DNA of 64,000 nt from Posidonia oceanica (lineage: Eukaryota > Streptophyta > Magnoliopsida > Alismatales > Posidoniaceae). The stretch lies in NCBI GenBank assembly GCA_037176725.1, contig JAZBRS010000050.1, forward strand, positions 19,362,001 to 19,426,000, read 5' to 3'. The translations under genes were made by a program, and so were the position numbers. This document shows, in pieces, positions 1 to 64,000 of this stretch. The notes under the pieces are model-generated. The model ran no database searches. It was given only the letters and a program-made list of their open reading frames with translations, and was not told the origin of the DNA. Each line of letters starts with the position of its first letter. Positions within the stretch are counted from its first letter, which is position 1.

Positions 1-497
1 TGGAAGCCGGCGCACCATGTCTTCTGCTTCGGAAGGACTAAACTGACACCAACTCTGGAGGAGGTGCACCGCATCTGTGGCTTCTCCCGGCTGATGGGAC
101 CGCCCATTTTCATGAGGCGCGATAAGTACATAGTGGTCCTCTACAAGCTATCTAGGCTATCTATTGACCGGTGCCAGCAAAGACTGATCTGCACCAGCAG
201 CCCCACGCCCATGCTGCGCCTGCACTACTTTGATGAGATCATAGACAAGCGTGTTGAACTCGGAGATGATCTATGGCTTCAGGGATTTGTCACCCAATTT
301 CTGGGAGAACTGATATTCACTCACGGCCGAATGACAGTCGCGATAGAAATTGCTGAAATCACACTTGCTGTGGTGACTAGGCAAATAGACCTGGCACCAG
401 TCGTCTTGGTTGAAACATACTGCGGACTGGACTGCATCTCCCACAGCTGCCGCCACTTCCACAGCTGCAGAGTGCTAGTACAGATCTGGTTGGCTGC
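1..497 (+). pseudogene. DUF7745-like 3' ORF of element B, first exon-like piece (split by insertion of element A)
   Basis: Frame 1 is open from the first base to the insertion point, 166 codons with no stop. It aligns throughout with residues about 60-225 of the complete 397-residue homologue in element A (shared motifs include LTPTLEEVH-ICGFS, GPP-FMR and ELGD-LWL-GFV). The frame continues at 26208 after removal of element A and one copy of the GCTGC duplication; the two pieces together keep the reading frame to a TAG at 26734-26736. This means the ORF was open when A inserted. The start codon lies outside the window. The family (DUF7745, related to the plant mobile domain) has no established biochemical activity, so I assign none. 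Confidence 0.8.
493..497. repeat. Target-site duplication of element A, left copy (GCTGC)
   Basis: GCTGC immediately precedes the TGTAGCG end of the left LTR of element A, and the same five bases follow the TCAACA end of the right LTR at 26203-26207. Five base pairs is the usual duplication length for Ty3/gypsy integration. Removing A and one copy restores an alignment of the DUF7745-like protein to its sister copy without gap. Confidence 0.95.
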
Positions 498-612
498 TGT
501 AGCGATCCCGATCGGAATCAGGCTCGCTATTTAGCGGCGATTGGATCCGAGGAAGAGGCTCGACTCGAAAACACTTGAAATCGAGGAGAAAAGAGAAAGA
601 TAAGACAAATCA

Positions 613-621
613 GAGTCGCCA
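613..621 (-). other. Primer-site-like motif inside the A LTR
   Basis: On the element's sense strand this reads TGGCGACTC, identical to the first nine bases of the real primer-binding site at 20240-20248. It lies about 115 bases inside the LTR end. The same motif occurs at equivalent places in the right A LTR (20365-20373), B (35621-35629) and C (56395-56403), and as TGGTGACTC in D (46555-46563), where the true primer site has the same C-to-T change. Confidence 0.6.
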
Positions 622-1124
622 CCATGTCTATTAACGGGAGACAAGGAAAACCAAGGGAAATGCGTGAATTAACACGCAAAACCAAGCCAAAAATGCAAAG
701 CAAAGCAATGCAAAAGAAACAAATGCAAATACAAGCAAATGAGATGACTCTAGCCTAGGATAAGGGCAGTACGGTCATTGCGGGCCAAAAGACAGGGCAA
801 GGACTCCTGTTACGTGCGGGGAAGGTGTTAGGCAGCCCCGACACGCCCGAAAATCGGTCTTTCTAGGCTTACGCTCGCATACGCAGGGAAATGCAGGATT
901 GAATGCCTATGTGCCTATGAATGCCTAAATGAATGCTCAAGATGTGCTCTAAGTGGGAAGGGGCAAAGCAAGGAAAGTAAACGTGCTGTCTAAGTGCTCA
1001 GCTACGCTGTATGTGTTCCGAACCGGGCGAAAACTGGCTCGTGAGAACTCCAGGCAGTAAGCATCACAGCCCTATATGCAAATGCAGGCGAAAAAGCAAA
1101 ACAACGGTAAAACCATGCAATGCG

Positions 1125-1390
1125 ATCGACATGCAAGAGAAAACGACGTAAAACACGCAAAACGAGGCGAAAAACAAGAAAGCGCGCAAAATGGTGCAAA
1201 AAGACAAGGTCGGCACGTAAAATGGGCGAGAAAACAAGGCGGCACGCAAATTGGTGCAAAAGACGGTGACGGGCACGCAAAACTGTGCCAAAAACAGGGC
1301 GAGCGTGCAAAACGATGCGAAAGACAAAGCAGGCACGCAAAACGGTGCCAAAACGAGAACGGGCACGCAAAACGGTGCCAAAAGCTGCGA
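1125..1390 (-). repeat. LTR minisatellite with GGCAC/GTGCC inverted-repeat units
   Basis: About eight to nine degenerate units of roughly 30 bp, with the core GGCACGCAAAACGGTGCC, in which GGCAC and GTGCC can pair around an 8-base loop. Equivalent arrays lie at 20875-21135 (right A LTR), 34738-35110 (B LTR, opposite orientation) and 55600-55870 (C LTR); the D LTR has a weaker version (about 36000-36180 and 47090-47270). It is not coding: the open frames that run through it are arginine/lysine-rich artefacts of the repeat. Confidence 0.7.
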
Positions 1391-2059
1391 GATAAAACCT
1401 CGGAAAACTGTGCGAATGCTAAATGCAAAGAAGAGATTAGAAGATGCCAAAGAGGAGCAAGACAATGTGTGTGTAAGAACAGACATTGTTTAGGACCACC
1501 CAGGATAGGTGTGAAGACCTACAAAGGGGAGAGTGAGCAAACGGAGGGATTACCACCTCTTTTGCGACCATTTCCCACTAAACCGTTCCACAGTGTGTCT
1601 CGCATGCTGCCCAAAGCTCGCGATGCGATCGGATCGTGAAAAAGGGGGGAAGAAAGTCACATTAAGTGGTAAATCTAGGGAAAACTCAACACAAAACACA
1701 TGGGGAAACGCGAAATGGAGATCTGAGTTGATAGACAAGAAGAGAAGGCCCTATTCTACATGCTCAAAGAGATAGAAATCGAAAACGAGGAAAACTATGC
1801 AAATGGCATGCAAATGAATGCAATGCAGAGGTTCAGGAGGACATACTTGGAAATCCGGGGGTCTGATCTGAGATCTGCTTGGTCCATGCTGAAGAGCGCT
1901 TCGCTGCGGTCGCCTGGGCAGCTTACTTGAGAAGATCCAACGGCCGAATCGGAAGATGTCGCAGCTTCAAGGTAGAAGGGCCAGAACAGGGGAGAAGAGC
2001 AGATCTAGGTGTTCAGGAGGTCCTAGGGGTGTGCAAAAGGTCCTCCCAAGTGAAGGGGA

Positions 2060-3030
2060 GCTAAAGGTGCTTAGTGTGTGCAAAAGGATGCTAAAATGCA
2101 GGACTAAATGAATGCAGAATGCATGCACAAGCAAAAAGAAACAAGGGGAACAAACTTGGAAAAGACAAGAGTTCAAAAGCATTTTTGAAAAAGAAAAGGG
2201 GCTAAAATGCAAATTTTCACAAAAGATGGGGTCCACAGAGGAGGGTTTTGAAAACAGGAGAGGGCAGAGGGTTATCTTGCAAAAGACTGGGCTCAGAAAG
2301 CTAATTTGAAAAGAGGGTATGCACTGGAAGAAGTTTTAAAGACAAAAAGAAATCAGAATGCAATTTTGGAAAAACTAGGGTCTGAAATGCAAATTTTCCA
2401 GAAAACTGGGTTCTGGGGAGTCTGGGAATGCAAGTGGAGGGTCTACATGCAATTTTGTAAGCACAGGAGCTAAGATGCAACTTTAGGGGCAAAACAGTCT
2501 TTTTACATGGTTTTTAAAAGATGCAGGGACCTATGTGTGATTTTTGGATCATGCAGGGGTCAAATATGCAATTTTGTATGGTAAATATGCTCTGAAAACA
2601 CTGAAAAGGACTGATGTGCAATTTTTGAAAAAAATAGGGGTCAAAATGCAATGCAGTAAGCAAAAATGCATGGAAAACAGTTACTGTCCATTTAAAATGG
2701 ACCTAAATGCGAATGTGCAAAACCATGAGGTAAAACATGCAATGCAGTATGCAAAAATTAAAAATAAAACCTAAGTTTCTACAGTGCATGGACCTATATG
2801 CAAAATCAGAAACATGCAGGGATGCAGAATGCAATATTATAAGGCAAAATTAACACATTAAAATTAAATAAACTACTGCAGGACTCAGATGCTAAAATGA
2901 AGAACAGAAGGGCTAAACTTAAACTTTTTATAACTAGGAAGCACAGTAAACGGACTAAACTGCAAATACTAAAAACCATAAACAGATCATGCAATTTAAT
3001 ATGATTTCCATTAAAAAATAACAGCAGATT
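2060..3030 (-). repeat. Degenerate AT-rich tandem repeats in the A LTR
   Basis: Many diverged units built around AAAATGCAATTTT and GGGGTC blocks repeat through this kilobase. Their complements (GCATTTTAGACCCTGCATG-like) fill 33000-34020 in the B LTR and 53930-54880 in the C LTR, and 21810-22780 in the other A LTR. Period is irregular, about 45-95 bp. No coding sequence is evident. Confidence 0.6.
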
Positions 3031-3119
3031 AAATGAAATAAGGACTGGAATGTAAAATGGCAGAAACTTGGACTAGATATGCAATATTCACCAAAAAACT
3101 ATAGCCAGAGAAAAATAAA

Positions 3120-4950
3120 ACAACAGTAGAAGGCCGACGGCCGTGGGCACTGTAGCAGCAAGCTGCTAGCGCCCGCGACCGCCGGCACAGGGATGCTGTA
3201 GGCGTGCAGACCGGCGGGAGAGCTGCTCCTGCTCCGAGCGGAAGTCGAACGACGATCGGCGGAGGTCGACGCGGCCTGGAACGGACTGGAGCGGTCGTCG
3301 GAGTTCCACAGAGTTTCAGAAGGTTCGTCCGGCCGATTGACGCAGCGACGCGGCGCTCTGAGGACCGGAGAACACTCCTGAGGTTCGTGCGAACCTGAGG
3401 GGATTGCTGGAGGCGCGTTCCGCTGGCCGGAGCGACGTGAAGACCAGGAGAACTCACCGGAGAAGACGACCCTGGCCGGAGCTTGACTCGGCGCAGGAGA
3501 GCCGGAGACCCTATTCTAAAGGCTGGAGAAGCAAGAGGGGAGGAAGAGGAGGCTAGGGGAAGTGGAATTTACCTGGTTCCGTGTTTGAGATGCCCTACCG
3601 ACGACGGTGGCTTCAGAGGTCGCCGGTGGAGTCTGTCCGGTTGCTGCGGGTGCTGTCGGCTGCTCGCGAGGGCTGGAGTCGCTTCAGAACATTCCTCCGG
3701 TGCTTCCCAGACGATCGGATGGAAGCTTCGGAGCTCAGGCGGCGATTCGGCACTTTGTGGGTTCAGACAGATGGCCGGAGGTCGGAGGGGTTGTTCGCTG
3801 CACGTCGAACTGGATGGGATCCTCCGGGAGGTTGCTGGAGGTCCGGTGAGGGGTTCTGGATGATTGGATTATGGTTCTGGAGAGTGTAGATGGAGATTGA
3901 AGGTTGGTCTGATTTCTGGTCCGAAGGAGGGGTAAGCGTTTGTGGTGAAGATTTCGGTCTGTGATGGAGGAGAAGGCTGAAGGCTAGGTGTTTCGGGAAG
4001 GTGGAGTTCAGGCGAATATCTGGGGAAGGTTTGGGAAGATGCGGTGGACTGTGGTGAAGGCAGTTTCAGGAGGGATTGGAGTTGGCTTGCAGTTAGCTTC
4101 TGCGGTGGATTCAGGTGAACTGGTGGTGGTTCTGGGTGGTGAAAGGCCGTGGAAGGGTGGAGGAAGATTGCTGGGTTTCTGGGTGAACTTGGGGGATCAA
4201 TTGGGAGAGGAATGGAGGCTTGAAGTGGTGCTGGGTTATTGGAAAAGAAGAAGAAGGGTCTGCTGTGGATTTCAGGGGGAAAAGGAGAAGAATTGGGTTG
4301 GGAATGGCTCTGGAATGGGTGGCCTCTCTCCGGGAAGCCAAGAACTCTCTCAGGCTCTCTCCTACTACTCTCTCTTCTCTGGAATTGGATGGTGAAGAGG
4401 AAGAAGGACGAATGGTCTCTCAGGTGGGGGAAGTTGGATTCTGGAATTGCTCTCTGGTTCGCTAACTGCTGGTTCTCTTTGATTGCTCACACCGATTGCC
4501 AACTGAAGATGGTTGCTGACGGACGAAGGTTTATATGAGGAGGAGCTGCCGGTACGTGCGCTGGAATTTTTGAATTCAACGGCGTCGCACTGCAGCTGAA
4601 AGGAGACGGATGTCGGCGAGACGACGGGCATTGAATGCCTCCCGGAAATGGTGCTGAGATAGAGGAGAAGCGGCGAGCTCTGTTGCTGATCTGACGGAAG
4701 CTTTGAAATTTAAAATGGAGGAGGGAGGACTGTTGCTGGCCGCGGGAGAAAACCGGTGGAAAGAAAAACGCAGAAGGTTGAGGAAGAAGAAGGAAGAAGG
4801 AGGCCGGACTGTGGGCCGAAAAGAAAAAAAAAATAATAAGGAAGAAAGGGAGAAGCGGGCTGACGGGCCCAGTAAGAAAAAAAAGAAATAAAAATGAGAA
4901 GGAAGAAAGAAAGAGAGGGAAAAGAAGAGAAATAAAATAGGAAAAAAAAT
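3120..4950. other. GC-rich then purine-rich LTR stretch, no gene seen
   Basis: This part of the LTR is GC-rich with CpG-containing CCGG blocks, then G-rich, ending in a GAAGAAG-type purine tract. The longer open frames here have low-complexity composition (Gly/Arg/Trp or Ser/Pro rich) and are repeated only because the LTR is repeated. I see no recognisable protein, RNA gene or promoter motif. Confidence 0.5.
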
Positions 4951-4959
4951 AAATTAAAA

Positions 4960-5720
4960 ATAAGTAGAAATATTAGGGTGCTTGTGCTGTGAATTAGGAT
5001 CTTAATCAGATTTTTTTAATGACTTCTTTTGGTTAATTAGTGTGGTTTAAATGGGTTTTGGTCTTGATTAGGGTTTTAGGGTTCTTTTTTGTTTTTAATT
5101 AATTTTCCATTTTGATTAAGTGTTTGCTAAATCTTTTTAAATTGTTTTTTTAATTGTGTTTTTCTTGTTAAGTACTTAGGATGTTAATTAGGATTTTTAA
5201 GATTTATTTTTAGGTTAATTAGAGTGGGTTTTGGGTTTCTTAGTTTTAGTCTTTTAGGTTTTTTTTCTTTCTTAAGTCTTTTGAATTAGGTTTTCGATTT
5301 TTATTTGTTGATTTTTCTTGATGTTTTTTAATTGGGTTTCTCTACTCTGATGGAGTGTTTTTAAGTCTTTTTAATGTATTTTTCATTTCCTTTTTAATTA
5401 AATTCTCAGGTTGTTTTTTCTTAGGTTTGCTAAGTTAGGCTTTTTCTTTCATTAATTACTTATCTTAGTGTATTAATTGTTTTACCTTTTTTAGGGTTTG
5501 TTTTTTAATTCTTTTGATAGGGTTTTCAGTTTTGGTGGGTTTTGATTTTATTTTAGTTTTTTCCTTGATTTTTCAGTATTTTCTTTTTGGTTTGTTTTGC
5601 ATTTTTTAGTTTGTATGTTTGATTTTCTTTTTAGCTTGATTTAGTTAAGTTTGGGTTTTTAATTGCTTGTTTAATGTTTTTTAATTGTTTTTCTTAGGGT
5701 TCTGATTTGTTTCTTTTATA
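4960..5720. repeat. T-rich low-complexity stretch of the A LTR
   Basis: About 760 bp of T-rich sequence (A-rich on the sense strand) with recurring GGTTTTTAATT and TTAGGGTTTT pieces. The counterpart regions are 24715-25470, 30290-31040 (B) and 51360-52130 (C). Single TTTAGGG words occur but never in tandem, so this is not telomeric repeat. Confidence 0.6.
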
Positions 5721-6436
5721 TTTTGGGGTTTTACAGATTCTTAGGGGTTTTCATGGATTTTTGCAAGAGAAGGCAAAGGAAAAGAGAAGGAAGAGGGAAA
5801 CGGCAAAAAGAGGGAAATAAAAGGAAAAGAGATAGGTTGGAGAGAAATGATTTTTTTAAAATTAGGGAAAGTGTTAAAAATAAAGTAAAAATAGGAATAA
5901 GATAGAGGAGGGATAGAAGTACAAAGGGGGCCCACAGCCAGGCCAGAAAAAGGCAAGAGGGTGATGAAAAGAGAGATGATAATCAGGAGAGAGAGAGGAG
6001 AGAGAAAATGATAATCCTAGAGAGAGAAAAGGATAATTTGGATGAAAGGGGGTCTTAAGGGTCTTGGAATGGGATGAAAATTGGTGAGTGGATAGTCTAG
6101 GGTTTGAGGTGTTGGTCCTGAAGTTTTGGTTTGATTCTAAGAAGGTTTTGGAGGGGTTTTAAGGTGTAGAAAAAAAGGGGGTTTCACCTAAGTTTTCTAG
6201 GGTTTTTGGGAATGGTCTAGGTTTGGAAATTTCTGGGTTCTTGGGTAGGCTTGCTAAGTGGGTGTTGGTGGGTTTTCCTATGGATTTTGGTTAGGTTTTG
6301 AGCTTGGGAAGAGGGGTAAAGGCTTAGGTCAAGATGGGCTGATTTTGGAGGGTAAGGAAGAGGATTGGGGTTTGGTTTTGGGTTAGGTTTGAGTCCAGCA
6401 ATCACCAGGAGGGCCCCAAGGATCCAAGCCTGCCAA

Positions 6437-6518
6437 GATGGGGTGTCAACAGATGCCCCTCCCTGAGCAAGGTCAAGCGGAGTGAGGCCGCTGCTCAGGG
6501 TTGACAAGACACCCCATC
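6437..6518 (-). promoter_or_regulatory. Polypurine tract of element A within a palindromic LTR-edge structure
   Basis: The sense strand reads AGGGAGGGGCATC directly before the LTR start TGTTGACACC; this is the expected plus-strand primer site. The tract is embedded in nested inverted repeats: GATGGGGTGTC (6437-6447, in the LTR) pairs with GACACCCCATC (6508-6518); GTCAAC (6445-6450) can pair with GTTGAC (6500-6505); CCCTGAGC (6461-6468) pairs with GCTCAGGG (6493-6500). The same design is present at 29528-29609 in B and 38657-38730 in D. The structure's role is unknown. Confidence 0.8.
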
Positions 6519-7000
6519 TGACCGGCAGGAGCAGCGAGTTGCTATGGGCGTGAGCTACTTATTCGGCGGATGCACCGAAGATCGTAGCCCGTTGCCGCAA
6601 TGCAAGATGCTAGGTGCCGATGGATGATGATAAGTGCGATGCATGCTAATGCAAATGCAATGCAAGAAGTTAGCATAAAAGTTAGTGCAGCTAGAATAGA
6701 TGCTGATGCTGAGCAAGTGGTGCTGACGATGCCAAAGTAATATGCAGTGCTAGCTGAGGAAGTGCTAAGATGATGCAAGAGGAATGATAAAAAGGCGCGA
6801 TGTGGCGCGAGGATCTGGCAGGGAGGCCAGACTTGCGCGACAAAGCGAGGGAAAAACAGGGTGCAGCCTGTCCCTGCCCGGGGAGCAAGCTAGCAGAAAA
6901 GAAAAAAGGCGCGAGGGGAGAGAGGCCAACTCTCCTATCGCAAAAGGGGTTTGCGTGACTTTGCCTTCCTGGGACAAGGCCACGCCAAAAAAGGTGATAA
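6519..7000. other. Non-coding spacer of element A between polypurine tract and hairpin array
   Basis: Contains ATGC-rich simple sequence (6590-6780, words such as GATGCTAATGC and GCAAATGCAATGC) and a purine-rich block ending near 6990. It corresponds in reverse orientation to 29093-29527 of element B, and the ATGC-rich part also to 38770-39000 of element D. No protein signature is visible. Confidence 0.5.
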
Positions 7001-7002
7001 GG

Positions 7003-7925
7003 TGACGGGCTTATCGTCCGGATAGTTTACGGTCCTATCAACCGGGAGTGATAGTTTAGGTTATCAGCCTGGAATGACAGTTTACGGTCCTGTCAACCGG
7101 AAGCAGTTGTGAGTGATAGTTACTGGATATCAGCCGTATAACATGGTTGTGTGGGATAGTTTACAGTCCTATCAACTGGCGGATAGTTTACAGACCTATC
7201 AACTGGCGGATAGTTTACAGACCTATCAACTGGCGGATAGTTTACAGACCTATCAACTGGAAGCCACAAACCATGAGTGATAGTTACTGGATATCAGCCG
7301 TATAACGCAAATGCCGGATAGTTTACAGTCTATCAACTGGAGCGACAGTTTACGGTCCTGTCAACCGACGGATAGTTTACAGACCTATCACCTGGAGGAT
7401 AGTTTACTGTCCTATCAACTGGAAACGGCATTGCGAGGGACAGTTACTGGATGTCAGCCGTATAACATGATTGCGCGTGATAGTTTACAGTCCTATCAAC
7501 TGGCGGATAGTTTACAGTCCTATCAACTGGCGGATAGTTTACAGACCTATCAACTGGCAGATAGTTTACAGACCTATCAACTGGAAACGCGCAATGATGA
7601 GGGATAGTTACTGGATATCAGCCGTATAATGCAATTGCTGGTGATAGTTTAGGATATCAGCCTAGCGATAGTTTACAGTCCTATCAACTGGTGGATAGTT
7701 TACAGACCTATCAATTGGAGGATAGTTTACAGACCTGTCAACTGGAAACCGCAATTGCAAGGGACAGTTACTGGATGTCAGCCGTATAACACAACTGTGG
7801 GCCAACCATGGATCGGCCCAGATGATAGTTTAGGTTATCAGCCTGAGAGTGCTTGATTGTTTGATAGTTTCGGATATCAGCCTAGAATGTGATTGATTGT
7901 TTGATAGTTTCGGATATCAGCTTAG
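7003..7925 (-). repeat. Covarying short-hairpin array, GATAG type (element A)
   Basis: By my count about 27 consecutive units of 16-19 bases with short linkers such as AACTGGCG. The typical unit is GATAG-TTTACAGTC-CTATC, a 5-bp stem with a 9-base loop. Where the left arm changes to GACAG the right arm changes to CTGTC; a second subtype, GATA-GTTACTGGA-TATC, has a GACA/TGTC variant. A GATAAG/CTTATC unit opens the array (7005-7024). One unit (near 7722-7740) breaks the rule (GATAG with CTGTC). Loop sequences are nearly constant while stems covary, which is the signature expected for paired structure. The open reading frame across 7311-7607 is simply the repeat read in frame. Confidence 0.85.
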
Positions 7926-7939
7926 AATGTGATTGATTG

Positions 7940-8585
7940 TTTGATAAGAGGGGACGAGATCATGATGAGAATTACTGCTAAAGAGGGGGTGAGATCATGA
8001 TGAGAATTACTGCTAAAGAGGGGGGTGAGATCATGATGAGAATTACTGCTAAAGAGGGGATGAGATCATGATGAGAACTATTGCTAAAGAGGGGGATGAG
8101 ATCATGATGAGAATTACTGCTAAAGAGGGGGATGAGGTCATGATGAGAGTTACTGCTAAAGAGGGGGATGAGATCATGATGAGAGTTACTGCTAAAGAGG
8201 GGGTGAGATCATGATGAGAATTACTACTAAAGAGGGGATGAGATCATGATGAGAGTTACTGCTAAAGAGGGGGATGAGGTAATGATGAGAATTACTGCTA
8301 AAGAGGGGGGTGAGATCATGATGAGAATTACTGCTAAAGAGGGGATGAGATCATGATGAGAGTTACTGCTAAAGAGGGGGATGAGGTAATGATGAGAATT
8401 ACTGCTAAAGAGGGGGGTGAGATCATGATGAGAGTTATTGCTAAAGAGGGGGTGAGATCATGATGAGAACTATTGCTAAAGAGGGGGATGAGATCGTGAT
8501 GAGAGTTACTGCTAAAGAGGGGGTGAGATCATGATGGGAACTATTGCTGAAGAGGGGGATGAGATCATGATGAGATAAAGAGGGG
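7940..8585 (-). repeat. 36-bp tandem repeat array of element A
   Basis: About 17 head-to-tail copies of a unit containing GATCATGATGAGA, ATTACTGC and TAAAGAGGGG, with one or two-base length differences in the G run and small substitutions (ACT-ATT for ATT-ACT). Homogeneity suggests recent unequal exchange or reverse-transcription slippage. Preceded by short GATTGATTGTTTGATAG repeats (7850-7945). Confidence 0.85.
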
Positions 8586-8800
8586 GATGAGGTAATGATG
8601 AGAATGATTGATTGATAAGATATCGGACTTATCGGCCGGCAAAGAGGGGATGAGGTAATGATGAGAATGATTGATTGATAAGATATCGGACTTATCGGCT
8701 GGCAAAGAGGGGATGAGGTAATGATGAGAATGATTGATTGATAAGATATCAGACTTATCGGCCGGCAAAGAGGGGATGAGGTAATGATGAGAAGAAATCA
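8586..8800 (-). repeat. 62-65-bp tandem repeats with GATAAG hairpins (element A)
   Basis: Three full units and part of a fourth. Each has GATAAG-ATATCGGA-CTTATC, a 6-bp stem, followed by a CGGCCGGCAAAGAGGGGATGA-type linker and ATGATTGATTG. The equivalent region in B (27330-27835) has about twelve such hairpins. Confidence 0.85.
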
Positions 8801-8807
8801 TCCTATG

Positions 8808-8895
8808 ACACCAGGAATATCATAGAGGAAAGAGGGGAAGAATGATACCGAGGGGCGATCAAAAGATGCCCCTGGTGTCGGGATGACACCAGGGG
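8808..8895 (-). ncRNA. Three-arm competing-hairpin segment (element A copy)
   Basis: The arm GCCCCTGGTGTC (8868-8879) can pair perfectly over 11 bp with GACACCAGGGG (8885-8895) around a 5-base loop. The same arm can instead pair with GATACCGAGGGGC plus ATC (8844-8860) around an AAAA loop. The two folds exclude each other. Copies in B (27205-27256) and D (40607-40663) keep all three arms; the 11-bp stem carries compensating changes (GGTGTC/GACACC here, GGTATC/GATACC in B and D). A small neighbouring hairpin CTATGA/TCATAG lies at 8812-8835. Typed as RNA structure by inference only; no transcript evidence is available. Confidence 0.6.
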
Positions 8896-8939
8896 TTGGC
8901 CAACGCGTCCTTGGCATCGAAAGCAGAGGAAGATGACAA

Positions 8940-9450
8940 GATTGTCGTGCTTGTCAGACGAGTAGTTTGGGGTACCAGCCCGCTAGGGACTCAGCTGGGG
9001 ATGATCAGCTGAGGAGGATGACAGGTTGACAGACCTTTCACCGAACAGTTTGGGGTGCCAGCCCGCAGGGGACTCAGCTGGGGATGATCAGCTGAGGAGG
9101 ATGACAGGTTGACGGACCTTTCGCCGAGCAGTTTGGGGTGCCAGCCCGCAGGGGACTCAGCTGGGGATGATCAGCTGAGGAGGATGACAGGTTGACGGAC
9201 CTTTCGCCGAGCAGTTTGGGGTGCCAGCCCGCTAGGGACTCAGCTGGGGATGATCAGCTGAGGAGGATGACAGGTTGACGGACCTTTCGCCGAGCAGTTT
9301 GGGGTGCCAGCCCGCAGGGGACTCAGCTGGGGATGATCAGCTGAGGAGGATGACAGGTTGACGGACCTTTCGCCGAGCAGTTTGGGGTGCCAGCCCGCAG
9401 GGGACTCAGCTGGGGATGATCAGCTGAGGAGGATGATGATCCAGCTGGGG
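8940..9450 (-). repeat. 83-bp tandem repeats with two hairpins per unit (element A)
   Basis: Six units (starting near 8960, 9046, 9128, 9211, 9294 and 9377). Each contains a GCA-GTTTGGGG-TGC hairpin (GTA/TAC in the first unit, a compensated change) and a 7-bp CTCAGCT/AGCTGAG hairpin. A GACAGG...CCTTTC element follows with one mismatch. Related units occur in B at 27010-27135. The units are highly similar, so expansion is recent. Confidence 0.85.
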
Positions 9451-9745
9451 GCGACCAGCTGGGGACGCCAGATGGCGTAGCTTGACGACGCAGGTCCGCA
9501 GAGGCTCCGGATTCCAGATTGGGTGCTGAGGACTTTGCTGCGTTGTGATGTCTGCAAGTCTGGTTAGAGGGCCCAAGATGGTGATGATAATGATATGCAA
9601 TGCAGCAAAGAATCTTGATGTGCAAGCAGAAAGCAGAAACAGTTCTTCATTAAAGCTTGGTGGGTACAATGCCTGTGGTAGGCCAGAAATGTACAGCATA
9701 GTCTGAAAGAAGACCATATGATGGTTGCACAAGGGCCTAGTCAAC
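9451..9745 (-). other. 3' untranslated part after the DUF7745-like ORF of element A
   Basis: Downstream of the ORF stop on the minus strand. It aligns with 26737-26990 of element B (for example both read ATGCTGTA, then TGGCCT-CCACAGGCAT on the sense strand), so it belongs to the element and is not host DNA. No further ORF of note. Confidence 0.6.
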
Positions 9746-10939
9746 TCAGGCCTTCTTCGACCGTCGGGAGTCGGGAAACAAAGGGCCGCCTGGCGGAATT
9801 TCAGTGATAGGCCAGAGCTGTCGGACTTTAGCTTCATATTCAGGGGTGCATCCTACACCTCTCGCAGCTGCAATGTCTGTAGATTGGACCCCATGCTGCA
9901 TCAGACTAGCAAGCTTCTTGGTTGGGGCAGTTGTGCTGAGAGGGTACATCTGTAGAAGCTGGGGCGCTGTACTGTCAATGAAGGCGCCCTGCTGGAAGCC
10001 GAACTGGCGCATGACCCTGATTGGATGGTACTCTACGCCTGCTGTGAAACCTGGTAGAATGATCAGCCGCGCGTCACGCGCGCTGAAGAAGACAGTGAAT
10101 GGCTCTGCTGCAGATGGGACAATACGCCAGGTTATAGCGTCGTCAGTCAGTGCTGACAGCCTCTCGTATTCTTTATTGACGCTCTTTTCTGTCTTGGCAC
10201 GGGCGCTGCTGCAGTAGGCTTCAAAGGCATGCACTTGAGGGCGTAAGAGGTTCGTCTCTAAGTGCGCGGTTAGCCAGACTTGTATGAGTGCTCCGCAACC
10301 GTGGAAGTGGCGACAGCGATGAGAGATGCGGTCCAGCCCGCGATAGGTCTCTGCCAGGACAACTGGTGCCAGGTCTATGTGCTGGGTCACCACAGTAAAT
10401 GCAATTTCTGCAACCTCGATGGCCACTGTCAGTCGGCCATGGGTAAAGATCAGCTCGCCCAGGAAGCGGATAACAAATCCTCGGAGCCACAGCTCATCTC
10501 CGAGTTCTGCGCGCTTGTTTATGATATCATCGAAGTGCGCAAGGCGAAGCATAGGTTCAGGTCCGCTGGTGCAGACTAATTTCTGTTGGCAGGTTCGAGT
10601 GGGGAGCCCAGTTAGCTGGCTCAGGACTTGGAGATATCCGTCGCACCTCATGAAAACAGGCGGCCCCAGGATCTTTGAAAAGCCACAGATCCAATGCACC
10701 TCCTCCAGTGTGGGTGTCAGCTCAGTCTTGTTGAAACGGAAGACATGATGCGCCGGCTTCCAGAATCTTGCGGCGGCACACAGAAGGTGGCGGCTGACCT
10801 CCACATCAGCAGCCTTCAGCAGCTTAGTTGGTATGCCCCACAGGCGCAGCTGTTCACAGTCTTGTAGAGTGAGCCTGCTGATCCATTCTCGCAGGGCTTC
10901 CGAGCAGTGTGCAGGAGTTAGCAGAGTAGGAAAACCCAT
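9746..10939 (-). CDS. DUF7745-like (plant-mobile-domain-related) protein, intact 3' ORF of element A
   Basis: A complete 397-codon ORF, ATG at 10937-10939 to the stop at 9746, with no internal stop or frameshift. The N-terminal half carries a plant-mobile-domain-like pattern (RFWKPAHHVFRF, then LTPTLEEVHWICGF and GPPVFMR); the C-terminal half has the TWRIVPSAAEP and GVEYHPIRVMRQFG blocks that I associate with DUF7745 proteins. It ends in a basic tail (DSRRSKKA), a possible nuclear signal. It lies downstream of integrase in the same orientation, the position of extra 3' ORFs in some Tat elements. It is the only undamaged ORF in the element, although gag-pol upstream is full of stops. Activity unknown; related plant mobile domain proteins act in transcriptional silencing, so an anti-silencing or integration role is speculation. 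Confidence 0.85.
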   Translation of the reverse strand: MGFPTLLTPAHCSEALREWISRLTLQDCEQLRLWGIPTKLLKAADVEVSRHLLCAAARFWKPAHHVFRFNKTELTPTLEEVHWICGFSKILGPPVFMRCDGYLQVLSQLTGLPTRTCQQKLVCTSGPEPMLRLAHFDDIINKRAELGDELWLRGFVIRFLGELIFTHGRLTVAIEVAEIAFTVVTQHIDLAPVVLAETYRGLDRISHRCRHFHGCGALIQVWLTAHLETNLLRPQVHAFEAYCSSARAKTEKSVNKEYERLSALTDDAITWRIVPSAAEPFTVFFSARDARLIILPGFTAGVEYHPIRVMRQFGFQQGAFIDSTAPQLLQMYPLSTTAPTKKLASLMQHGVQSTDIAAARGVGCTPEYEAKVRQLWPITEIPPGGPLFPDSRRSKKA

Positions 10940-12429
10940 TACGCTGATTACAGAGGGACAGGCTGATAGTTGCAGCGCCTGAAAGTACCTGCTATCAATA
11001 AACAGTCAGATCTCGCAGGTATGTTCTTTGACAATAAACAGAAACTGAGGCTGATAAAGTAGTTCCATATGTATTCAGCAGTTGATAACAGAATATGGCA
11101 GTTAAGCATAAATAAACAAAGGGGATATGCAGAGGTCTTGCTGACACGGGGGCGAGGGCCGGCAGGTGATCTGGACCAGCGCAGTTCGAGTGTCGTCGAT
11201 GCGCTCTGCTGGGGAGGAGTACTGCCTCAGGGCCGAAGCGTGTTGCAGAGCGGAGAGATTGATGGAAGAGGAAAGGAATGGAAGAGGATGCTCGTATGCA
11301 GGATGCAAGTGCTGTGCTTATGATGATGAGTATTATGCTTGGATGGGTGAGCATGCTTGGATAGGTGAGTATGCCTGGATAGAATGAGTATGCTTGGATA
11401 GAATGAGTATGCTTGGATAGGTGAGTATGCTTGGATGTCCTCAGCATACGGAGTGCTTTGGTGCCTGCTGCGAAGGAAGGGAGTGGTCCCTGACTCACTG
11501 GGCCCTACCTAGACTCTTGGCTTGCTGGTGGCTCTCCGGAACGGGTTGTTGGCATTATACAGGTGGTGGTGTGGTGAGGACAGGCTACTGGCCGCACTCT
11601 CAGGACCTACACCTATTCTTTCAGCTCTCTTTTTTTGATTGATTTCTCCCTCATAGGTGTGCAGTCTTTCTCTGCCCCTAACTAGGAGAAGGTGAGTGTT
11701 CGCTCTTGAAGGGATGTGGTAGACCCTTTTAGGCTTGACATGCTGGGGATCTCTAGTGAGGCATGGGGGATAGCGGTGCCTGTGTTTTTCGGGCTACATT
11801 TTGCCTTTTTTCTTGTTTTTTGCTTTGCTTGCTTTTTTCCTCTTTTTTTTTTGGTTTTTGTTCTATCTCTTTTCTCTTTTTTTTTTTTGCTTGTTGTTTT
11901 GCTTTTCTCTCTTTTTTTTTTTTTCAGGCTTTTGCTATCCCCATTTTGGTGGCAAAAGAAGGGTGCTTGGATTGTAATGGATTTAGGCTTTGGGTCTGCT
12001 GTGTGATGGGTAGAAGGAGCAGGGTTAGACTGCACACCCCTATCTCTAGGGCCGGCTTCTGTCTTCGTTTTCTGTTCCTTGGATGTGCCCAAACCTAGGT
12101 GTTTACTCTCGCTTTTTCCAGACTCACATCCTAACATTTTTTCTCCCTCAGAGGTGTATGTCCTTGCGAGATTAGGCGGTTCGCCTGTCCTCGTTGGTGG
12201 TGGCTCCCTCACTAGCTAAGACATCTGAGTAGTGCCAGGTGAGGTAGGGTGACTCTTTCCAGAGCAGGCAAGCACTTCCGGTTTTCATCACCAGGCCGAA
12301 GATACAATGCTTGAGAGGATGACGATGATGATTCGAAAGGAAGGGATGCAAGAGTTGAAAGGATGATGATGATGATTTGAAATAGAGGTTGCAAGATGGG
12401 AGAAGGGCATCTGCAACGGGGCCGCTTTC
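10940..12429 (-). other. Non-coding spacer between integrase and 3' ORF of element A
   Basis: Holds a minisatellite of six or so 18-21-bp TATGCTTGGATAG units (11331-11436) and a strong polypyrimidine tract (about 11800-11935, runs of T with C). A lysine-rich open frame on the minus strand (11682-12212) is a product of that tract and not a credible gene. ATGATGATG-type simple repeats occur at 12320-12380. On the sense strand the tract is purine-rich and could act as a second plus-strand priming site, which is inference only. Confidence 0.5.
11331..11436. repeat. Minisatellite, TGAGTATGCTTGGATAG unit
   Basis: Five to six tandem units of 18-21 bp with small changes (GGTGAG or AATGAG between cores). 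It lies in the spacer between integrase and the 3' ORF of element A; no counterpart was noticed in D. Confidence 0.75.
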
Positions 12430-13303
12430 GGCAACTGATAGTACTTCTTTAGATAGCAGAGGTTGACGGGCTCAGACTACTCGACCCAGTCCATATCCTC
12501 AAGAGTTACAGCACCTCCCGAAACGATCTGTTTGACCACAAAGGGGCCACGCCAATTGGGTCGGAATTTCCCTCGACCATCAGGCAGATGAATGGCGCGC
12601 AAGACAAGGCCCCTGGCTGAAAGCTTCTGGGCTGGACCTTCTTCAAGAATGCTCTGGCCATCCGCTTCTGATAGCAGTGAGCGTTGTGCATAGCTTGCAG
12701 TCTGCGCTCATCAATTAAGTTCAGTTGGATGCAGCGGTCTTCGACCCATTCTGCTTCTTCCAACCCAGCTTCTCGTAGGATCCGCAGAGAGGAGATCTCT
12801 ACTTCAACAGGTAACACCGCTTCCATTCCGTATACCAGAGAGTACGGGGTGGCTCTTGTAGAGGTCCGGATTGATGTCCTGTACGCCCAGAGTGTGTACG
12901 GGAGCTTGTCGTGCCAATCCTTGTGGGTTTCTGCCATTTTCTTCAGAATCTTGACAATGTTCTTGTTTGCAGACTCCACAGCTCCGTTCATCTGTGGCCG
13001 ATAGGGCGAGGATCGATGATGCTTGATCTTGAGACTCTGCAGGTATTCCTCGATCCTCTTGGCAATGAAGTTTGTGCCATTATCAAAGATGAGTGAGTGC
13101 GGGACCCCATATCGGGCAACGATATTGTTTCTGATAAATTTTTCTGTTGCCACAGCGGTGACTGTTCTGTAAGAGGCTACTTCCACCCACTTGGTAAAGT
13201 AATCGATCGCTACCAGAATGTAACGATGACCATTTGAAGCAGCAGGGTGGATGGCGCCAATGACATCGATCCCCCAGGTGGAGAAAGGCCATGGCGAAGA
13301 CAT
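12430..13303 (-). pseudogene. Integrase core of element A, N-terminal part deleted, C-terminal frameshift
   Basis: The minus strand encodes a retroviral-type integrase core, beginning SSPWPFSTWGIDVIG. The catalytic triad is visible: Asp in GIDVIG (codon at 13265-13267), Asp in FDNGTNF (13082-13084) and Glu in AVESANK (12974-12976), giving the D-35-E spacing typical of the family. The N-terminal zinc (HHCC) domain is missing because the preceding pol sequence has been deleted up to 13293-13303. In the C-terminal part the frame shifts near 12609-12613, after FQPG; the family's C-terminal domain (with a GPFVV-type motif and an ending like DMDWVE) continues in another frame to about 12470. The active-site residues are intact, but the protein is neither full length nor in frame with gag-pol. 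Confidence 0.85.
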
Positions 13304-16300
13304 CCGCGTATTCTTTCAGGAATGCGATGAACTCTGCTCGAGCCTGGGAGGACAGCTGGGCACTGATACGAACTTCTCTAACTTCCTCAGCTGTGCCGAT
13401 GTTGACAACCTCTGTTTCTTCTTCAACATGGAGGTTGGGGCCTTCTGGGTCGTCGTCATAGGGCCGGAACTCGGGCAATGATTCATCAGTCTCATCCATG
13501 CCCGTATCATCCTCCTCTCCATAAGCAATAAGTTCCGAGAGGATCTCTTTCTCAAAGGAAGGGCTTGTGATGTCGAAAGAGTGCATATGTTCCGCTGCTT
13601 GGCCCTGGTGACGCTTCAGGATGGTCACGCTTACTCTAATGTTCTTGTAGCCTCGGTGCGCGACCTCCGTCCCAGCAACTCCTTCTACTGTTTGCTCTGG
13701 CCTGACTAATTCTGCTGAGTGCTCTGCTGATTCTGCTGAGGGCCTTGCTGATTCTGCTGTTGATGCTGCTGACTGTTCTGCCGCTGAGGCTGCTGACAGT
13801 TTTGTTACTGGTTCTGCTTTCTGCTCTGTTACTGCTGCTGCATGAACTGCTGATGGTTCCTCCCTCGGGTCTTCTAATGTGCTTGCAGAGGATATGCCAG
13901 ACTGGCGGCTGATCAGGGCACTGCCGCTCGATATACTGCTCAAGTGAGGCATGTGTTGCACAAACCACCTAGACCCGCCTTCCGATTGGAGAGTAATGAG
14001 CTCATCTGGTCTAGGGGAGTCCGGCGCTGCTGAGTCTTCTTCCAGGACCATGATAGAGGCATGGTCTTCTTGCAGAGGAGGGTCCATAACCACGGCTTTC
14101 CCTTTCCTTTCTGCGGCTTGATGCTCTGCCAGGTCTTCTGCTATCGACTTGATCTGTTCTTGATAGAGCAGCTCTAAGTCAGACATCCAAGAATCGACCT
14201 GGGCTTCTATCGCCACTCCTTCTTCCTCGTCCGAGGGGGAGTCGACGTAGTAGGCGTCGGGGGCCTGCGGCACTGGCCCGGCTGCAAGACGGATTGCTGC
14301 CCTGGGAATCTGCATGATCTGGTTCACGGGTGCGTCCGCTGATGGCAGTTCTGATGTAGAAGGCCCAAATAGACAAGTCAGCGGTGCCATAGATGGATAT
14401 GCTGCCAGGGTCACTGTTGGAGAGTAAGCAGGGGTGCTCTTCAGAGGGCTCAAGGGCCCAGAGAGTGTAGTGCTCAGTTGGCCTTTTGTATCGGGCCGTA
14501 ACTGAGAGAGTACAGCCTCTGACGCCATGGGGTCTTGCCATGAGAGCTGCTGCTGGTTGTCGGGAGGATGCGAAGCGGACTGCGCCTGCTGCATTCCCGG
14601 AGATGTGGATGCTGGAGCGGGCTGAGCCGCGCTGTTGACTGTACTGATTAACTGCCCTTCCAGAGATAGGGACAGTGGCACTTATGTTACTGTGACCGCT
14701 GGTAGCATGCTTGATTCTGCCAGAAGGAGTGTCTCTGACTCCTGCACTGCTGCTGTCTGTACTTGGGAAGCTGATGTGGCTGCAAAAGAGTGGAAACTTG
14801 CCTGCTCTGCCACAGGGCCTGCTGAGCTGCCTGCTGTTTCTGCCAGAGGAAGAGCTGAATAGATTGGCTGTGTGGCCTCTGCTCTGATCACTGTTTCTGC
14901 TGTGCTGGTTGGGACTGCCTCTGTTGTACCAGACTGCTCCTCATCCGAGCAGTAGTCCTCAACACACATCCAATCCTCTGTCGGTACCGTGTCTTGATCG
15001 TCGGATGATCCCAGGGTTCCTGCACTGGTAAAGTTAGTGAGGTCTCTGGGATTGGCTGATTCTGGATTGTTGAGCTGAGAGCAGTGATCTTCGTTGGTCC
15101 TGGGCTCGTAGCCGAGGCCTTCAGATTTCCTTCGCTCCACTGCTACGATCGGCTCTGCGATCCCCTGGCCGTGACGCCCGAGCGGCGTACCCTTTATGTA
15201 ACCCCACCTGTGACATACATTCTCGACCATTCAAAAGGGGTTGCTGTGAACGGTCAAGGAGTTGACACGTTCAAGATCAGGAATGAAGTTAACCGGCTCG
15301 CACCGATTAACGCGATATAGGGCTTCAGAAGTCTCGGGGTCAAATGGGATAGATTGCGAAGACACGGGGGAGACTGCTTCGATCCGCTCCTTCTCAAAGT
15401 TCTCCGCCATGACGACAATGACATCGTCGCCGCGACGGTACTTTATCATTCGATGGAGGGTCGAAGGAAGGACCTGATGCTTGTGAAGCCAAGGGCGCCC
15501 AAGCAGAAGATTGAAGTTCGGCTGCAAGTCGACGACATAGAATTCTACGTCGAAGACAACCGGGCCAATAGCGAGAGGAATAATCAGGACCCCTAGAGCG
15601 TCATGGTGAGTGTTGTCAAAGGCTGTCATTCCCTTCACGGCTGGCGTGATGTCCTCGGCTTTGAATCCGGGCTTGGTTGCAGTACGCAAGGGGTAGACGT
15701 TAAGGCCTGACCCATTATCAACCAGTGTTAGGGGAATGCGAAAGTTTTTGAACTGCACCGTGACGAACAGGGGCTGGTTATGATTAATCCCCGCCAGAGG
15801 CAGCTCATCACTCGTGAAAGAGATGACCTGGGGCTCCGCAATCAACCCAACCATGCTCTCCAAGGCTGAAGGCTCAATGGACTGGGACACACTGGCAGCC
15901 TGGAACACACAAAGAAAAGCCTCGCGGTGTTCGGCAGAGGTGTGGATCAAATCCCAGATGGAGATGTCGACTTTGACCTTCTTAAGCTGGGAGGTCAAGT
16001 CCGCCCTAGGTTGGCTCCTTCTAGCAACTGGAGGGGTGATTCTAGCAGGTTCTGAGGGAGTAGTGGCAGGAAGCTGGGTTACCACAGGCTGGGTAGGGAT
16101 TTGGCTAGTTACAGGCTGATCTGGAGTTGGATCTACTATGGGTTGGCTAGAGGGTGGGGGCATAACAGGTCTAGGGTGAGTTGGCCTAATTGCCGGTGTT
16201 GGGGGCCTGTAAACCCTCCCCGATCGCGTTACTTCCGCGCACATCTCTGTGGCGTAGCTGTAAGGGACGCGATGGGTGTCCAGGGTCAAATCAATGACGA

Positions 16301-18929
16301 CTGGAGCACGTGCTGCGAGCACAGGAGGGGTTACAGGGGGACCTACGGGGTACTGAGGTCTCTCTAATGGGTATGGTTGTTGGGGTGGGAAGGCTGAGGC
16401 AGGTTGAGGTCTGCCTAGAAGGTGTAGCTGAGGTCGCCCTAAGAGGTGAATGGGGGAACTAGGCTGGGCCCTAGCTAGAAGGTGCACAGGGGATTGAGCC
16501 TGGGGAAGCACGATGGGAGGCGCGAGAGGGCGCTCCGGCCTGGCATGCGGTCGGATCAAGTGAATTCCCGACTCGGAGCCGGCAACTGCCGCGAGATAGA
16601 GACTGACTGGGAAAGGCTCAGAGATGTCAGAGATAAGATCAGAAGGGTCGACCACAAAGGTAGCAGGCCCAGAGGGAAAGACAGAGTGGATGCCTGAGGT
16701 TCCCGCCCCTCCCGGATAAGAGTGCTCCGGTAAGGGTTGGCGGGTGATGCCAGAATGCGGGGGAACAGCTGAGTGTGCAGATGCATGAGTGTGTGCTTGA
16801 GTGGATGCCTCGTGCGTGTCGATCACAATCGTTCCCGATTCGATCAAGTCCTGAATTGCGTTCCGTAGGGAGAAGCAATTGTCCGTCGAATGCTCGACAC
16901 TTCGATGGAAATTGCAGAAGAGGTCTGACCTAAACCAATGCGGCAGAGGACTTGGCAGCGGACGAACCTCCGGGAACTTCAGGAACGATGTAACCTTTGG
17001 CAAGATGGCCGTGAGTGGTTCCACCAGTGGGGTGAAACTACGCCTCTCAATGGGTGGCCTTCTTTGCCTTGGGTGTGAGCCTTGCTGAACCGGTGCGGCA
17101 GGATAGACCGGTCTAGCGGTGGTAGTGATGTGTGGTGTGTGTGGATTCCTAGGTGCAGGAGCGTACACCATCTGAGCTGGGGCAGGCCGGGATGGCAAGC
17201 GAACAGGCACAGCAGGAGAATCGACGAACGCAACTGCGGGCTTCGGCGAATCCTTCCTCTTCGAGCGGTTGTTGTTGCTGCCGCTGTTGTTGTTGTTGGA
17301 GGCGCTGCTGTTGGCACTGTTGCTGCTTATCACTGCCTGCTTAGCGAACGCAGAGAGAGCCGGGAAGTTGCCACTCCGCAAAGAACTCTCCACGCACGCT
17401 CCAGCTCTGATGAGTGCCGCAAAAGTAGTGACTGGTTGGATGCTAAGCAGAGCTCCGAGAGACGGCTGCGCCTGTTTGATAACGATCTCGATAGACTCCT
17501 CATCAGAGGGTCTATCTCGAACCTGAGAGGCAAGGGCACGCCAGCGGCTGACGTACTCCCCGAACGGCTCGCCAGAATTCTGCTTGATCGCGATCAAGTC
17601 CGCCCTCTTTGGGACCAGATCGAGGTTGAAGGAGTACTGTTCCAGGAACGCCTGACTGAGGTCGTTCCAAGTCTTGATGGCTGACATATCAAGCGATGTA
17701 AACCACTTGAGTGCCGGCCCGGTCAAACTCTTCTAGAACAGGCAGATCAGCAACCTCTCGTCAGCCTGAAGCTGAGCGAGATCACCGCAATACGCCTTCA
17801 AGTGTGCTACGGGGCAGCCCCTACCGTTATACTTCTCGAAGTCCGAGATCTTGAACTTCGGAGGGAGTACCGCCTCTGGAAAGCAGCAGAGGTCCTGGAA
17901 TTGGTAGGTCTGGTGCTCAGTACCCTGCACTAGTTGTAGTGCCTTCTCCAAGACGTCCATCCGGTTATTGATGGGGTCTGGGATTGCTACTGTAGGAGAG
18001 GGATCAGCAGGGGTAGCGAGCGCATACGCCGAATGGGTCGCACCTAAGTGCTCCTCCGGATCTACCATAGTGTCGCCTGGTGGAGCAACGGGATGGCCGG
18101 CGTATCCGTGCTGGGGGACTGTGTATGCAGGAGTGTATGCAGGGTGCTGGACCTGATGCAGAGGAGAAGAGTAGATGCCATGCTGTGCTGTGATAGGGGC
18201 AGGATGACGGAGCACCAGTTGCTGTACAGGCGGGGTGCCAGACAACGAGCCAGTGAGGTACTGGGCTCCAGCCGGTCCAAAAGACTGACCACCAGGGGGA
18301 AGTGGAGCATGCTGTGCTAAGTGTTGTGCAGCAGGAGGCGGTAAACGGGCCCCCATCGTCGGAACCGTGAGCTGTTGAGACGATGGTCGAGGCGGAGGTG
18401 TGGAGGTCGATGCATGGAATGCAAGAACTGGCCTCAGAGGAACCTCAGGAACGACAGGAATAGAGGAAGGACGAACTGATAGAGCCATGCCCTGTAGTTT
18501 CTGGGCAAGCTCCATCAGGTGCTGGTACTGCACTTCGGGCGTCTCGCCAGTGGGGACGCTGAAGTGCAGTGCCGGTGAAGGCTGAGAAACAAGTGGCACG
18601 GACACAGACTGTCCGGGAGGGAAAGATTCTACAGCAAAGGTCGCAGCGACGGTGGAAGGGATGTCGAAAGCGACGTATCCCTAGGATGGAGGGGGCAGTG
18701 GCGTCTCCGAAACGCGAGTAACGGTCGTCAAGATGGATTCGGCGACCGGATCTGGAGGAAGAGATGCTTGCCACTGTCCCGGGACGTACTGAGAACCTAG
18801 AGACGTCAGAGGAGGAAACCCTGGCGTCGGAGGGGGAACAAGGGGGACAGAAGGAGCAACCGGAGGGGCCAGAATGGAAACACCCTCCGTGACAGGAGTG
18901 AAAAGAGGCTCACTAACGTACTGGGCCAT
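13293..18929 (-). pseudogene. Gag-protease-(RT) polyprotein of element A, four stops and RT/RNase H deleted
   Basis: Starts at the ATG 18927-18929 (MAQYVSEP). A proline-rich N-terminus is followed by a retrotransposon gag domain (about 17840-17350; FEKYNGRGCPVAHLKAYC, then LTGPALKWF), an atypical CX2HX4HX4C knuckle (about 16877-16918), a retropepsin site DNGSG (GAT at 15717-15719) with a NLLLGRPW motif, and a long acidic Ala/Glu-rich linker. It ends in the EYADVFA motif that precedes RT. In-frame stops: TAG 18681-18683, TAG 17733-17735, TGA 15231-15233, TAA 14682-14684. The sister copy C has CAG, CAG, CGA and TCA at those places. At 13293-13303 the sequence jumps to integrase in a different frame; the RT and RNase H domains are absent. 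Confidence 0.88.
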
Positions 18930-20230
18930 TGCTGACCTAGATCGCGTGAGAATAGGGCTGCGACGAGTATTCAAGCGGTGAGTCCTAAGAGGAGCTATCG
19001 TCACAAAGGTGGATAGCTCAGAGGGGGAATGGTCGCGAATAAAGTCGCAAAAGGGGTGTCAACGGGGGTCGATACTCGAGCTCTAGCAAAGGGAAACTTG
19101 CTATACCGATCACGCTGACACAACAGAAGGAAATTAGGGTTAGAAACTAAAAGATGAACGCAAATGAGTTAGTTAAATGGCATGAATGATATGCATGCTT
19201 TCTAGTATGCCCCCCTCACCTAACTAGTGTTTCCTAACAAGGTTGTCTACTCCGGGTACCCCTGGGTGTACGGGTCACCGACTCAGGTCAGAAAAGTAGG
19301 TTCCCTGTCTAACTCCCAGCCCAAAGCTCAGGAAATGATAGGGTGGTGCGTTGGTGGCCTCTACCCCGCCAAAGCGTGGGTGGTACCCTCTACTAACACC
19401 GACACGACCCCCGGATGAGGGGGGGACAGACCGACTGGCTCGTGCCACGCCCAAAGCGGTGGAACAAGAAGCCGGGACCGTCCTTCGCAGACTAATAGGT
19501 GGACTCAGATGAGAAGAATGCATGCCCTATATGATGCTTATGCAAATGCTTAAAGTCTTTTATCTTGCGTATTTTATTAACCAGAGGGAGTGAAGGATTG
19601 TTCAGAGTCTCTAGTTGCTCCTAGGAGTTCTTTTTACTTGCGGTTTTTAGTTAACCCTGGGGAGAGCAAACAAGTTTCTACTATCCTAGGCATGGCATGT
19701 GCGAAGGGGAGGAAAATCAGTCAAGCATGGCAGGCAGACAATCATACAACACAACAAAAGGCAAGTGCATGGCATGTGCGAGTGTTTGTGAGCATAATGG
19801 TGAAGAAAAAAACATTCATTAAGTCAAAAGGTATGCATGTGCGTGCGTAGTGGCATAGCAAAGGTGTAAAAGAAGCATTCAACATTCAAAAAGCATGTAT
19901 TGTTGCCAAACAAGTATGTAGACATGCAATGTGCGATAACTAAAGCAGTAATAAGCAAGTAAGGCAAGGAAAATAAAGGCAAGTAAACTGTAAAGGAAGT
20001 AAGAGCATAAGCGAGACAATAAGTAAATAAACAAGCAGAGAAGTAAAGCCAAACGAAAGGGAGCGCAAACCGAGACGAAAGAGGTGCAAAACCTAAGCAA
20101 AGTAGCCACAAAGCAACTTTCTAGGAGTTTACACAGAAAAACGAGCAAAGCAGGCAAAGAAGGCACACAGGGCAAGCAAAGCTGCAAAACAGGCGAGCGA
20201 AAAGCCGGGAACAAAAGCCGGAGTCTAGCA
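18930..20230 (-). other. 5' leader of element A with a conserved block
   Basis: Untranslated leader between primer site and gag. The part at about 19205-19530 is clearly related to 57185-57565 in C and 45520-45840 in D, including GGTGGTGC-TTGGTGGCCTC, a GGGTGGTACCCTC motif and a C-run/G-run hairpin (CCCCC-GGATGA-GGGGG near 19410-19427). The remainder is A-rich simple sequence. Conservation in copies whose gag is dead suggests a cis-acting role such as packaging, dimerisation or translation control, but none is shown. Confidence 0.55.
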
Positions 20231-20248
20231 TCTCCAGCGGAGTCGCCA
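20231..20248 (-). promoter_or_regulatory. Primer-binding site of element A
   Basis: On the minus strand, TGGCGACTCCGCTGGAGA starts one base after the LTR end (...CGCTACA G). The TGGCGACTC core fits the 3' end of a plant tRNA-Arg as I recall for Ogre-type elements. The exact tRNA needs comparison with a tRNA set. Confidence 0.8.
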
Positions 20249-20249
20249 C

Positions 20250-23200
20250 TGTAGCGATCCCGATCGAAATCAGGCTCGCTATTTAGCGGCGATTGGATCC
20301 GAGGAAGAGGCTCGACTCGAAAACACTTGAAATCGAGGAGAAAAGAGAAAGATAAGACAAATCAGAGTCGCCACCATGTCTATTAACGGGAGACAAGGAA
20401 AACCGGGGGAAATGCGTGAATTAACACGCAAAACCAAGCCAAAAATGCAAAGCAAAGCAATGCAAAAGAAACAAATGCAAATACATGCAAATGAGATGAC
20501 TCTAGCCTAGGATAAGGGCAGTACGGTCATTGCGAGCCAAAAGACAGGGCAAGGACTCCTGTTACGTGCGGGGAAGGTGTTAGGCACCCCCGACACGCTC
20601 GAAAATCGGTCTTTCTAGGCTTACGCTCGCATACGCAGGGAAATGCAGGATTGAATGCCTATGTGCCTATGAATGCCTAAATGAATGCTCAAGGTGTGCT
20701 CTAAGTGGGAAGGGGCAAAGCAAGGAAAGTAAACGTGCTGTCTAAGTGCTCAGCTACGCTGTATGTGTTCCGAACCGGGCGAAAACTGGCTCGTGAGAAC
20801 TCCAGGCAGTAAGCATCACAGCCCTATATGCAAATGCAGGCGAAAAAGCAAAACAATGGTAAAACCATGCAATGCGATCGACATGCAAGAGAAAACGGCG
20901 TAAAACACGCAAAACGAGGCGAAAAAAAGAAAGCACGCAAAATGGTGCAAAAAGACAAGGTCGGCACATAAAATGGGCGAGAAAACAAGGCGGCACGCAA
21001 ATTGGTGCAAAAGACGGTGACGGGCACGCAAAACTGTGCCAAAAACAGGGCAAGCGCGCAAAACGATGCGAAAGACAAAGCAGGCACGCAAAACGGTACC
21101 AAAACAAGAACGGACACGCAAAACGGTGCCAAAAGCTGCGAGATAAAACCTCGGAAAACTGTGCGAATGCTAAATGCAAAGAAGAGATCAGAAGATGCCA
21201 AAGAGGAGCAAGACAATGTGTGTGTAAGAACAGACATTGTTTAAGACCACCCAGGGTAGGTGTGAAGACCTACAAAGGGGAGAGTAAGCAAACGGAGGGA
21301 TTACCACCTCTTTTGCGACCATTTCCCACTAAACCGTTCCACGGTGTGTCTCGCATGCTGCCCAAAGCTCGCGATGCGATCGGATCGTGGAAAAGGGGGG
21401 AAGAAAGTCACATTAAGTGGTAAATCAAGGGAAAACTCAACACAAAACACATGGGGAAACGCGAAATGGAGATCTGAGTTGATAGACAAGAAGAGGAGGC
21501 CCTATTCTACATGCTCAAAGAGACAGAAATCGAAAACGAGGAAAACTATGCAAATGGCATGCAAATGAATGCAATGCAGAGGTTCAGGAGGACATACCTA
21601 GAAATCCGGGGGTCTGATCTGAGATCTGCTTGGTCCATGCTAAAGAGCGCTTCGCTGCGGTCGCCTGGGCAGCTTACTTGAGAAGATCCAACGGCCAGAT
21701 TGGAAGATGTCGCAGCTTCAAGGCAGAAGGGCCAGAACAGGGGAGAAGAGCAGATCTAGGTGTTCAGGAGGTCCTAGGGGTGTGCAAAAGGTTCTCCCAA
21801 GTGAAGGGGAGCTAAAGGTGCTTAGTGTGTGCAAAAGGATGCTAAAATGCAGGACTAAATGAATGCAGAATGCATGCACAAGCAAAAAGAAACAAGGGGA
21901 ACAAACTTGGAAAAGACAGGAGTTCAAAAGCATTTTTGAAAAAGAAAAGGGGCTAAAATGCAAATTTTCACAAAAGATGGGGTCCACAGAGGAGGGTTTT
22001 GAAAACAGGAGAGGACAGAGGGTTATCTTGCAAAAGACTGGGCTCAGAAAGCTAATTTGAAAAGAGGGTATGCACTGGAAGAAGTTTTAAAGACAAAAAG
22101 AAATCAGAATGCAATTTTGGAAAAACTAGGGTCTGAAATGCAAATTTTCCAGAAAACTGGGTTCTGGGGAGTCTGGGAATGCAAGTGGAGGGTCTACATG
22201 CAATTTTGTAAGCACAGGAGCTAAGATGCAACTTTAGGGGCAAAACAGTCTTTTTACATGGTTTTTAAAAGATGCAGGGACCTATGTGTGATTTTTGGAT
22301 CATGCAGGGGTCAAATATGCAATTTTGTATGGTAAATATGCTCTGAAAACACTGAAAAGGACTGATGTGCAATTTTTGAAAAAAACAGGGGTCAAAATGC
22401 AATGCAGTAAGCAAAAATGCATGGAAAACAGTTACTGTCCATTTAAAATGGACCTAAATGCAAATGTGCAAAACCATGAGGTAAAACATGCAATGCAGTA
22501 TGCAAAAATTAAAAATAAAACCTAAGTTTCTACAGTGCATGGACCTATATGCAAAATCAGAAACATGCAGGGATGCAGAATGCAATATTATAAGGCAAAA
22601 TTAACACATTAAAATTAAATAAACTACTGCAGGACTCAGATGCTAAAATGAAGAACAGAAGGGCTAAACTTAAACTTTTTATAACTAGGAAGCACAGTAA
22701 ACGGACTAAACTGCAAATACTAAAAACCATAAACAGATCATGCAATTTAATATGATTTCCATTAAAAAATAACAGCAGATTAAATGAAATAAGGACTGGA
22801 ATGTAAAATGGCAGAAACTTGGACTAGATATGCAATATTCACCAAAAAACTATAGCCAGAGAAAAATAAAACAACAGTAGAAGGCCGACGGCCGTGGGCA
22901 CTGTAGCAGCAAGCTGTCAGCGCCCGCGACCGCCGGCACAGGGATGCTGTAGGCGTGCAGACCGGCGGGAGAGCTGCTCCTGCTCCGGGCGGAAGTCGGA
23001 CGACGATCGGCGGAGGTCGACGCGGCCTGGAACGGACTGGAGCGGTCGTCGGAGTTCCACAGAGTTTCAGAATGTTCGTCCGGCCGATTGACGCAGCGAC
23101 GCGGTGCTCTGAGGACCGGAGAACACTCCTGAGGTTCGTGCGAACCTGAGGGGATTGCTGGAGGCGCGTTCCGCTGGCCGGAGCGACGTGAAGACTGGGA

Positions 23201-26200
23201 GAACTCACCGGAGAAGACGACCCTGGCCGGAGCTTGACTCGGCGCAGGAGAGCCGGAGACCCTATTCTAAAGGCTGGAGAAGCAAGAGGGGAGGAAGAGG
23301 AGGCTAGGGGAAGTGGAATTTACCTGGTTCCGTGTCTGAGATGCCCTACCGACGACGGTGGCTTCAGAGGTCGCCGGTGGAGTCTGTCTGGTTGCTGCGG
23401 GTGCTGTCGGCTGCTCGCGAGGGCTGGAGTCGCTTCAGAACATTCCTCCGGTGCTTCCCAGACGATCGGATGGAAGCTTCAGAGCTCAGGCGGCGATTCG
23501 GCACTTTGTGGGTTCAGACAGATGGCCGGAGGTCGGAGGGGTTGTTCGCTGCACGTCGGACTGGATGGGACCCTCCGGGAGGTTGCTGGAGGTCCGGTGA
23601 GGGGTTCTGGATGATTGGATTATGGTTCTGGAGAGTGTAGATGGAGATTGAAGGTTGGTCTGATTTCTGGTCCGAAGGAGGGGTAAGTGTTTGTGGTGAA
23701 GATTTCGGTCTGTGATGGAGGAGAAGGCTGAAGGCTAGGTGTTTCAGGAAGGTGGAGTTCAGGCGAATATCTGGGGAAGGTTTGGGAAGATGCGGTGGAC
23801 TGTGGTGAAGGTAGTTTCAGGAGGGATTGGAGTTGGCTTGCAGTTAGCTTCTGCGGTGGATTCAGGTGAACTGGTGGTGGTTCTGGGTGGTGAAAGGCCG
23901 TGGAAGGGTGGAGGAAGATTGCTGGGTTTCTGGGTGAACTTGGGGGATCAATTGGGAGAGGAATGGAGGCTTGAAGTGGTGCTGGGTTATTGGAAAAGAA
24001 GAAGAAGGGTCTGCTGTGGATTTCAGGGGGAAAAGGAGAAGAATTGGGTTGGGAATGGCTCTGGAATGGGTGGCCTCTCTCCGGAAAGCCAAGAACTCTC
24101 TCAGGCTCTCTCCTACTACTCTCTCTTCTCTGGAATTGGATGGTGAAGAGGAAGAAGGACGAATGGTCTCTCAGGTGGGGGAAGTTGGATTCTGGAATTG
24201 CTCTCTGGTTCGCTAACTGCTGGTTCTCTTTGATTGCTCACATCGATTGCCAACTGAAGATGGTTGCTGACGGACGAAGGTTTATATGAGGAGGAGCTGC
24301 CGGTACGTGCGCTGGAATTTTTGAATTCAACGGCGTCGCACTGCAGCTGAAAGGAGACGGATGCCGGCGAGACGACGGGCATTGAATGCCTCCCGGAAAT
24401 GGTGCTGAGATAGAGGAGAAGCGGCGAGCTCTGTTGCTGATCTGACGGAAGCTTTGAAATTTAAAATGGAGGAGGGAGGACTGTTGCTGGCCGCAGGAGA
24501 AAACCGGTGGAAAGAAAAACGCAGAAGGTTGAGGAAGAAGAAGGAAGAAGGAGGCCGGACTGTGGGCCGAAAAGAAAAAAAAAAAAAATAAGGAAGAAAG
24601 GGAGAAGCGGGCTGACGGGCCCAGTAAGAAAAAAAAGAAATAAAAATGAGAAGGAAGAAAGAAAGAGAGGGAAAAGAAGAGAAATAAAATAGGAAAAAAA
24701 ATAAATTAAAAATAAGTAGAAATATTAGGGTGCTTGTGCTGTGAATTAGGATCTTAATCAGATTTTTTAATGACTTCTTTTGGTTAATTAGTGTGGTTTA
24801 AATGGGTTTTGGGCTTGATTAGGGTTTTAGGGTTCTTTTTTGTTTTTAATTCATTTTCCATTTTGATTAAGTGTTTGCTAAATCTTTTTAAATTGTTTTT
24901 TTAATTGTGTTTTTCTTGTTAAGTACTTAGGATGTTAATTATGATTTTTAAGATTTATTTTTAGGTTAATTAGAGTGGGTTTTGGGTTTCTTAGTTTTAG
25001 TCTTTTAGGTTTTTTTTCTTTCTTAAGTCTTTTGAATTAGGTTTTCGATTTTTATTTGTTGATTTTTCTTGATGTTTTTTAATTGGGTTTCTCTACTCTG
25101 ATGGAGTGTTTTTAAGTCTTTTTAATGTATTTTTCATTTCCTTTTTAATTAAATTCTCAGGTTGTTTTTTCTTAGGTTTGCTAAGTTAGGCTTTTTCTTT
25201 CATTAATTACTTATCTTAGTGTATTAATTGTTTTACCTTTTTTAGGGTTTGTTTTTTAATTCTTTTGATAGGGTTTTCAGTTTTGGTGGGTTTTGATTTT
25301 ATTTTAGTTTTTTCCTTGATTTTTCAGTATTTTCTTTTTGGTTTGTTTTGCATTTTTTAGTTTGTATGTTTGATTTTCTTTTTAGCTTGATTTAGTTAAG
25401 TTTGGGTTTTTAATTGCTTGTTTAATGTTTTTTAATTGTTTTTCTTAGGGTTCTGATTTGTTTCTTTTATATTTTGGGGTTTTACAGATTCTTAGGGGTT
25501 TTCATGGATTTTTGCAAGAGAAGGCAAAGGAAAAGAGAAGGAAGAAGGAAAGGGGAAAAAGAGGGAAATAAAAGGAAAAGAGATAGGTTGGAGAGAAATG
25601 ATTTTTTTAAAATTAGGGAAAGTGTTAAAAATAAAGTAAAAATAGGAATAAGATAGAGGAGGGATAGAAGTACAAAGGGGGCCCACAGCCAGGCCAGAAA
25701 AAGGCAAGAGGGTGATGAAAAGAGAGATGATAATCAGGAGAGAGAGAGGAGAGAGAAAATGATAATCCCAGAGAGAGAAAAGGATAATTTGGATGAAAGG
25801 GGGTCTTAAGGGTCTTGGAATGGGGTGAAAATTGGTGAGTGGGTAGTCTAGGGTTTGAGGTGTTGGTCCTGAAGTTTTGGTTTGATTCTAAGAAGGTTTT
25901 GGAGGGGTTTTAAGGTGTAGAAAAAAAGGGGGTTTCACCTAAGTTTTCTAGGGTTTTTGGGAATAGTCTAGGTTTGGAAATTTCTGGGTTCTTGGGTAGG
26001 CTTGCTAAGTGGGTGTTGGTGGGTTTTCCTATGGATTTTGGTTAGGTTTTGAGCTTGGGAAGAGGGGTAAAGGCTTAGGTCAAGATGGGCTGATTTTGGA
26101 GGGTAAGGAAGAGGATTGGGGTTTGGTTTTGGGTTAGGTTTGAGTCCAGCAATCACCAGGAGGGCCCCAAGGATCCAAGCCTGCCAAGATGGGGTGTCAA

Positions 26201-26202
26201 CA
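20250..26202 (-). repeat. Right (5') LTR of element A
   Basis: Collinear with the left LTR at 498-6451; 5,953 against 5,954 bp. Mismatches are more frequent in the first 1.8 kb (around the minisatellite) than elsewhere, and most are transitions. It contains the same internal landmarks: primer-site-like motif 20365-20373, minisatellite 20875-21135, degenerate AT repeats 21810-22780, GC-rich part 22870-24400 and T-rich part 24715-25470. As the 5' LTR it should hold the promoter, but I cannot place a transcription start. Confidence 0.93.
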
Positions 26203-26207
26203 GCTGC
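26203..26207. repeat. Target-site duplication of element A, right copy (GCTGC)
   Basis: Matches 493-497 exactly and abuts the LTR end TCAACA at 26202. Confidence 0.95.
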
Positions 26208-26736
26208 ACACCTTGAGCTGAACTTACTGCGCCCCCGGGGCCATGCTATCGAAACATACTGCAATAGCGGTCACGCCAGGACAATCAAGAAAGTCCTTGA
26301 AGAATACAAGAAGCTATCTGAGCTGACGGACGACACCGTCACATGGCACATCATTCCATCTACGGCTGAGCCTTTTACTATCTTCTTCGATACCCGCGAT
26401 GCGCAACTTGTGGTGCTACCTGGATTCACTAGAGGCGTGGAGTATCACCCCATCCGGGTCATGCGGCAGTTTGGCCTCCAGCAGGGCGCTTTCATGGACA
26501 GCACAGCCCCAAGGCTCCTTCAAGCATATCCATATGGTTCAACATCTGCTACAACTAAGCTGGCTGATCTTATGCAGCATGGAGTGCAGTCTACTGACCT
26601 GGCATCTGCACAAGGCTCAGGATGCACTCCCAAATATCTGACGGAGGTACAAGCATTCTGGCCTATCAATGAGATACCTCCTGGCGCTCCCCAGTTCCCT
26701 GACTCCAGAAAGGCAAAGAAAGCCCGGACCGACTAG
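26203..26736 (+). pseudogene. DUF7745-like 3' ORF of element B, second piece
   Basis: Continues the ORF split at 497. Reading GCT GCA CAC from 26203 gives AAHLELNLLRP, matching TAHLETNLLRP of the A copy. The remainder has VTWHIIPSTAEPFTIFF, GVEYHPIRVMRQFG and MQHGVQSTDLA, and ends in a basic tail (DSRKAKKARTD) at the TAG 26734-26736. There are no stops or frameshifts, so element A is the only lesion seen. Protein identity to the intact A copy is moderate, showing that the two copies diverged well before this insertion while both stayed open. Confidence 0.82.
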
Positions 26737-27009
26737 AGCGTCCATGTAACTGCCTGCTTGTTTTATGCTGTAAACTTTTGGCCTGCCACAGGCATGTAAT
26801 CAAGCTCCAATCAATACAAAGACGTTCTGAGCCACCTGTTTGCATTCCAAATCTGCTACAAGTGCATGCATGATTATATCAATCATATCTGCAGGGCCCC
26901 TGGCCAGACTTGCTGCCGAACACCGCAGGAAAGTCCTCCTCAATCAACCTAAGTGCTGACCCATGCCATTCGAGCAAGCAAAGCTGCCGGGCACCGTCAT
27001 CTGGATCTT
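26737..27009 (+). other. 3' untranslated part after the B ORF
   Basis: No further coding signal. It aligns loosely with 9745-9451 of A on the sense strand. It leads into the first hairpin units at about 27010. Confidence 0.5.
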
Positions 27010-27135
27010 CTTCCGTGGGCTGGCACCCCCAACTGCCCGGTGATAGGTCCGTCAACCTGTCATCTGCGAGCTGGCACCCCCAACTGCCTGGCGATAGGTC
27101 CGTCAACCTGTCATCCTCGAGCTGGTACCCCAAAC
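27010..27135 (+). repeat. Hairpin units of element B, GGCA/TGCC type
   Basis: Three units corresponding to the 83-bp repeats of A. They include GGCA-CCCCCAAC-TGCC (twice), then a GGTA-CCCCAAAC-TACT version in which both arms have changed except the outermost base. The alternating GATAGG-TCCGTCAA-CCTGTC units pair with one G-U wobble. Confidence 0.7.
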
Positions 27136-27204
27136 TACTCGTCTGGCAAACACGACAGTTTTGTCTTCACCCTCTGTTTTTTATGCCAAGGACGTGCTAG
27201 CCAA

Positions 27205-27310
27205 CCCCTGGTATCATCCTGATACCAGGGGCATCTTTTGATCGCCCCTTGGTATCGTTCTCCCTCTCTTTCCCCCGTGATATTCCTGGTATCATGGGAT
27301 GACTCGCTCT
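27205..27310 (+). ncRNA. Three-arm competing-hairpin segment (element B copy)
   Basis: CCCCTGGTATC (27205-27215) pairs perfectly with GATACCAGGGG (27221-27231) around a 5-base loop. The centre arm, extended as GATACCAGGGGCATC (27221-27235), can instead pair with GATCGCCCCTTGGTATC (27240-27256) around a TTTT loop, giving about 15 bp with two single-base bulges. A further hairpin, CCCGTGATA/TATCATGGG, lies at 27275-27300. Arms are conserved in A and D with compensating changes. Function unknown. Confidence 0.6.
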
Positions 27311-27329
27311 CACGAAACTCATTCATTTG

Positions 27330-27835
27330 CCGATCGATAAGTCCGATATCTTATCATCTCTTTCCCTTTGCCGGTCGATAAGTCCAATATCTTGTCATCT
27401 CTTTCCCTTTGCCGGCCGATAAGTCCGATATCTTATCATTCCTTCATCCTCTCTTTGCCGACCGATAAGTCCGATATCTTATCATTCTATTCTTTTATTC
27501 ATTTGCCGGCCGATAAGTCTGATATCTTATCATCTCTTTCCCTTTGCCGGCTGATAAGTCCGATATCTTATCATTCCTTCATCCTCTCTTTGCCGGCCGA
27601 TAAGTCCGATATCTTATCATTCTATTCTTTTATTCATTTGCCGGCTGATAAGTCCGATATCTTATCATTTCTTTCCATTTGCTGGCCGATAAGTCCGATA
27701 TCTTATCATCTCTTTCCCTTTACCGGCCGGTAAGTCCGATATCTTATCATTCCTTCATCCTCTCTTTGCCGACCGATAAGTCCGATATCTTATCATCCCT
27801 TTCCCTTTGCCGGTCAATAAGTACGATATCTTATC
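27330..27835 (+). repeat. GATAAG hairpin array of element B
   Basis: About twelve units of GATAAG-TCCGATAT-CTTATC separated by linkers of 20-45 bases rich in CTTTGCCGGCC. A few units have single arm changes (for example CTTGTC near 27395, GGTAAG near 27729), so pairing is not perfect in all. The array corresponds to 8586-8800 in A. Confidence 0.85.
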
Positions 27836-27876
27836 AATCTTTTTTCAATCAATCATCAATCAATCATCAATCTGTC

Positions 27877-27917
<41 letters not shown>

Positions 27918-28020
27918 CAATCAATCATCAATCAATCTTTTCCTTATCAATCAATCAATCAATCAATCATCAATCAAATCATCAATCAATCAATCAATCA
28001 ATCAATTAATCAATCAATCA
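27836..28020 (+). repeat. ATCA/CAAT microsatellite
   Basis: Roughly 180 bp of (CAAT)n interrupted by ATCATCAAT. It sits between the two hairpin arrays, where A has only short GATTGATTG pieces (7850-7945 and inside the 62-bp repeats); an expansion from the same seed is the simple explanation. Confidence 0.9.
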
Positions 28021-28024
28021 CTGC

Positions 28025-29092
28025 TCTTTCCGGTTGATAGGACCGTAAACTATCATCTTGGGCTGATATCCAAAACTATCCCGCAGTTGTGTTATACGGC
28101 TGACATCCAGTAACTGTCCCTCGTAATTGCACCTTCCGGTTGATAGGACCGTAAACTATCATTCTCTGGCTGATGATCCAAAACTCATCCTTAGCTGATA
28201 TCCAAAACTATCACTTGCAATTACGTTATACGGCTGATATCCAGTAACTATCCCTTGCAATTGCTCTTTCCGATTGATAGGACCGTAAACTATCGCTCCC
28301 GGTTGATAGGACCATAAACTATCGCTCCCGGTTGATAGGACCGTAAACTATCACCTGCAATTGCATTATACGACTGATAACCAGTAACTATCCCTCATGA
28401 TTGCGCTTTCCGGTTGATAGGATCGTAAACTATCACTCCCGGTTGATAGGACCGTAAACTATCGCTTCCAGTTGATAGGTTCGTAAACTATCGCTCCCGG
28501 TTGATAGGCCCGTAAACTATCGCTTCCGGCTGATAGGACCGTAAACTATCGCTGCGCCAATCATGTTATACAGCTGATATCCAGTAACTATCACTCGCAA
28601 ATGCCCTTTCCAGTTGATAGGACCGTAAACTATCTCTCCCGATTGATAGGCCCGTAAACTATCGCTTCCGATTGATAGGCCCGTAAACTATCGCTTCCGG
28701 TTAATAGGACCGTAAACTATCATTCTCTGGCATTTGCATTATACGGTTGATAACCAGTAACTATCACTCATGGATTGTGCTTCCGGTTGATAGGACCGTA
28801 AACTATCGCTCCCGGTTGATAGGCCCGTAAACTATCACTCCCGGTTGATAGGCCCGTAAACTATCGCTTCTGGTTGATAGGACCGTAAACTATCCTGCAC
28901 AATCATGTTTTACGGTTGATATCCAGTAACTATCACTCACAACTGCACCCTCCGGTTGATAGGATCGTAAACTATCGCTTCCGGTTGATAGGTCCGTAAA
29001 CTATCGCTTTCGGTTGATAGGTCTGTAAACTATCGCTTCCGGTTGATAGGACCGTAAACTATCCGGCCGATAAGTCTGACACCTTATCACCC
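28025..29092 (+). repeat. Covarying short-hairpin array, GATAG type (element B)
   Basis: About 32 units by my count. The common one is GATAG-GACCGTAAA-CTATC joined by GCTCCCGGTT-type linkers. Subtypes are GATA-TCCAGTAAC-TATC (with a GACA/TGTC variant at 28095-28111), GATA-TCCAAAAC-TATC, and a unit GATGA-TCCAAAAC-TCATC (near 28173-28190) in which both arms have lengthened and changed together. It is the sense-strand counterpart of 7003-7925 in A. The last unit is GATAAG-TCTGACAC-CTTATC. No protein is encoded. Confidence 0.85.
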
Positions 29093-29527
29093 TCTTCGCG
29101 CGACTTTGTCCCAGGAAGACAAAGTCCCGCATCCCCTTGCGATAGGAGAGTCGGCCTCTCTCCCCTCGCACTCTTTTTGCTAGCTTGCTCCCCGAGCGGG
29201 GACAAGCTGTACTTTTCATTCTCACCTTGTCACGCAAGTTTGGCCGGCCTGCCAGGTCTTTGCACTACATCGCGTTTCTCTTTTAGCATTCTTCTTTTGC
29301 ATCATCTTTGCACTTTCCTTTCCAGCACTGCAGACTCGTCCAGCATCATCACCATCTTGTACTGCATCAGCATTCTTAGCTGTACTAACTTTTGCACTAA
29401 TATTTGCATTGCATTTGCATTAGCTTGCATTGCATACGTTGCATCTCATCCATCTACACCTGCACTTTCGGTGCATCCACCGAATAAGTAACTCACGCCA
29501 ATAGCAAACTTCTGCTCCCATCGGTCA
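29093..29527 (+). other. Non-coding spacer before the B polypurine tract
   Basis: Includes a 9-bp perfect hairpin GACTTTGTC/GACAAAGTC (29103-29127) and a GC-rich hairpin around CCCCGAGCGGGG (29190-29201), then GCATTTGCATTAG simple sequence. It is homologous, in opposite orientation, to 6519-7000 of element A. Confidence 0.5.
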
Positions 29528-29609
29528 GATGGAGTGTCTTGTCAACCCTGAGCAGCAGCATCGCTTCGCTTGACCTCGCTCAGGGAGGGGCATCTGTTGA
29601 CACCCCATT
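29528..29609 (+). promoter_or_regulatory. Polypurine tract of element B within a palindromic LTR-edge structure
   Basis: AGGGAGGGGCATC ends at 29594, directly before the LTR. CCCTGAGC (29546-29553) pairs with GCTCAGGG (29578-29585), which overlaps the tract. GTCAAC (29541-29546) pairs with GTTGAC in the LTR (29596-29601), and GATGGAGTGTC (29528-29538) pairs imperfectly with GACACCCCATT (29599-29609). Confidence 0.8.
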
Positions 29610-32600
29610 TTGACAGGCTGAATCAATTGGAATCCTCTAGTGGCTTTCGGATCCAAATCTAGGTCCAAACCTACACATTCCTTTTCATCCTCCTCTCCAA
29701 AACTAGCCCAAACTTAACCTAGATTCACACTCCTTTTCCATGCCCAAAAACTACCCAAAAACCATAGGAAAACTCACCATTCCCAACTTAGCAAACCTAC
29801 CAAAAATCCTTAAAATTCTCAAACCAAAACCACTACCCAAAACCCTAGAAAACCTAGGTAAAACTACCCTTTTTCTACACCTCAAAACCCTTCCAAAACC
29901 TTCCCAAATCAAAACCCAAACGTTAGGTCCAACACTAGAGACCCTAGGCTACACACTCCCCAAATTTCACCTCTTTTCTAAACCTCTAACCCCTTCATTT
30001 CTTCAAATTATCCTTTTCTCTCTCCTGGATTATTCTTTTCTCTCTCCTCTCTCTCTCTCTCCTGATTAGTCACCTTCTTTTCACTCCCTTCTCTCTTTTC
30101 TTCTTGCCTGGCTGTGGGCCCACCCTGTGCATCTATCTCTTCTGCATTTTATTTATATTTTTATTTTATTTTTAGCTCATCTTTTGATTTTCTAATATTT
30201 ATGTTCCTTCAACTCCTCTCTTTCTTCTTTACTCCTTCATTTCTCCCTTTTCTTCTTCCTTTTCCTTTCTTCTACTAAATCTCTAAAAACCCTTTAAAAA
30301 CCTTCAAAACTCTAAAACAAAGGGAAAACAAGTCAAAACCCTAAAAAGAAACAATTAAAAACATTAAACAAACAATTAAAAACAAAAACCTAACTAAAAC
30401 TAAAAACTAAGAAGGCAATCTAAAAAATGCAAAACTAACAAAAAGAAAATGCTATAAAATAAAGTAAAAACCAAAATATAATCAAAACAAGCAAAAGTAA
30501 AGACCCTACTAAAAATAATCAAAAAACAAATCCTAAAAAAGAAAGAAAATAATTAAGAACACTAAGACAAGTAATTAAGAAAAAACTTAACTTAAATCTA
30601 AAAGAAACAATTTAAAAACTTAATCAAAAAGAAGAAAAGAAACAATCAAAAACTTGAAACAATCTAAAAACACTTAATTAAAAAAAAAACTTAACAAGAA
30701 AAAACTTAACTAAAAAAATATTAAAAGAACTTAACAGACAAAATTTAAAACAAATCAGAAAGACTTAAGGAAAAAGATTAAAATCAAAAGCTAAAACTCA
30801 CCCTAATCAATTTAGAAACAATCTTTAAAAAGCCTAATCAAAAATCCCAAAAACTTAACAAGAAAAACATAACTTAAAAACAATTAAAAAAATTAACAAA
30901 TATTTAAAACAAACATTTGAAAACAATTTAAAGAAAACTTAAATCCTAAAAACCTAAATCAAAAACTAAAACTTTTTCTAACCCTAATTAATTTAAAAAC
31001 AATCATTAAAAACCTAATTAAAAATCTCAACAACAACTACTTTAAAATGTTTTTAAAACCTTTTCATCCTTTTATTTTGTTTTATTTTATTTTTTTTCTT
31101 TCTTCCAATCCTTTCTCCTCTTTCTTTCTTTTTCCTTTTCTTTCTTTTTTCCTTCTTTTCCTATTTGGCCCGGTCCGGCCCGCCCAACTCTTCCCCTCCT
31201 TCCTTCCTTTCTTTTTCTTCTTTTTTCTTTCTTTTCCACGCACGGCCCAGCCCACGGCCGCATCCTCTCCTTCTTCTTCCACCCTTCTTCTTCTTCCTCT
31301 TCCTCAGACTTCTGCTTCTTCTTCCCGCGAACCTTCCCTCTCCATTTGAATCCAAAATCTCCCTCTCAGTCATTTCCACCTACAGCTCACCCTCCTCCTC
31401 TCTCGTCTCTCAACGGATCTCCCGGGGGGCATTAATTGCCTGTCGCCTTCAGCTGCTCCTCTCCCATCAGTAGCATCCTCGCGCCAGTGGGATTTCAAAT
31501 CCTCAGCCCGCGCCAACTGCTTCGAGCCCCCGTTTAAAACCTCACTTCCACTCCTCCTTCCAGCACCTTTCGGCATTCTGAGAGAACACCTGAGCGAGCG
31601 TGAGAGCCTCCAACATTTCCTTCCTCATCCTCTGCCTAAAAAACCAGCAACTTCCTTCTCCCTTCAGCTCTCTTCCAGCCAGCAAAACCATCCATTTCCT
31701 TACCCAATCTTTCACTCAGAAACCTCCCCCTTCCAACCTTTTGTCACCCAGAGAGAGTAGCCAGAGCGTGTGAGCACACGAGAGCACCCAATCCTCTCCT
31801 TCTTCCTCTGCAAAATCAACATCTTCTTCCTCTCCCATTCCACCAATCCAGAAGCCTCCAACACCCAGTAGAACCACTCCCATTTCACCCCCCAATCTCG
31901 ACCAAACTTCTAGCATCACAGCCCCTCCATTCCTTAGCCTTTCCACCCCAAAAATACCTCGACACTTCCATCTGCCTCCACCAGAACCCAACGCCACTCC
32001 TTCCAAAATTGCCAACTCCCCTGAGCCCGAAACCTTACCAAAATCCACCTAGCAACTCACCAGAATCCCAGCTTCCTAAACCACCCAAGTTTCCCCTCTA
32101 ACCCTCACCACAGACCAAACCCTTCACAGCACACACTTAGCTTGATTTCTGTCCAGAAATCCACCCAGCTGCAATCACCTTCCCCAAGCCTCCACTGCCC
32201 AACCTAACCCTCCAGAACCCATCACCAAGCATCCAGGAGTCCACCGGCGACCTCCACTTGAACCAGAGAGCAACAGACATCCATCCCCACCTCCGGCAGT
32301 CAGTTGTGCACCCAAAAGTGCCGCTTCTTCCTCCGGTCGTCGAAGCTCCGCTCCTGCCGTTAAGGAAGCACCAAAGGATCGCACAGAGTAGATCCGGACC
32401 TTCATGAGCCACCGGGCACCTCTCCAGTAGCCAGTCCATCCTCGTCGGCATCTGCAGAACCAGCCGACCTTGGGGGAGCACTCCGGACGTCGAAACAGGT
32501 ACTGCCTCATGCCATTAGCTTAGTTCTTCCCTCCTCTTGCTTTTCCACCCCTTAGATAGGGGTTTCCCCTCCTCTCTCGCCGGGTCAGCACCACCGCTGA

Positions 32601-35600
32601 CCCGTCTTCTTCGGCGAGCTCAAAGCTCGCCTCGCCGCTCCGGTTAGCAGAAAGCACCACCGACCCTCGCCCGAGCTCCGTGTAGTCTCTGGGAACACAG
32701 CCCTACCTCTAGAACCCATCCTCGACGTCCCGATCACCTGGTCTGCTTCAGAATCCCCTGTCAACCTCCGTCGTCTTCTCCGATCTGCTTCAAGCCACAC
32801 CACAAGCCGCCGATGCCACTCCAACCTCCGTGCAGCTCCGGAACAACCCGCCCGCCGTTCAGCGCCTCACCAACAGCCCTCCTCCGCCGTCCTCGGCCAC
32901 TGGTAGCGATCTGCTACAGTGGCCCATCTACTGTGTTCTACTGTGCATTTATTTCTCTTAACTAAGCTAATTTTGCCATGTATTGCATTTCTGGCTTCTG
33001 TTTTTATTTTATTGCATTCTAGTCCTGCCATCGTTTAAGATTCATTTAAGTTTAAATTTAAATCATATGAAATTGCATGAAAAATCTAAAAAATTGTCTA
33101 ATTGCATGTTAGTCCTCCTACTGTGTTTTCCTTTTAGATTTATTTTAGTTCAGGCCCTGCATGTTTTTTTTAATTGCTTTTCAGTCCTCTGCTGTTATAG
33201 TTTATTTATTTTTCTTTACATTCAATGTAGTTATTTATCTTATTTACATTCTAGTCCATTTACAGTTCATTTAAGTTTCTGCTCTTTATTTTTTAGTCCA
33301 GCATCTTTTCATTATTGCATTTCAGTCCTTTAGTTGATAATCTCATTTAATGCTCTGATTTTACCTTAATAAATTGCATTTTAATCCTGTCTTTTCCGTT
33401 ATTTGCTTTTTAGTCCTCTGATCTGTTAATCAAAGCATTTATTTTTCATCTTTTCTTACTGCATTGCATTCTTTCCCCATGCATTATGATTTTTGCACAT
33501 AGGTCCTTCATTTGCATACACAGCATCTGTTTTTAGCATTTTTTCTTATAAAATTGCATTTTAGACCCTGCATGTTTTAAAATTACACATAGGTCCTCTA
33601 CATGTTTATAAAACTCATTTAAATGTATATTTTTGCTTATAAAATTACATTTTAGACCCTGCATATTTAAAAATTGCACATAAGTCCACTGATTAATTCA
33701 CAGACCATTTAAAATCACAGTTTTCCTTATAAAATTGCATTTCAACCCCTACATGTTTCAAAATTGCATGTCAGTCCTCCACATGATTTCAAAACTTATT
33801 CAAATGCATGTTTACCTTATTAAATTGCATTTTAAACCCTGCATTTTGTAAAATTGCACTTAGACTCCCAAGTTTTCAAAAACCTTGCATATAAGTCTCT
33901 AACTTTTCAAAATTCTTGCATTTAGGTCTCCCACTTTTTCAAAACTTGCATATAGGTTCCTAAGTTTTCTGAAAAGTCATTCTTAGGTCCTTTCTTGCAT
34001 TCCTGCATGCATTTACACCCATGCATCTTTGCATCTAGCATCTTTGCACACACTTAAGCATACTTAGCTCCCATTTACATGGGAGGACCTGTTTTGCACA
34101 CCCCTAGAATCTCCTTTACACTTAGATCCATTCTTCTCCCCTGTTCTGGCCCCTCTGCCTTGAAGCCAGCATATCTTCTGATCTGGCCGCCGGATCTTCT
34201 CAACCAAGTTACCTGGACGACCTCGGTGGAGCGCCCTTCCACATGGACCAAGCATTTCTCAGATCAGGCTTCAGATTTCCAAGGTAAGTCCTTCTGAACC
34301 CCTGCAAAGCATTCATTTGCACATCATTTGCATTGCATGCATGGTTTTTGCCTTCTGTTTCCTCGAGCATATAGACTAGGACTCCCTCTTCCTATCTATC
34401 AACTCTGTCTCCTCCTTTCGCGTACTCTCAGTGCCTTGTATTGTGTTTCCCCTGGATTCACTACTAATTGCGACTTTCTTCCCCCTTTTCCACGATCCGA
34501 TCGCATCGCGAGCTTTTGGCAGCGTGCGAGGCATATCGTGGGACACTTTGGTGGGAAACAGTCGCAGGACAGTGGTAATCCCTCCAATTGCTTCCTTTCC
34601 CCTTTGTAGGTCTTCACATCTACATTGCGTGGTCTTTAAGCGGCGCTTATTCTTACACTTGCATCATTTACCTCCCCTTTGCTTCTCTTGCTCTTCCCCT
34701 TTGCATCTGCATCCGCATGGCTTTATCAAAGTTTTATTTCGCCTGCTTTGGCACCGTTTTGCGTGCCTGTTTTGTTTTGGCACCGTTTTGTGTGTCTGCT
34801 TTCCTTTTGGCACCGTTTTGCGTGCCCGCTCTGTCTTTGGCATTGTTTTGTGTGCTCGCTCTGTCTTTGGCATCGTTTTGCGTGCCCGCTTTGCTTTCTT
34901 GCACCGTTTCGCGTGCCGCTTCTGTTTCTTGCACCGTTTTGCGTGCCGATCTTGTTTTCTAGCACCGTTTCGCGTGCCGCTTCTATTTCTCACATCGTTT
35001 CGCTTGCCGCTTCTGTTTCTTGCACTGCTTTGCGTGCTGGCTTTGTTTTCTTGCACCGTTTCGCGTGCTGCTTCTGTTTCTCACATTGTTTTGCGTGTTT
35101 TATGCTGTTTTCTCTTGCATGTCACCCGCATTGCTTGATTTTATCGTCGTTTTTCTTTTCCGCTTGCATTTGCATATAGGGTAGTGATGCTTACTGCCTG
35201 GAGTTCTCACGAGCTAGGTTTTGCCCGGTTCGAAACACAGACAGCGTTGCTGAGCGCTTAGACTGCATGTTTACTTCCTTGCATTGCATCCCATCACTTA
35301 TAGCACACCTTTGAGCATTCATTCAGGCATTCATTGGCACTTAGGCATTCAAACCTGCATTTCCCTGCGTATGCGAGCGTAAGCCTAGAAAGACCGATTC
35401 TCGGGCGTGTTGGGGGTGCCTAACACCTTCCCTGCACGTAACAGGAGTCCTTGCCCAGTCTTTTGGCCCGCAATGACCATATTGCCCTTATTCTAGGCAT
35501 GAGTCATATCATTTGCATTCATTTGCATTTGTTTTCCTTTGCATTGCATCCTTTGCTTGGTTTTGCATGTTAATTCACGTATTTCCCCCGGTTATCCTTG

Positions 35601-35796
35601 TCTCCCGATAATAGACACGGTGGCGACTCTGAATTGTCTTATCTTCTTCTTTTCTTATTTTTTCTCCTCTGTTTCAAGTGTTTTCGAGTTGAGCCTTCCT
35701 CCTTGGACATAGCCGCTTATAGTGAGCCCGATTCCGATCGGTGCACGCGAGCTTTTGGCAGTGTGCATGGACGATCTAAACACCGGGATTACTACA
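29595..35796 (+). repeat. 3' LTR of element B (6.2 kb)
   Basis: Starts TGTTGACACCCC and ends GGGATTACTACA. It is homologous in opposite orientation to the A LTRs and in the same orientation to the C LTR, with strong divergence. Landmarks: A-rich low complexity 30290-31040, CT-rich 31060-31340, GC-rich 32200-32900, degenerate repeats 33000-34020, GGCAC/GTGCC minisatellite 34738-35110, primer-site-like motif 35621-35629. Near its end it has a roughly 45-base segment absent from A and C but similar to D (35742-35785). No protein-coding gene is seen in it. Confidence 0.9.
34738..35110 (+). repeat. LTR minisatellite of element B (GGCACCGTTTTGCGTGCC)
   Basis: About eleven units of 30-36 bp with cores such as GGCACCGTTTTGCGTGCC. 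Variation is mainly in the linkers; one arm (GTGCC or GTGCT) is sometimes changed. Same family as 1125-1390. Confidence 0.75.
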
Positions 35797-35801
35797 CTAT
35801 G
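35797..35801. repeat. Presumed target duplication of element B (CTATG), right copy
   Basis: The five bases right of the B LTR are CTATG. The intact D LTR reads ACCTACTATGCATTGG at 46881-46896, so B split this site. The left copy would lie outside the window and cannot be checked here. Confidence 0.6.
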
Positions 35802-36281
35802 CATTGGAAATAAACGTGCTATCTATGTGCTCAGTCACGCTACTAGTGTTCCGAACTGGGTGGACCCTGGTTTGTGAGAACTCCTAAGCAGTAAGCATCA
35901 CGGCCCTATATGCAGATGTAGGCGATAAGACAAAACAGCGGGGAAACCAAGCAATGCAAGCGACATACGAGCGATAAAGCAAAGCAGGTACAGAAAATGG
36001 TGTGAAATTGCAGAAAATAATGCAAGGCAAGGAAAACGATGCAAAAGGTAGAAAGTGATGCAAAGAGGCGCGAAAATCCATGCAAAGGAGCGGGAAAACA
36101 ATGAAAAATGCAGAAAACAGGGCAAAACGCAGAAAACGAGGCAAAACGGGGTGCGAAATCGAAACAAAGGGGTGGGCAACATGCATTGGGGTTGCAGCAA
36201 GCCATAGAAGCGAAAAAGTGCGAAAAACAGCAAGCAAAGCGAAATCGACGCTTTAAAATGGCTGACAGCCATCTGCAAGTA

Positions 36282-38418
36282 TTGGACGCTGGCAACACCA
36301 GCGTCCAACGTTGGACACTAGCAATGCTGGCGTCCAACACCTGCTGGAGGCAGACAGCATGCAGATTTTGAAAAGCAATGCATTCTAACTATATGGATGC
36401 AATACAGATGCAAAAATACAACTAAATGGGTGACTAACATGCAAATCTAACCTAACCGAAGATTAGAAGAGGAATTAGAGCAAGGAGCATGCCAGAATCA
36501 AGGATTCAAGCTAGTAGGTTGTTAGACGGCTGTAAGCTGGGCATCCAACGTTAGACGCCAGAGTGGCTGGCGTCCAACACAGAACAGAAGACAGAGGAGA
36601 GAAGGGAGCATACAAGTGATAGGTGAGAATAGGGATCATGCATTTGGGTTACTGGAGATGAGCATGGGGCAAGCAAGCAAACATGGGAAGCATAAAAAAT
36701 TAATTCAGACCTCACCTGCAGGTTGTGCCAGGTCAAAGACGCAACCAGGTCGTTGGACGCGAGCTCGTCCGACGTCCAATGTTGGACGCCAGCTCCAGCA
36801 GCGTACAACGCCCTGGGAGGCACAACACACAAAGAGAACATGCATAAACAAGCAAATAATCCACAGAAATTAAAGAACAGTTGCTACTGATGCTAGACAT
36901 GCATAGGAACACAGGAGATAAGCAAACAAGGAGATCAGAAAGGCATGTAAGCTTTAAACAAATGAATGAGAAGCCAGGACGTTGGACGCTAGAGCTAGCA
37001 GCGTCCAACGTTGGACGCTGAAGGCTCTGGCGTCCAATGACCTAGACCTGCAGACTCACTTGCTCTAAAGGGGGAGCTCAGCTCAAACCCCACCTACATG
37101 CATGCAGATGAACCAAGGCATATTAGAGCAAAATAAACATCCACAGCAAACGTGGCAAGCATTTAAACCAAGAGAAAAAGATAAAGAGGAAGCATGCATA
37201 AGAATATAAGCTTAAAACTTGCAAAAAGGGAATGAGCAAATTAAAGAAATCCTAGCAAACCTAAGCATGATTGTCATAGGGGCCAGGCATCTCTAAGTAG
37301 GCATGGGTCACAAAATAACATCAAAAATATGCATGTTGTAGGCATGGCAGCAAAGCAAAGCAAACAGAGGTGTTGGACACCAGGAGAACCAGCGTCCAAC
37401 GTTGGACGCGGCTCACCCTAGCGTCTAACGCAGGCAGGAGACAGACCGGACTTAAAGCATGCAAAAAGGTTTCAAACAAGCATGGAATAAGCTAGTAGGC
37501 ATGGCATAACATCAGAGAACATTTAAGGAAGCATGCAACACAAACTTGTAGAAAAAAAGCTAACAAAAGGGCGTAGAAAGCATCTGAACAAAAGCTGAGC
37601 AAGAGGAGCCGTTGGACATTGGCCTATGCCGCGTCCAACGTTGGACGCACCAGCTAGTGCGTCCAGCACACTAAACTCCATTCCGGCCACAAATCGTGGC
37701 CAAAAGGATTCAGAAAATTGCAAAGTTGCAAGGGAAGACTCACACTAGCATCCATGACCTATAGGGATAGGGTGCTTACCTCATCGTGGCCTGGAATGGC
37801 GTGTCGACCTCCTTCACCGGTGCTGCGGAAGTGGACGACCAGCTGACTCCGGTGAGCTCGTGCGGGCTGCTAGAGGCACGGGAGAGGTCGACGAATGGTC
37901 CGGGAGGAAGGTGGACACTTGGTTTCTCTCTAGAGGTGGTGAATTGCAGTGGAAATGGGCTGTGCTCCTCCGTGTGTGTTGCGGAAGATGGGTGGTTGGT
38001 GCTGGTTTTGTTTGAAGGGTGCATGGGTTCTGCTGCGAATTGCAGCGGCTTGGGCGGGAATTGCAGGCAAATGGCAGAGGCTCTAGGTGTGGGAAGGCCA
38101 CGAGGATTGGCAGGAGGGGTGTGGGCATGTCAGTCGGCGGCGAGAGAGCCGATGGTGGCTGACAGAGGCGGCAGGGGTCAGTGAGGGCAAGGAGAGCGGG
38201 ATTTCAACTGAAATGGAGAAGAGATGGGTAGTTACTCAAGCTTGGAAGGTAGTGGATGGCGTGGAGTGGAGGAAGGGACAGGTAGTAAGTGCGGGCAGGC
38301 GGTGGATTGGACGGAAGGTGAGCTGGAAGGGGCGGAACAGCCGCTGCTGCAACCGAGCCGTTGGACGCCAAACCAGAGGGCGTCCAACGTTGGACGCTGG
38401 AACAGGGCGCGTCCAATG
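36282..38418. repeat. Seven double-hairpin modules in the left D LTR
   Basis: Each module of 56-60 bp is two hairpins back to back, sharing a central palindrome close to CGTCCAACGTTGGACG. In the first (36282-36338), TTGGACGCTGG and CCAGCGTCCAA pair perfectly over 11 bp around CAACA, followed by a second imperfect hairpin. Loops differ between modules while the GTTGGACGC/GCGTCCAAC arms recur. Spacing between modules ranges from about 170 to 690 bp, so they are dispersed and not tandem. Confidence 0.85.
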
Positions 38419-38656
38419 TTGCATGTTGCCTATTCTAGCGTCCAACCCACTCAGTTGGCAAAAGGCTGCAAAAGGGCTTGGGCTTGGGCCAAAGAGGTGG
38501 AAAAAGGTGTAAAAAGGCTTGAGGTTTTGGCTTGGGATTTAGGTGAGGTTTTGAGCTAGGTTTTGGGCTAGAAAAGAGGTAGAAAAAAGGAGTGCCAATT
38601 CCAGAGTCCGCACGAGCCTGCAGGAGAAAACAACCAACTTCCAGGCTGTCAGAATG

Positions 38657-38730
38657 GGGTGTCTACAGATGCCCCTCCCTGAGTGAGGTGAAGCGTAGCG
38701 AGACCGCTGCTCAGGGTAGACAAGACACCC
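38657..38730 (-). promoter_or_regulatory. Polypurine tract of element D within a palindromic LTR-edge structure
   Basis: The sense strand reads AGGGAGGGGCATC before the LTR. GTCTAC at the LTR edge (38661-38666) pairs with GTAGAC (38716-38721); in A and B the pair is GTCAAC/GTTGAC, a compensated difference. CCCTGAG (38677-38683) pairs with CTCAGGG (38710-38716), and GGGTGTC (38657-38663) with GACACCC (38724-38730). Confidence 0.8.
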
Positions 38731-40340
38731 TACCTGATGCCGGTAGGAGCACAAATTGCTATGGGCGTGAGTCACTTATTCGGCGGATGCACCGGAAATC
38801 ATGACCCGATGCCACAATGCAAATGCGGATGCAGGATGCTAATGCAATGCAATGCATGCTAATGCAAAAGTTAGTGCAGAAGTTATGTTAGATGTTAGTG
38901 CAGAACTAATATGCGATGCGAATGCTGATGCCGGACTAGTATGAACTAGTGCGCGTGCGAGTGCTGTGCATGAGGAGATGCTATGCTAATGCATGGTGGT
39001 TGCTGGCACTAACGCCGATGCATGGGGTGCTATGCTTGCAGAGTGCTAATGCTTGAATGCTAGTGCTCGATTGCTCGCAGGTTCCGATGCTTGAGGTGAG
39101 TGCTTGAATGCTTGTGAGTGCTGATGCTTGGGTGCTAATGCTTGAGTGCTACTGCTTGGGTGCTAATGCTTGAGTGCTACTGCTTGTGCGTGCTTGTGCT
39201 AACGCTGGGGCAATGCAGAGTGATGCATGGAGAAGAAGCAGGGGGGGTCTACGAAGTAATGCGGCAAGTTGGCTGCTTGTCCAAGCTTGCGCAAAAGGCT
39301 ACTCCGGGAGAGCTAACGCGCTTGCCACTTGGGCAGGCTGCTAGTCCAGGGGAGACCAAGGGCCCTTGTCCATTCAAGACAAGTAAGGCAAGCAGGAGCT
39401 CGCGAGGCCGCGAGAAGGAGGAAATGCTTGCCTCCAGGCGAGGCAACAGACGGGCAGATGAGGCAGAAGGGGCAATGCAATGCAGAGGGGGTCCTAAGCA
39501 ATGCGGGAAAGTGAATGCCAATGCAGATGAATGTAGATACTAGGATGCTGTGCAAATGATATGCCTACGCTAACGCTTACTGCACTGAAACTCCTCTGGG
39601 GGAAAGCGGGATGGTGCATGCACGCGGAAAAGTGGAAATGAAATGCAATGCTGTCGCTAGCCAATGCAGGTAGGCCAAGCAACAGGGGTGCCATTCGCAA
39701 AGCTCAGCTATAAATGAATGGCGATGCAAGTGCATGGGATACCTCAGAAAGTAAATATGCTAAAAGTAAAGCAGGGGATGTGCATGCAGCAGCGGGTACT
39801 AAAAGACTCGGGAAAGCGGAAAGCGGGAATTGATGGAAGGACCACAGAGGAGCAGCAGCGCAAATAAGGGCACAATGCATGAGATGCTATGTTGTGGGAT
39901 GCAAGGTATGCAGTGGAATGCCGGGCATGTGGAACCGAGGAAGCGATCCTGGGTTACACACTACTACGAGCATCATCCCAAGCCGGCGATGCTATAAAAA
40001 GAAGCATGCGGGCGACGAAGATGCTGCCTTAGGCAATACGTGAACCTAGGGTTCAGATCCTAAGCACGCGATGCCCGTGTAATGATGAGATGCAGTACTA
40101 GGACTGACTCTACAAGGCATACAAAGAAGCTATATGATGCTATGCAATGCGAATGCTGTGAAATGCTGTGTACAACTAGGTGGAACGCGGGGCATGCGAA
40201 ATCGTGAAAACGATCCTGGTCGTGCGATGACCGCGGGGTGATGAAATGTTAATGCCATGCAACAAAATGCTATTATACTAAGATGAAATGGGTGATGAAA
40301 TGCTAATGCCATGCAACAAAATGCTATTATACTAAGTTGA
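38731..40340 (-). other. Low-complexity interior of element D
   Basis: Dominated by ATGC-rich degenerate repeats, notably 14-bp units like GTGCTAATGCTTGA (39040-39200). A 39240-39530 stretch resembles the A spacer only weakly. No credible gene. Confidence 0.5.
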
Positions 40341-40344
40341 AATG

Positions 40345-41090
40345 GGTGATAGGTTAACGGACCTATCGCCGGATAGTTAGGGCTATCAGCCCGCGGGGAG
40401 TTAACGGACTCACCAGCGGATAGTTGGGGCTATCAGCCCGATGGATGGTGACAGGCCAGTGAGTCTGTCAGGCAAGAGGGGTGATTACAAGTGCGACAGC
40501 TTATAACCACGAATGCAACGGGAATGCCATACCGGAGGGTGTGGCAGAGGTTCGTAGACGCTCCCGTAACAGTTAGGGATGTCAGCCCAAATGTAGATGG
40601 AAATGGAATACCATGGGGCAGCTGAATAAAGATGCCCCTGGTATCAATGAACGATACCAGGGGGCAGCTGAAGCGTCCCTGGCATCAAAAGGCAAGGCAG
40701 AGACAACACTAACGGGTTTCTCAGCCGAGTAGTTAGGGCTACCAGCCCGAATGCAGTGAGATGGATGTAAGGGCTCACCGTGCAAAGTGCAATGACGGTG
40801 GAGGATGCAATGAAATAATGCAAATGCAAGGTGATAAGTTAACGGACTTATTACCGAATAGTTGGGGGTATCAACCCGTATGTAGCGCCGATATGCGGGA
40901 TGACATTTTGACGGGCGTTAACCGAGCAGTTAGGGCTACCAGCCCGATGCAGAGGAATGCAGAGTGATAGGTTAACAGACCCATCGCCGAGCAGTTAGGG
41001 CTGCCAGCCCAGATGCAGAAATGATGGCGCGATAAAATAATAGGTTGACGAACCCATCACCGAGCAGTTAGGGCTGCCAGCCCAGATGCA
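40345..41090 (-). repeat. Covarying short-hairpin array of element D, first block
   Basis: Mixed units with shared loops: GATAGG-TTAACGGA-CCTATC, GATAG-TTAGGG-CTATC, GTAG-TTAGGG-CTAC, GCAG-TTAGGG-CTGC and a GACAG/CTGTC unit (40449-40469). Several are imperfect, for example GATAGG with CCCATC near 40971. The three-arm segment lies inside: ATACCATGGGGC (40608-40619), GCCCCTGGTATC (40634-40645) and GATACCAGGGG (40653-40663). Confidence 0.8.
40607..40663 (-). ncRNA. Three-arm competing-hairpin segment (element D copy)
   Basis: CCCCTGGTATC (40635-40645) and GATACCAGGGG (40653-40663) form a perfect 11-bp stem with a 7-base loop. ATACCATGGGGC (40608-40619) offers the alternative partner for the centre arm. 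The linker between the alternative arms is longer than in A and B. Confidence 0.55.
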
Positions 41091-42485
41091 GAATGATGCA
41101 AAAAGGAAACAGAAACCCATCGTGATAGGCATGCAATGGTCTCAGCGCGGGCATGCTTCGCGGCGTCACAAGGTGACAAACGAGGTACATGCCAGTCGTC
41201 ACGGACCTACCCAGGCGGTGGGCAGCAAAATTTGAAAAGCACAGAGCCTCTGAGTGAGGCAGGCAAAAATGCTCATCCTTGGCTCCGGTTTTCGAAAACA
41301 AGGAGAAAGGAAGATAAAGATATATTACAGCATGCATGTTTTGGTAGCTTTGGACTCAAAGCAGCTACGCCATGAGGATGCTTCTGTGGTTCCTGACTCA
41401 GGAGATCTCGATCCTCGAGCGACGCCATGTCGAGTGGTGGTCGCTGGCTCTCTTCCTCACTCTTGGTTCGGGATGAGGCCTTAACTTTGCAGAGTATAGC
41501 CTTCGGCTGTAGGGTAACAGAAGCGTTGGAGCAGCTTCTTAGCCTCTGTCTCAATTCTTCAGGGACCGACTACCGCTTTTGACGCTCACGGAACAAGTCT
41601 TTTCTTTTCCCCTCATGAGTGACTGGAGTTGCATCTAGCCTGCCAATGGAGTAGAGATGTCTGCAGAGGAGATGGGAGCGTGCTGCTATGCTCGGAGGGT
41701 GGGGCCAGGTCCTCTTGATAATGCATCTCGTGCAGCTGCCAATGTGGCGCTTGAAGCTGATAGCTGGGGTGGCTTCGACACTCGTCCGAGTCACTCCTCT
41801 CATGAGCGCCTTCTTTCTTCAACTTCTTTCTGCATTTTTTCTTTTGTGCTCAGCATGCATATCATGTTGTCATTTCTTTAGCTCACATGACCTCTATTCT
41901 TTTGGATATGTATGTTTTCGCCCTCTTGGGGTCGCAGTCCCGGATGAGGCGTTGAGAGTTCGACTGATCGGTGTACACCCTCGGCCTCTGCAATGTGTCG
42001 ACAACCTCTGGCTATGCTCTGCTCTACTTTGGTCCTCTCCATGATCGATGGACTCTCTGGTTAAGGTGGATCTCGCTTTGGGAGCATTGAGCTCAGCAAG
42101 ACACTCTGTTCTGCTCTAGTCTCACTCTGTAGCCATATACAAGAGATGGCGCTGCTCGGGCGAGACCTGCCTGAGACTGTCACTGCTTGACATCCTCCAA
42201 GCGCTGCTTGTTTGTCCAAAGCCAGGTTTCTGATTATGCAAATGTTTGTGGGTTTTGTATATTTTAGCAGGGGAAAGGACAAACATGTTTTTGGGTTTTG
42301 CATTGGTTTTGTATTTTTATGATTTTTGTTTAGGAAAACATAAAAGGGAAAACCAGCAGAAAGGTGAAGAAAATATTTTTGCTATTTTTTGTTTTCTTGA
42401 TTTTTTGGTTTTATGCTTTACAGAATGCGATAAATGACAATGCATGATGGCAGATATGTGCAAGATGAATGGGTATGCATGCAGA
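41091..42485 (-). other. Unassigned interior of element D
   Basis: About 1.4 kb with no recognised protein or repeat, between the two hairpin blocks. It includes a CT-rich part (41790-41880) and a T/A-rich part (42240-42430). Its position matches the interval between gag and hairpins, so it may be a remnant of deleted pol flanks or acquired sequence; I cannot decide. Confidence 0.4.
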
Positions 42486-42494
42486 GTGATTGAT

Positions 42495-42715
42495 ATGTGC
42501 GGGGTGATAAGTTGATGGACTTATCGCCGAATAGTTAGGGATATCAGCTCGTATGGTAAGTTGACGGACTTACCGTTGAGCAGTTAGGTCTGCCAGCCCA
42601 GTGATGATAGGTTAACGGACCCAACGCCGGATAGTTAGGGGTATCAGCCCAGTGATGATAGGTTAACGGACCCATCGTCGGATAGTTAGGGGTATCAGCC
42701 CAATGACGATGAATG
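42495..42715 (-). repeat. Covarying short-hairpin array of element D, second block
   Basis: Units include GATAAG-TTGATGGA-CTTATC, GGTAAG-TTGACGGA-CTTACC and GCAG-TTAGGT-CTGC. The GATAAG and GGTAAG units, which share a loop, show a compensated A-T to G-C change. Two later GATAGG units have CCCAAC or CCCATC right arms and pair badly. Confidence 0.8.
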
Positions 42716-43128
42716 CATGCAAAAAAGAAATGTAGGTTTTAAGGTTTTTTGCTGTTTCTATGCTTTTTATGATTTTTGACATGGCAAGAAAACACACAAA
42801 AAACAAAACAAAACAAAACAAAAAAGGAAAGACAGTGCAGGAAACAAAAGAGAGGTAAAAGGGACTTACCTGTCAGCAACCTCGGGAGGGAGGTGCTGGG
42901 TCTGCCCCTACGCTGCTGATGTTGTCGGCGAGATCTGCTGTCGGCAGTACGGGGAGCACTGGGGCTGCTGAAATTGGAGAAGGAGCTTACCTGGACGGTG
43001 CTGCGACTGAACTTGCTATGGATTCTACCGCTGCGCTTCCGAGCGTCCCCCGGACAAACAGGGAGAGACAGGAAGGGGGAATTGCGCTGATGGGAACGAG
43101 AGGACCCACCGGGGCAGAGCCAAATTCA
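42716..43128 (-). other. Spacer between gag remnant and hairpins of element D
   Basis: AAAACAAAACA simple repeat at 42780-42830 and otherwise unassigned sequence; short open frames only. Confidence 0.4.
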
Positions 43129-45311
43129 AAGAAGATTGGGGTAAGCCCTCGAGGTTCCGGCATCCTCGGAGCCTGCAAGCTCAGAAGGGGAAGGGCCAGC
43201 TACACTAGGGTGTGCGAGTGCAGGTGCGTGAGCAGCCTCCTACAGACTGATGACGAGGGTCCCATTGTCAATCAGGTCCTGAACGACATCCCGGAGAGTG
43301 AGGCAATTATCCGTCGAATGCCCCGGGGCTCGATGGTAATCGCAATGCTTGCTCACGTCATACCACCTCGGAAGAGGATTTGGTGGAGGGGGAGTTTCCA
43401 GAAGCCTCAGAAGTGACACAACCTGGGGAAAGACGGTGCCTAGCGGCTCACCAAGTGGGGTGAAGTCGCTCTTAGCGCGGTGAACTCGTCTCTGCCTAGG
43501 CTGTCGTCCTTGCCGAGCTGGTGCGACGTGATGCACTAGCTCAACGGTGACAGTGTGTGCAGTGGGTGCAAAAATAGGTGCAGGCACTAGCGGAAAAGGG
43601 TCCGGCCGACTTTCTGCAAAGGTAGGCACCTCAGGAGGATCAGCGCATGCGGCGGCATGCTGCTCGGAGTAGTCGAAAGCGGAGATGTTGCTGCTATTGC
43701 TGCTGCGATGACTGCTGGTGGTGTCGGCCTACCTAGCCAGTGCAGAAAGTGCGAGGAAATGCCCACTCTGCAGTGAGCTTTCCATACGGGTGCCAGCCCT
43801 AATCAGTGATGCAAAACTAGTGATGTATTGGATGCAAAGCAGAGTCCCTGTCGCTGGCAACGCCCCTTTGACGATCATCTCGATAGAATCCTCCTCGGAG
43901 GCTCTATCTCTGACCTGGGCGGCTGTGGAGAGCCAGCGACCGACATACTCCCCGAACGGCTCTTAGGGCCCCTACCGGATGGCGACGAGATCCTCCCTCT
44001 TGGGGATCAAGTCGAGGTTGAAAGCGTATTGCTCAAGGAAAGCCCGAGAAAGACCAGTCCAAGTCTGAACCGCAGCCGTGTCAAGGGACATGAACCACCT
44101 GAGCGCGGGACCGGTTAAACTCTTCTGAAACAGGCGGATAAGGAGCCTTTCATCAGCCCGGAGCTGAGAAAGGTCCCCACAATATGCCTTCAGATGCGAG
44201 ATAGGGCAGCCTCTACCATCATATTTATCGAAGTCCGGGATGCAGAACTTCGAGAGGAGTGCGGCCTCGGGAAAGAGACAGAGGTCGCGAAACTAGTAAG
44301 GCTGGCGGTCTTAGCCTTGCACTTGACGAAGTGCTCTCTCTAGATCACCCAACCTGGTAAGGAAGGCATTAGAGGCTGCTGCTGGCGATGGTTGTGCAGC
44401 AGAGGCAGGGACCACGTATGCTGTGCGGGTTGCGCGAGAGCGCTCCTCCAGATCCACCGTCACGCCACCTGGTGTTGTAGCGTGAGGGCCAGCATACTCG
44501 TGCGAGGGTGCGAGGTGTGGTGCCATGAATGCAGGAGCCTGAAACTGATGCAAGGAAGATGGATAGATAGTATGCTGTGTAGTGTGAGGTGCAGTGCGGG
44601 GGAGCAGCAGCTGTTGCACTGGCACGGTGCCGGGCAACGAGCCTAAGGGGTGCTGTGCTTCTGCCAATCCAGAAGACTGGCCACCAGAGGAAGGAGTTGC
44701 ATGCTGTGCAAGGTGCTGTGCAGGTGCAGGAGGTTGAAAGTGCGCTCCCATCATCGAGACTGTGAGGAGCTGGGGCGATGGAAAGGGCGGAGGTGCGGTG
44801 TAGCGAGCTTGCAGGGCTACAGAGGGTGGCACCGAAACCTCAGGAGTTGGGCAGGAAGAGCAGGCCACAGTCGGGTGGAGTGCCAGAGCCATGCTTCGCA
44901 ACCTATCGGCCTTAGCCAATAAACGCTGCACTTGTGAGGCAAAGAATGCATCGACCGACGGGCCAGGGCACAAGGAGGTATCCACCAAAGGAGGCACGGA
45001 AACCAAGGAAGCAACAGGAGTAGATCCTACGCAAAGGGTAGCCGTAGAAGGCTAGATTCCCGAGACGGGAAGGCCTTGAGATGGAACAAAAGGCGACACT
45101 CCTGGAGCCCGAGTGACGGTCACCGCGGCAGACTCGGTGACAAGCTCCAGGTCGGTTGGGGTCGACCCTTGATCCAAATAAAGGGCTGGGAGGTCTCCTG
45201 CACTAGAAGTGGAGAGGAGACGAGGGATGCCAAAGAAAGGGAAGGAGAGACCGAAATTGGTACCTCTCCTGATGCCAATGAGGAAGGAGGCTCGCCGGTA
45301 TTCCGGGCCAT
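43129..45311 (-). pseudogene. Gag of element D, decayed
   Basis: A start resembling the A and C gag (MARNTGEPP, ATG at 45309-45311), then a frameshift in the first 200 bases. A proline-rich segment is followed by a gag domain recognisable from LKAYCGDLSQL, KSLTGPALRWF and EPFGEYVGRW, and the knuckle CDYHRAPGHSTDNC (about 43306-43347), again CX2HX4HX4C. In-frame stops seen include TAG 45052-45054, TAA 44311-44313, TAG 44292-44294, TAG 43972-43974, TAA 43963-43965 and TAG 43733-43735. After the knuckle the sequence diverges and no protease follows. The protein would have packaged element RNA into particles; this copy cannot encode it. Confidence 0.82.
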
Positions 45312-46388
45312 AGCGAACGGCGAGCAAAAGTAAATAGGTCTGCGGCTGAAGGCGGGGACACAAGACTTGAGGAGAGCTACTGTCGGAGGCGACAGATGGC
45401 TCAGAGACAGAGAGGGACGCTTGGGAACCTAGCTGAAGGAACCCGCACCTACCTGCAAAACAAATAAACGTGTTAGAGGTTGGATGCAAAAAAAGTTATT
45501 AGGGTGGCATGAATGCCCTAATATGTGCTCTCTTACCATGCATGTCCTGAGTAGATGACCTACCAGGACGCACTCAGGGGTAATGGGATTATGCAGACTC
45601 CAGGTCAGAAAAAAGGCTCCCGTCTTGACCCTGCCAAAGCTCAGGTATAACGGGTGGTGCATTGGTGGCCTCGACCTTGCTAGAAGCATGGGTGGTACCC
45701 TCCAATAACACCGACGCAACCCCTGGACAAGGGGGGACAGACCGATCTACTCACACCATGCCAAAGTGTTGGGAGTAAAAGACCGGGACTATCCTTCTCA
45801 GACTGTGGGCTGACTCAAATGAGAAGAATGCATGCTTTCTAAAATGCTGATGCAAATGTTTTAGAGCATTTTACTTGCATTTTATTTACAAGGGAAAATT
45901 GCAAGTTTTGGCTCTAGTTGTACTTAGATGTTATTGCTTTGCTTTATTATGGCTTTTAGGTTAAGCAAAAGGGAAGCAAGCAAGTTCCTACTATCCTAGG
46001 CATGGCATATGCGAAGGGGAGAGAAACAAGAAGTCATGGCATGCAAGCAATTCACACAGCAAGGCAAAAAGCATGGGCATGGCATGTGTAAGTGTATGTG
46101 GTCATGATAGTGAAAAGAAAACACTTATCATGTCAAAAGCAGGCATGCATGGCATGTGCGTGTGCAGTGGCATAACAAATGTGCAAAGCAAAGCATTCAT
46201 CACCCAAAAAGCATGTATGGTGCCAAGCAATTATTTAGACATGTGATGCAGGAGAATAAAGTAACGCAAGCAATCATGGAATAAAGCGGGTAAATAAACA
46301 AGCAAGCAGGTTAAGCAGGCAGAAGCAAGAGGCAAGCAAAACACCAAAGCAAGAGGCGAGAATGCCAAGACGAAAGTCGGAGTACTGC
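45312..46388 (-). other. 5' leader of element D
   Basis: Untranslated. The part at 45520-45840 is related to the A and C leaders (GGTGGTGCATTGGTGGCCTC, GGGTGGTACCCTC, and a CCCCTGGACAAGGGG hairpin near 45720-45734). The remainder is A-rich with CATGGCATG words. Confidence 0.55.
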
Positions 46389-46406
46389 TCCCCAGCGGAG
46401 TCACCA
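46389..46406 (-). promoter_or_regulatory. Primer-binding site of element D
   Basis: On the minus strand TGGTGACTCCGCTGGGGA begins one base after the LTR end. Compared with A and C it has T for C at the fourth position, which would make a G-U pair with the same tRNA. Confidence 0.78.
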
Positions 46407-46407
46407 C

Positions 46408-49400
46408 TGTAGTAATCCTGAATTCTGATCGTCCATGCACGTTACCAAAGCTTGCGTGCACCGATCAAAATTGGCTCACTATATGCGGCTGGATCCGAGG
46501 GAAGAACTCGACTCGGAAACGCTGGCAAAAGAAAAGAAATGATAAGACAATTCGGAGTCACCACCGGGTCTATTGAATTGGAAGACAAGGAAAACCAGAG
46601 GTTAAGCATGAAAATGCATGCAAAACCAGATGCAAGGAGGGGCAAAGGGATGTAAGGCTAAGCTAAGCTATGCTATGCTACTATGCTATGCTATGCTATG
46701 CTATGACTCAAGCCTAGGATAAAGGAAAGGTCGATGCGAGCCAAGAGAAAGGGCAAGGACTCCTGTTATGCATGGGGAAGGTGTTAGGCACCCCGATACG
46801 TCCGAGAGTCGATCTTTCTTAGGCAATCTCGCGCTAATGCAGGGAATTGCTAGCCTAATGCCTAAATACCATACATGCTTACCTACTATGCATTGGAAAT
46901 AAACGTGCTATCTATGTGCTCAGCCACGCTGCTAGTGTTCCGAACTGGGCGGACCCTGGTTCATGAGAACTCCTAAGCAGTAAGCATCACGGCCCTATAT
47001 GCAGATGCAGGCGATAAGACAAAACAGCAGGGAAACCAAGCAATGCAAGCGACATACGAGCGATAAAGCAAAGCAGGTGCGGAAAATGGTGTGAAAATGC
47101 GGAAAATAATGCAAGGCATGGAAAACGATGCAAAAGGCAGAAAGCGATGCAAAGGGGCGCAGAAATCCATGCAAAGGAGTAGGAAAACAATGCAAAATGC
47201 AGAAAACAGGGCAAAACGCAGAAAACGAGGCAAAACGGGGTGCGAAATCGAAACAAAGGGGTGGGCAACATGCATTGGGGTTGCAGCAAGCCATAGAAGC
47301 GAAAAAGTGCGAAAAACAGCAAGCAAAGCGAAATCGGCGCTTTAAAATGGCTGACAGCCATCTGCAAGTATTGGACGCTGGCAACACCAGCGTCCAACGT
47401 TGGACACTAGCAATGCTGGCGTCCAACACCTGCTGGAGGCAGACAGCATGCAGATTTTGAAAAACAATGCATTCTAACTATATGGATGCAATACAGATGC
47501 AAAAATGCAACTAAATGGGTGACTAACATGCAAATCTAACCTAATAGAAGATTAAAAGAGGAATTAGAGCAAGGAGCATGCCAGAATCAAGGATTCAAGC
47601 TAGTAGGTTGTTAGACGGCTATAAGCTAGGCATCCAACGTTAGACGCCAGAGTGGCTGGCGTCCAACACAGAACAGAAGACAGAGGAGAGAAGGGAGCAT
47701 ACAAGTGATAGGTGAGAATAGGGATCATGCATTTGGGTTACTGGAGATGAGCATGGGGCAAGCAAGCAAACATGGGAAGCATAAAAAATTAATTCAGACC
47801 TCACCTGCAGGCTGTGCCAGGTCAAAGACGCAACCAGGTCGTTGGACGCGAGCTCGTCCGACGTCCAATGTTGGACGCCAGCTCCAGCAGCGTACAACGC
47901 CCTGGGAGGCACAACACACAAAGAGAACATGCATAAACAAGCAAATAATCCACAGAAATTAAAGAACAGTTGCTACTGATGCTAGACATGCATAGGAACA
48001 CAGGAGATAAGCAAACAAGGAGATCAAAAAGGCATGCAAGCTTTAAACAAATGAATGAGGAGCCAGGACGTTGGACGCTAGAGCCAGCAGCGTCCAACGT
48101 TGGACGCTGAAGGCTCTGGCGTCCAATGACCTAGACCTGCAGACTCACCTGCTCTAAAGGGGGAGCTCAGCTCAGACCCCACCTACATGCATGCAGATGA
48201 ACCAAGGCATATCAGAGCAAAATAAACATCCACAGCAAACATGGCAAGCATTTAAACCAAGAGAAAAAGATAAAGAGGAAGCATGCATAAGAATATAAGC
48301 TTAAAACTTGCAAAAAGGGAATGAGCAACTTAAAGAAATCCTAGCAAACCTAAGCATGATTGCCATAGTGTCCAGGCATCTCTAAGTAGGCATGGGTCAC
48401 AAAATAACATCAAAAATATGCATGATGTAGGCATGGCAGCAAAGCAAAGCAAACAGAGGTGTTGGACGCCAAGAGAACCAGCGTCCAACGTTGGACGCGG
48501 CTCACCCTAGCGTCCAACGCAGGCAGGAGACAGACCGGACTTAAAGCATGCAAAAAGGTTTCAAACAAGCATGGAATAAGCTAGTAGGCATGGCATAACA
48601 TCAGAGAACATTTAAGGAAGCATGCAACACAAACTTGCAGAAAAAAAGCTAACAAAAGGGCGTAGAAAGCATCTGAACAAAAGCTGAGCAAGAGGAGCCA
48701 TTGGACGTTGGCCTATGCCGCGTCCAACGTTGGACGCACCAGCTAGTGCGTCCAACACACTAAACTCCATTCCGGCCACAAATCGTGGCCAAAAGGATTC
48801 AGAAAATTGCAAAGTTGCAAGGGAAGACTCAGACTAGCATGCATGACCTATAGGGATAGGGTGCTTACCTTGTCGCGGCCTGGAATGGCGTGTCGACCTC
48901 CTTCACCAGCATTGCGGAAGTGGACGACCAGCTGACTCCAGCGAGCTCGTGCGGGCTGCTGGAGGCGCAGGAGAGGTTGGCGAATGGTCCGGGAGGAAGG
49001 TGGACACTTGGTTTCTCTCTAGAGCTGGTGAATTGCAGTGGAAATGGGCTATGCTCCTCTGTGTGTGTTGAGGAAGATGGGTGGTTGGTGCTGGTTTTGT
49101 TTGCAGGGTGCATGGGTTCTACTGCGGATTGCAGCAGCTTGGGTGGGAATTGCAAGCAAATGGCAGAGGCTCTGGGTATGGGATGGCCACGAGGATTGGT
49201 AGGAGGGGTGTGGGCATGTCAGTCGGCGGCGAGAGAGCCAATAGTGGCTGACAGAGGCGGCAGGGGTCAGTGAGGGCAAGGAGAGTAGGATTTTGGCTAA
49301 AATGGAGAAGAGATGGGTAGTTACTCAAGCTTGGAAGGTAGTGGATGGCGTGGAGTGGAGGAAGGGATAGGTAGTAAGTGCGGGCAGGCGGTGGATTGGA

Positions 49401-49756
49401 CGGAAGGTGAGCTGGAAGGGGCGGAACAGCCGCTGCTGCAACCGAGCCGTTGGACGCCAAACCAGAGGGCGTCCAACGTTGGACGCTGGAACAGGGCGCG
49501 TCCAATGTTGCATGTTGCCTATTCTAGCGTCCAACCCACTCAGTTGGCAAAAGGCTGCAAAAGGGCTTGGGCTTGGGCCAAAGAGGTGGAAAAAGGTGTA
49601 AAAAGGCTTGAGATTTTGGCTTGGGATTTAGGTGAGGTTTTGAGCTAGGTTTTGGACTAGAAAAGAGGTAGAAAAAAGGAGTGCAAATTCCAGAGTCCGC
49701 ACGAGCCTGTAGGAGAAAACAACCAACTTCCGGGCTGTCAGAATGGGGTGTCTACA
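46408..49756 (-). repeat. Right (5') LTR of element D
   Basis: Complete LTR, TGTAGTAATCC to GGTGTCTACA. It carries the uninterrupted B target site (46886-46890) and seven double-hairpin modules at 47371-47427, 47610-47667, 47841-47899, 48070-48127, 48461-48519, 48700-48755 and 49449-49507, each exactly 11,089 bases from its partner in the left LTR. A TATGCTATGC microsatellite lies at 46665-46703. GGAAG (49757-49761) follows and would be the target duplication, but the left copy is outside the window. No gene is seen. Confidence 0.92.
47371..49507. repeat. Seven double-hairpin modules in the right D LTR
   Basis: Same modules as 36282-38418. Small differences between the two LTRs fall both in arms and in loops (for example GTTGGACACC in the left module 5, GTTGGACGCC in the right), so the arms are not absolutely frozen. 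Confidence 0.85.
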
Positions 49757-50643
49757 GGAAGCTACTCACCCCAACTGGGCAAGTTGTCCTCACTCAGGAC
49801 AAACCACAGGGCACGCCTAATATACGGCGACCTCAACTCAGTGCTCTGAACCACTAGAGGCTCCAACCCCTAAGCTCAGCCAGCACTAGTGCTCCGAACC
49901 ACTAGAGGCTCCAACCCCAAGGCTCAGCCAGCACGCAAAACCAGGCGAGTCCCAGTGCCCATAACAACTAGAGTATCACGCCTAGCTACGCAGGAGTATC
50001 ATACCTCTCGAGTCCGCTGCTACGATACCGCTAGGTACAGCCGGCACCCCGACCCCCAAACCTCAACCCAAGCAAAGTGTGCGACACACCAGGAACGCTG
50101 TCGCATTCCTAGGTCCAGCCAACACAACTCCCAGGTTTTCGGCCACGGAAAACCTCGACAAAACCATTTGCAAACCATTCATATTTTCCTCAGAAATCTC
50201 TTTGAAAACATTTATTAAATATCATGGGCTAAAGCACAAAAAGCCCAAAAACCAACTGAGGGAAACCACATTGGAAAACATTCGCTAAGAAAACACTCAG
50301 CCTCTGATTCGGTACGCCGAAATTCACCGGAATGTGGGATCAAGGCTGAGGTTCACAACTTAGCATTGGAACGGAGCTCCGTCTTGGACCGGCGCTCCGT
50401 TTTGCTACAGCAAATGGGGATCCGCCCAAAAACGGGACTCCGGACCAGGGGAAAACGGGGCTCCATTCCAAAAACAGAACTCCGGACCAGGGGAAAATGG
50501 GACTCCGTTCTACCAATGGGGCTCCGTTCCAGGTTAGTTCAGAAAACTTAAAGAACCGACTTAAACCCCTAAACGCCCGAAACAAACTCAAAAACTAGCG
50601 TGCCATATATCGAAATCACCGGAATAAAACAAGGAATGCAACC
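49757..50643. other. Unassigned spacer between elements D and C
   Basis: 887 bp not covered by elements A-D. It has a 48-bp tandem duplication (49841-49888 and 49889-49936, CCACTAGAGGCTCCAACCCC core) and imperfect repeats with GACTCCGGACCAGGGGAAAA (50370-50540). The largest open frame (49889-50218) has no recognisable family. It is the only candidate here for flanking genomic DNA, though the repeats suggest yet another transposon remnant. Confidence 0.5.
49841..49936. repeat. 48-bp tandem duplication
   Basis: Two adjacent units with about five mismatches, both containing GAACCACTAGAGGCTCCAAC and CTCAGCCAGCAC. Confidence 0.85.
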
Positions 50644-53600
50644 TGTTGACACCCTATCTTGGCAGGCTTGGACCATTTGGAGCCCTCCTAGTGACTGTTG
50701 GACTCAAACTCAAAGCAAACCAAACCCTAACCCTCTTCTTTACCCTTCAAAACCAGCCAAACTTGACCTAAGCCTTTACCCCTCTTCCCAAGCTCAAAAC
50801 CTGACCAAAATCCACAGGAAAACTCACCCCTGATGACTTAGCAAACCTACCCAAAAACCCGCAAAAATTCAAATCAAGACCATTCCCAAAAACCCTAGAA
50901 AACCTAGGTAAAACTCCCCTTTTTCTACACCTTAAAATCCCTCCAAAACCTCCTTGGAATCAAACCAAAACTGCAGAGCCAGCTCCTCAAACCCTAGACT
51001 ACCCACTCTCCAACTTTCATCCCATTCCAAGACCTCTAAGCCTCTCATTTGCCCAAATTATCGTTTTCTCTCTCCGGGATTATCGTTTTCTCTCTCCTCT
51101 CTCTCTCCTGATTATCATCCCTCTTTTCATCACCCTCTTGTTCTCTTTCTGGCTTGGCTGTGGGCCCCCTTTGTACTTCTATCCCTTCTCTATCTTATTC
51201 CTATTTTTATTTTATTTTTAGCATTTTCCCTGAATTTTAAAAATCATTTCCCTCAAACCTATCTCTTTTCCTTTTACTTCCCTCTTTTTTCCATTCCTTT
51301 CCTCCTTCTCTTTCCCTTTTCTCTCTTTTGCAAAAACCCACAAAAATCCCTAAAAATCTGTAAAACCCCAAAACATAAAAGAAACAAATCAGATTTCTAA
51401 GAAAAATAATTAAAAAACATTAAACAAACAATTAAAAACTCAAACTTAACTAAATCAAGCTAAAAAAGAAATCAAGCATGCAAACTAAAAAAATGCAAAA
51501 CAAACTAAAAGAAAATACTGTAAAATCAAAGAAAAAAAAACTGAAATAAAATCAAAAGCAACCTAAAGTGAAAACTCTATCAAAAGAATTAAAAAAAACA
51601 AACCCTAAAAAGAAGTAAAACAATTAAAACCCTAAGATAAACAATTAATGAAAGAAAAAGCCTAACCTAACAAGCCTAAGAAAAAAACAACCTAAGGACT
51701 TAATTAAAAAAAAGAAAATGAAGAACACATTAAAAGACTTAAAAAACACTTAATCAGACAAGAGAAACCTAATTAAAAAAAAAACATCAAGAAAAATTAA
51801 CAAATAAAAAATCAAAACCTAATTCAAAAGACTTAAGAAAGAAAAACCTAAAAGGCTAGAACTAAAAAGCCCAAAACCCATTCTAATCAATATAAAAATA
51901 AATCTTAAAAATCCTAATTAAACATCCTAAGTGCTTAACAAGAAAAATACAATTTAAAAAACAATTTAAAAGATTTAACAAACATTTAATCAAGTGGAAA
52001 ACAAATTAAGAACAAAACAAAACCCTAAAACCCTAATCAAGCCCAAAACACACTAATTAACCCAAAACAGTCATTAAAAAAAATCTAATTAAAATCCTAA
52101 CTCACAACACAACCTTTCTAGTATTTTTTATTTTTTTTAATTTATTTTTTCCTATTTTATTTCTCTTCTTTTCCCTCTCTTTCTTTCTTCTTTCTCATTT
52201 TTATTTCCTTTTTTCCTTGCTGGACCCGTCGGCCCGTTTCTCTCCTTCCTCTTTATTTTTTTTTCTTTTTTTCTCTGGCCCGTCAGGCCGCTAATCCCTC
52301 CTCCCTTCTTCCTTTCTTCCTTTCTTTCATTTCTTTCTGCCAACAGCAGCACCTTGCTTCTTCTTCCTCCTCTCCTTCCCTCTCTGATTTTGAAATCTCA
52401 GCACGCTTCCTCTGCAGACTCACCCTCTCACAGCCGGCCGCCCGTTGCAGCACTCTTCCTCTGCCTTTGCTCCACCTTTCGGCGTTTGCAGCTCCCTAGG
52501 CCACGCCTCTCGCCGGCCTACTCCTCATTGCCATAGCTGCCAACTCCCTGTCGATTGCTGCCAATCTCCTGCAACCAGCCTTCCCAAGCCACCTCCTGCA
52601 ATTGCATTCGAGTGCTCCCACTCGAACAAAACCTTCCGCTCCTTCTTCCTCCTTCAGAGAGAGAGCTTTGCGTCGTCCGGGGAGAAAAACCAAAGACCCA
52701 TTCCATTGCATTTTCTTCTGCCTGAGCGACCTCCATTCTCCTCTTCTTCACCTTCCAATTCCAGAGAGAAGAGAGCAGCAGAAGAGAGTGTCTGAGGGAG
52801 TCTCCAGCATCCCGGAGAGAAGCCTCAATCCCAGAGCATTCTCCACACCCAATCCTCCTCCTTTCTCTTCTGGAATCTTCAGAAAATCCTCTTCTTTCTT
52901 TCCCAGCAAACCAGCATCCTTCCCGGCCATCATCCTCCTCCCAATTACTCCCCCAAGTTCACCCAACAACCAGCCATTTCCCTTCACCATTCTACAGCCT
53001 TTCCACCACCCAAAGCTACCCTGATCACCCTCTGAAAGCCAACTGCAACCCAACAGAACCCACTCCGCAATTCCCTCCTCCAGAACTCACAGCATCCTTC
53101 CAAACTACACCCAAACACTCACCTGCACTCCACCTTTCCAGGCCACCTGACATCAGACCTCCTCATCCACTACAAACCCCAAGCTCCACTACAAACACCT
53201 TGCTTCGCTTCTGACCAAAATCAGTCCATCTCTCCATTTTCTCTCTACATGCTCCAGAACCCTCAGCCAACCATCCAAACCCCTTCGCCAGCATCCCAGC
53301 AGTCCTCCGGAAGGCTCCACCCAAGCCGAGGAGCAGCAGACAGCTCCCCCGGCCTCCGGCAGCTCATAGTCGACCCACAAACCGCATTTCCTCGTTCGAG
53401 CAGCAGAACCGCCACTTGATCATCTGGGAAGCACCGGAGCACCACCCTGAGAGGAGCCGAACTGCCGCGAGCCGCTGGAAGCCTCCTCTGCAACCGGACG
53501 AAGACCGCCGGCCAGCTCCGACTCTGTCGAGGTCGGGAGCACACTCCAGACGCTACCGCAGGTACTTCTCGCTCTTCCCCGCTCTCTCTCCTCCGCCTGC

Positions 53601-56516
53601 TGCTTTCCAGCCGATCAGAATCGGCTTCCAAGCCCTCCAGCTCCGCCTGCAACCCGCCGGACTCCCCTTCTTCTCCGGCGCCGGTCCCCTGCTCTCCGGA
53701 TGCTCCGGCCAGCAGAACAGTCTCCAGTTGATCTCCGGAGCTTCGCACGGTCGCCGACATCCTCCCCCGCCGATCAACGCCCCCGCAGTCCTCCTGTGCC
53801 GGTGTTGGTGAGCGCCGGTGGCTCACTGCTACAGTGCCAGCCACCGCCGGCCAGTACTGTGTATTTATTTTTCTGTTTGTATAGTTTATGTGTGAATATT
53901 GCATATCTGCCTTAAGTTATCTCATTTTTGCGTTTTAGTCCTCTGTTCATTTAATCAGTTTAGTTTTTAATTAAATATCATGCTAAATTGCAGCTTTTAT
54001 TTCTGTTTTTCAGTATTTCCATTTAGGTCCTTTTACTGTGCTGTGTAGTTGTAATCTTTTGCATTTTAGCCCCTCTGCTTTCAATTTTTGCATATAGGTC
54101 CTGCTTTAAATCAGTTCATTTATTTGCATGTATTTTGCCATATTGCATTGCATTCTGGCCCCCTGCATGTTTCTGGTTTTGCATTTAGGTCCATGCACTG
54201 TGGTAACTTAGGTTTTATTTTTGATTTTTGCATACTACATTGCATGTTTTGCCTCCTGGTTTTGCATTTTTGCATTTAGGTCCATTTTAAATGGACAGTA
54301 ACCATCCTGCATGCATTTTTGCTTATTGCATTGCATTTTGGCCCCTGTTTTTTTTCAAAAATTGCACATCAGTCCTTTCTTCTTGATTTCAGAGCATGTT
54401 TTGCATATAAAATTGCATGTTTGGCCCTTGCATGTTTTAAAAATGACACATAGGCCCTTGCATCCCTTTAAAGTTATGTAAAAAGACTGTTTTGCCCCTA
54501 AAGTTGCATCTTAGCTCCCATGCTTACAAAATTGCATGTAGACCCTCCACTTGCATTCCCGGACTCCCTAGGACCCTGTTTTCTAGAAAAATTGCACTTT
54601 AGACCCCAGAATTTTTCAAAATTGCACTCTGACCTCCTTTTGTTTTCAAAACTTCTTCCAATGCATACCCTCTTTTCAAAATGGCTTTCTGAACCCAGTC
54701 TTTTGCAAAATAACCCTCTGCCTTCTCCTGATTTCAAAACTCTCCCTTGTGGGCCCCATCCTTTTCGAAAACTTGCATTTAGCCCCCTTTTCTTTTTCAA
54801 AAATGCATTTGAATCTCTGTCTTTTCCAAATTTTCTCCCCCTTGTTTCTTCTTGCTTTTGCATGCATTCCGCATTCATTTAGTCTTGCATTTAGCATCTT
54901 TTGCACACACTAAAGCCCCCCTTAGCTCCCTTTCACCTGGGAGGACCCTTTTGCACACCCCTAGGACCTCCTGAACACTTAGATCTGTTCTTCTCCCCTG
55001 TTCTGGCCCTCTACCTTGAAGCTGCGATATCTTCCAATTCGGCCGTTGGATTTTCTCAAACAAGCTACCCAGACGACCGCGGCGAAGCGCTCTTCAGCAT
55101 GGACCAAGCAGATTTCAGATCAGGCTCCAGGATTTCCAGGTATGTCCTCCTGAACCCCTGCATTGCATTCATTTGCATATCATTTGCATAATTTGCTTTG
55201 TTTTCGCTTTCCGTCTCTTTGAGCATGTAGAATAGGACCTCCCCTTCTTGTCTATCAACTCAGATCCCCGTTTCGCGTACTCCTGAGTGTTTCGCGTTGT
55301 GTTTTCCCTGGATTCACCACTTAATGCGACTTTCTTCCCCCTTTTCCACGATCCGATCGCATCGCGAGCTTTGGGCAGCGTGCGAGACACATCGTGGAGC
55401 GGTTTAGTGGGAAACGGTCACAAAAAAGTGGTAATCCCTCCATTTGCTCACTTCTCCCCTTTGTAGGTCTTCACACCTACTCAGTGTGGCCCCGAACAGC
55501 GTCTGTTCTCACACACACGCTGTTTTACCTCTCCTTTAGCCTCTTCTGATCTCTTTCCCTGCATTTGCATTCGCATGGCTTTCCCGAAATTTTTATCTCG
55601 CCGCTTTTGGCACCGTTTTGCGTGCCTGCTTTGCTTTGGCATTGTTTTGCGTGCCTACTTTGTCTTTGCGCCGTTTCGCGCGTTCGCTTTCGTTTTGGCA
55701 CTGTTTTGCTTGCCTGCTTTGCTTTTGCGCCGTTTTGCGCGCTTGCCTCTTCTTTTGCACCGTTTTGCATGCCGCTCTCCTTCTTTTGCACCGTTTTGTG
55801 TGCCGCCTTGCTTTTCGCCCATTTTATTTGTGCCGTTCTTGTTTCTTGCCTCGTTTTACGCGTTTTACGCCGTTTTCCCTTGCATGTCGATCACATTGCA
55901 TGGTTTTGCCGTTGTTTTGCTTTTTCGCTTGCATTTGCATATAGGGCTGTGATGCTTACTGCCTGGAGTTCTCACGAGCTGGGTTTCGCCCGGTTCGGAA
56001 CACAGACAGCGTTGCTGAGCGTTTAGATTGCACGTTTACTTCCTTGCTCCGCATCTCTCCACTTAGAGCACACCTTGAGCATTCATTTAGGCATTCATTG
56101 GCACATAGGCATTCAAATCTGCATTTCCCTGCGTATGCGAGCGTAAGCCTAGAAAGACCGATTCTCAGGCGTGTCGGGGGTGCCTAACACCTTCCTCGCG
56201 CGTAACAGGAGTCCTTGCCCAGTCTTTTGGCCCGCAATGACCATATCGCCCTTATCCTAGGCATGAGTCATCTCATTTGCATGTATTTGCATTTGTTTTC
56301 CCTTGCATTGTTTTGCTTTGCATTTCTTGCTTGGTTTTGCGTGTTAATTCACACATCTCCCCCGGTTTTCCTTGTCTCCCATTAATAGACATGGTGGCGA
56401 CTCTGATTTGTCTTATCTTCCTTTTTCTCCTCGATTTTAAGTGTTTTCAAGTTGAGCCTCTTCCTCGGATCCAAACGCCGCTAATAGCGAGCCTGATTCC
56501 GATCGGGATTGCTACA
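50644..56516 (+). repeat. 5' LTR of element C
   Basis: Starts TGTTGACACCC and ends GGGATTGCTACA. Landmarks: A-rich 51360-52130, CT-rich 52140-52400, GC-rich 53250-53850, degenerate AT repeats 53930-54880, GGCAC/GTGCC minisatellite 55600-55870, and a primer-site-like TGGCGACTC at 56395-56403. It lacks the extra segment near the end that B and D have. No second LTR lies in the window, so age cannot be estimated. No gene is seen. Confidence 0.88.
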
Positions 56517-56517
56517 G

Positions 56518-56535
56518 TGGCGACTCTGCTGGGGA
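56518..56535 (+). promoter_or_regulatory. Primer-binding site of element C
   Basis: TGGCGACTCTGCTGGGGA begins one base after the LTR end. Its core is identical to that of A; differences are at positions 11 and 17. Confidence 0.8.
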
Positions 56536-57845
56536 TGTAGACTCCGGCTTTCGTTCCTGGCTTTTCCGCTCGCCTGTTTTGCAGCTTTGTCTGCCTTTTG
56601 TGCCTTCTTTTCCTGTTTTGCTCGCTTTTCTGTGCAAACACCTAGCAAGTCGCTTCGTGGCTACTTTGTTTAGGTTTTGCACCTCTTTTGCCTCGGTTTG
56701 CGCTCTCTTTTGTTTTGCTCCGTCCCTGTTGCTTGTTTATTTACTTATTCCCTTGCTTCTACTTTTATTCGCTTTACAGCTTACCTGTCTTTATTTTCTT
56801 TACCTTACTTGCTTATTATTGCTTCATTTCTTGCACATTGCATGCCTACATACTTGTTTGGCAACGATACATGCTTTTTGAATGTTGAATGCTTCTTTTA
56901 CACCTTTGCTATGCCACTACGCACGCACATGCCTTGCATACATGCCTTTTGACTTGACGAATGTTTTTCTTCACCATTATGCTCACAAACACTCGCACAT
57001 GCCATACACTTGCCTTTTGCTGTGTTGTATGTTGTTTGCTTGCCATGTTTGACTGATTTCCTTCCCTTTCGCACATGCCATGCCTAGGATAGTAGAAACT
57101 TGTTTGCTCTCCCCATGGTTAACTAAAAACAGCAAGTAAAACGAACTTCTAGGAGCAACTAGAGACTTCAAACAATCCTTCACCCCCTTGGGTTAATAAA
57201 ACACGCAAGATAAAAAACTTTAATCATTTGCATAAGCATCATATAGGGCATACATCTTCTCATCTGAGTCCACCTATTAGTTTGCGAAGGATAGGCCCGA
57301 CCTCTTGTTCCACTGCTTTGGGCATGGCGCAAGTCAGTTGGTCTGTCCCCCCTTTTTTGTTCAGGGGTCGTGTCGGTGTTAGTAGAGGGTACCACCCATG
57401 CCTCGGCGGGGTAGAGGCCACCAACGCACCACCCTGTCATTACCTGAGCTCTGGGCCAGGGGTTAGGCAGGGAACCCACTTTTCTGAACTGAGTCGGTGA
57501 CCCGTACACCCAAGGATACCCGAAGTAGATCACCTGCTAAGAAATACTAGATAATTTGAGGGGGGCATACTAGAAAGCATACATATCATTCATGCCATCT
57601 AACTTAACTCATTAGCATCTGTCTTTCGGTTTCTAACCCTAATTTCCTTCTGTTGTGTCAGTAGTGATCGGTAAGCGAGTTTCCCTTGCTGGAGCTTGAG
57701 TGCCGACCCTTTCTGACACCCCTGTTGCGACCTTGTTCGCGACCATTCCCTTTCTGAGCTATCCGCCTTTGCGACGATAGCTCCTATTAGGAATCGCCGT
57801 TTGCCCACTCGTCGCAGCCCTGTCCTCACGCGCTCTAGGTCAGCA
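56536..57845 (+). other. 5' leader of element C with a conserved block
   Basis: Untranslated. 57185-57565 is the sense-strand counterpart of 19530-19205 in A, including GAGGGTACCACCC and GAGGCCACCAACGCACCACC. The first 650 bases are T-rich simple sequence. It leads directly to the gag ATG at 57846. Confidence 0.55.
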
Positions 57846-60800
57846 ATGGCCCAGTACGTTAGTGAGCCTTCCTTCACTCTTGTCACGGAGGGTGTTTCCG
57901 TTCCGGCCCCTCCGGTTGCTCCTTCTGTCCCCCTTGTTCCCCCTCCGACGCCAGGGTTTCCTCCCCTGACGTTTCTAGGTTCTCAGTACGTCCCGGGACA
58001 GTGGCAAGCATCTCTTCCTCCGGATCCGGTCGTCGAGTCTATCTTGACGGCCGTTACCCGCTTTTCGGAGACGCCACTGCCCCCTCCATCCCAGGGATAC
58101 GTCGCTTTCGACATCCCTTCTACCGCTGCTGCGACCTTTACTGTAGAATCCTTTCCTCCCGGACAGTCTGTGTCCGTGCCATTTGTCTCTCAGCCTTCGC
58201 CGGCACTGCACTTCAGCGTTCCCGCTGCCGGGATGCCCGAGGTGCAGTACCAGCACCTGATGGAGCTTGCCTAGAGACTGCAGGGCATGGCTGTATCAGT
58301 TCGTCTTTCCTCTATTCCTGTCGTTCCTGAGGTTCCTCTGAGGCCAGTTCCTGCATTCCATGCATCGACCTCCACACCTCCACCTCGACCATCGTCGCAA
58401 CTGCTCACGGTTCCGACGATGGGGGCCCGTTTGCTGCCTCCTTCTGCACAATGCTTAGCACAGCATGCTCCACTTCCCTCTGGTGGTCAGTCTTTTGGAC
58501 CGGCTGGAGCCCAGTACTTCACTGGCTCGCTGTCTGGCACCCCGCCCGTACAGCAACTGGTGCTCCGTCATCCTACTCCTCCCACAGCACAGCATGGCAT
58601 CTACTCTTCTCCTCTGCATCGGGTCCAGCATCCTGCATACACTCCTGCATACACAGTCCCCCAGCACGGATACGCCGGCCATCCCGTTGCTCCACCAGGC
58701 GACGCTATGGTAGATCCGGAGAAGCACTTAGGTGCGACCCATTCGGCGTATGTGCTCAATACCCCTGCTGATCCCTCTCCTACAGCAGCAAATCCAGACC
58801 CCATCAACAACCAGATGGACGTATTGGAGAAGGCACTACGACTACTGCAAGGTACTGAGCACCAGACCTACCAATTCCGGGACCTCTGCTGCTTTCCAGA
58901 GGCGGTACTCTCTCCGAAGTTCAAAATCCTGGACTTCGAGAAGTATAATGGTAGGGGCTGCCCCGTAGCACACCTGAAGGCGTATTGCGGTGATCTCGCT
59001 CAGCTTCAGGCTGACGAGAGGTTGCTGATCCGCCTGTTCCAGAAGAGTTTGACCGGGCCGACACTCAAGTGGTTCACATCGCTTGATATGTCAGCCATCA
59101 AGACTTGGAACGACCTCAGTCAGGCGTTCCTGGAATAATACTCCTTCAACCTCAATCTGGTCCCAAAGAGGGCGGACTTGATCGCAATCAAGCAGAATTC
59201 CGGCGAGCCGTTCGGGGAGTACGTCGGCCGCTGGCGCACCCTTGCCTCTCAAGTTCGAGATAGACCCTCTGACGAGGAGTCTATCGAGATCGTTATCAAA
59301 GGGGCGCAGCCGTCTCTCGGAGCTCTGCTTAGCATCCAACCAGTCACTACTTTTGCGGCACTAATCAGAGCTGGAGCGCGCATGGAGAGTTCTTTGCGGA
59401 GTGGCAACTTCCCGGCTCTCTCTGCGTTCGCTAAGCAGGCCGCGATCAGCAGCAACAGTGCCAACGGCAGCGCCCCCAACAACTACAGCGGCAGCAGCAA
59501 CAACCGCCCGAAGAGGAAGGACTCGCCGAAAACCGCTGTTGCATTCGTCGACTCTCCTGCTGTGCCTGTTCACTTGCCATCCCGGCCTGCCCCAGCTCAA
59601 ATGGTGTATGCTCCTGCACCTAGGAATCCACCCACACCACAAATCACAACCACCGCTAGACCGGTCTACCCTGCCGCACCTGTTCAGCAAGGCTCATACC
59701 AGAGGCAAAGAAGGCCACCCACTGAGAAGCGGAAATTCGCCCCACTGGTGGAACCGCTCACGGTCATCTTGCCAAATGTTGCATCGCTCCTGAAGTTCCC
59801 GGAGGTTCGTCCGCCGCCAAGTCCTCTGCCGCATTGGTTTAGGGCAAACCTCTTCTGCAATTTCCATCGAAGCGTCGGGCATTCGACGGACAATTGCTTC
59901 TCCCTGCGGAACGCAATTCAGGACCTGATCGAATCAGGAACGATTGTGATTGACACGCACGAGGCATCCACTCAAGCACACACTCATGCATCCGCACATT
60001 CAGCTGTTCCCCCTCATTCTGGCATCATCCACCAACCCCTACCGGAGCACTCTTATCCGGGAGGGGCGGGAACCTCAAGCATCCATTCTGTCTTTCCCTC
60101 TGGGCCTGCTACCTCTGTGGTAGACCCTTCTGATCTCATTTCTGACATCTCTGAGCCTTTTCCTGTCAGTCTCTACCTTGCGGCAGTCGCCGGCTCCGAG
60201 TCGGGAGTTCACACGATCCGACCGCGTGCCAGGCCGGAGCGGCCCTTCGCGCCTCCCGCTGTGCTTCCTCAGGCTCAATCCCCTGTGCACCTTCTAGCTA
60301 GGGCCCGGCCTAGTTCCCCCATCCACCTCTTAGGACGACCTCAGCTACACCTTCTAGGCAGACCTCAACCTGCCCCAGCCTTCCCACCCCAACAACCGTA
60401 CCCTCTAGAGAGACCTCAGCACCCAATAGGTCCCCTTGCAACCCCTCCTGTGCTCGCAGCACGTGCTCCAGTGGTTATTGACTTAACCCTGGACACCCAT
60501 CGCGTCCCTTACAGCTATGCCACAGAAAGGTGCGCGGAAGTAACGCGATCGGGGAGGGTTTACAGGCCCCCAACACCGGCAATTAGGCCAAATCACCCCA
60601 AGCCTGCTATGCCCCCACCCTCCAACCAACCCGTAGTAGATCCAACCCTAAATCAACCCGTAGCAAGCCAAATCCCTGCCCAGCCGGTAGCGGCCCAGCT
60701 TCCTGCCACTACCCCCTTAGAGCTCGCCAAAACAACCCCTCCTGTTGCCAAAAAGAATCAACCCAAGGCAGACATAACCTCCCAACTTAAGAAGGTCAAA

Positions 60801-63800
60801 GCCGACATTTCCATTTGGGACCTGATCCACACCTCTGCCGAACACCGCGAGGCTTTTCTTCGCGTGTTCCAGGCTGCCCATGTGTCCCAGTCTATTGAGC
60901 CTTCAGCCTTGGAGAGCATGGTTGGGTTGATTGCGGAGCCCCAGGTCATCTCTTTTACGAGTGATGAGCTGCCTCCGACGGGGATTAATCACAACCAGCC
61001 CCTATTCGTCACGGTGCAGTTCAAAAACTTTCGCATTCCCCTAACACTGGTTGATAATGGGTCAGGCCTTAACGTCTGCCCCTTGCGTACAGCAACCAAG
61101 CTCGGATTCAAAGCCGAGGACATCACGCCAGCCGTGAAGGGAATGACAGCTTTTGACAACACCCACCATGATGCTTTGGGGATTCTGATCATTCCTCTTG
61201 CCATTGGCCCGGTCGTCTTCGATGTAGAATTCTATGTTGTCGACTTGAAGCCGAATTTCAATCTTCTGCTTGGGCGCCCTTGGCTCCACAAGCATTAGGT
61301 CCTTCCCTCGACCCTCCATCGGATGATAAAGTACCGTCGTGGCGATGATGTCATTGTCGTCATGGCGGAGAACTTTGAGAAGGAGCGGATTGAGGCAGTC
61401 TCCCCCGTGTCTTCACAAGCTATCCCGTTTGACCCCGAGACTTCTGAAGCTCTATATCGCGTTAATCGGTGCGAGCCGGTTAACTTCATTCCTGATCTTG
61501 AACGTGTCAACTCCTTGACCATTCACAGCAATCCCTTTCGAATGGTCGAGAATGTATGTCACAGGTGGGGTTACGTAAAGGGTACGCCGCTCGGGCGTCA
61601 CGGCCAGGGGATCGCAGAGCCGATCGTAGCAGCTGAGCGGAGGAAATCTGAAGGCCTCGGCTATGAACCCAAGCTCAACGAAGATCACTGCTTTCAGCTC
61701 AACAATCCAGAACCAGCCATTCCCAGAGACCTCACTAACTTTACTAGTGCAGGAATCCTGGGATCGACCGACGATCGAGACACGGCACCGACAGAGGATT
61801 GGGTGTGTGTTGAGGACTACTACTCGGATGAGGAGCAGTCTGGCACAACAGAGGCAGTCCCCACCGGCATAGCAGAAACAGTAATCAGAGCAGAGGCCAC
61901 ACAGTCAGTTTATTCAGCTCTCCCTCTGGCAGATACAGCAGGCAGCTCAGCAGGCCCTGTGGCAGAACTAGCAAGTTCCCACTCTTTTGCAGCCACATCT
62001 GCATCTCAAGAACAGACAGCAGCAGTGCAGGAGTCAGAGACACTCCGTCTGGCAGAACCAAGCATGCTACCAGCGGTCACAGTTACATCAGTGCCACTGT
62101 CCCTCTCTCTGGAGGGGCAGTTAATCAACTCAGTCTGCAGCGCGGCTCAGCCTGCTTCAGCAGTACCATCTCCAGGAATGCAGCCGGCGCAGTCCGCTTC
62201 GCATCCTCCTAACAACCAGCAGCAGCTCTCATGGCAAGACCCCATGGCGTCAGAGGCTGCACTCTCTCAGTTACGGCCCGATACAAAAGGCCAACTGAGC
62301 ACTACACTCTCCGGGCCCTTGAGCCCTCCGAAGAGCACCCCTGCTTACTCTCCAACAGTGACCCTGGCAGCTTATTCATCTGTGGCACCGCTGACCTGTC
62401 TATTTGGGCCTTCTACATCGGAGTTGCCACCATCAAGCGGGCCCGTGAACCAGATCATGCAGATTCCTAGGGCAGCAATCCGTCTTGCAGCCGGGCCAGT
62501 GCCGCAGGCCCCCGGCGCCTACTACGTCGACTCCCCCTCAGACGAGGAAGAAGGAGTGGCGATAGAAGCCCAGGTCGATTCTTGGATGTCCGACTTAGAG
62601 CTACTTTATCAAGAACAGCTCAAGTCGATAGCAGAAGACCTGGCAAAACATCAAGCTGTAGAAAGGAAAGGGAAAGCCGTGGTTGCGGACCCCCCTCTGC
62701 AAAAAGACCATGCCTCTATCATGGTCCTGGAAGAAGACACAGCAGCGCTAGACTCCCCTAGACCAGATGAGCTCATCACTCTCCAATCAGAAGGCGGGTC
62801 TAGGTGGTTTGTGCAACGCATGCCTCACCGGAGCAGCATAGCAAGCGGCAATGCCCAAATCAGCCGCCGGTCCGGCATACCCTCCCCAAGCACACTGGAA
62901 GGCCCAGAGGAGGAAGCATCAGCAGTGCAAGCAGCAGCAGTGACAGAGCAGAAAGCAGAATCAGTAACAGAGCTGTCAGCAGCCTCAGCAGCAGAACAGT
63001 CAGCAGTTTCAGCAGCAGAGTCAGCATGGCCCTCAGTAGTATCAGCAGAGCACCCAGCAGAAGCAGTCAGGCCAGAGCAAGCAGTAGAAGGAGTTGCTGA
63101 GACGGAGGTCGCGCACCGAGGGTACAAGAACACTCGAGTAAGCGTGACCATCCTGAAGCATCACCAGGGCCAAGCAGCGGAACACATGCACTCTTTCGAC
63201 ATCACAAGTCCTTCTTTTGAGAAAGAGATCCTCTCGGAACTTATTGCTTATGGAGAGGAGGACGATACGGGCATGGATGAGACTGATGAATCATTGCCCG
63301 AGTTCCGGCCCTATGACGACGACCCAGAAGGCCCCAACCTCCATGTTGAAGAAGAAACAGAGGTTGTCAACATCGGCACAGCTGAGGAAGTCAAAGAAGT
63401 TCGTATCAGTGCTCAGCTGTCCTCCCAGGCTCGAGCAGAGTTCATCGTATTTTTGAAAGAATATGCGGATGTCTTCGCCTGGAGTTACGAGGACATGGTC
63501 GGCCTCGACATAGAGATAGTGGTGCACAATTTGCCCTTAAACCCGGATGCCAAGCCAGTGAAGCAGAAACTAAGAGGATGGCGACCGCAGTGGCTGCTCA
63601 TGATCAAAGAAGAGATAATGAAGCAGCTCGGAGTCAACTTTCTGAAGGTCGTTCTTTATCCTGAGTGGCTGGCAAACATTGTACCTGTGCCCAAGAAAGA
63701 TGGCCGAATCCGGATCTGCATCGACTACAGGGACCTGAACAAGGCGAGTTCCAAGGATGACTTCCCCTGCCTCACATTGACGTCCTAGTCAACAATACAG

Positions 63801-64000
63801 CAGGCCACAAGATGCTCTCCTTCATGGACAGCTTTTCTGGATACAATCAAATCAAAATGGCAGAAGAGGACATGGAAAAGACTTCATTCATCACCCCTTG
63901 GGGAGTCTTCTGCTACCAAGTCATGCCATTCGGCCTGAAGAATGCTGGTGCGACCTATCAGAGGGCCATGACTGCGCTATTCCACGCCCTCATGCACCAA
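57846..64000 (+). pseudogene. Gag-protease-RT polyprotein of element C, broken, runs off window
   Basis: ATG 57846-57848 (MAQYVSEPSF). Order: proline-rich N-terminus; gag domain (about 58860-59400; FEKYNGRGCPVAHLKAYC and EPFGEYVGRW); basic stretch; CX2HX4HX4C knuckle (59856-59897); retropepsin DNGSG (GAT at 61053-61055) and NLLLGRPW; a long acidic, Ala/Glu/Ser-rich linker (to about 63100); then RT with VPKKDGRIRICIDYRDLN (about 63690-63740) and MPFGLKNAGATYQRAM (about 63923-63970). Breaks: TAG 58272-58274, TAA 59136-59138 and TAG 61296-61298 (A has CAG at all three), and a one-base deletion near 63763-63767 after which RT motifs continue in another frame. RNase H, integrase and the 3' ORF lie outside. 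The linker, nearly 2 kb, is much longer than in ordinary Ty3/gypsy elements. Confidence 0.88.

Follow-up and report, generated by a model that had tools for sequence, protein, structure and literature searches.

Our analysis of the window (the whole stretch of 64 kb considered here) shows that the tandem arrays which separate the last ORF from the 3' LTR in its retrotransposons are built of units which each contain two interleaved, covarying inverted repeats. That these repeats reflect a selected structure is well supported. We assign a probability of about one half to the reading that, in a large plant LTR retrotransposon of the Ty3 type and in its relatives, the arrays represent tandem modules of 21-25 nt whose two interleaved stems are under selection in the sense RNA. 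At less than even odds, and thus tentatively, we further suggest that ~30 very small H-type pseudoknots per genomic RNA, with compensated evolution in both helices, may serve as multivalent packaging or protection signals and constitute a new class of repeat-built RNA element. If true, there would be a group of plant LTR retrotransposons with hundreds of thousands of pseudoknot units in one genome.

Elements in the window

The window contains nested LTR retrotransposons (Table 1). Element A, on the minus strand, has LTRs of 5.96 kb and ORFs with Pfam matches to gag (PF03732) and integrase (PF00665); both the LTR pair and gag are present, and the integrase comes last in the gag-pol order. No Pfam match to a reverse transcriptase was obtained in the element A ORFs scanned (12506-18680); A may be a decayed copy, or one that is non-autonomous. 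A protein search with gag returned one weak match, from Prunus armeniaca, and this match and the plant mobile domain (PMD) encoded by element A suggest a plant host. Array A lies between the PMD ORF and the 3' LTR of this minus-strand element, and its sense strand is hence the minus strand.

Element B is on the plus strand, with array B upstream of a 3' LTR which matches the element A LTR in inverse orientation from ~29590 onward. Positions 1-489 match the inverse of 10274-10762 at 74%, and element B (1-489 and 26208 onward) appears to be interrupted by element A, which would have inserted near the last ORF of B. Element D, again on the minus strand, has LTR copies at 35796-38668 and 46885-49757 with the arrays in between. 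With strands set from LTRs and ORFs, the direction of the units is identical on the sense strands of A, B and D. Two neighbouring repeats were also noted: a TCAA-rich simple repeat (27845-28020) lies immediately upstream, in the sense direction, of array B, and in element A a 36-b tandem array of ~18 copies (7946-8575) carries a small ATCATGAT palindrome and lacks the two-stem grammar, other repeats being located at the corresponding place in element B.

Table 1. Positions of LTRs, the last ORF of element A, arrays and unit blocks in the window.
Feature	Position	Strand	Remarks
3' LTR of element A	497..6456	-	98.8% identical to 20249-26207
5' LTR of element A	20249..26207	-	LTR pair comparison
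Last ORF of element A	9746..11005	-	plant mobile domain PMD (PF10536) / DUF7745 (PF24924)
Array A, element A	7003..7945	- (sense)	943 b; 27 units, classes I, II, III
Array B, element B	28025..29092	+ (sense)	1,068 b; 32 units
Example of class I in which S2 is compensated, CGG-TT-GACAG-GA-CCG-TAAA-CTGTC	7344..7367	-	
Class IV, three units in element A 63-b tandem repeat: CGG-CC-GATAAG-T-CCG-ATAT-CTTATC or a variant of it	8577..8793	-	one has CAG/CCG
Element A 83-b tandem repeat, class VI units CGG-C-GAAAGG-T-CCG-TCAA-CCTGTC	8959..9436	-	S2 with A.G mismatch
Element B class V/VI units, CGG-T-GATAGG-T-CCG-TCAA-CCTGTC	27012..27136	+	S2 with U.G pair
Element B class IV array, GATAAG/CTTATC units	27326..27844	+	
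Block D1, element D: GGG-CT-GNNA-N-CCC-NAAC-TNNY and GATAGG/CCTATC-like units	40350..41090	-	some broken
Block D2, element D	42500..42710	-	

Architecture of the units

A sequence-only reading of this DNA had described tandem GATAG...CTATC units with matched arms, and these are real: the 27 units of array A comprise 16 of class I, one more with a 1-nt deletion, five of class II and five of class III, and the 32 of array B comprise 22 of class I, six of class II, three of class III/IIIb and one GATAAG unit. The compensated forms listed there were likewise recovered, that is, GACAG/CTGTC and GACA/TGTC (each twice in A), GATGA/TCATC (once in B) and, legible in element D, GTAG/CTAC, GCAG/CTGC, GATAAG/CTTATC and GGTAAG/CTTACC. 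What had been taken for tiny hairpins with a constant loop, however, are units of two interleaved helices: the supposedly constant loop holds CCG, CTG, CCA, CCT or CCC, which covaries with CGG, CAG, TGG, AGG or GGG located just 5' of the hairpin.

In the commonest class (I), the sense strand reads CGG-TT-GATAG-GN-CCG-TAAA-CTATC, and the order of the strands, S1-L1-S2-L2-S1'-L3-S2', is that of a minimal H-type pseudoknot. The module comprises a 3-bp S1 (nGG/CCn), a loop of 1-2 nt and an S2 of 4-6 bp, usually of the form GATA.../...TATC, followed in the 3' half by a junction of 1-2 nt, S1', a 4-nt A-rich loop and S2'. Other classes exhibit the same order and nearly equal loop lengths with different stems, as in TGG-CT-GATGA-T-CCA-AAAC-TCATC, AGG-CT-GATA-A-CCT-AAAC-TATC, GGG-CT-GGCA-C-CCC-AAAC-TGCT, GGG-CT-GGTA-C-CCC-AAAC-TACT, CGG-CC-GATAAG-T-CCG-ATAT-CTTATC and CGG-C-GATAGG-T-CCG-TCAA-CCTGTC. 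The class IIIb unit GATGA/TCATC (28167-28189) looks like GATA/TATC with one base added per arm at pairing positions, i.e., a compensated insertion, and accounts for 41 units in the sample of 72 arrays described below.

The short loop spans S2, the longer of the two stems, and the 3-bp S1 is spanned by the A-rich loop of 4 nt, which agrees with the steric rule for H-type pseudoknots. Loop lengths are 2/2/4 in 969 of 1,009 class I units (2/1/4 in 29) and, by this rule, would allow the grooves to be spanned; the strand order S1-S2-S1'-S2' is that of the H type as judged by sequence and covariation of both helices. Among the unpaired columns of class I, variation has spread only at column 12; in L1, column 11 and L3, a single variant (C in column 5) is repeated inside one array, and none inside more, among the 72 arrays. 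Spacers between neighbouring units measure 3, 4 or 5 nt (238, 107 and 171 cases, respectively) and vary in sequence as well, while the loops are kept, so that what is held is the unit and not the array.

A scan for interleaved helices yielded 17 hits on the sense strand of array A (943 b) and 16 on that of array B (1,068 b), compared with 85 (plus) and 94 (minus) in the remaining 59,641 b of the window, i.e., the arrays are about tenfold denser. The antisense strands of arrays A and B also score (11 and 11): read from the other strand, interleaved helices are still interleaved and merely exchange their loop sizes, and the scan alone hence picks no strand. A search of the window against Rfam returned five matches (E up to 5), all under the gathering score and none over arrays A or B; the one to sR17 is on the minus strand at 27336-27402, inside the class IV block of element B.

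Abundance and sampling

The core motif GATAGGNCYGTAAACTATC is present in 170,652 + 172,837 = 343,489 exact copies in the 2.96-Gb genome, in which its reversed control has 0 matches; the array-end motif has 7,683 + 7,776. Outside plants, one match each was obtained in the viral and in the genome contig collections, and these single copies in non-plant DNA are taken as chance.

The S1 hypothesis was formed on the window, before genome arrays were sampled. The sample of 72 arrays comprises the two in the window, A and B, and two further sets from the genome, of 10 and 60. The class I set, defined by at least 17/24 identities to the class template, a cut-off which biases slightly against double changes, contains 1,218 units and 159 distinct 24-mers. 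Units with a 4-bp S2, anchored by their loops and the GG/CC core, were collected from 33 stretches (111 units), and a pooled 4-bp set from 93 stretches of 73 elements (277 units, 67 distinct). Column pairs were ranked on distinct types by mutual information with average-product correction (MI-APC). The class III ranking was not relied on, as ~20 class I units in it are out of register; the 4-bp sets were filtered differently. The diverged families are represented by element D alone.

Covariation and spread of paired types

Among the 276 column pairs of class I in the 72 arrays, S2 pair 8-22 ranks first (T-A 1,052, C-G 154, C.A 5, T.G 2) and S1 pair 2-14 second (G-C 644, A-T 503, A.C 36, G.T 29). 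Pair 7-23 (A-T 1,174, G-C 34, A.C 2) ranks 15th, and the other five of the eight pairs just 123rd-234th. In class II (394 units), an S2 pair (T-A 259, C-G 131, C.A 3, T.G 1) is first of 378 column pairs, and in the pooled 4-bp units the top three of 210 belong to S2, S1 and S2. The inner S2 of the 111 4-bp units is AT/AT in 52, GC/GC in 33 and GT/AC in 20, with six other combinations, one of them matched, observed once each. The pooled covariation score of 0.432 exceeds both the shuffles (mean 0.252, maximum 0.313 in 500), which ignore relatedness, and slid partners (maximum 0.144), which like the column ranking preserve it; for class I, the score is 0.180 versus a slid maximum of 0.081. For class II, GTTA/TAAC was considered as a further helix and rejected (G-C 314, A.C 76, A-T 0).

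The class I types divide into 29 with all pairs Watson-Crick (924 units), 35 with G.U as sole deviation (115 units) and 95 that are broken (179 units). When duplicated units are collapsed to distinct 24-mers, the comparison on which the sequence-only reading had staked its claim, at least 30 copies are reached by 7/29, 0/35 and 0/95 of these types, respectively; the types with at least 30 copies and 15 arrays are seven, every one fully Watson-Crick, versus 0 of the 130 others. Independent compensated events are few (~8 by count), and the double types are shared widely: the CAG/CTG state by 50 of 72 arrays, the GACAG/CTGTC type by 29 and the GGTAG/CTACC type by 25. The compensated changes are thus genuine; they affect different pairs, are found in more than one class and stand out even after collapsing, so that a selected structure is the better reading.

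Unpaired states are found as well. Array A holds one uncompensated GACAG/CTATC unit, the GAAAGG/CCTGTC stem of element A is broken, as are several units of element D, and a class III type with a broken outer S1 pair (AGG/CCG) has been amplified to 62 units in 29 arrays. Single-side states of S1 are present at least twice in 5-15 of the 72 arrays.

RNA or DNA

RNA is favoured over DNA as the putative selected molecule by the geometry of the unit and by a few fixed G.U pairs. The proposal of a selected fold, perhaps of RNA, in the sequence-only reading is supported in part. The outer S2 pair of the 111 4-bp units is G.U in 48 and A.C in 2. The established sense G.U types GGCA/TGCT and GGTA/TACT are present in 15/33 and 20/33 sources, respectively, and sense G.U pairs are likewise found in the non-Watson-Crick S2 stems GATAGG/CCTGTC and GATGGG/CCTATC. 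The cases favouring G.U (the 4-bp outer pair and the latter two stems) represent perhaps three events.

Other results do not point to a sense-RNA fold. The single-side changes of class I exhibit no wobble asymmetry, either in types found in one array (G.U 40 versus A.C 49) or in those from at least two (22 versus 24), and, with no G.U excess, the wobble test for this class gives no pointer to RNA. Such parity would be expected if dead copies decay and both arms of the stem contain CpG, but it lends no support to RNA over DNA. At the middle S1 pair of the pooled 4-bp set, A.C accounts for 9 distinct types and G.T for 3. Nested folding of whole arrays, a model outside of which pseudoknots lie, gave 0.13 (A) and 0.39 (B) for the middle S2 pair and 0.04 for the middle S1 pair; its energies were just 1.2 and 2.7 sd below those of 20 shuffles and were lower for antisense than for sense strands. 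As modelled, nested folding does not favour local stems.

Alternative explanations

It might be argued that the units are DNA dyads whose half-sites must match because a dimeric protein binds them, either one of the element itself (e.g., the product of the adjacent PMD ORF) or one of the host. An extra ORF does adjoin the array, the Sirevirus retrotransposons bear many palindromic CGG-CCG boxes according to the available part of PMC2829016, and the lack of strand asymmetry among the class I single-side changes described above is in line with such sites. We nevertheless consider this unlikely: two dyads would have to overlap, with their centres separated by 7 bp (S1 at column 8, S2 at column 15), altered half-sites are found together in one array (GATAG/CTATC with GACAG/CTGTC, and CAG/CTG with CGG/CCG), and in units with a 4-bp S2 the mismatch established at its outer pair is G.U and not A.C. 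Two alternatives raised by the sequence-only reading dispense with selection. One arm might be copied to the other while DNA is synthesised or RNA is reverse-transcribed, by template switching or by quasi-palindrome repair, with homogenisation spreading the result, and the available part of PMC8794818 proposes template switching as a mechanism for making and maintaining RNA stems. S2, with 4-6 bp, could be a substrate, and repair could yield GATA and GATGA with TATC and TCATC, respectively, one base having been inserted per arm. The 3-bp S1, however, leaves a single pair on each side of a middle change, and yet pair 2-14 is the second strongest. Moreover, the GTTA/TAAC inverted repeat of class II has drifted unrepaired (see the counts for the rejected third helix), a possible fourth S1 pair (4-12) is not kept (T in column 4; A 713, T 378, C 115 and G 12 in column 12), and loop sequence and length are held while spacers vary. 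Among the units as listed, no type with an inverted loop was noticed. This explanation is thus weakened to one that could still apply to S2 with its 4-6 bp, and as an account of the arrays it appears rather improbable.

One may also suppose that one or two doubles arose by chance and owe their spread simply to homogenisation of arrays and amplification of elements, and the main double types are indeed clearly founder events common to many arrays. Paired columns rank at the top even on collapsed distinct types, however, doubles affect more than one pair and more than one class and are found in element D as well, and not one of the 95 broken class I types reached 30 copies. Homogenisation alone leaves unexplained why, in class I, spreading is confined to types with every pair intact, and we regard this explanation as highly improbable. 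A pseudoknot in the sense RNA accounts at once for the strand order, the loop lengths, the A-rich L3 and the mixture of stems, and is therefore the preferred reading; both stems, we infer from the sequence, would close together as an H-type pseudoknot. In this reading, selection would keep S1 and S2 paired in the sense RNA of each module, and the modules would probably make the genomic RNA a multivalent platform to which Gag or another protein binds in packaging, or else protect its 3' region. Such a role, based on avidity, is suggested by the ~30 copies per element.

Comparison with known systems

Tandem repeats preceding the 3' LTR are common in large plant retrotransposons and known as such. 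In the available parts of PMC11963269 and PMC3305785, Retand/Ogre-type Ty3 elements carry, downstream of the last ORF and ahead of the 3' LTR, tandem repeats which differ from family to family, as do the elements described here; the former, a survey of 2025, locates such repeats between pol and the 3' LTR in about half of the Retand elements covered, and states that their origin and function are unknown. The present arrays share this location, whereas the LTRs of element A (5.96 kb) are unlike those of the surveyed Retand elements (315-1,194 bp; PMC11963269). An antisense TRP28 ORF between pol and the 3' LTR is a further Retand trait; among the ORFs of at least 180 aa, none in antisense is listed between 6456 and 12506. 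The large ORF of element A in that location (9746-11005) is sense and matches PMD, a domain which, like G-patch, is already known in plant Gypsy elements (PMC9289625, in part). Among the matches listed from the open-licence literature, none describes the units of such arrays as paired or pseudoknotted. The accessible text of PMC3305785 (on soybean) and PMC7004042 contains no mention of hairpin, secondary structure, palindrom- or pseudoknot, and that of the Retand survey (PMC11963269) none of hairpin, pseudoknot or secondary structure.

The Sirevirus boxes (available part of PMC2829016) similarly are short symmetric motifs with a CGG-CCG core in the non-coding DNA of plant LTR retrotransposons, with up to 32 copies per element. 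They are, however, single dyads in Ty1/copia elements, located in LTRs or near the envelope gene and read as DNA regulatory sites, whereas the arrays described here are found immediately ahead of the 3' LTR, not within an LTR, and have two interleaved dyads per unit. The VANC targets of Arabidopsis VANDAL transposons are also fast-evolving non-coding tandem motifs in an element with extra ORFs, but VANDAL is a DNA transposon whose motifs are recognised as DNA, and palindrom- or inverted is not mentioned in the accessible text (PMC5735166). With the upstream pseudoknot domain of the tobacco mosaic virus 3' UTR (PMC5382211, in part), the arrays share compact pseudoknots, here predicted from the units themselves, in the 3' region of an RNA; the copy number is far higher, and no sequence kinship is claimed. 

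A paired, geometry-keeping grammar common to diverged elements would make the function of the repeats testable, as RNA fold and as RNA-protein binding, and the core motif copies in a single genome amount to a very large natural experiment on the evolution of RNA structure inside tandem arrays. In size, the stems and loops of the units resemble those of the TYMV acceptor pseudoknot.

Other repeats in the LTRs

Apart from the arrays, ~30-b tandem repeats inside the LTRs (1154-1384, 20906-21135, 34747-35097 and 55606-55814) carry a GGCAC...GTGCC inverted repeat (GGCACCGTTTTGCGTGCC) and form a hairpin-like array separate from the main finding. The LTRs of element D contain 29-b repeats with TTGGACGC/GCGTCCAA-like inverted repeats at 36282-36338, 38359-38421, 47371-47427 and 49448-49510.
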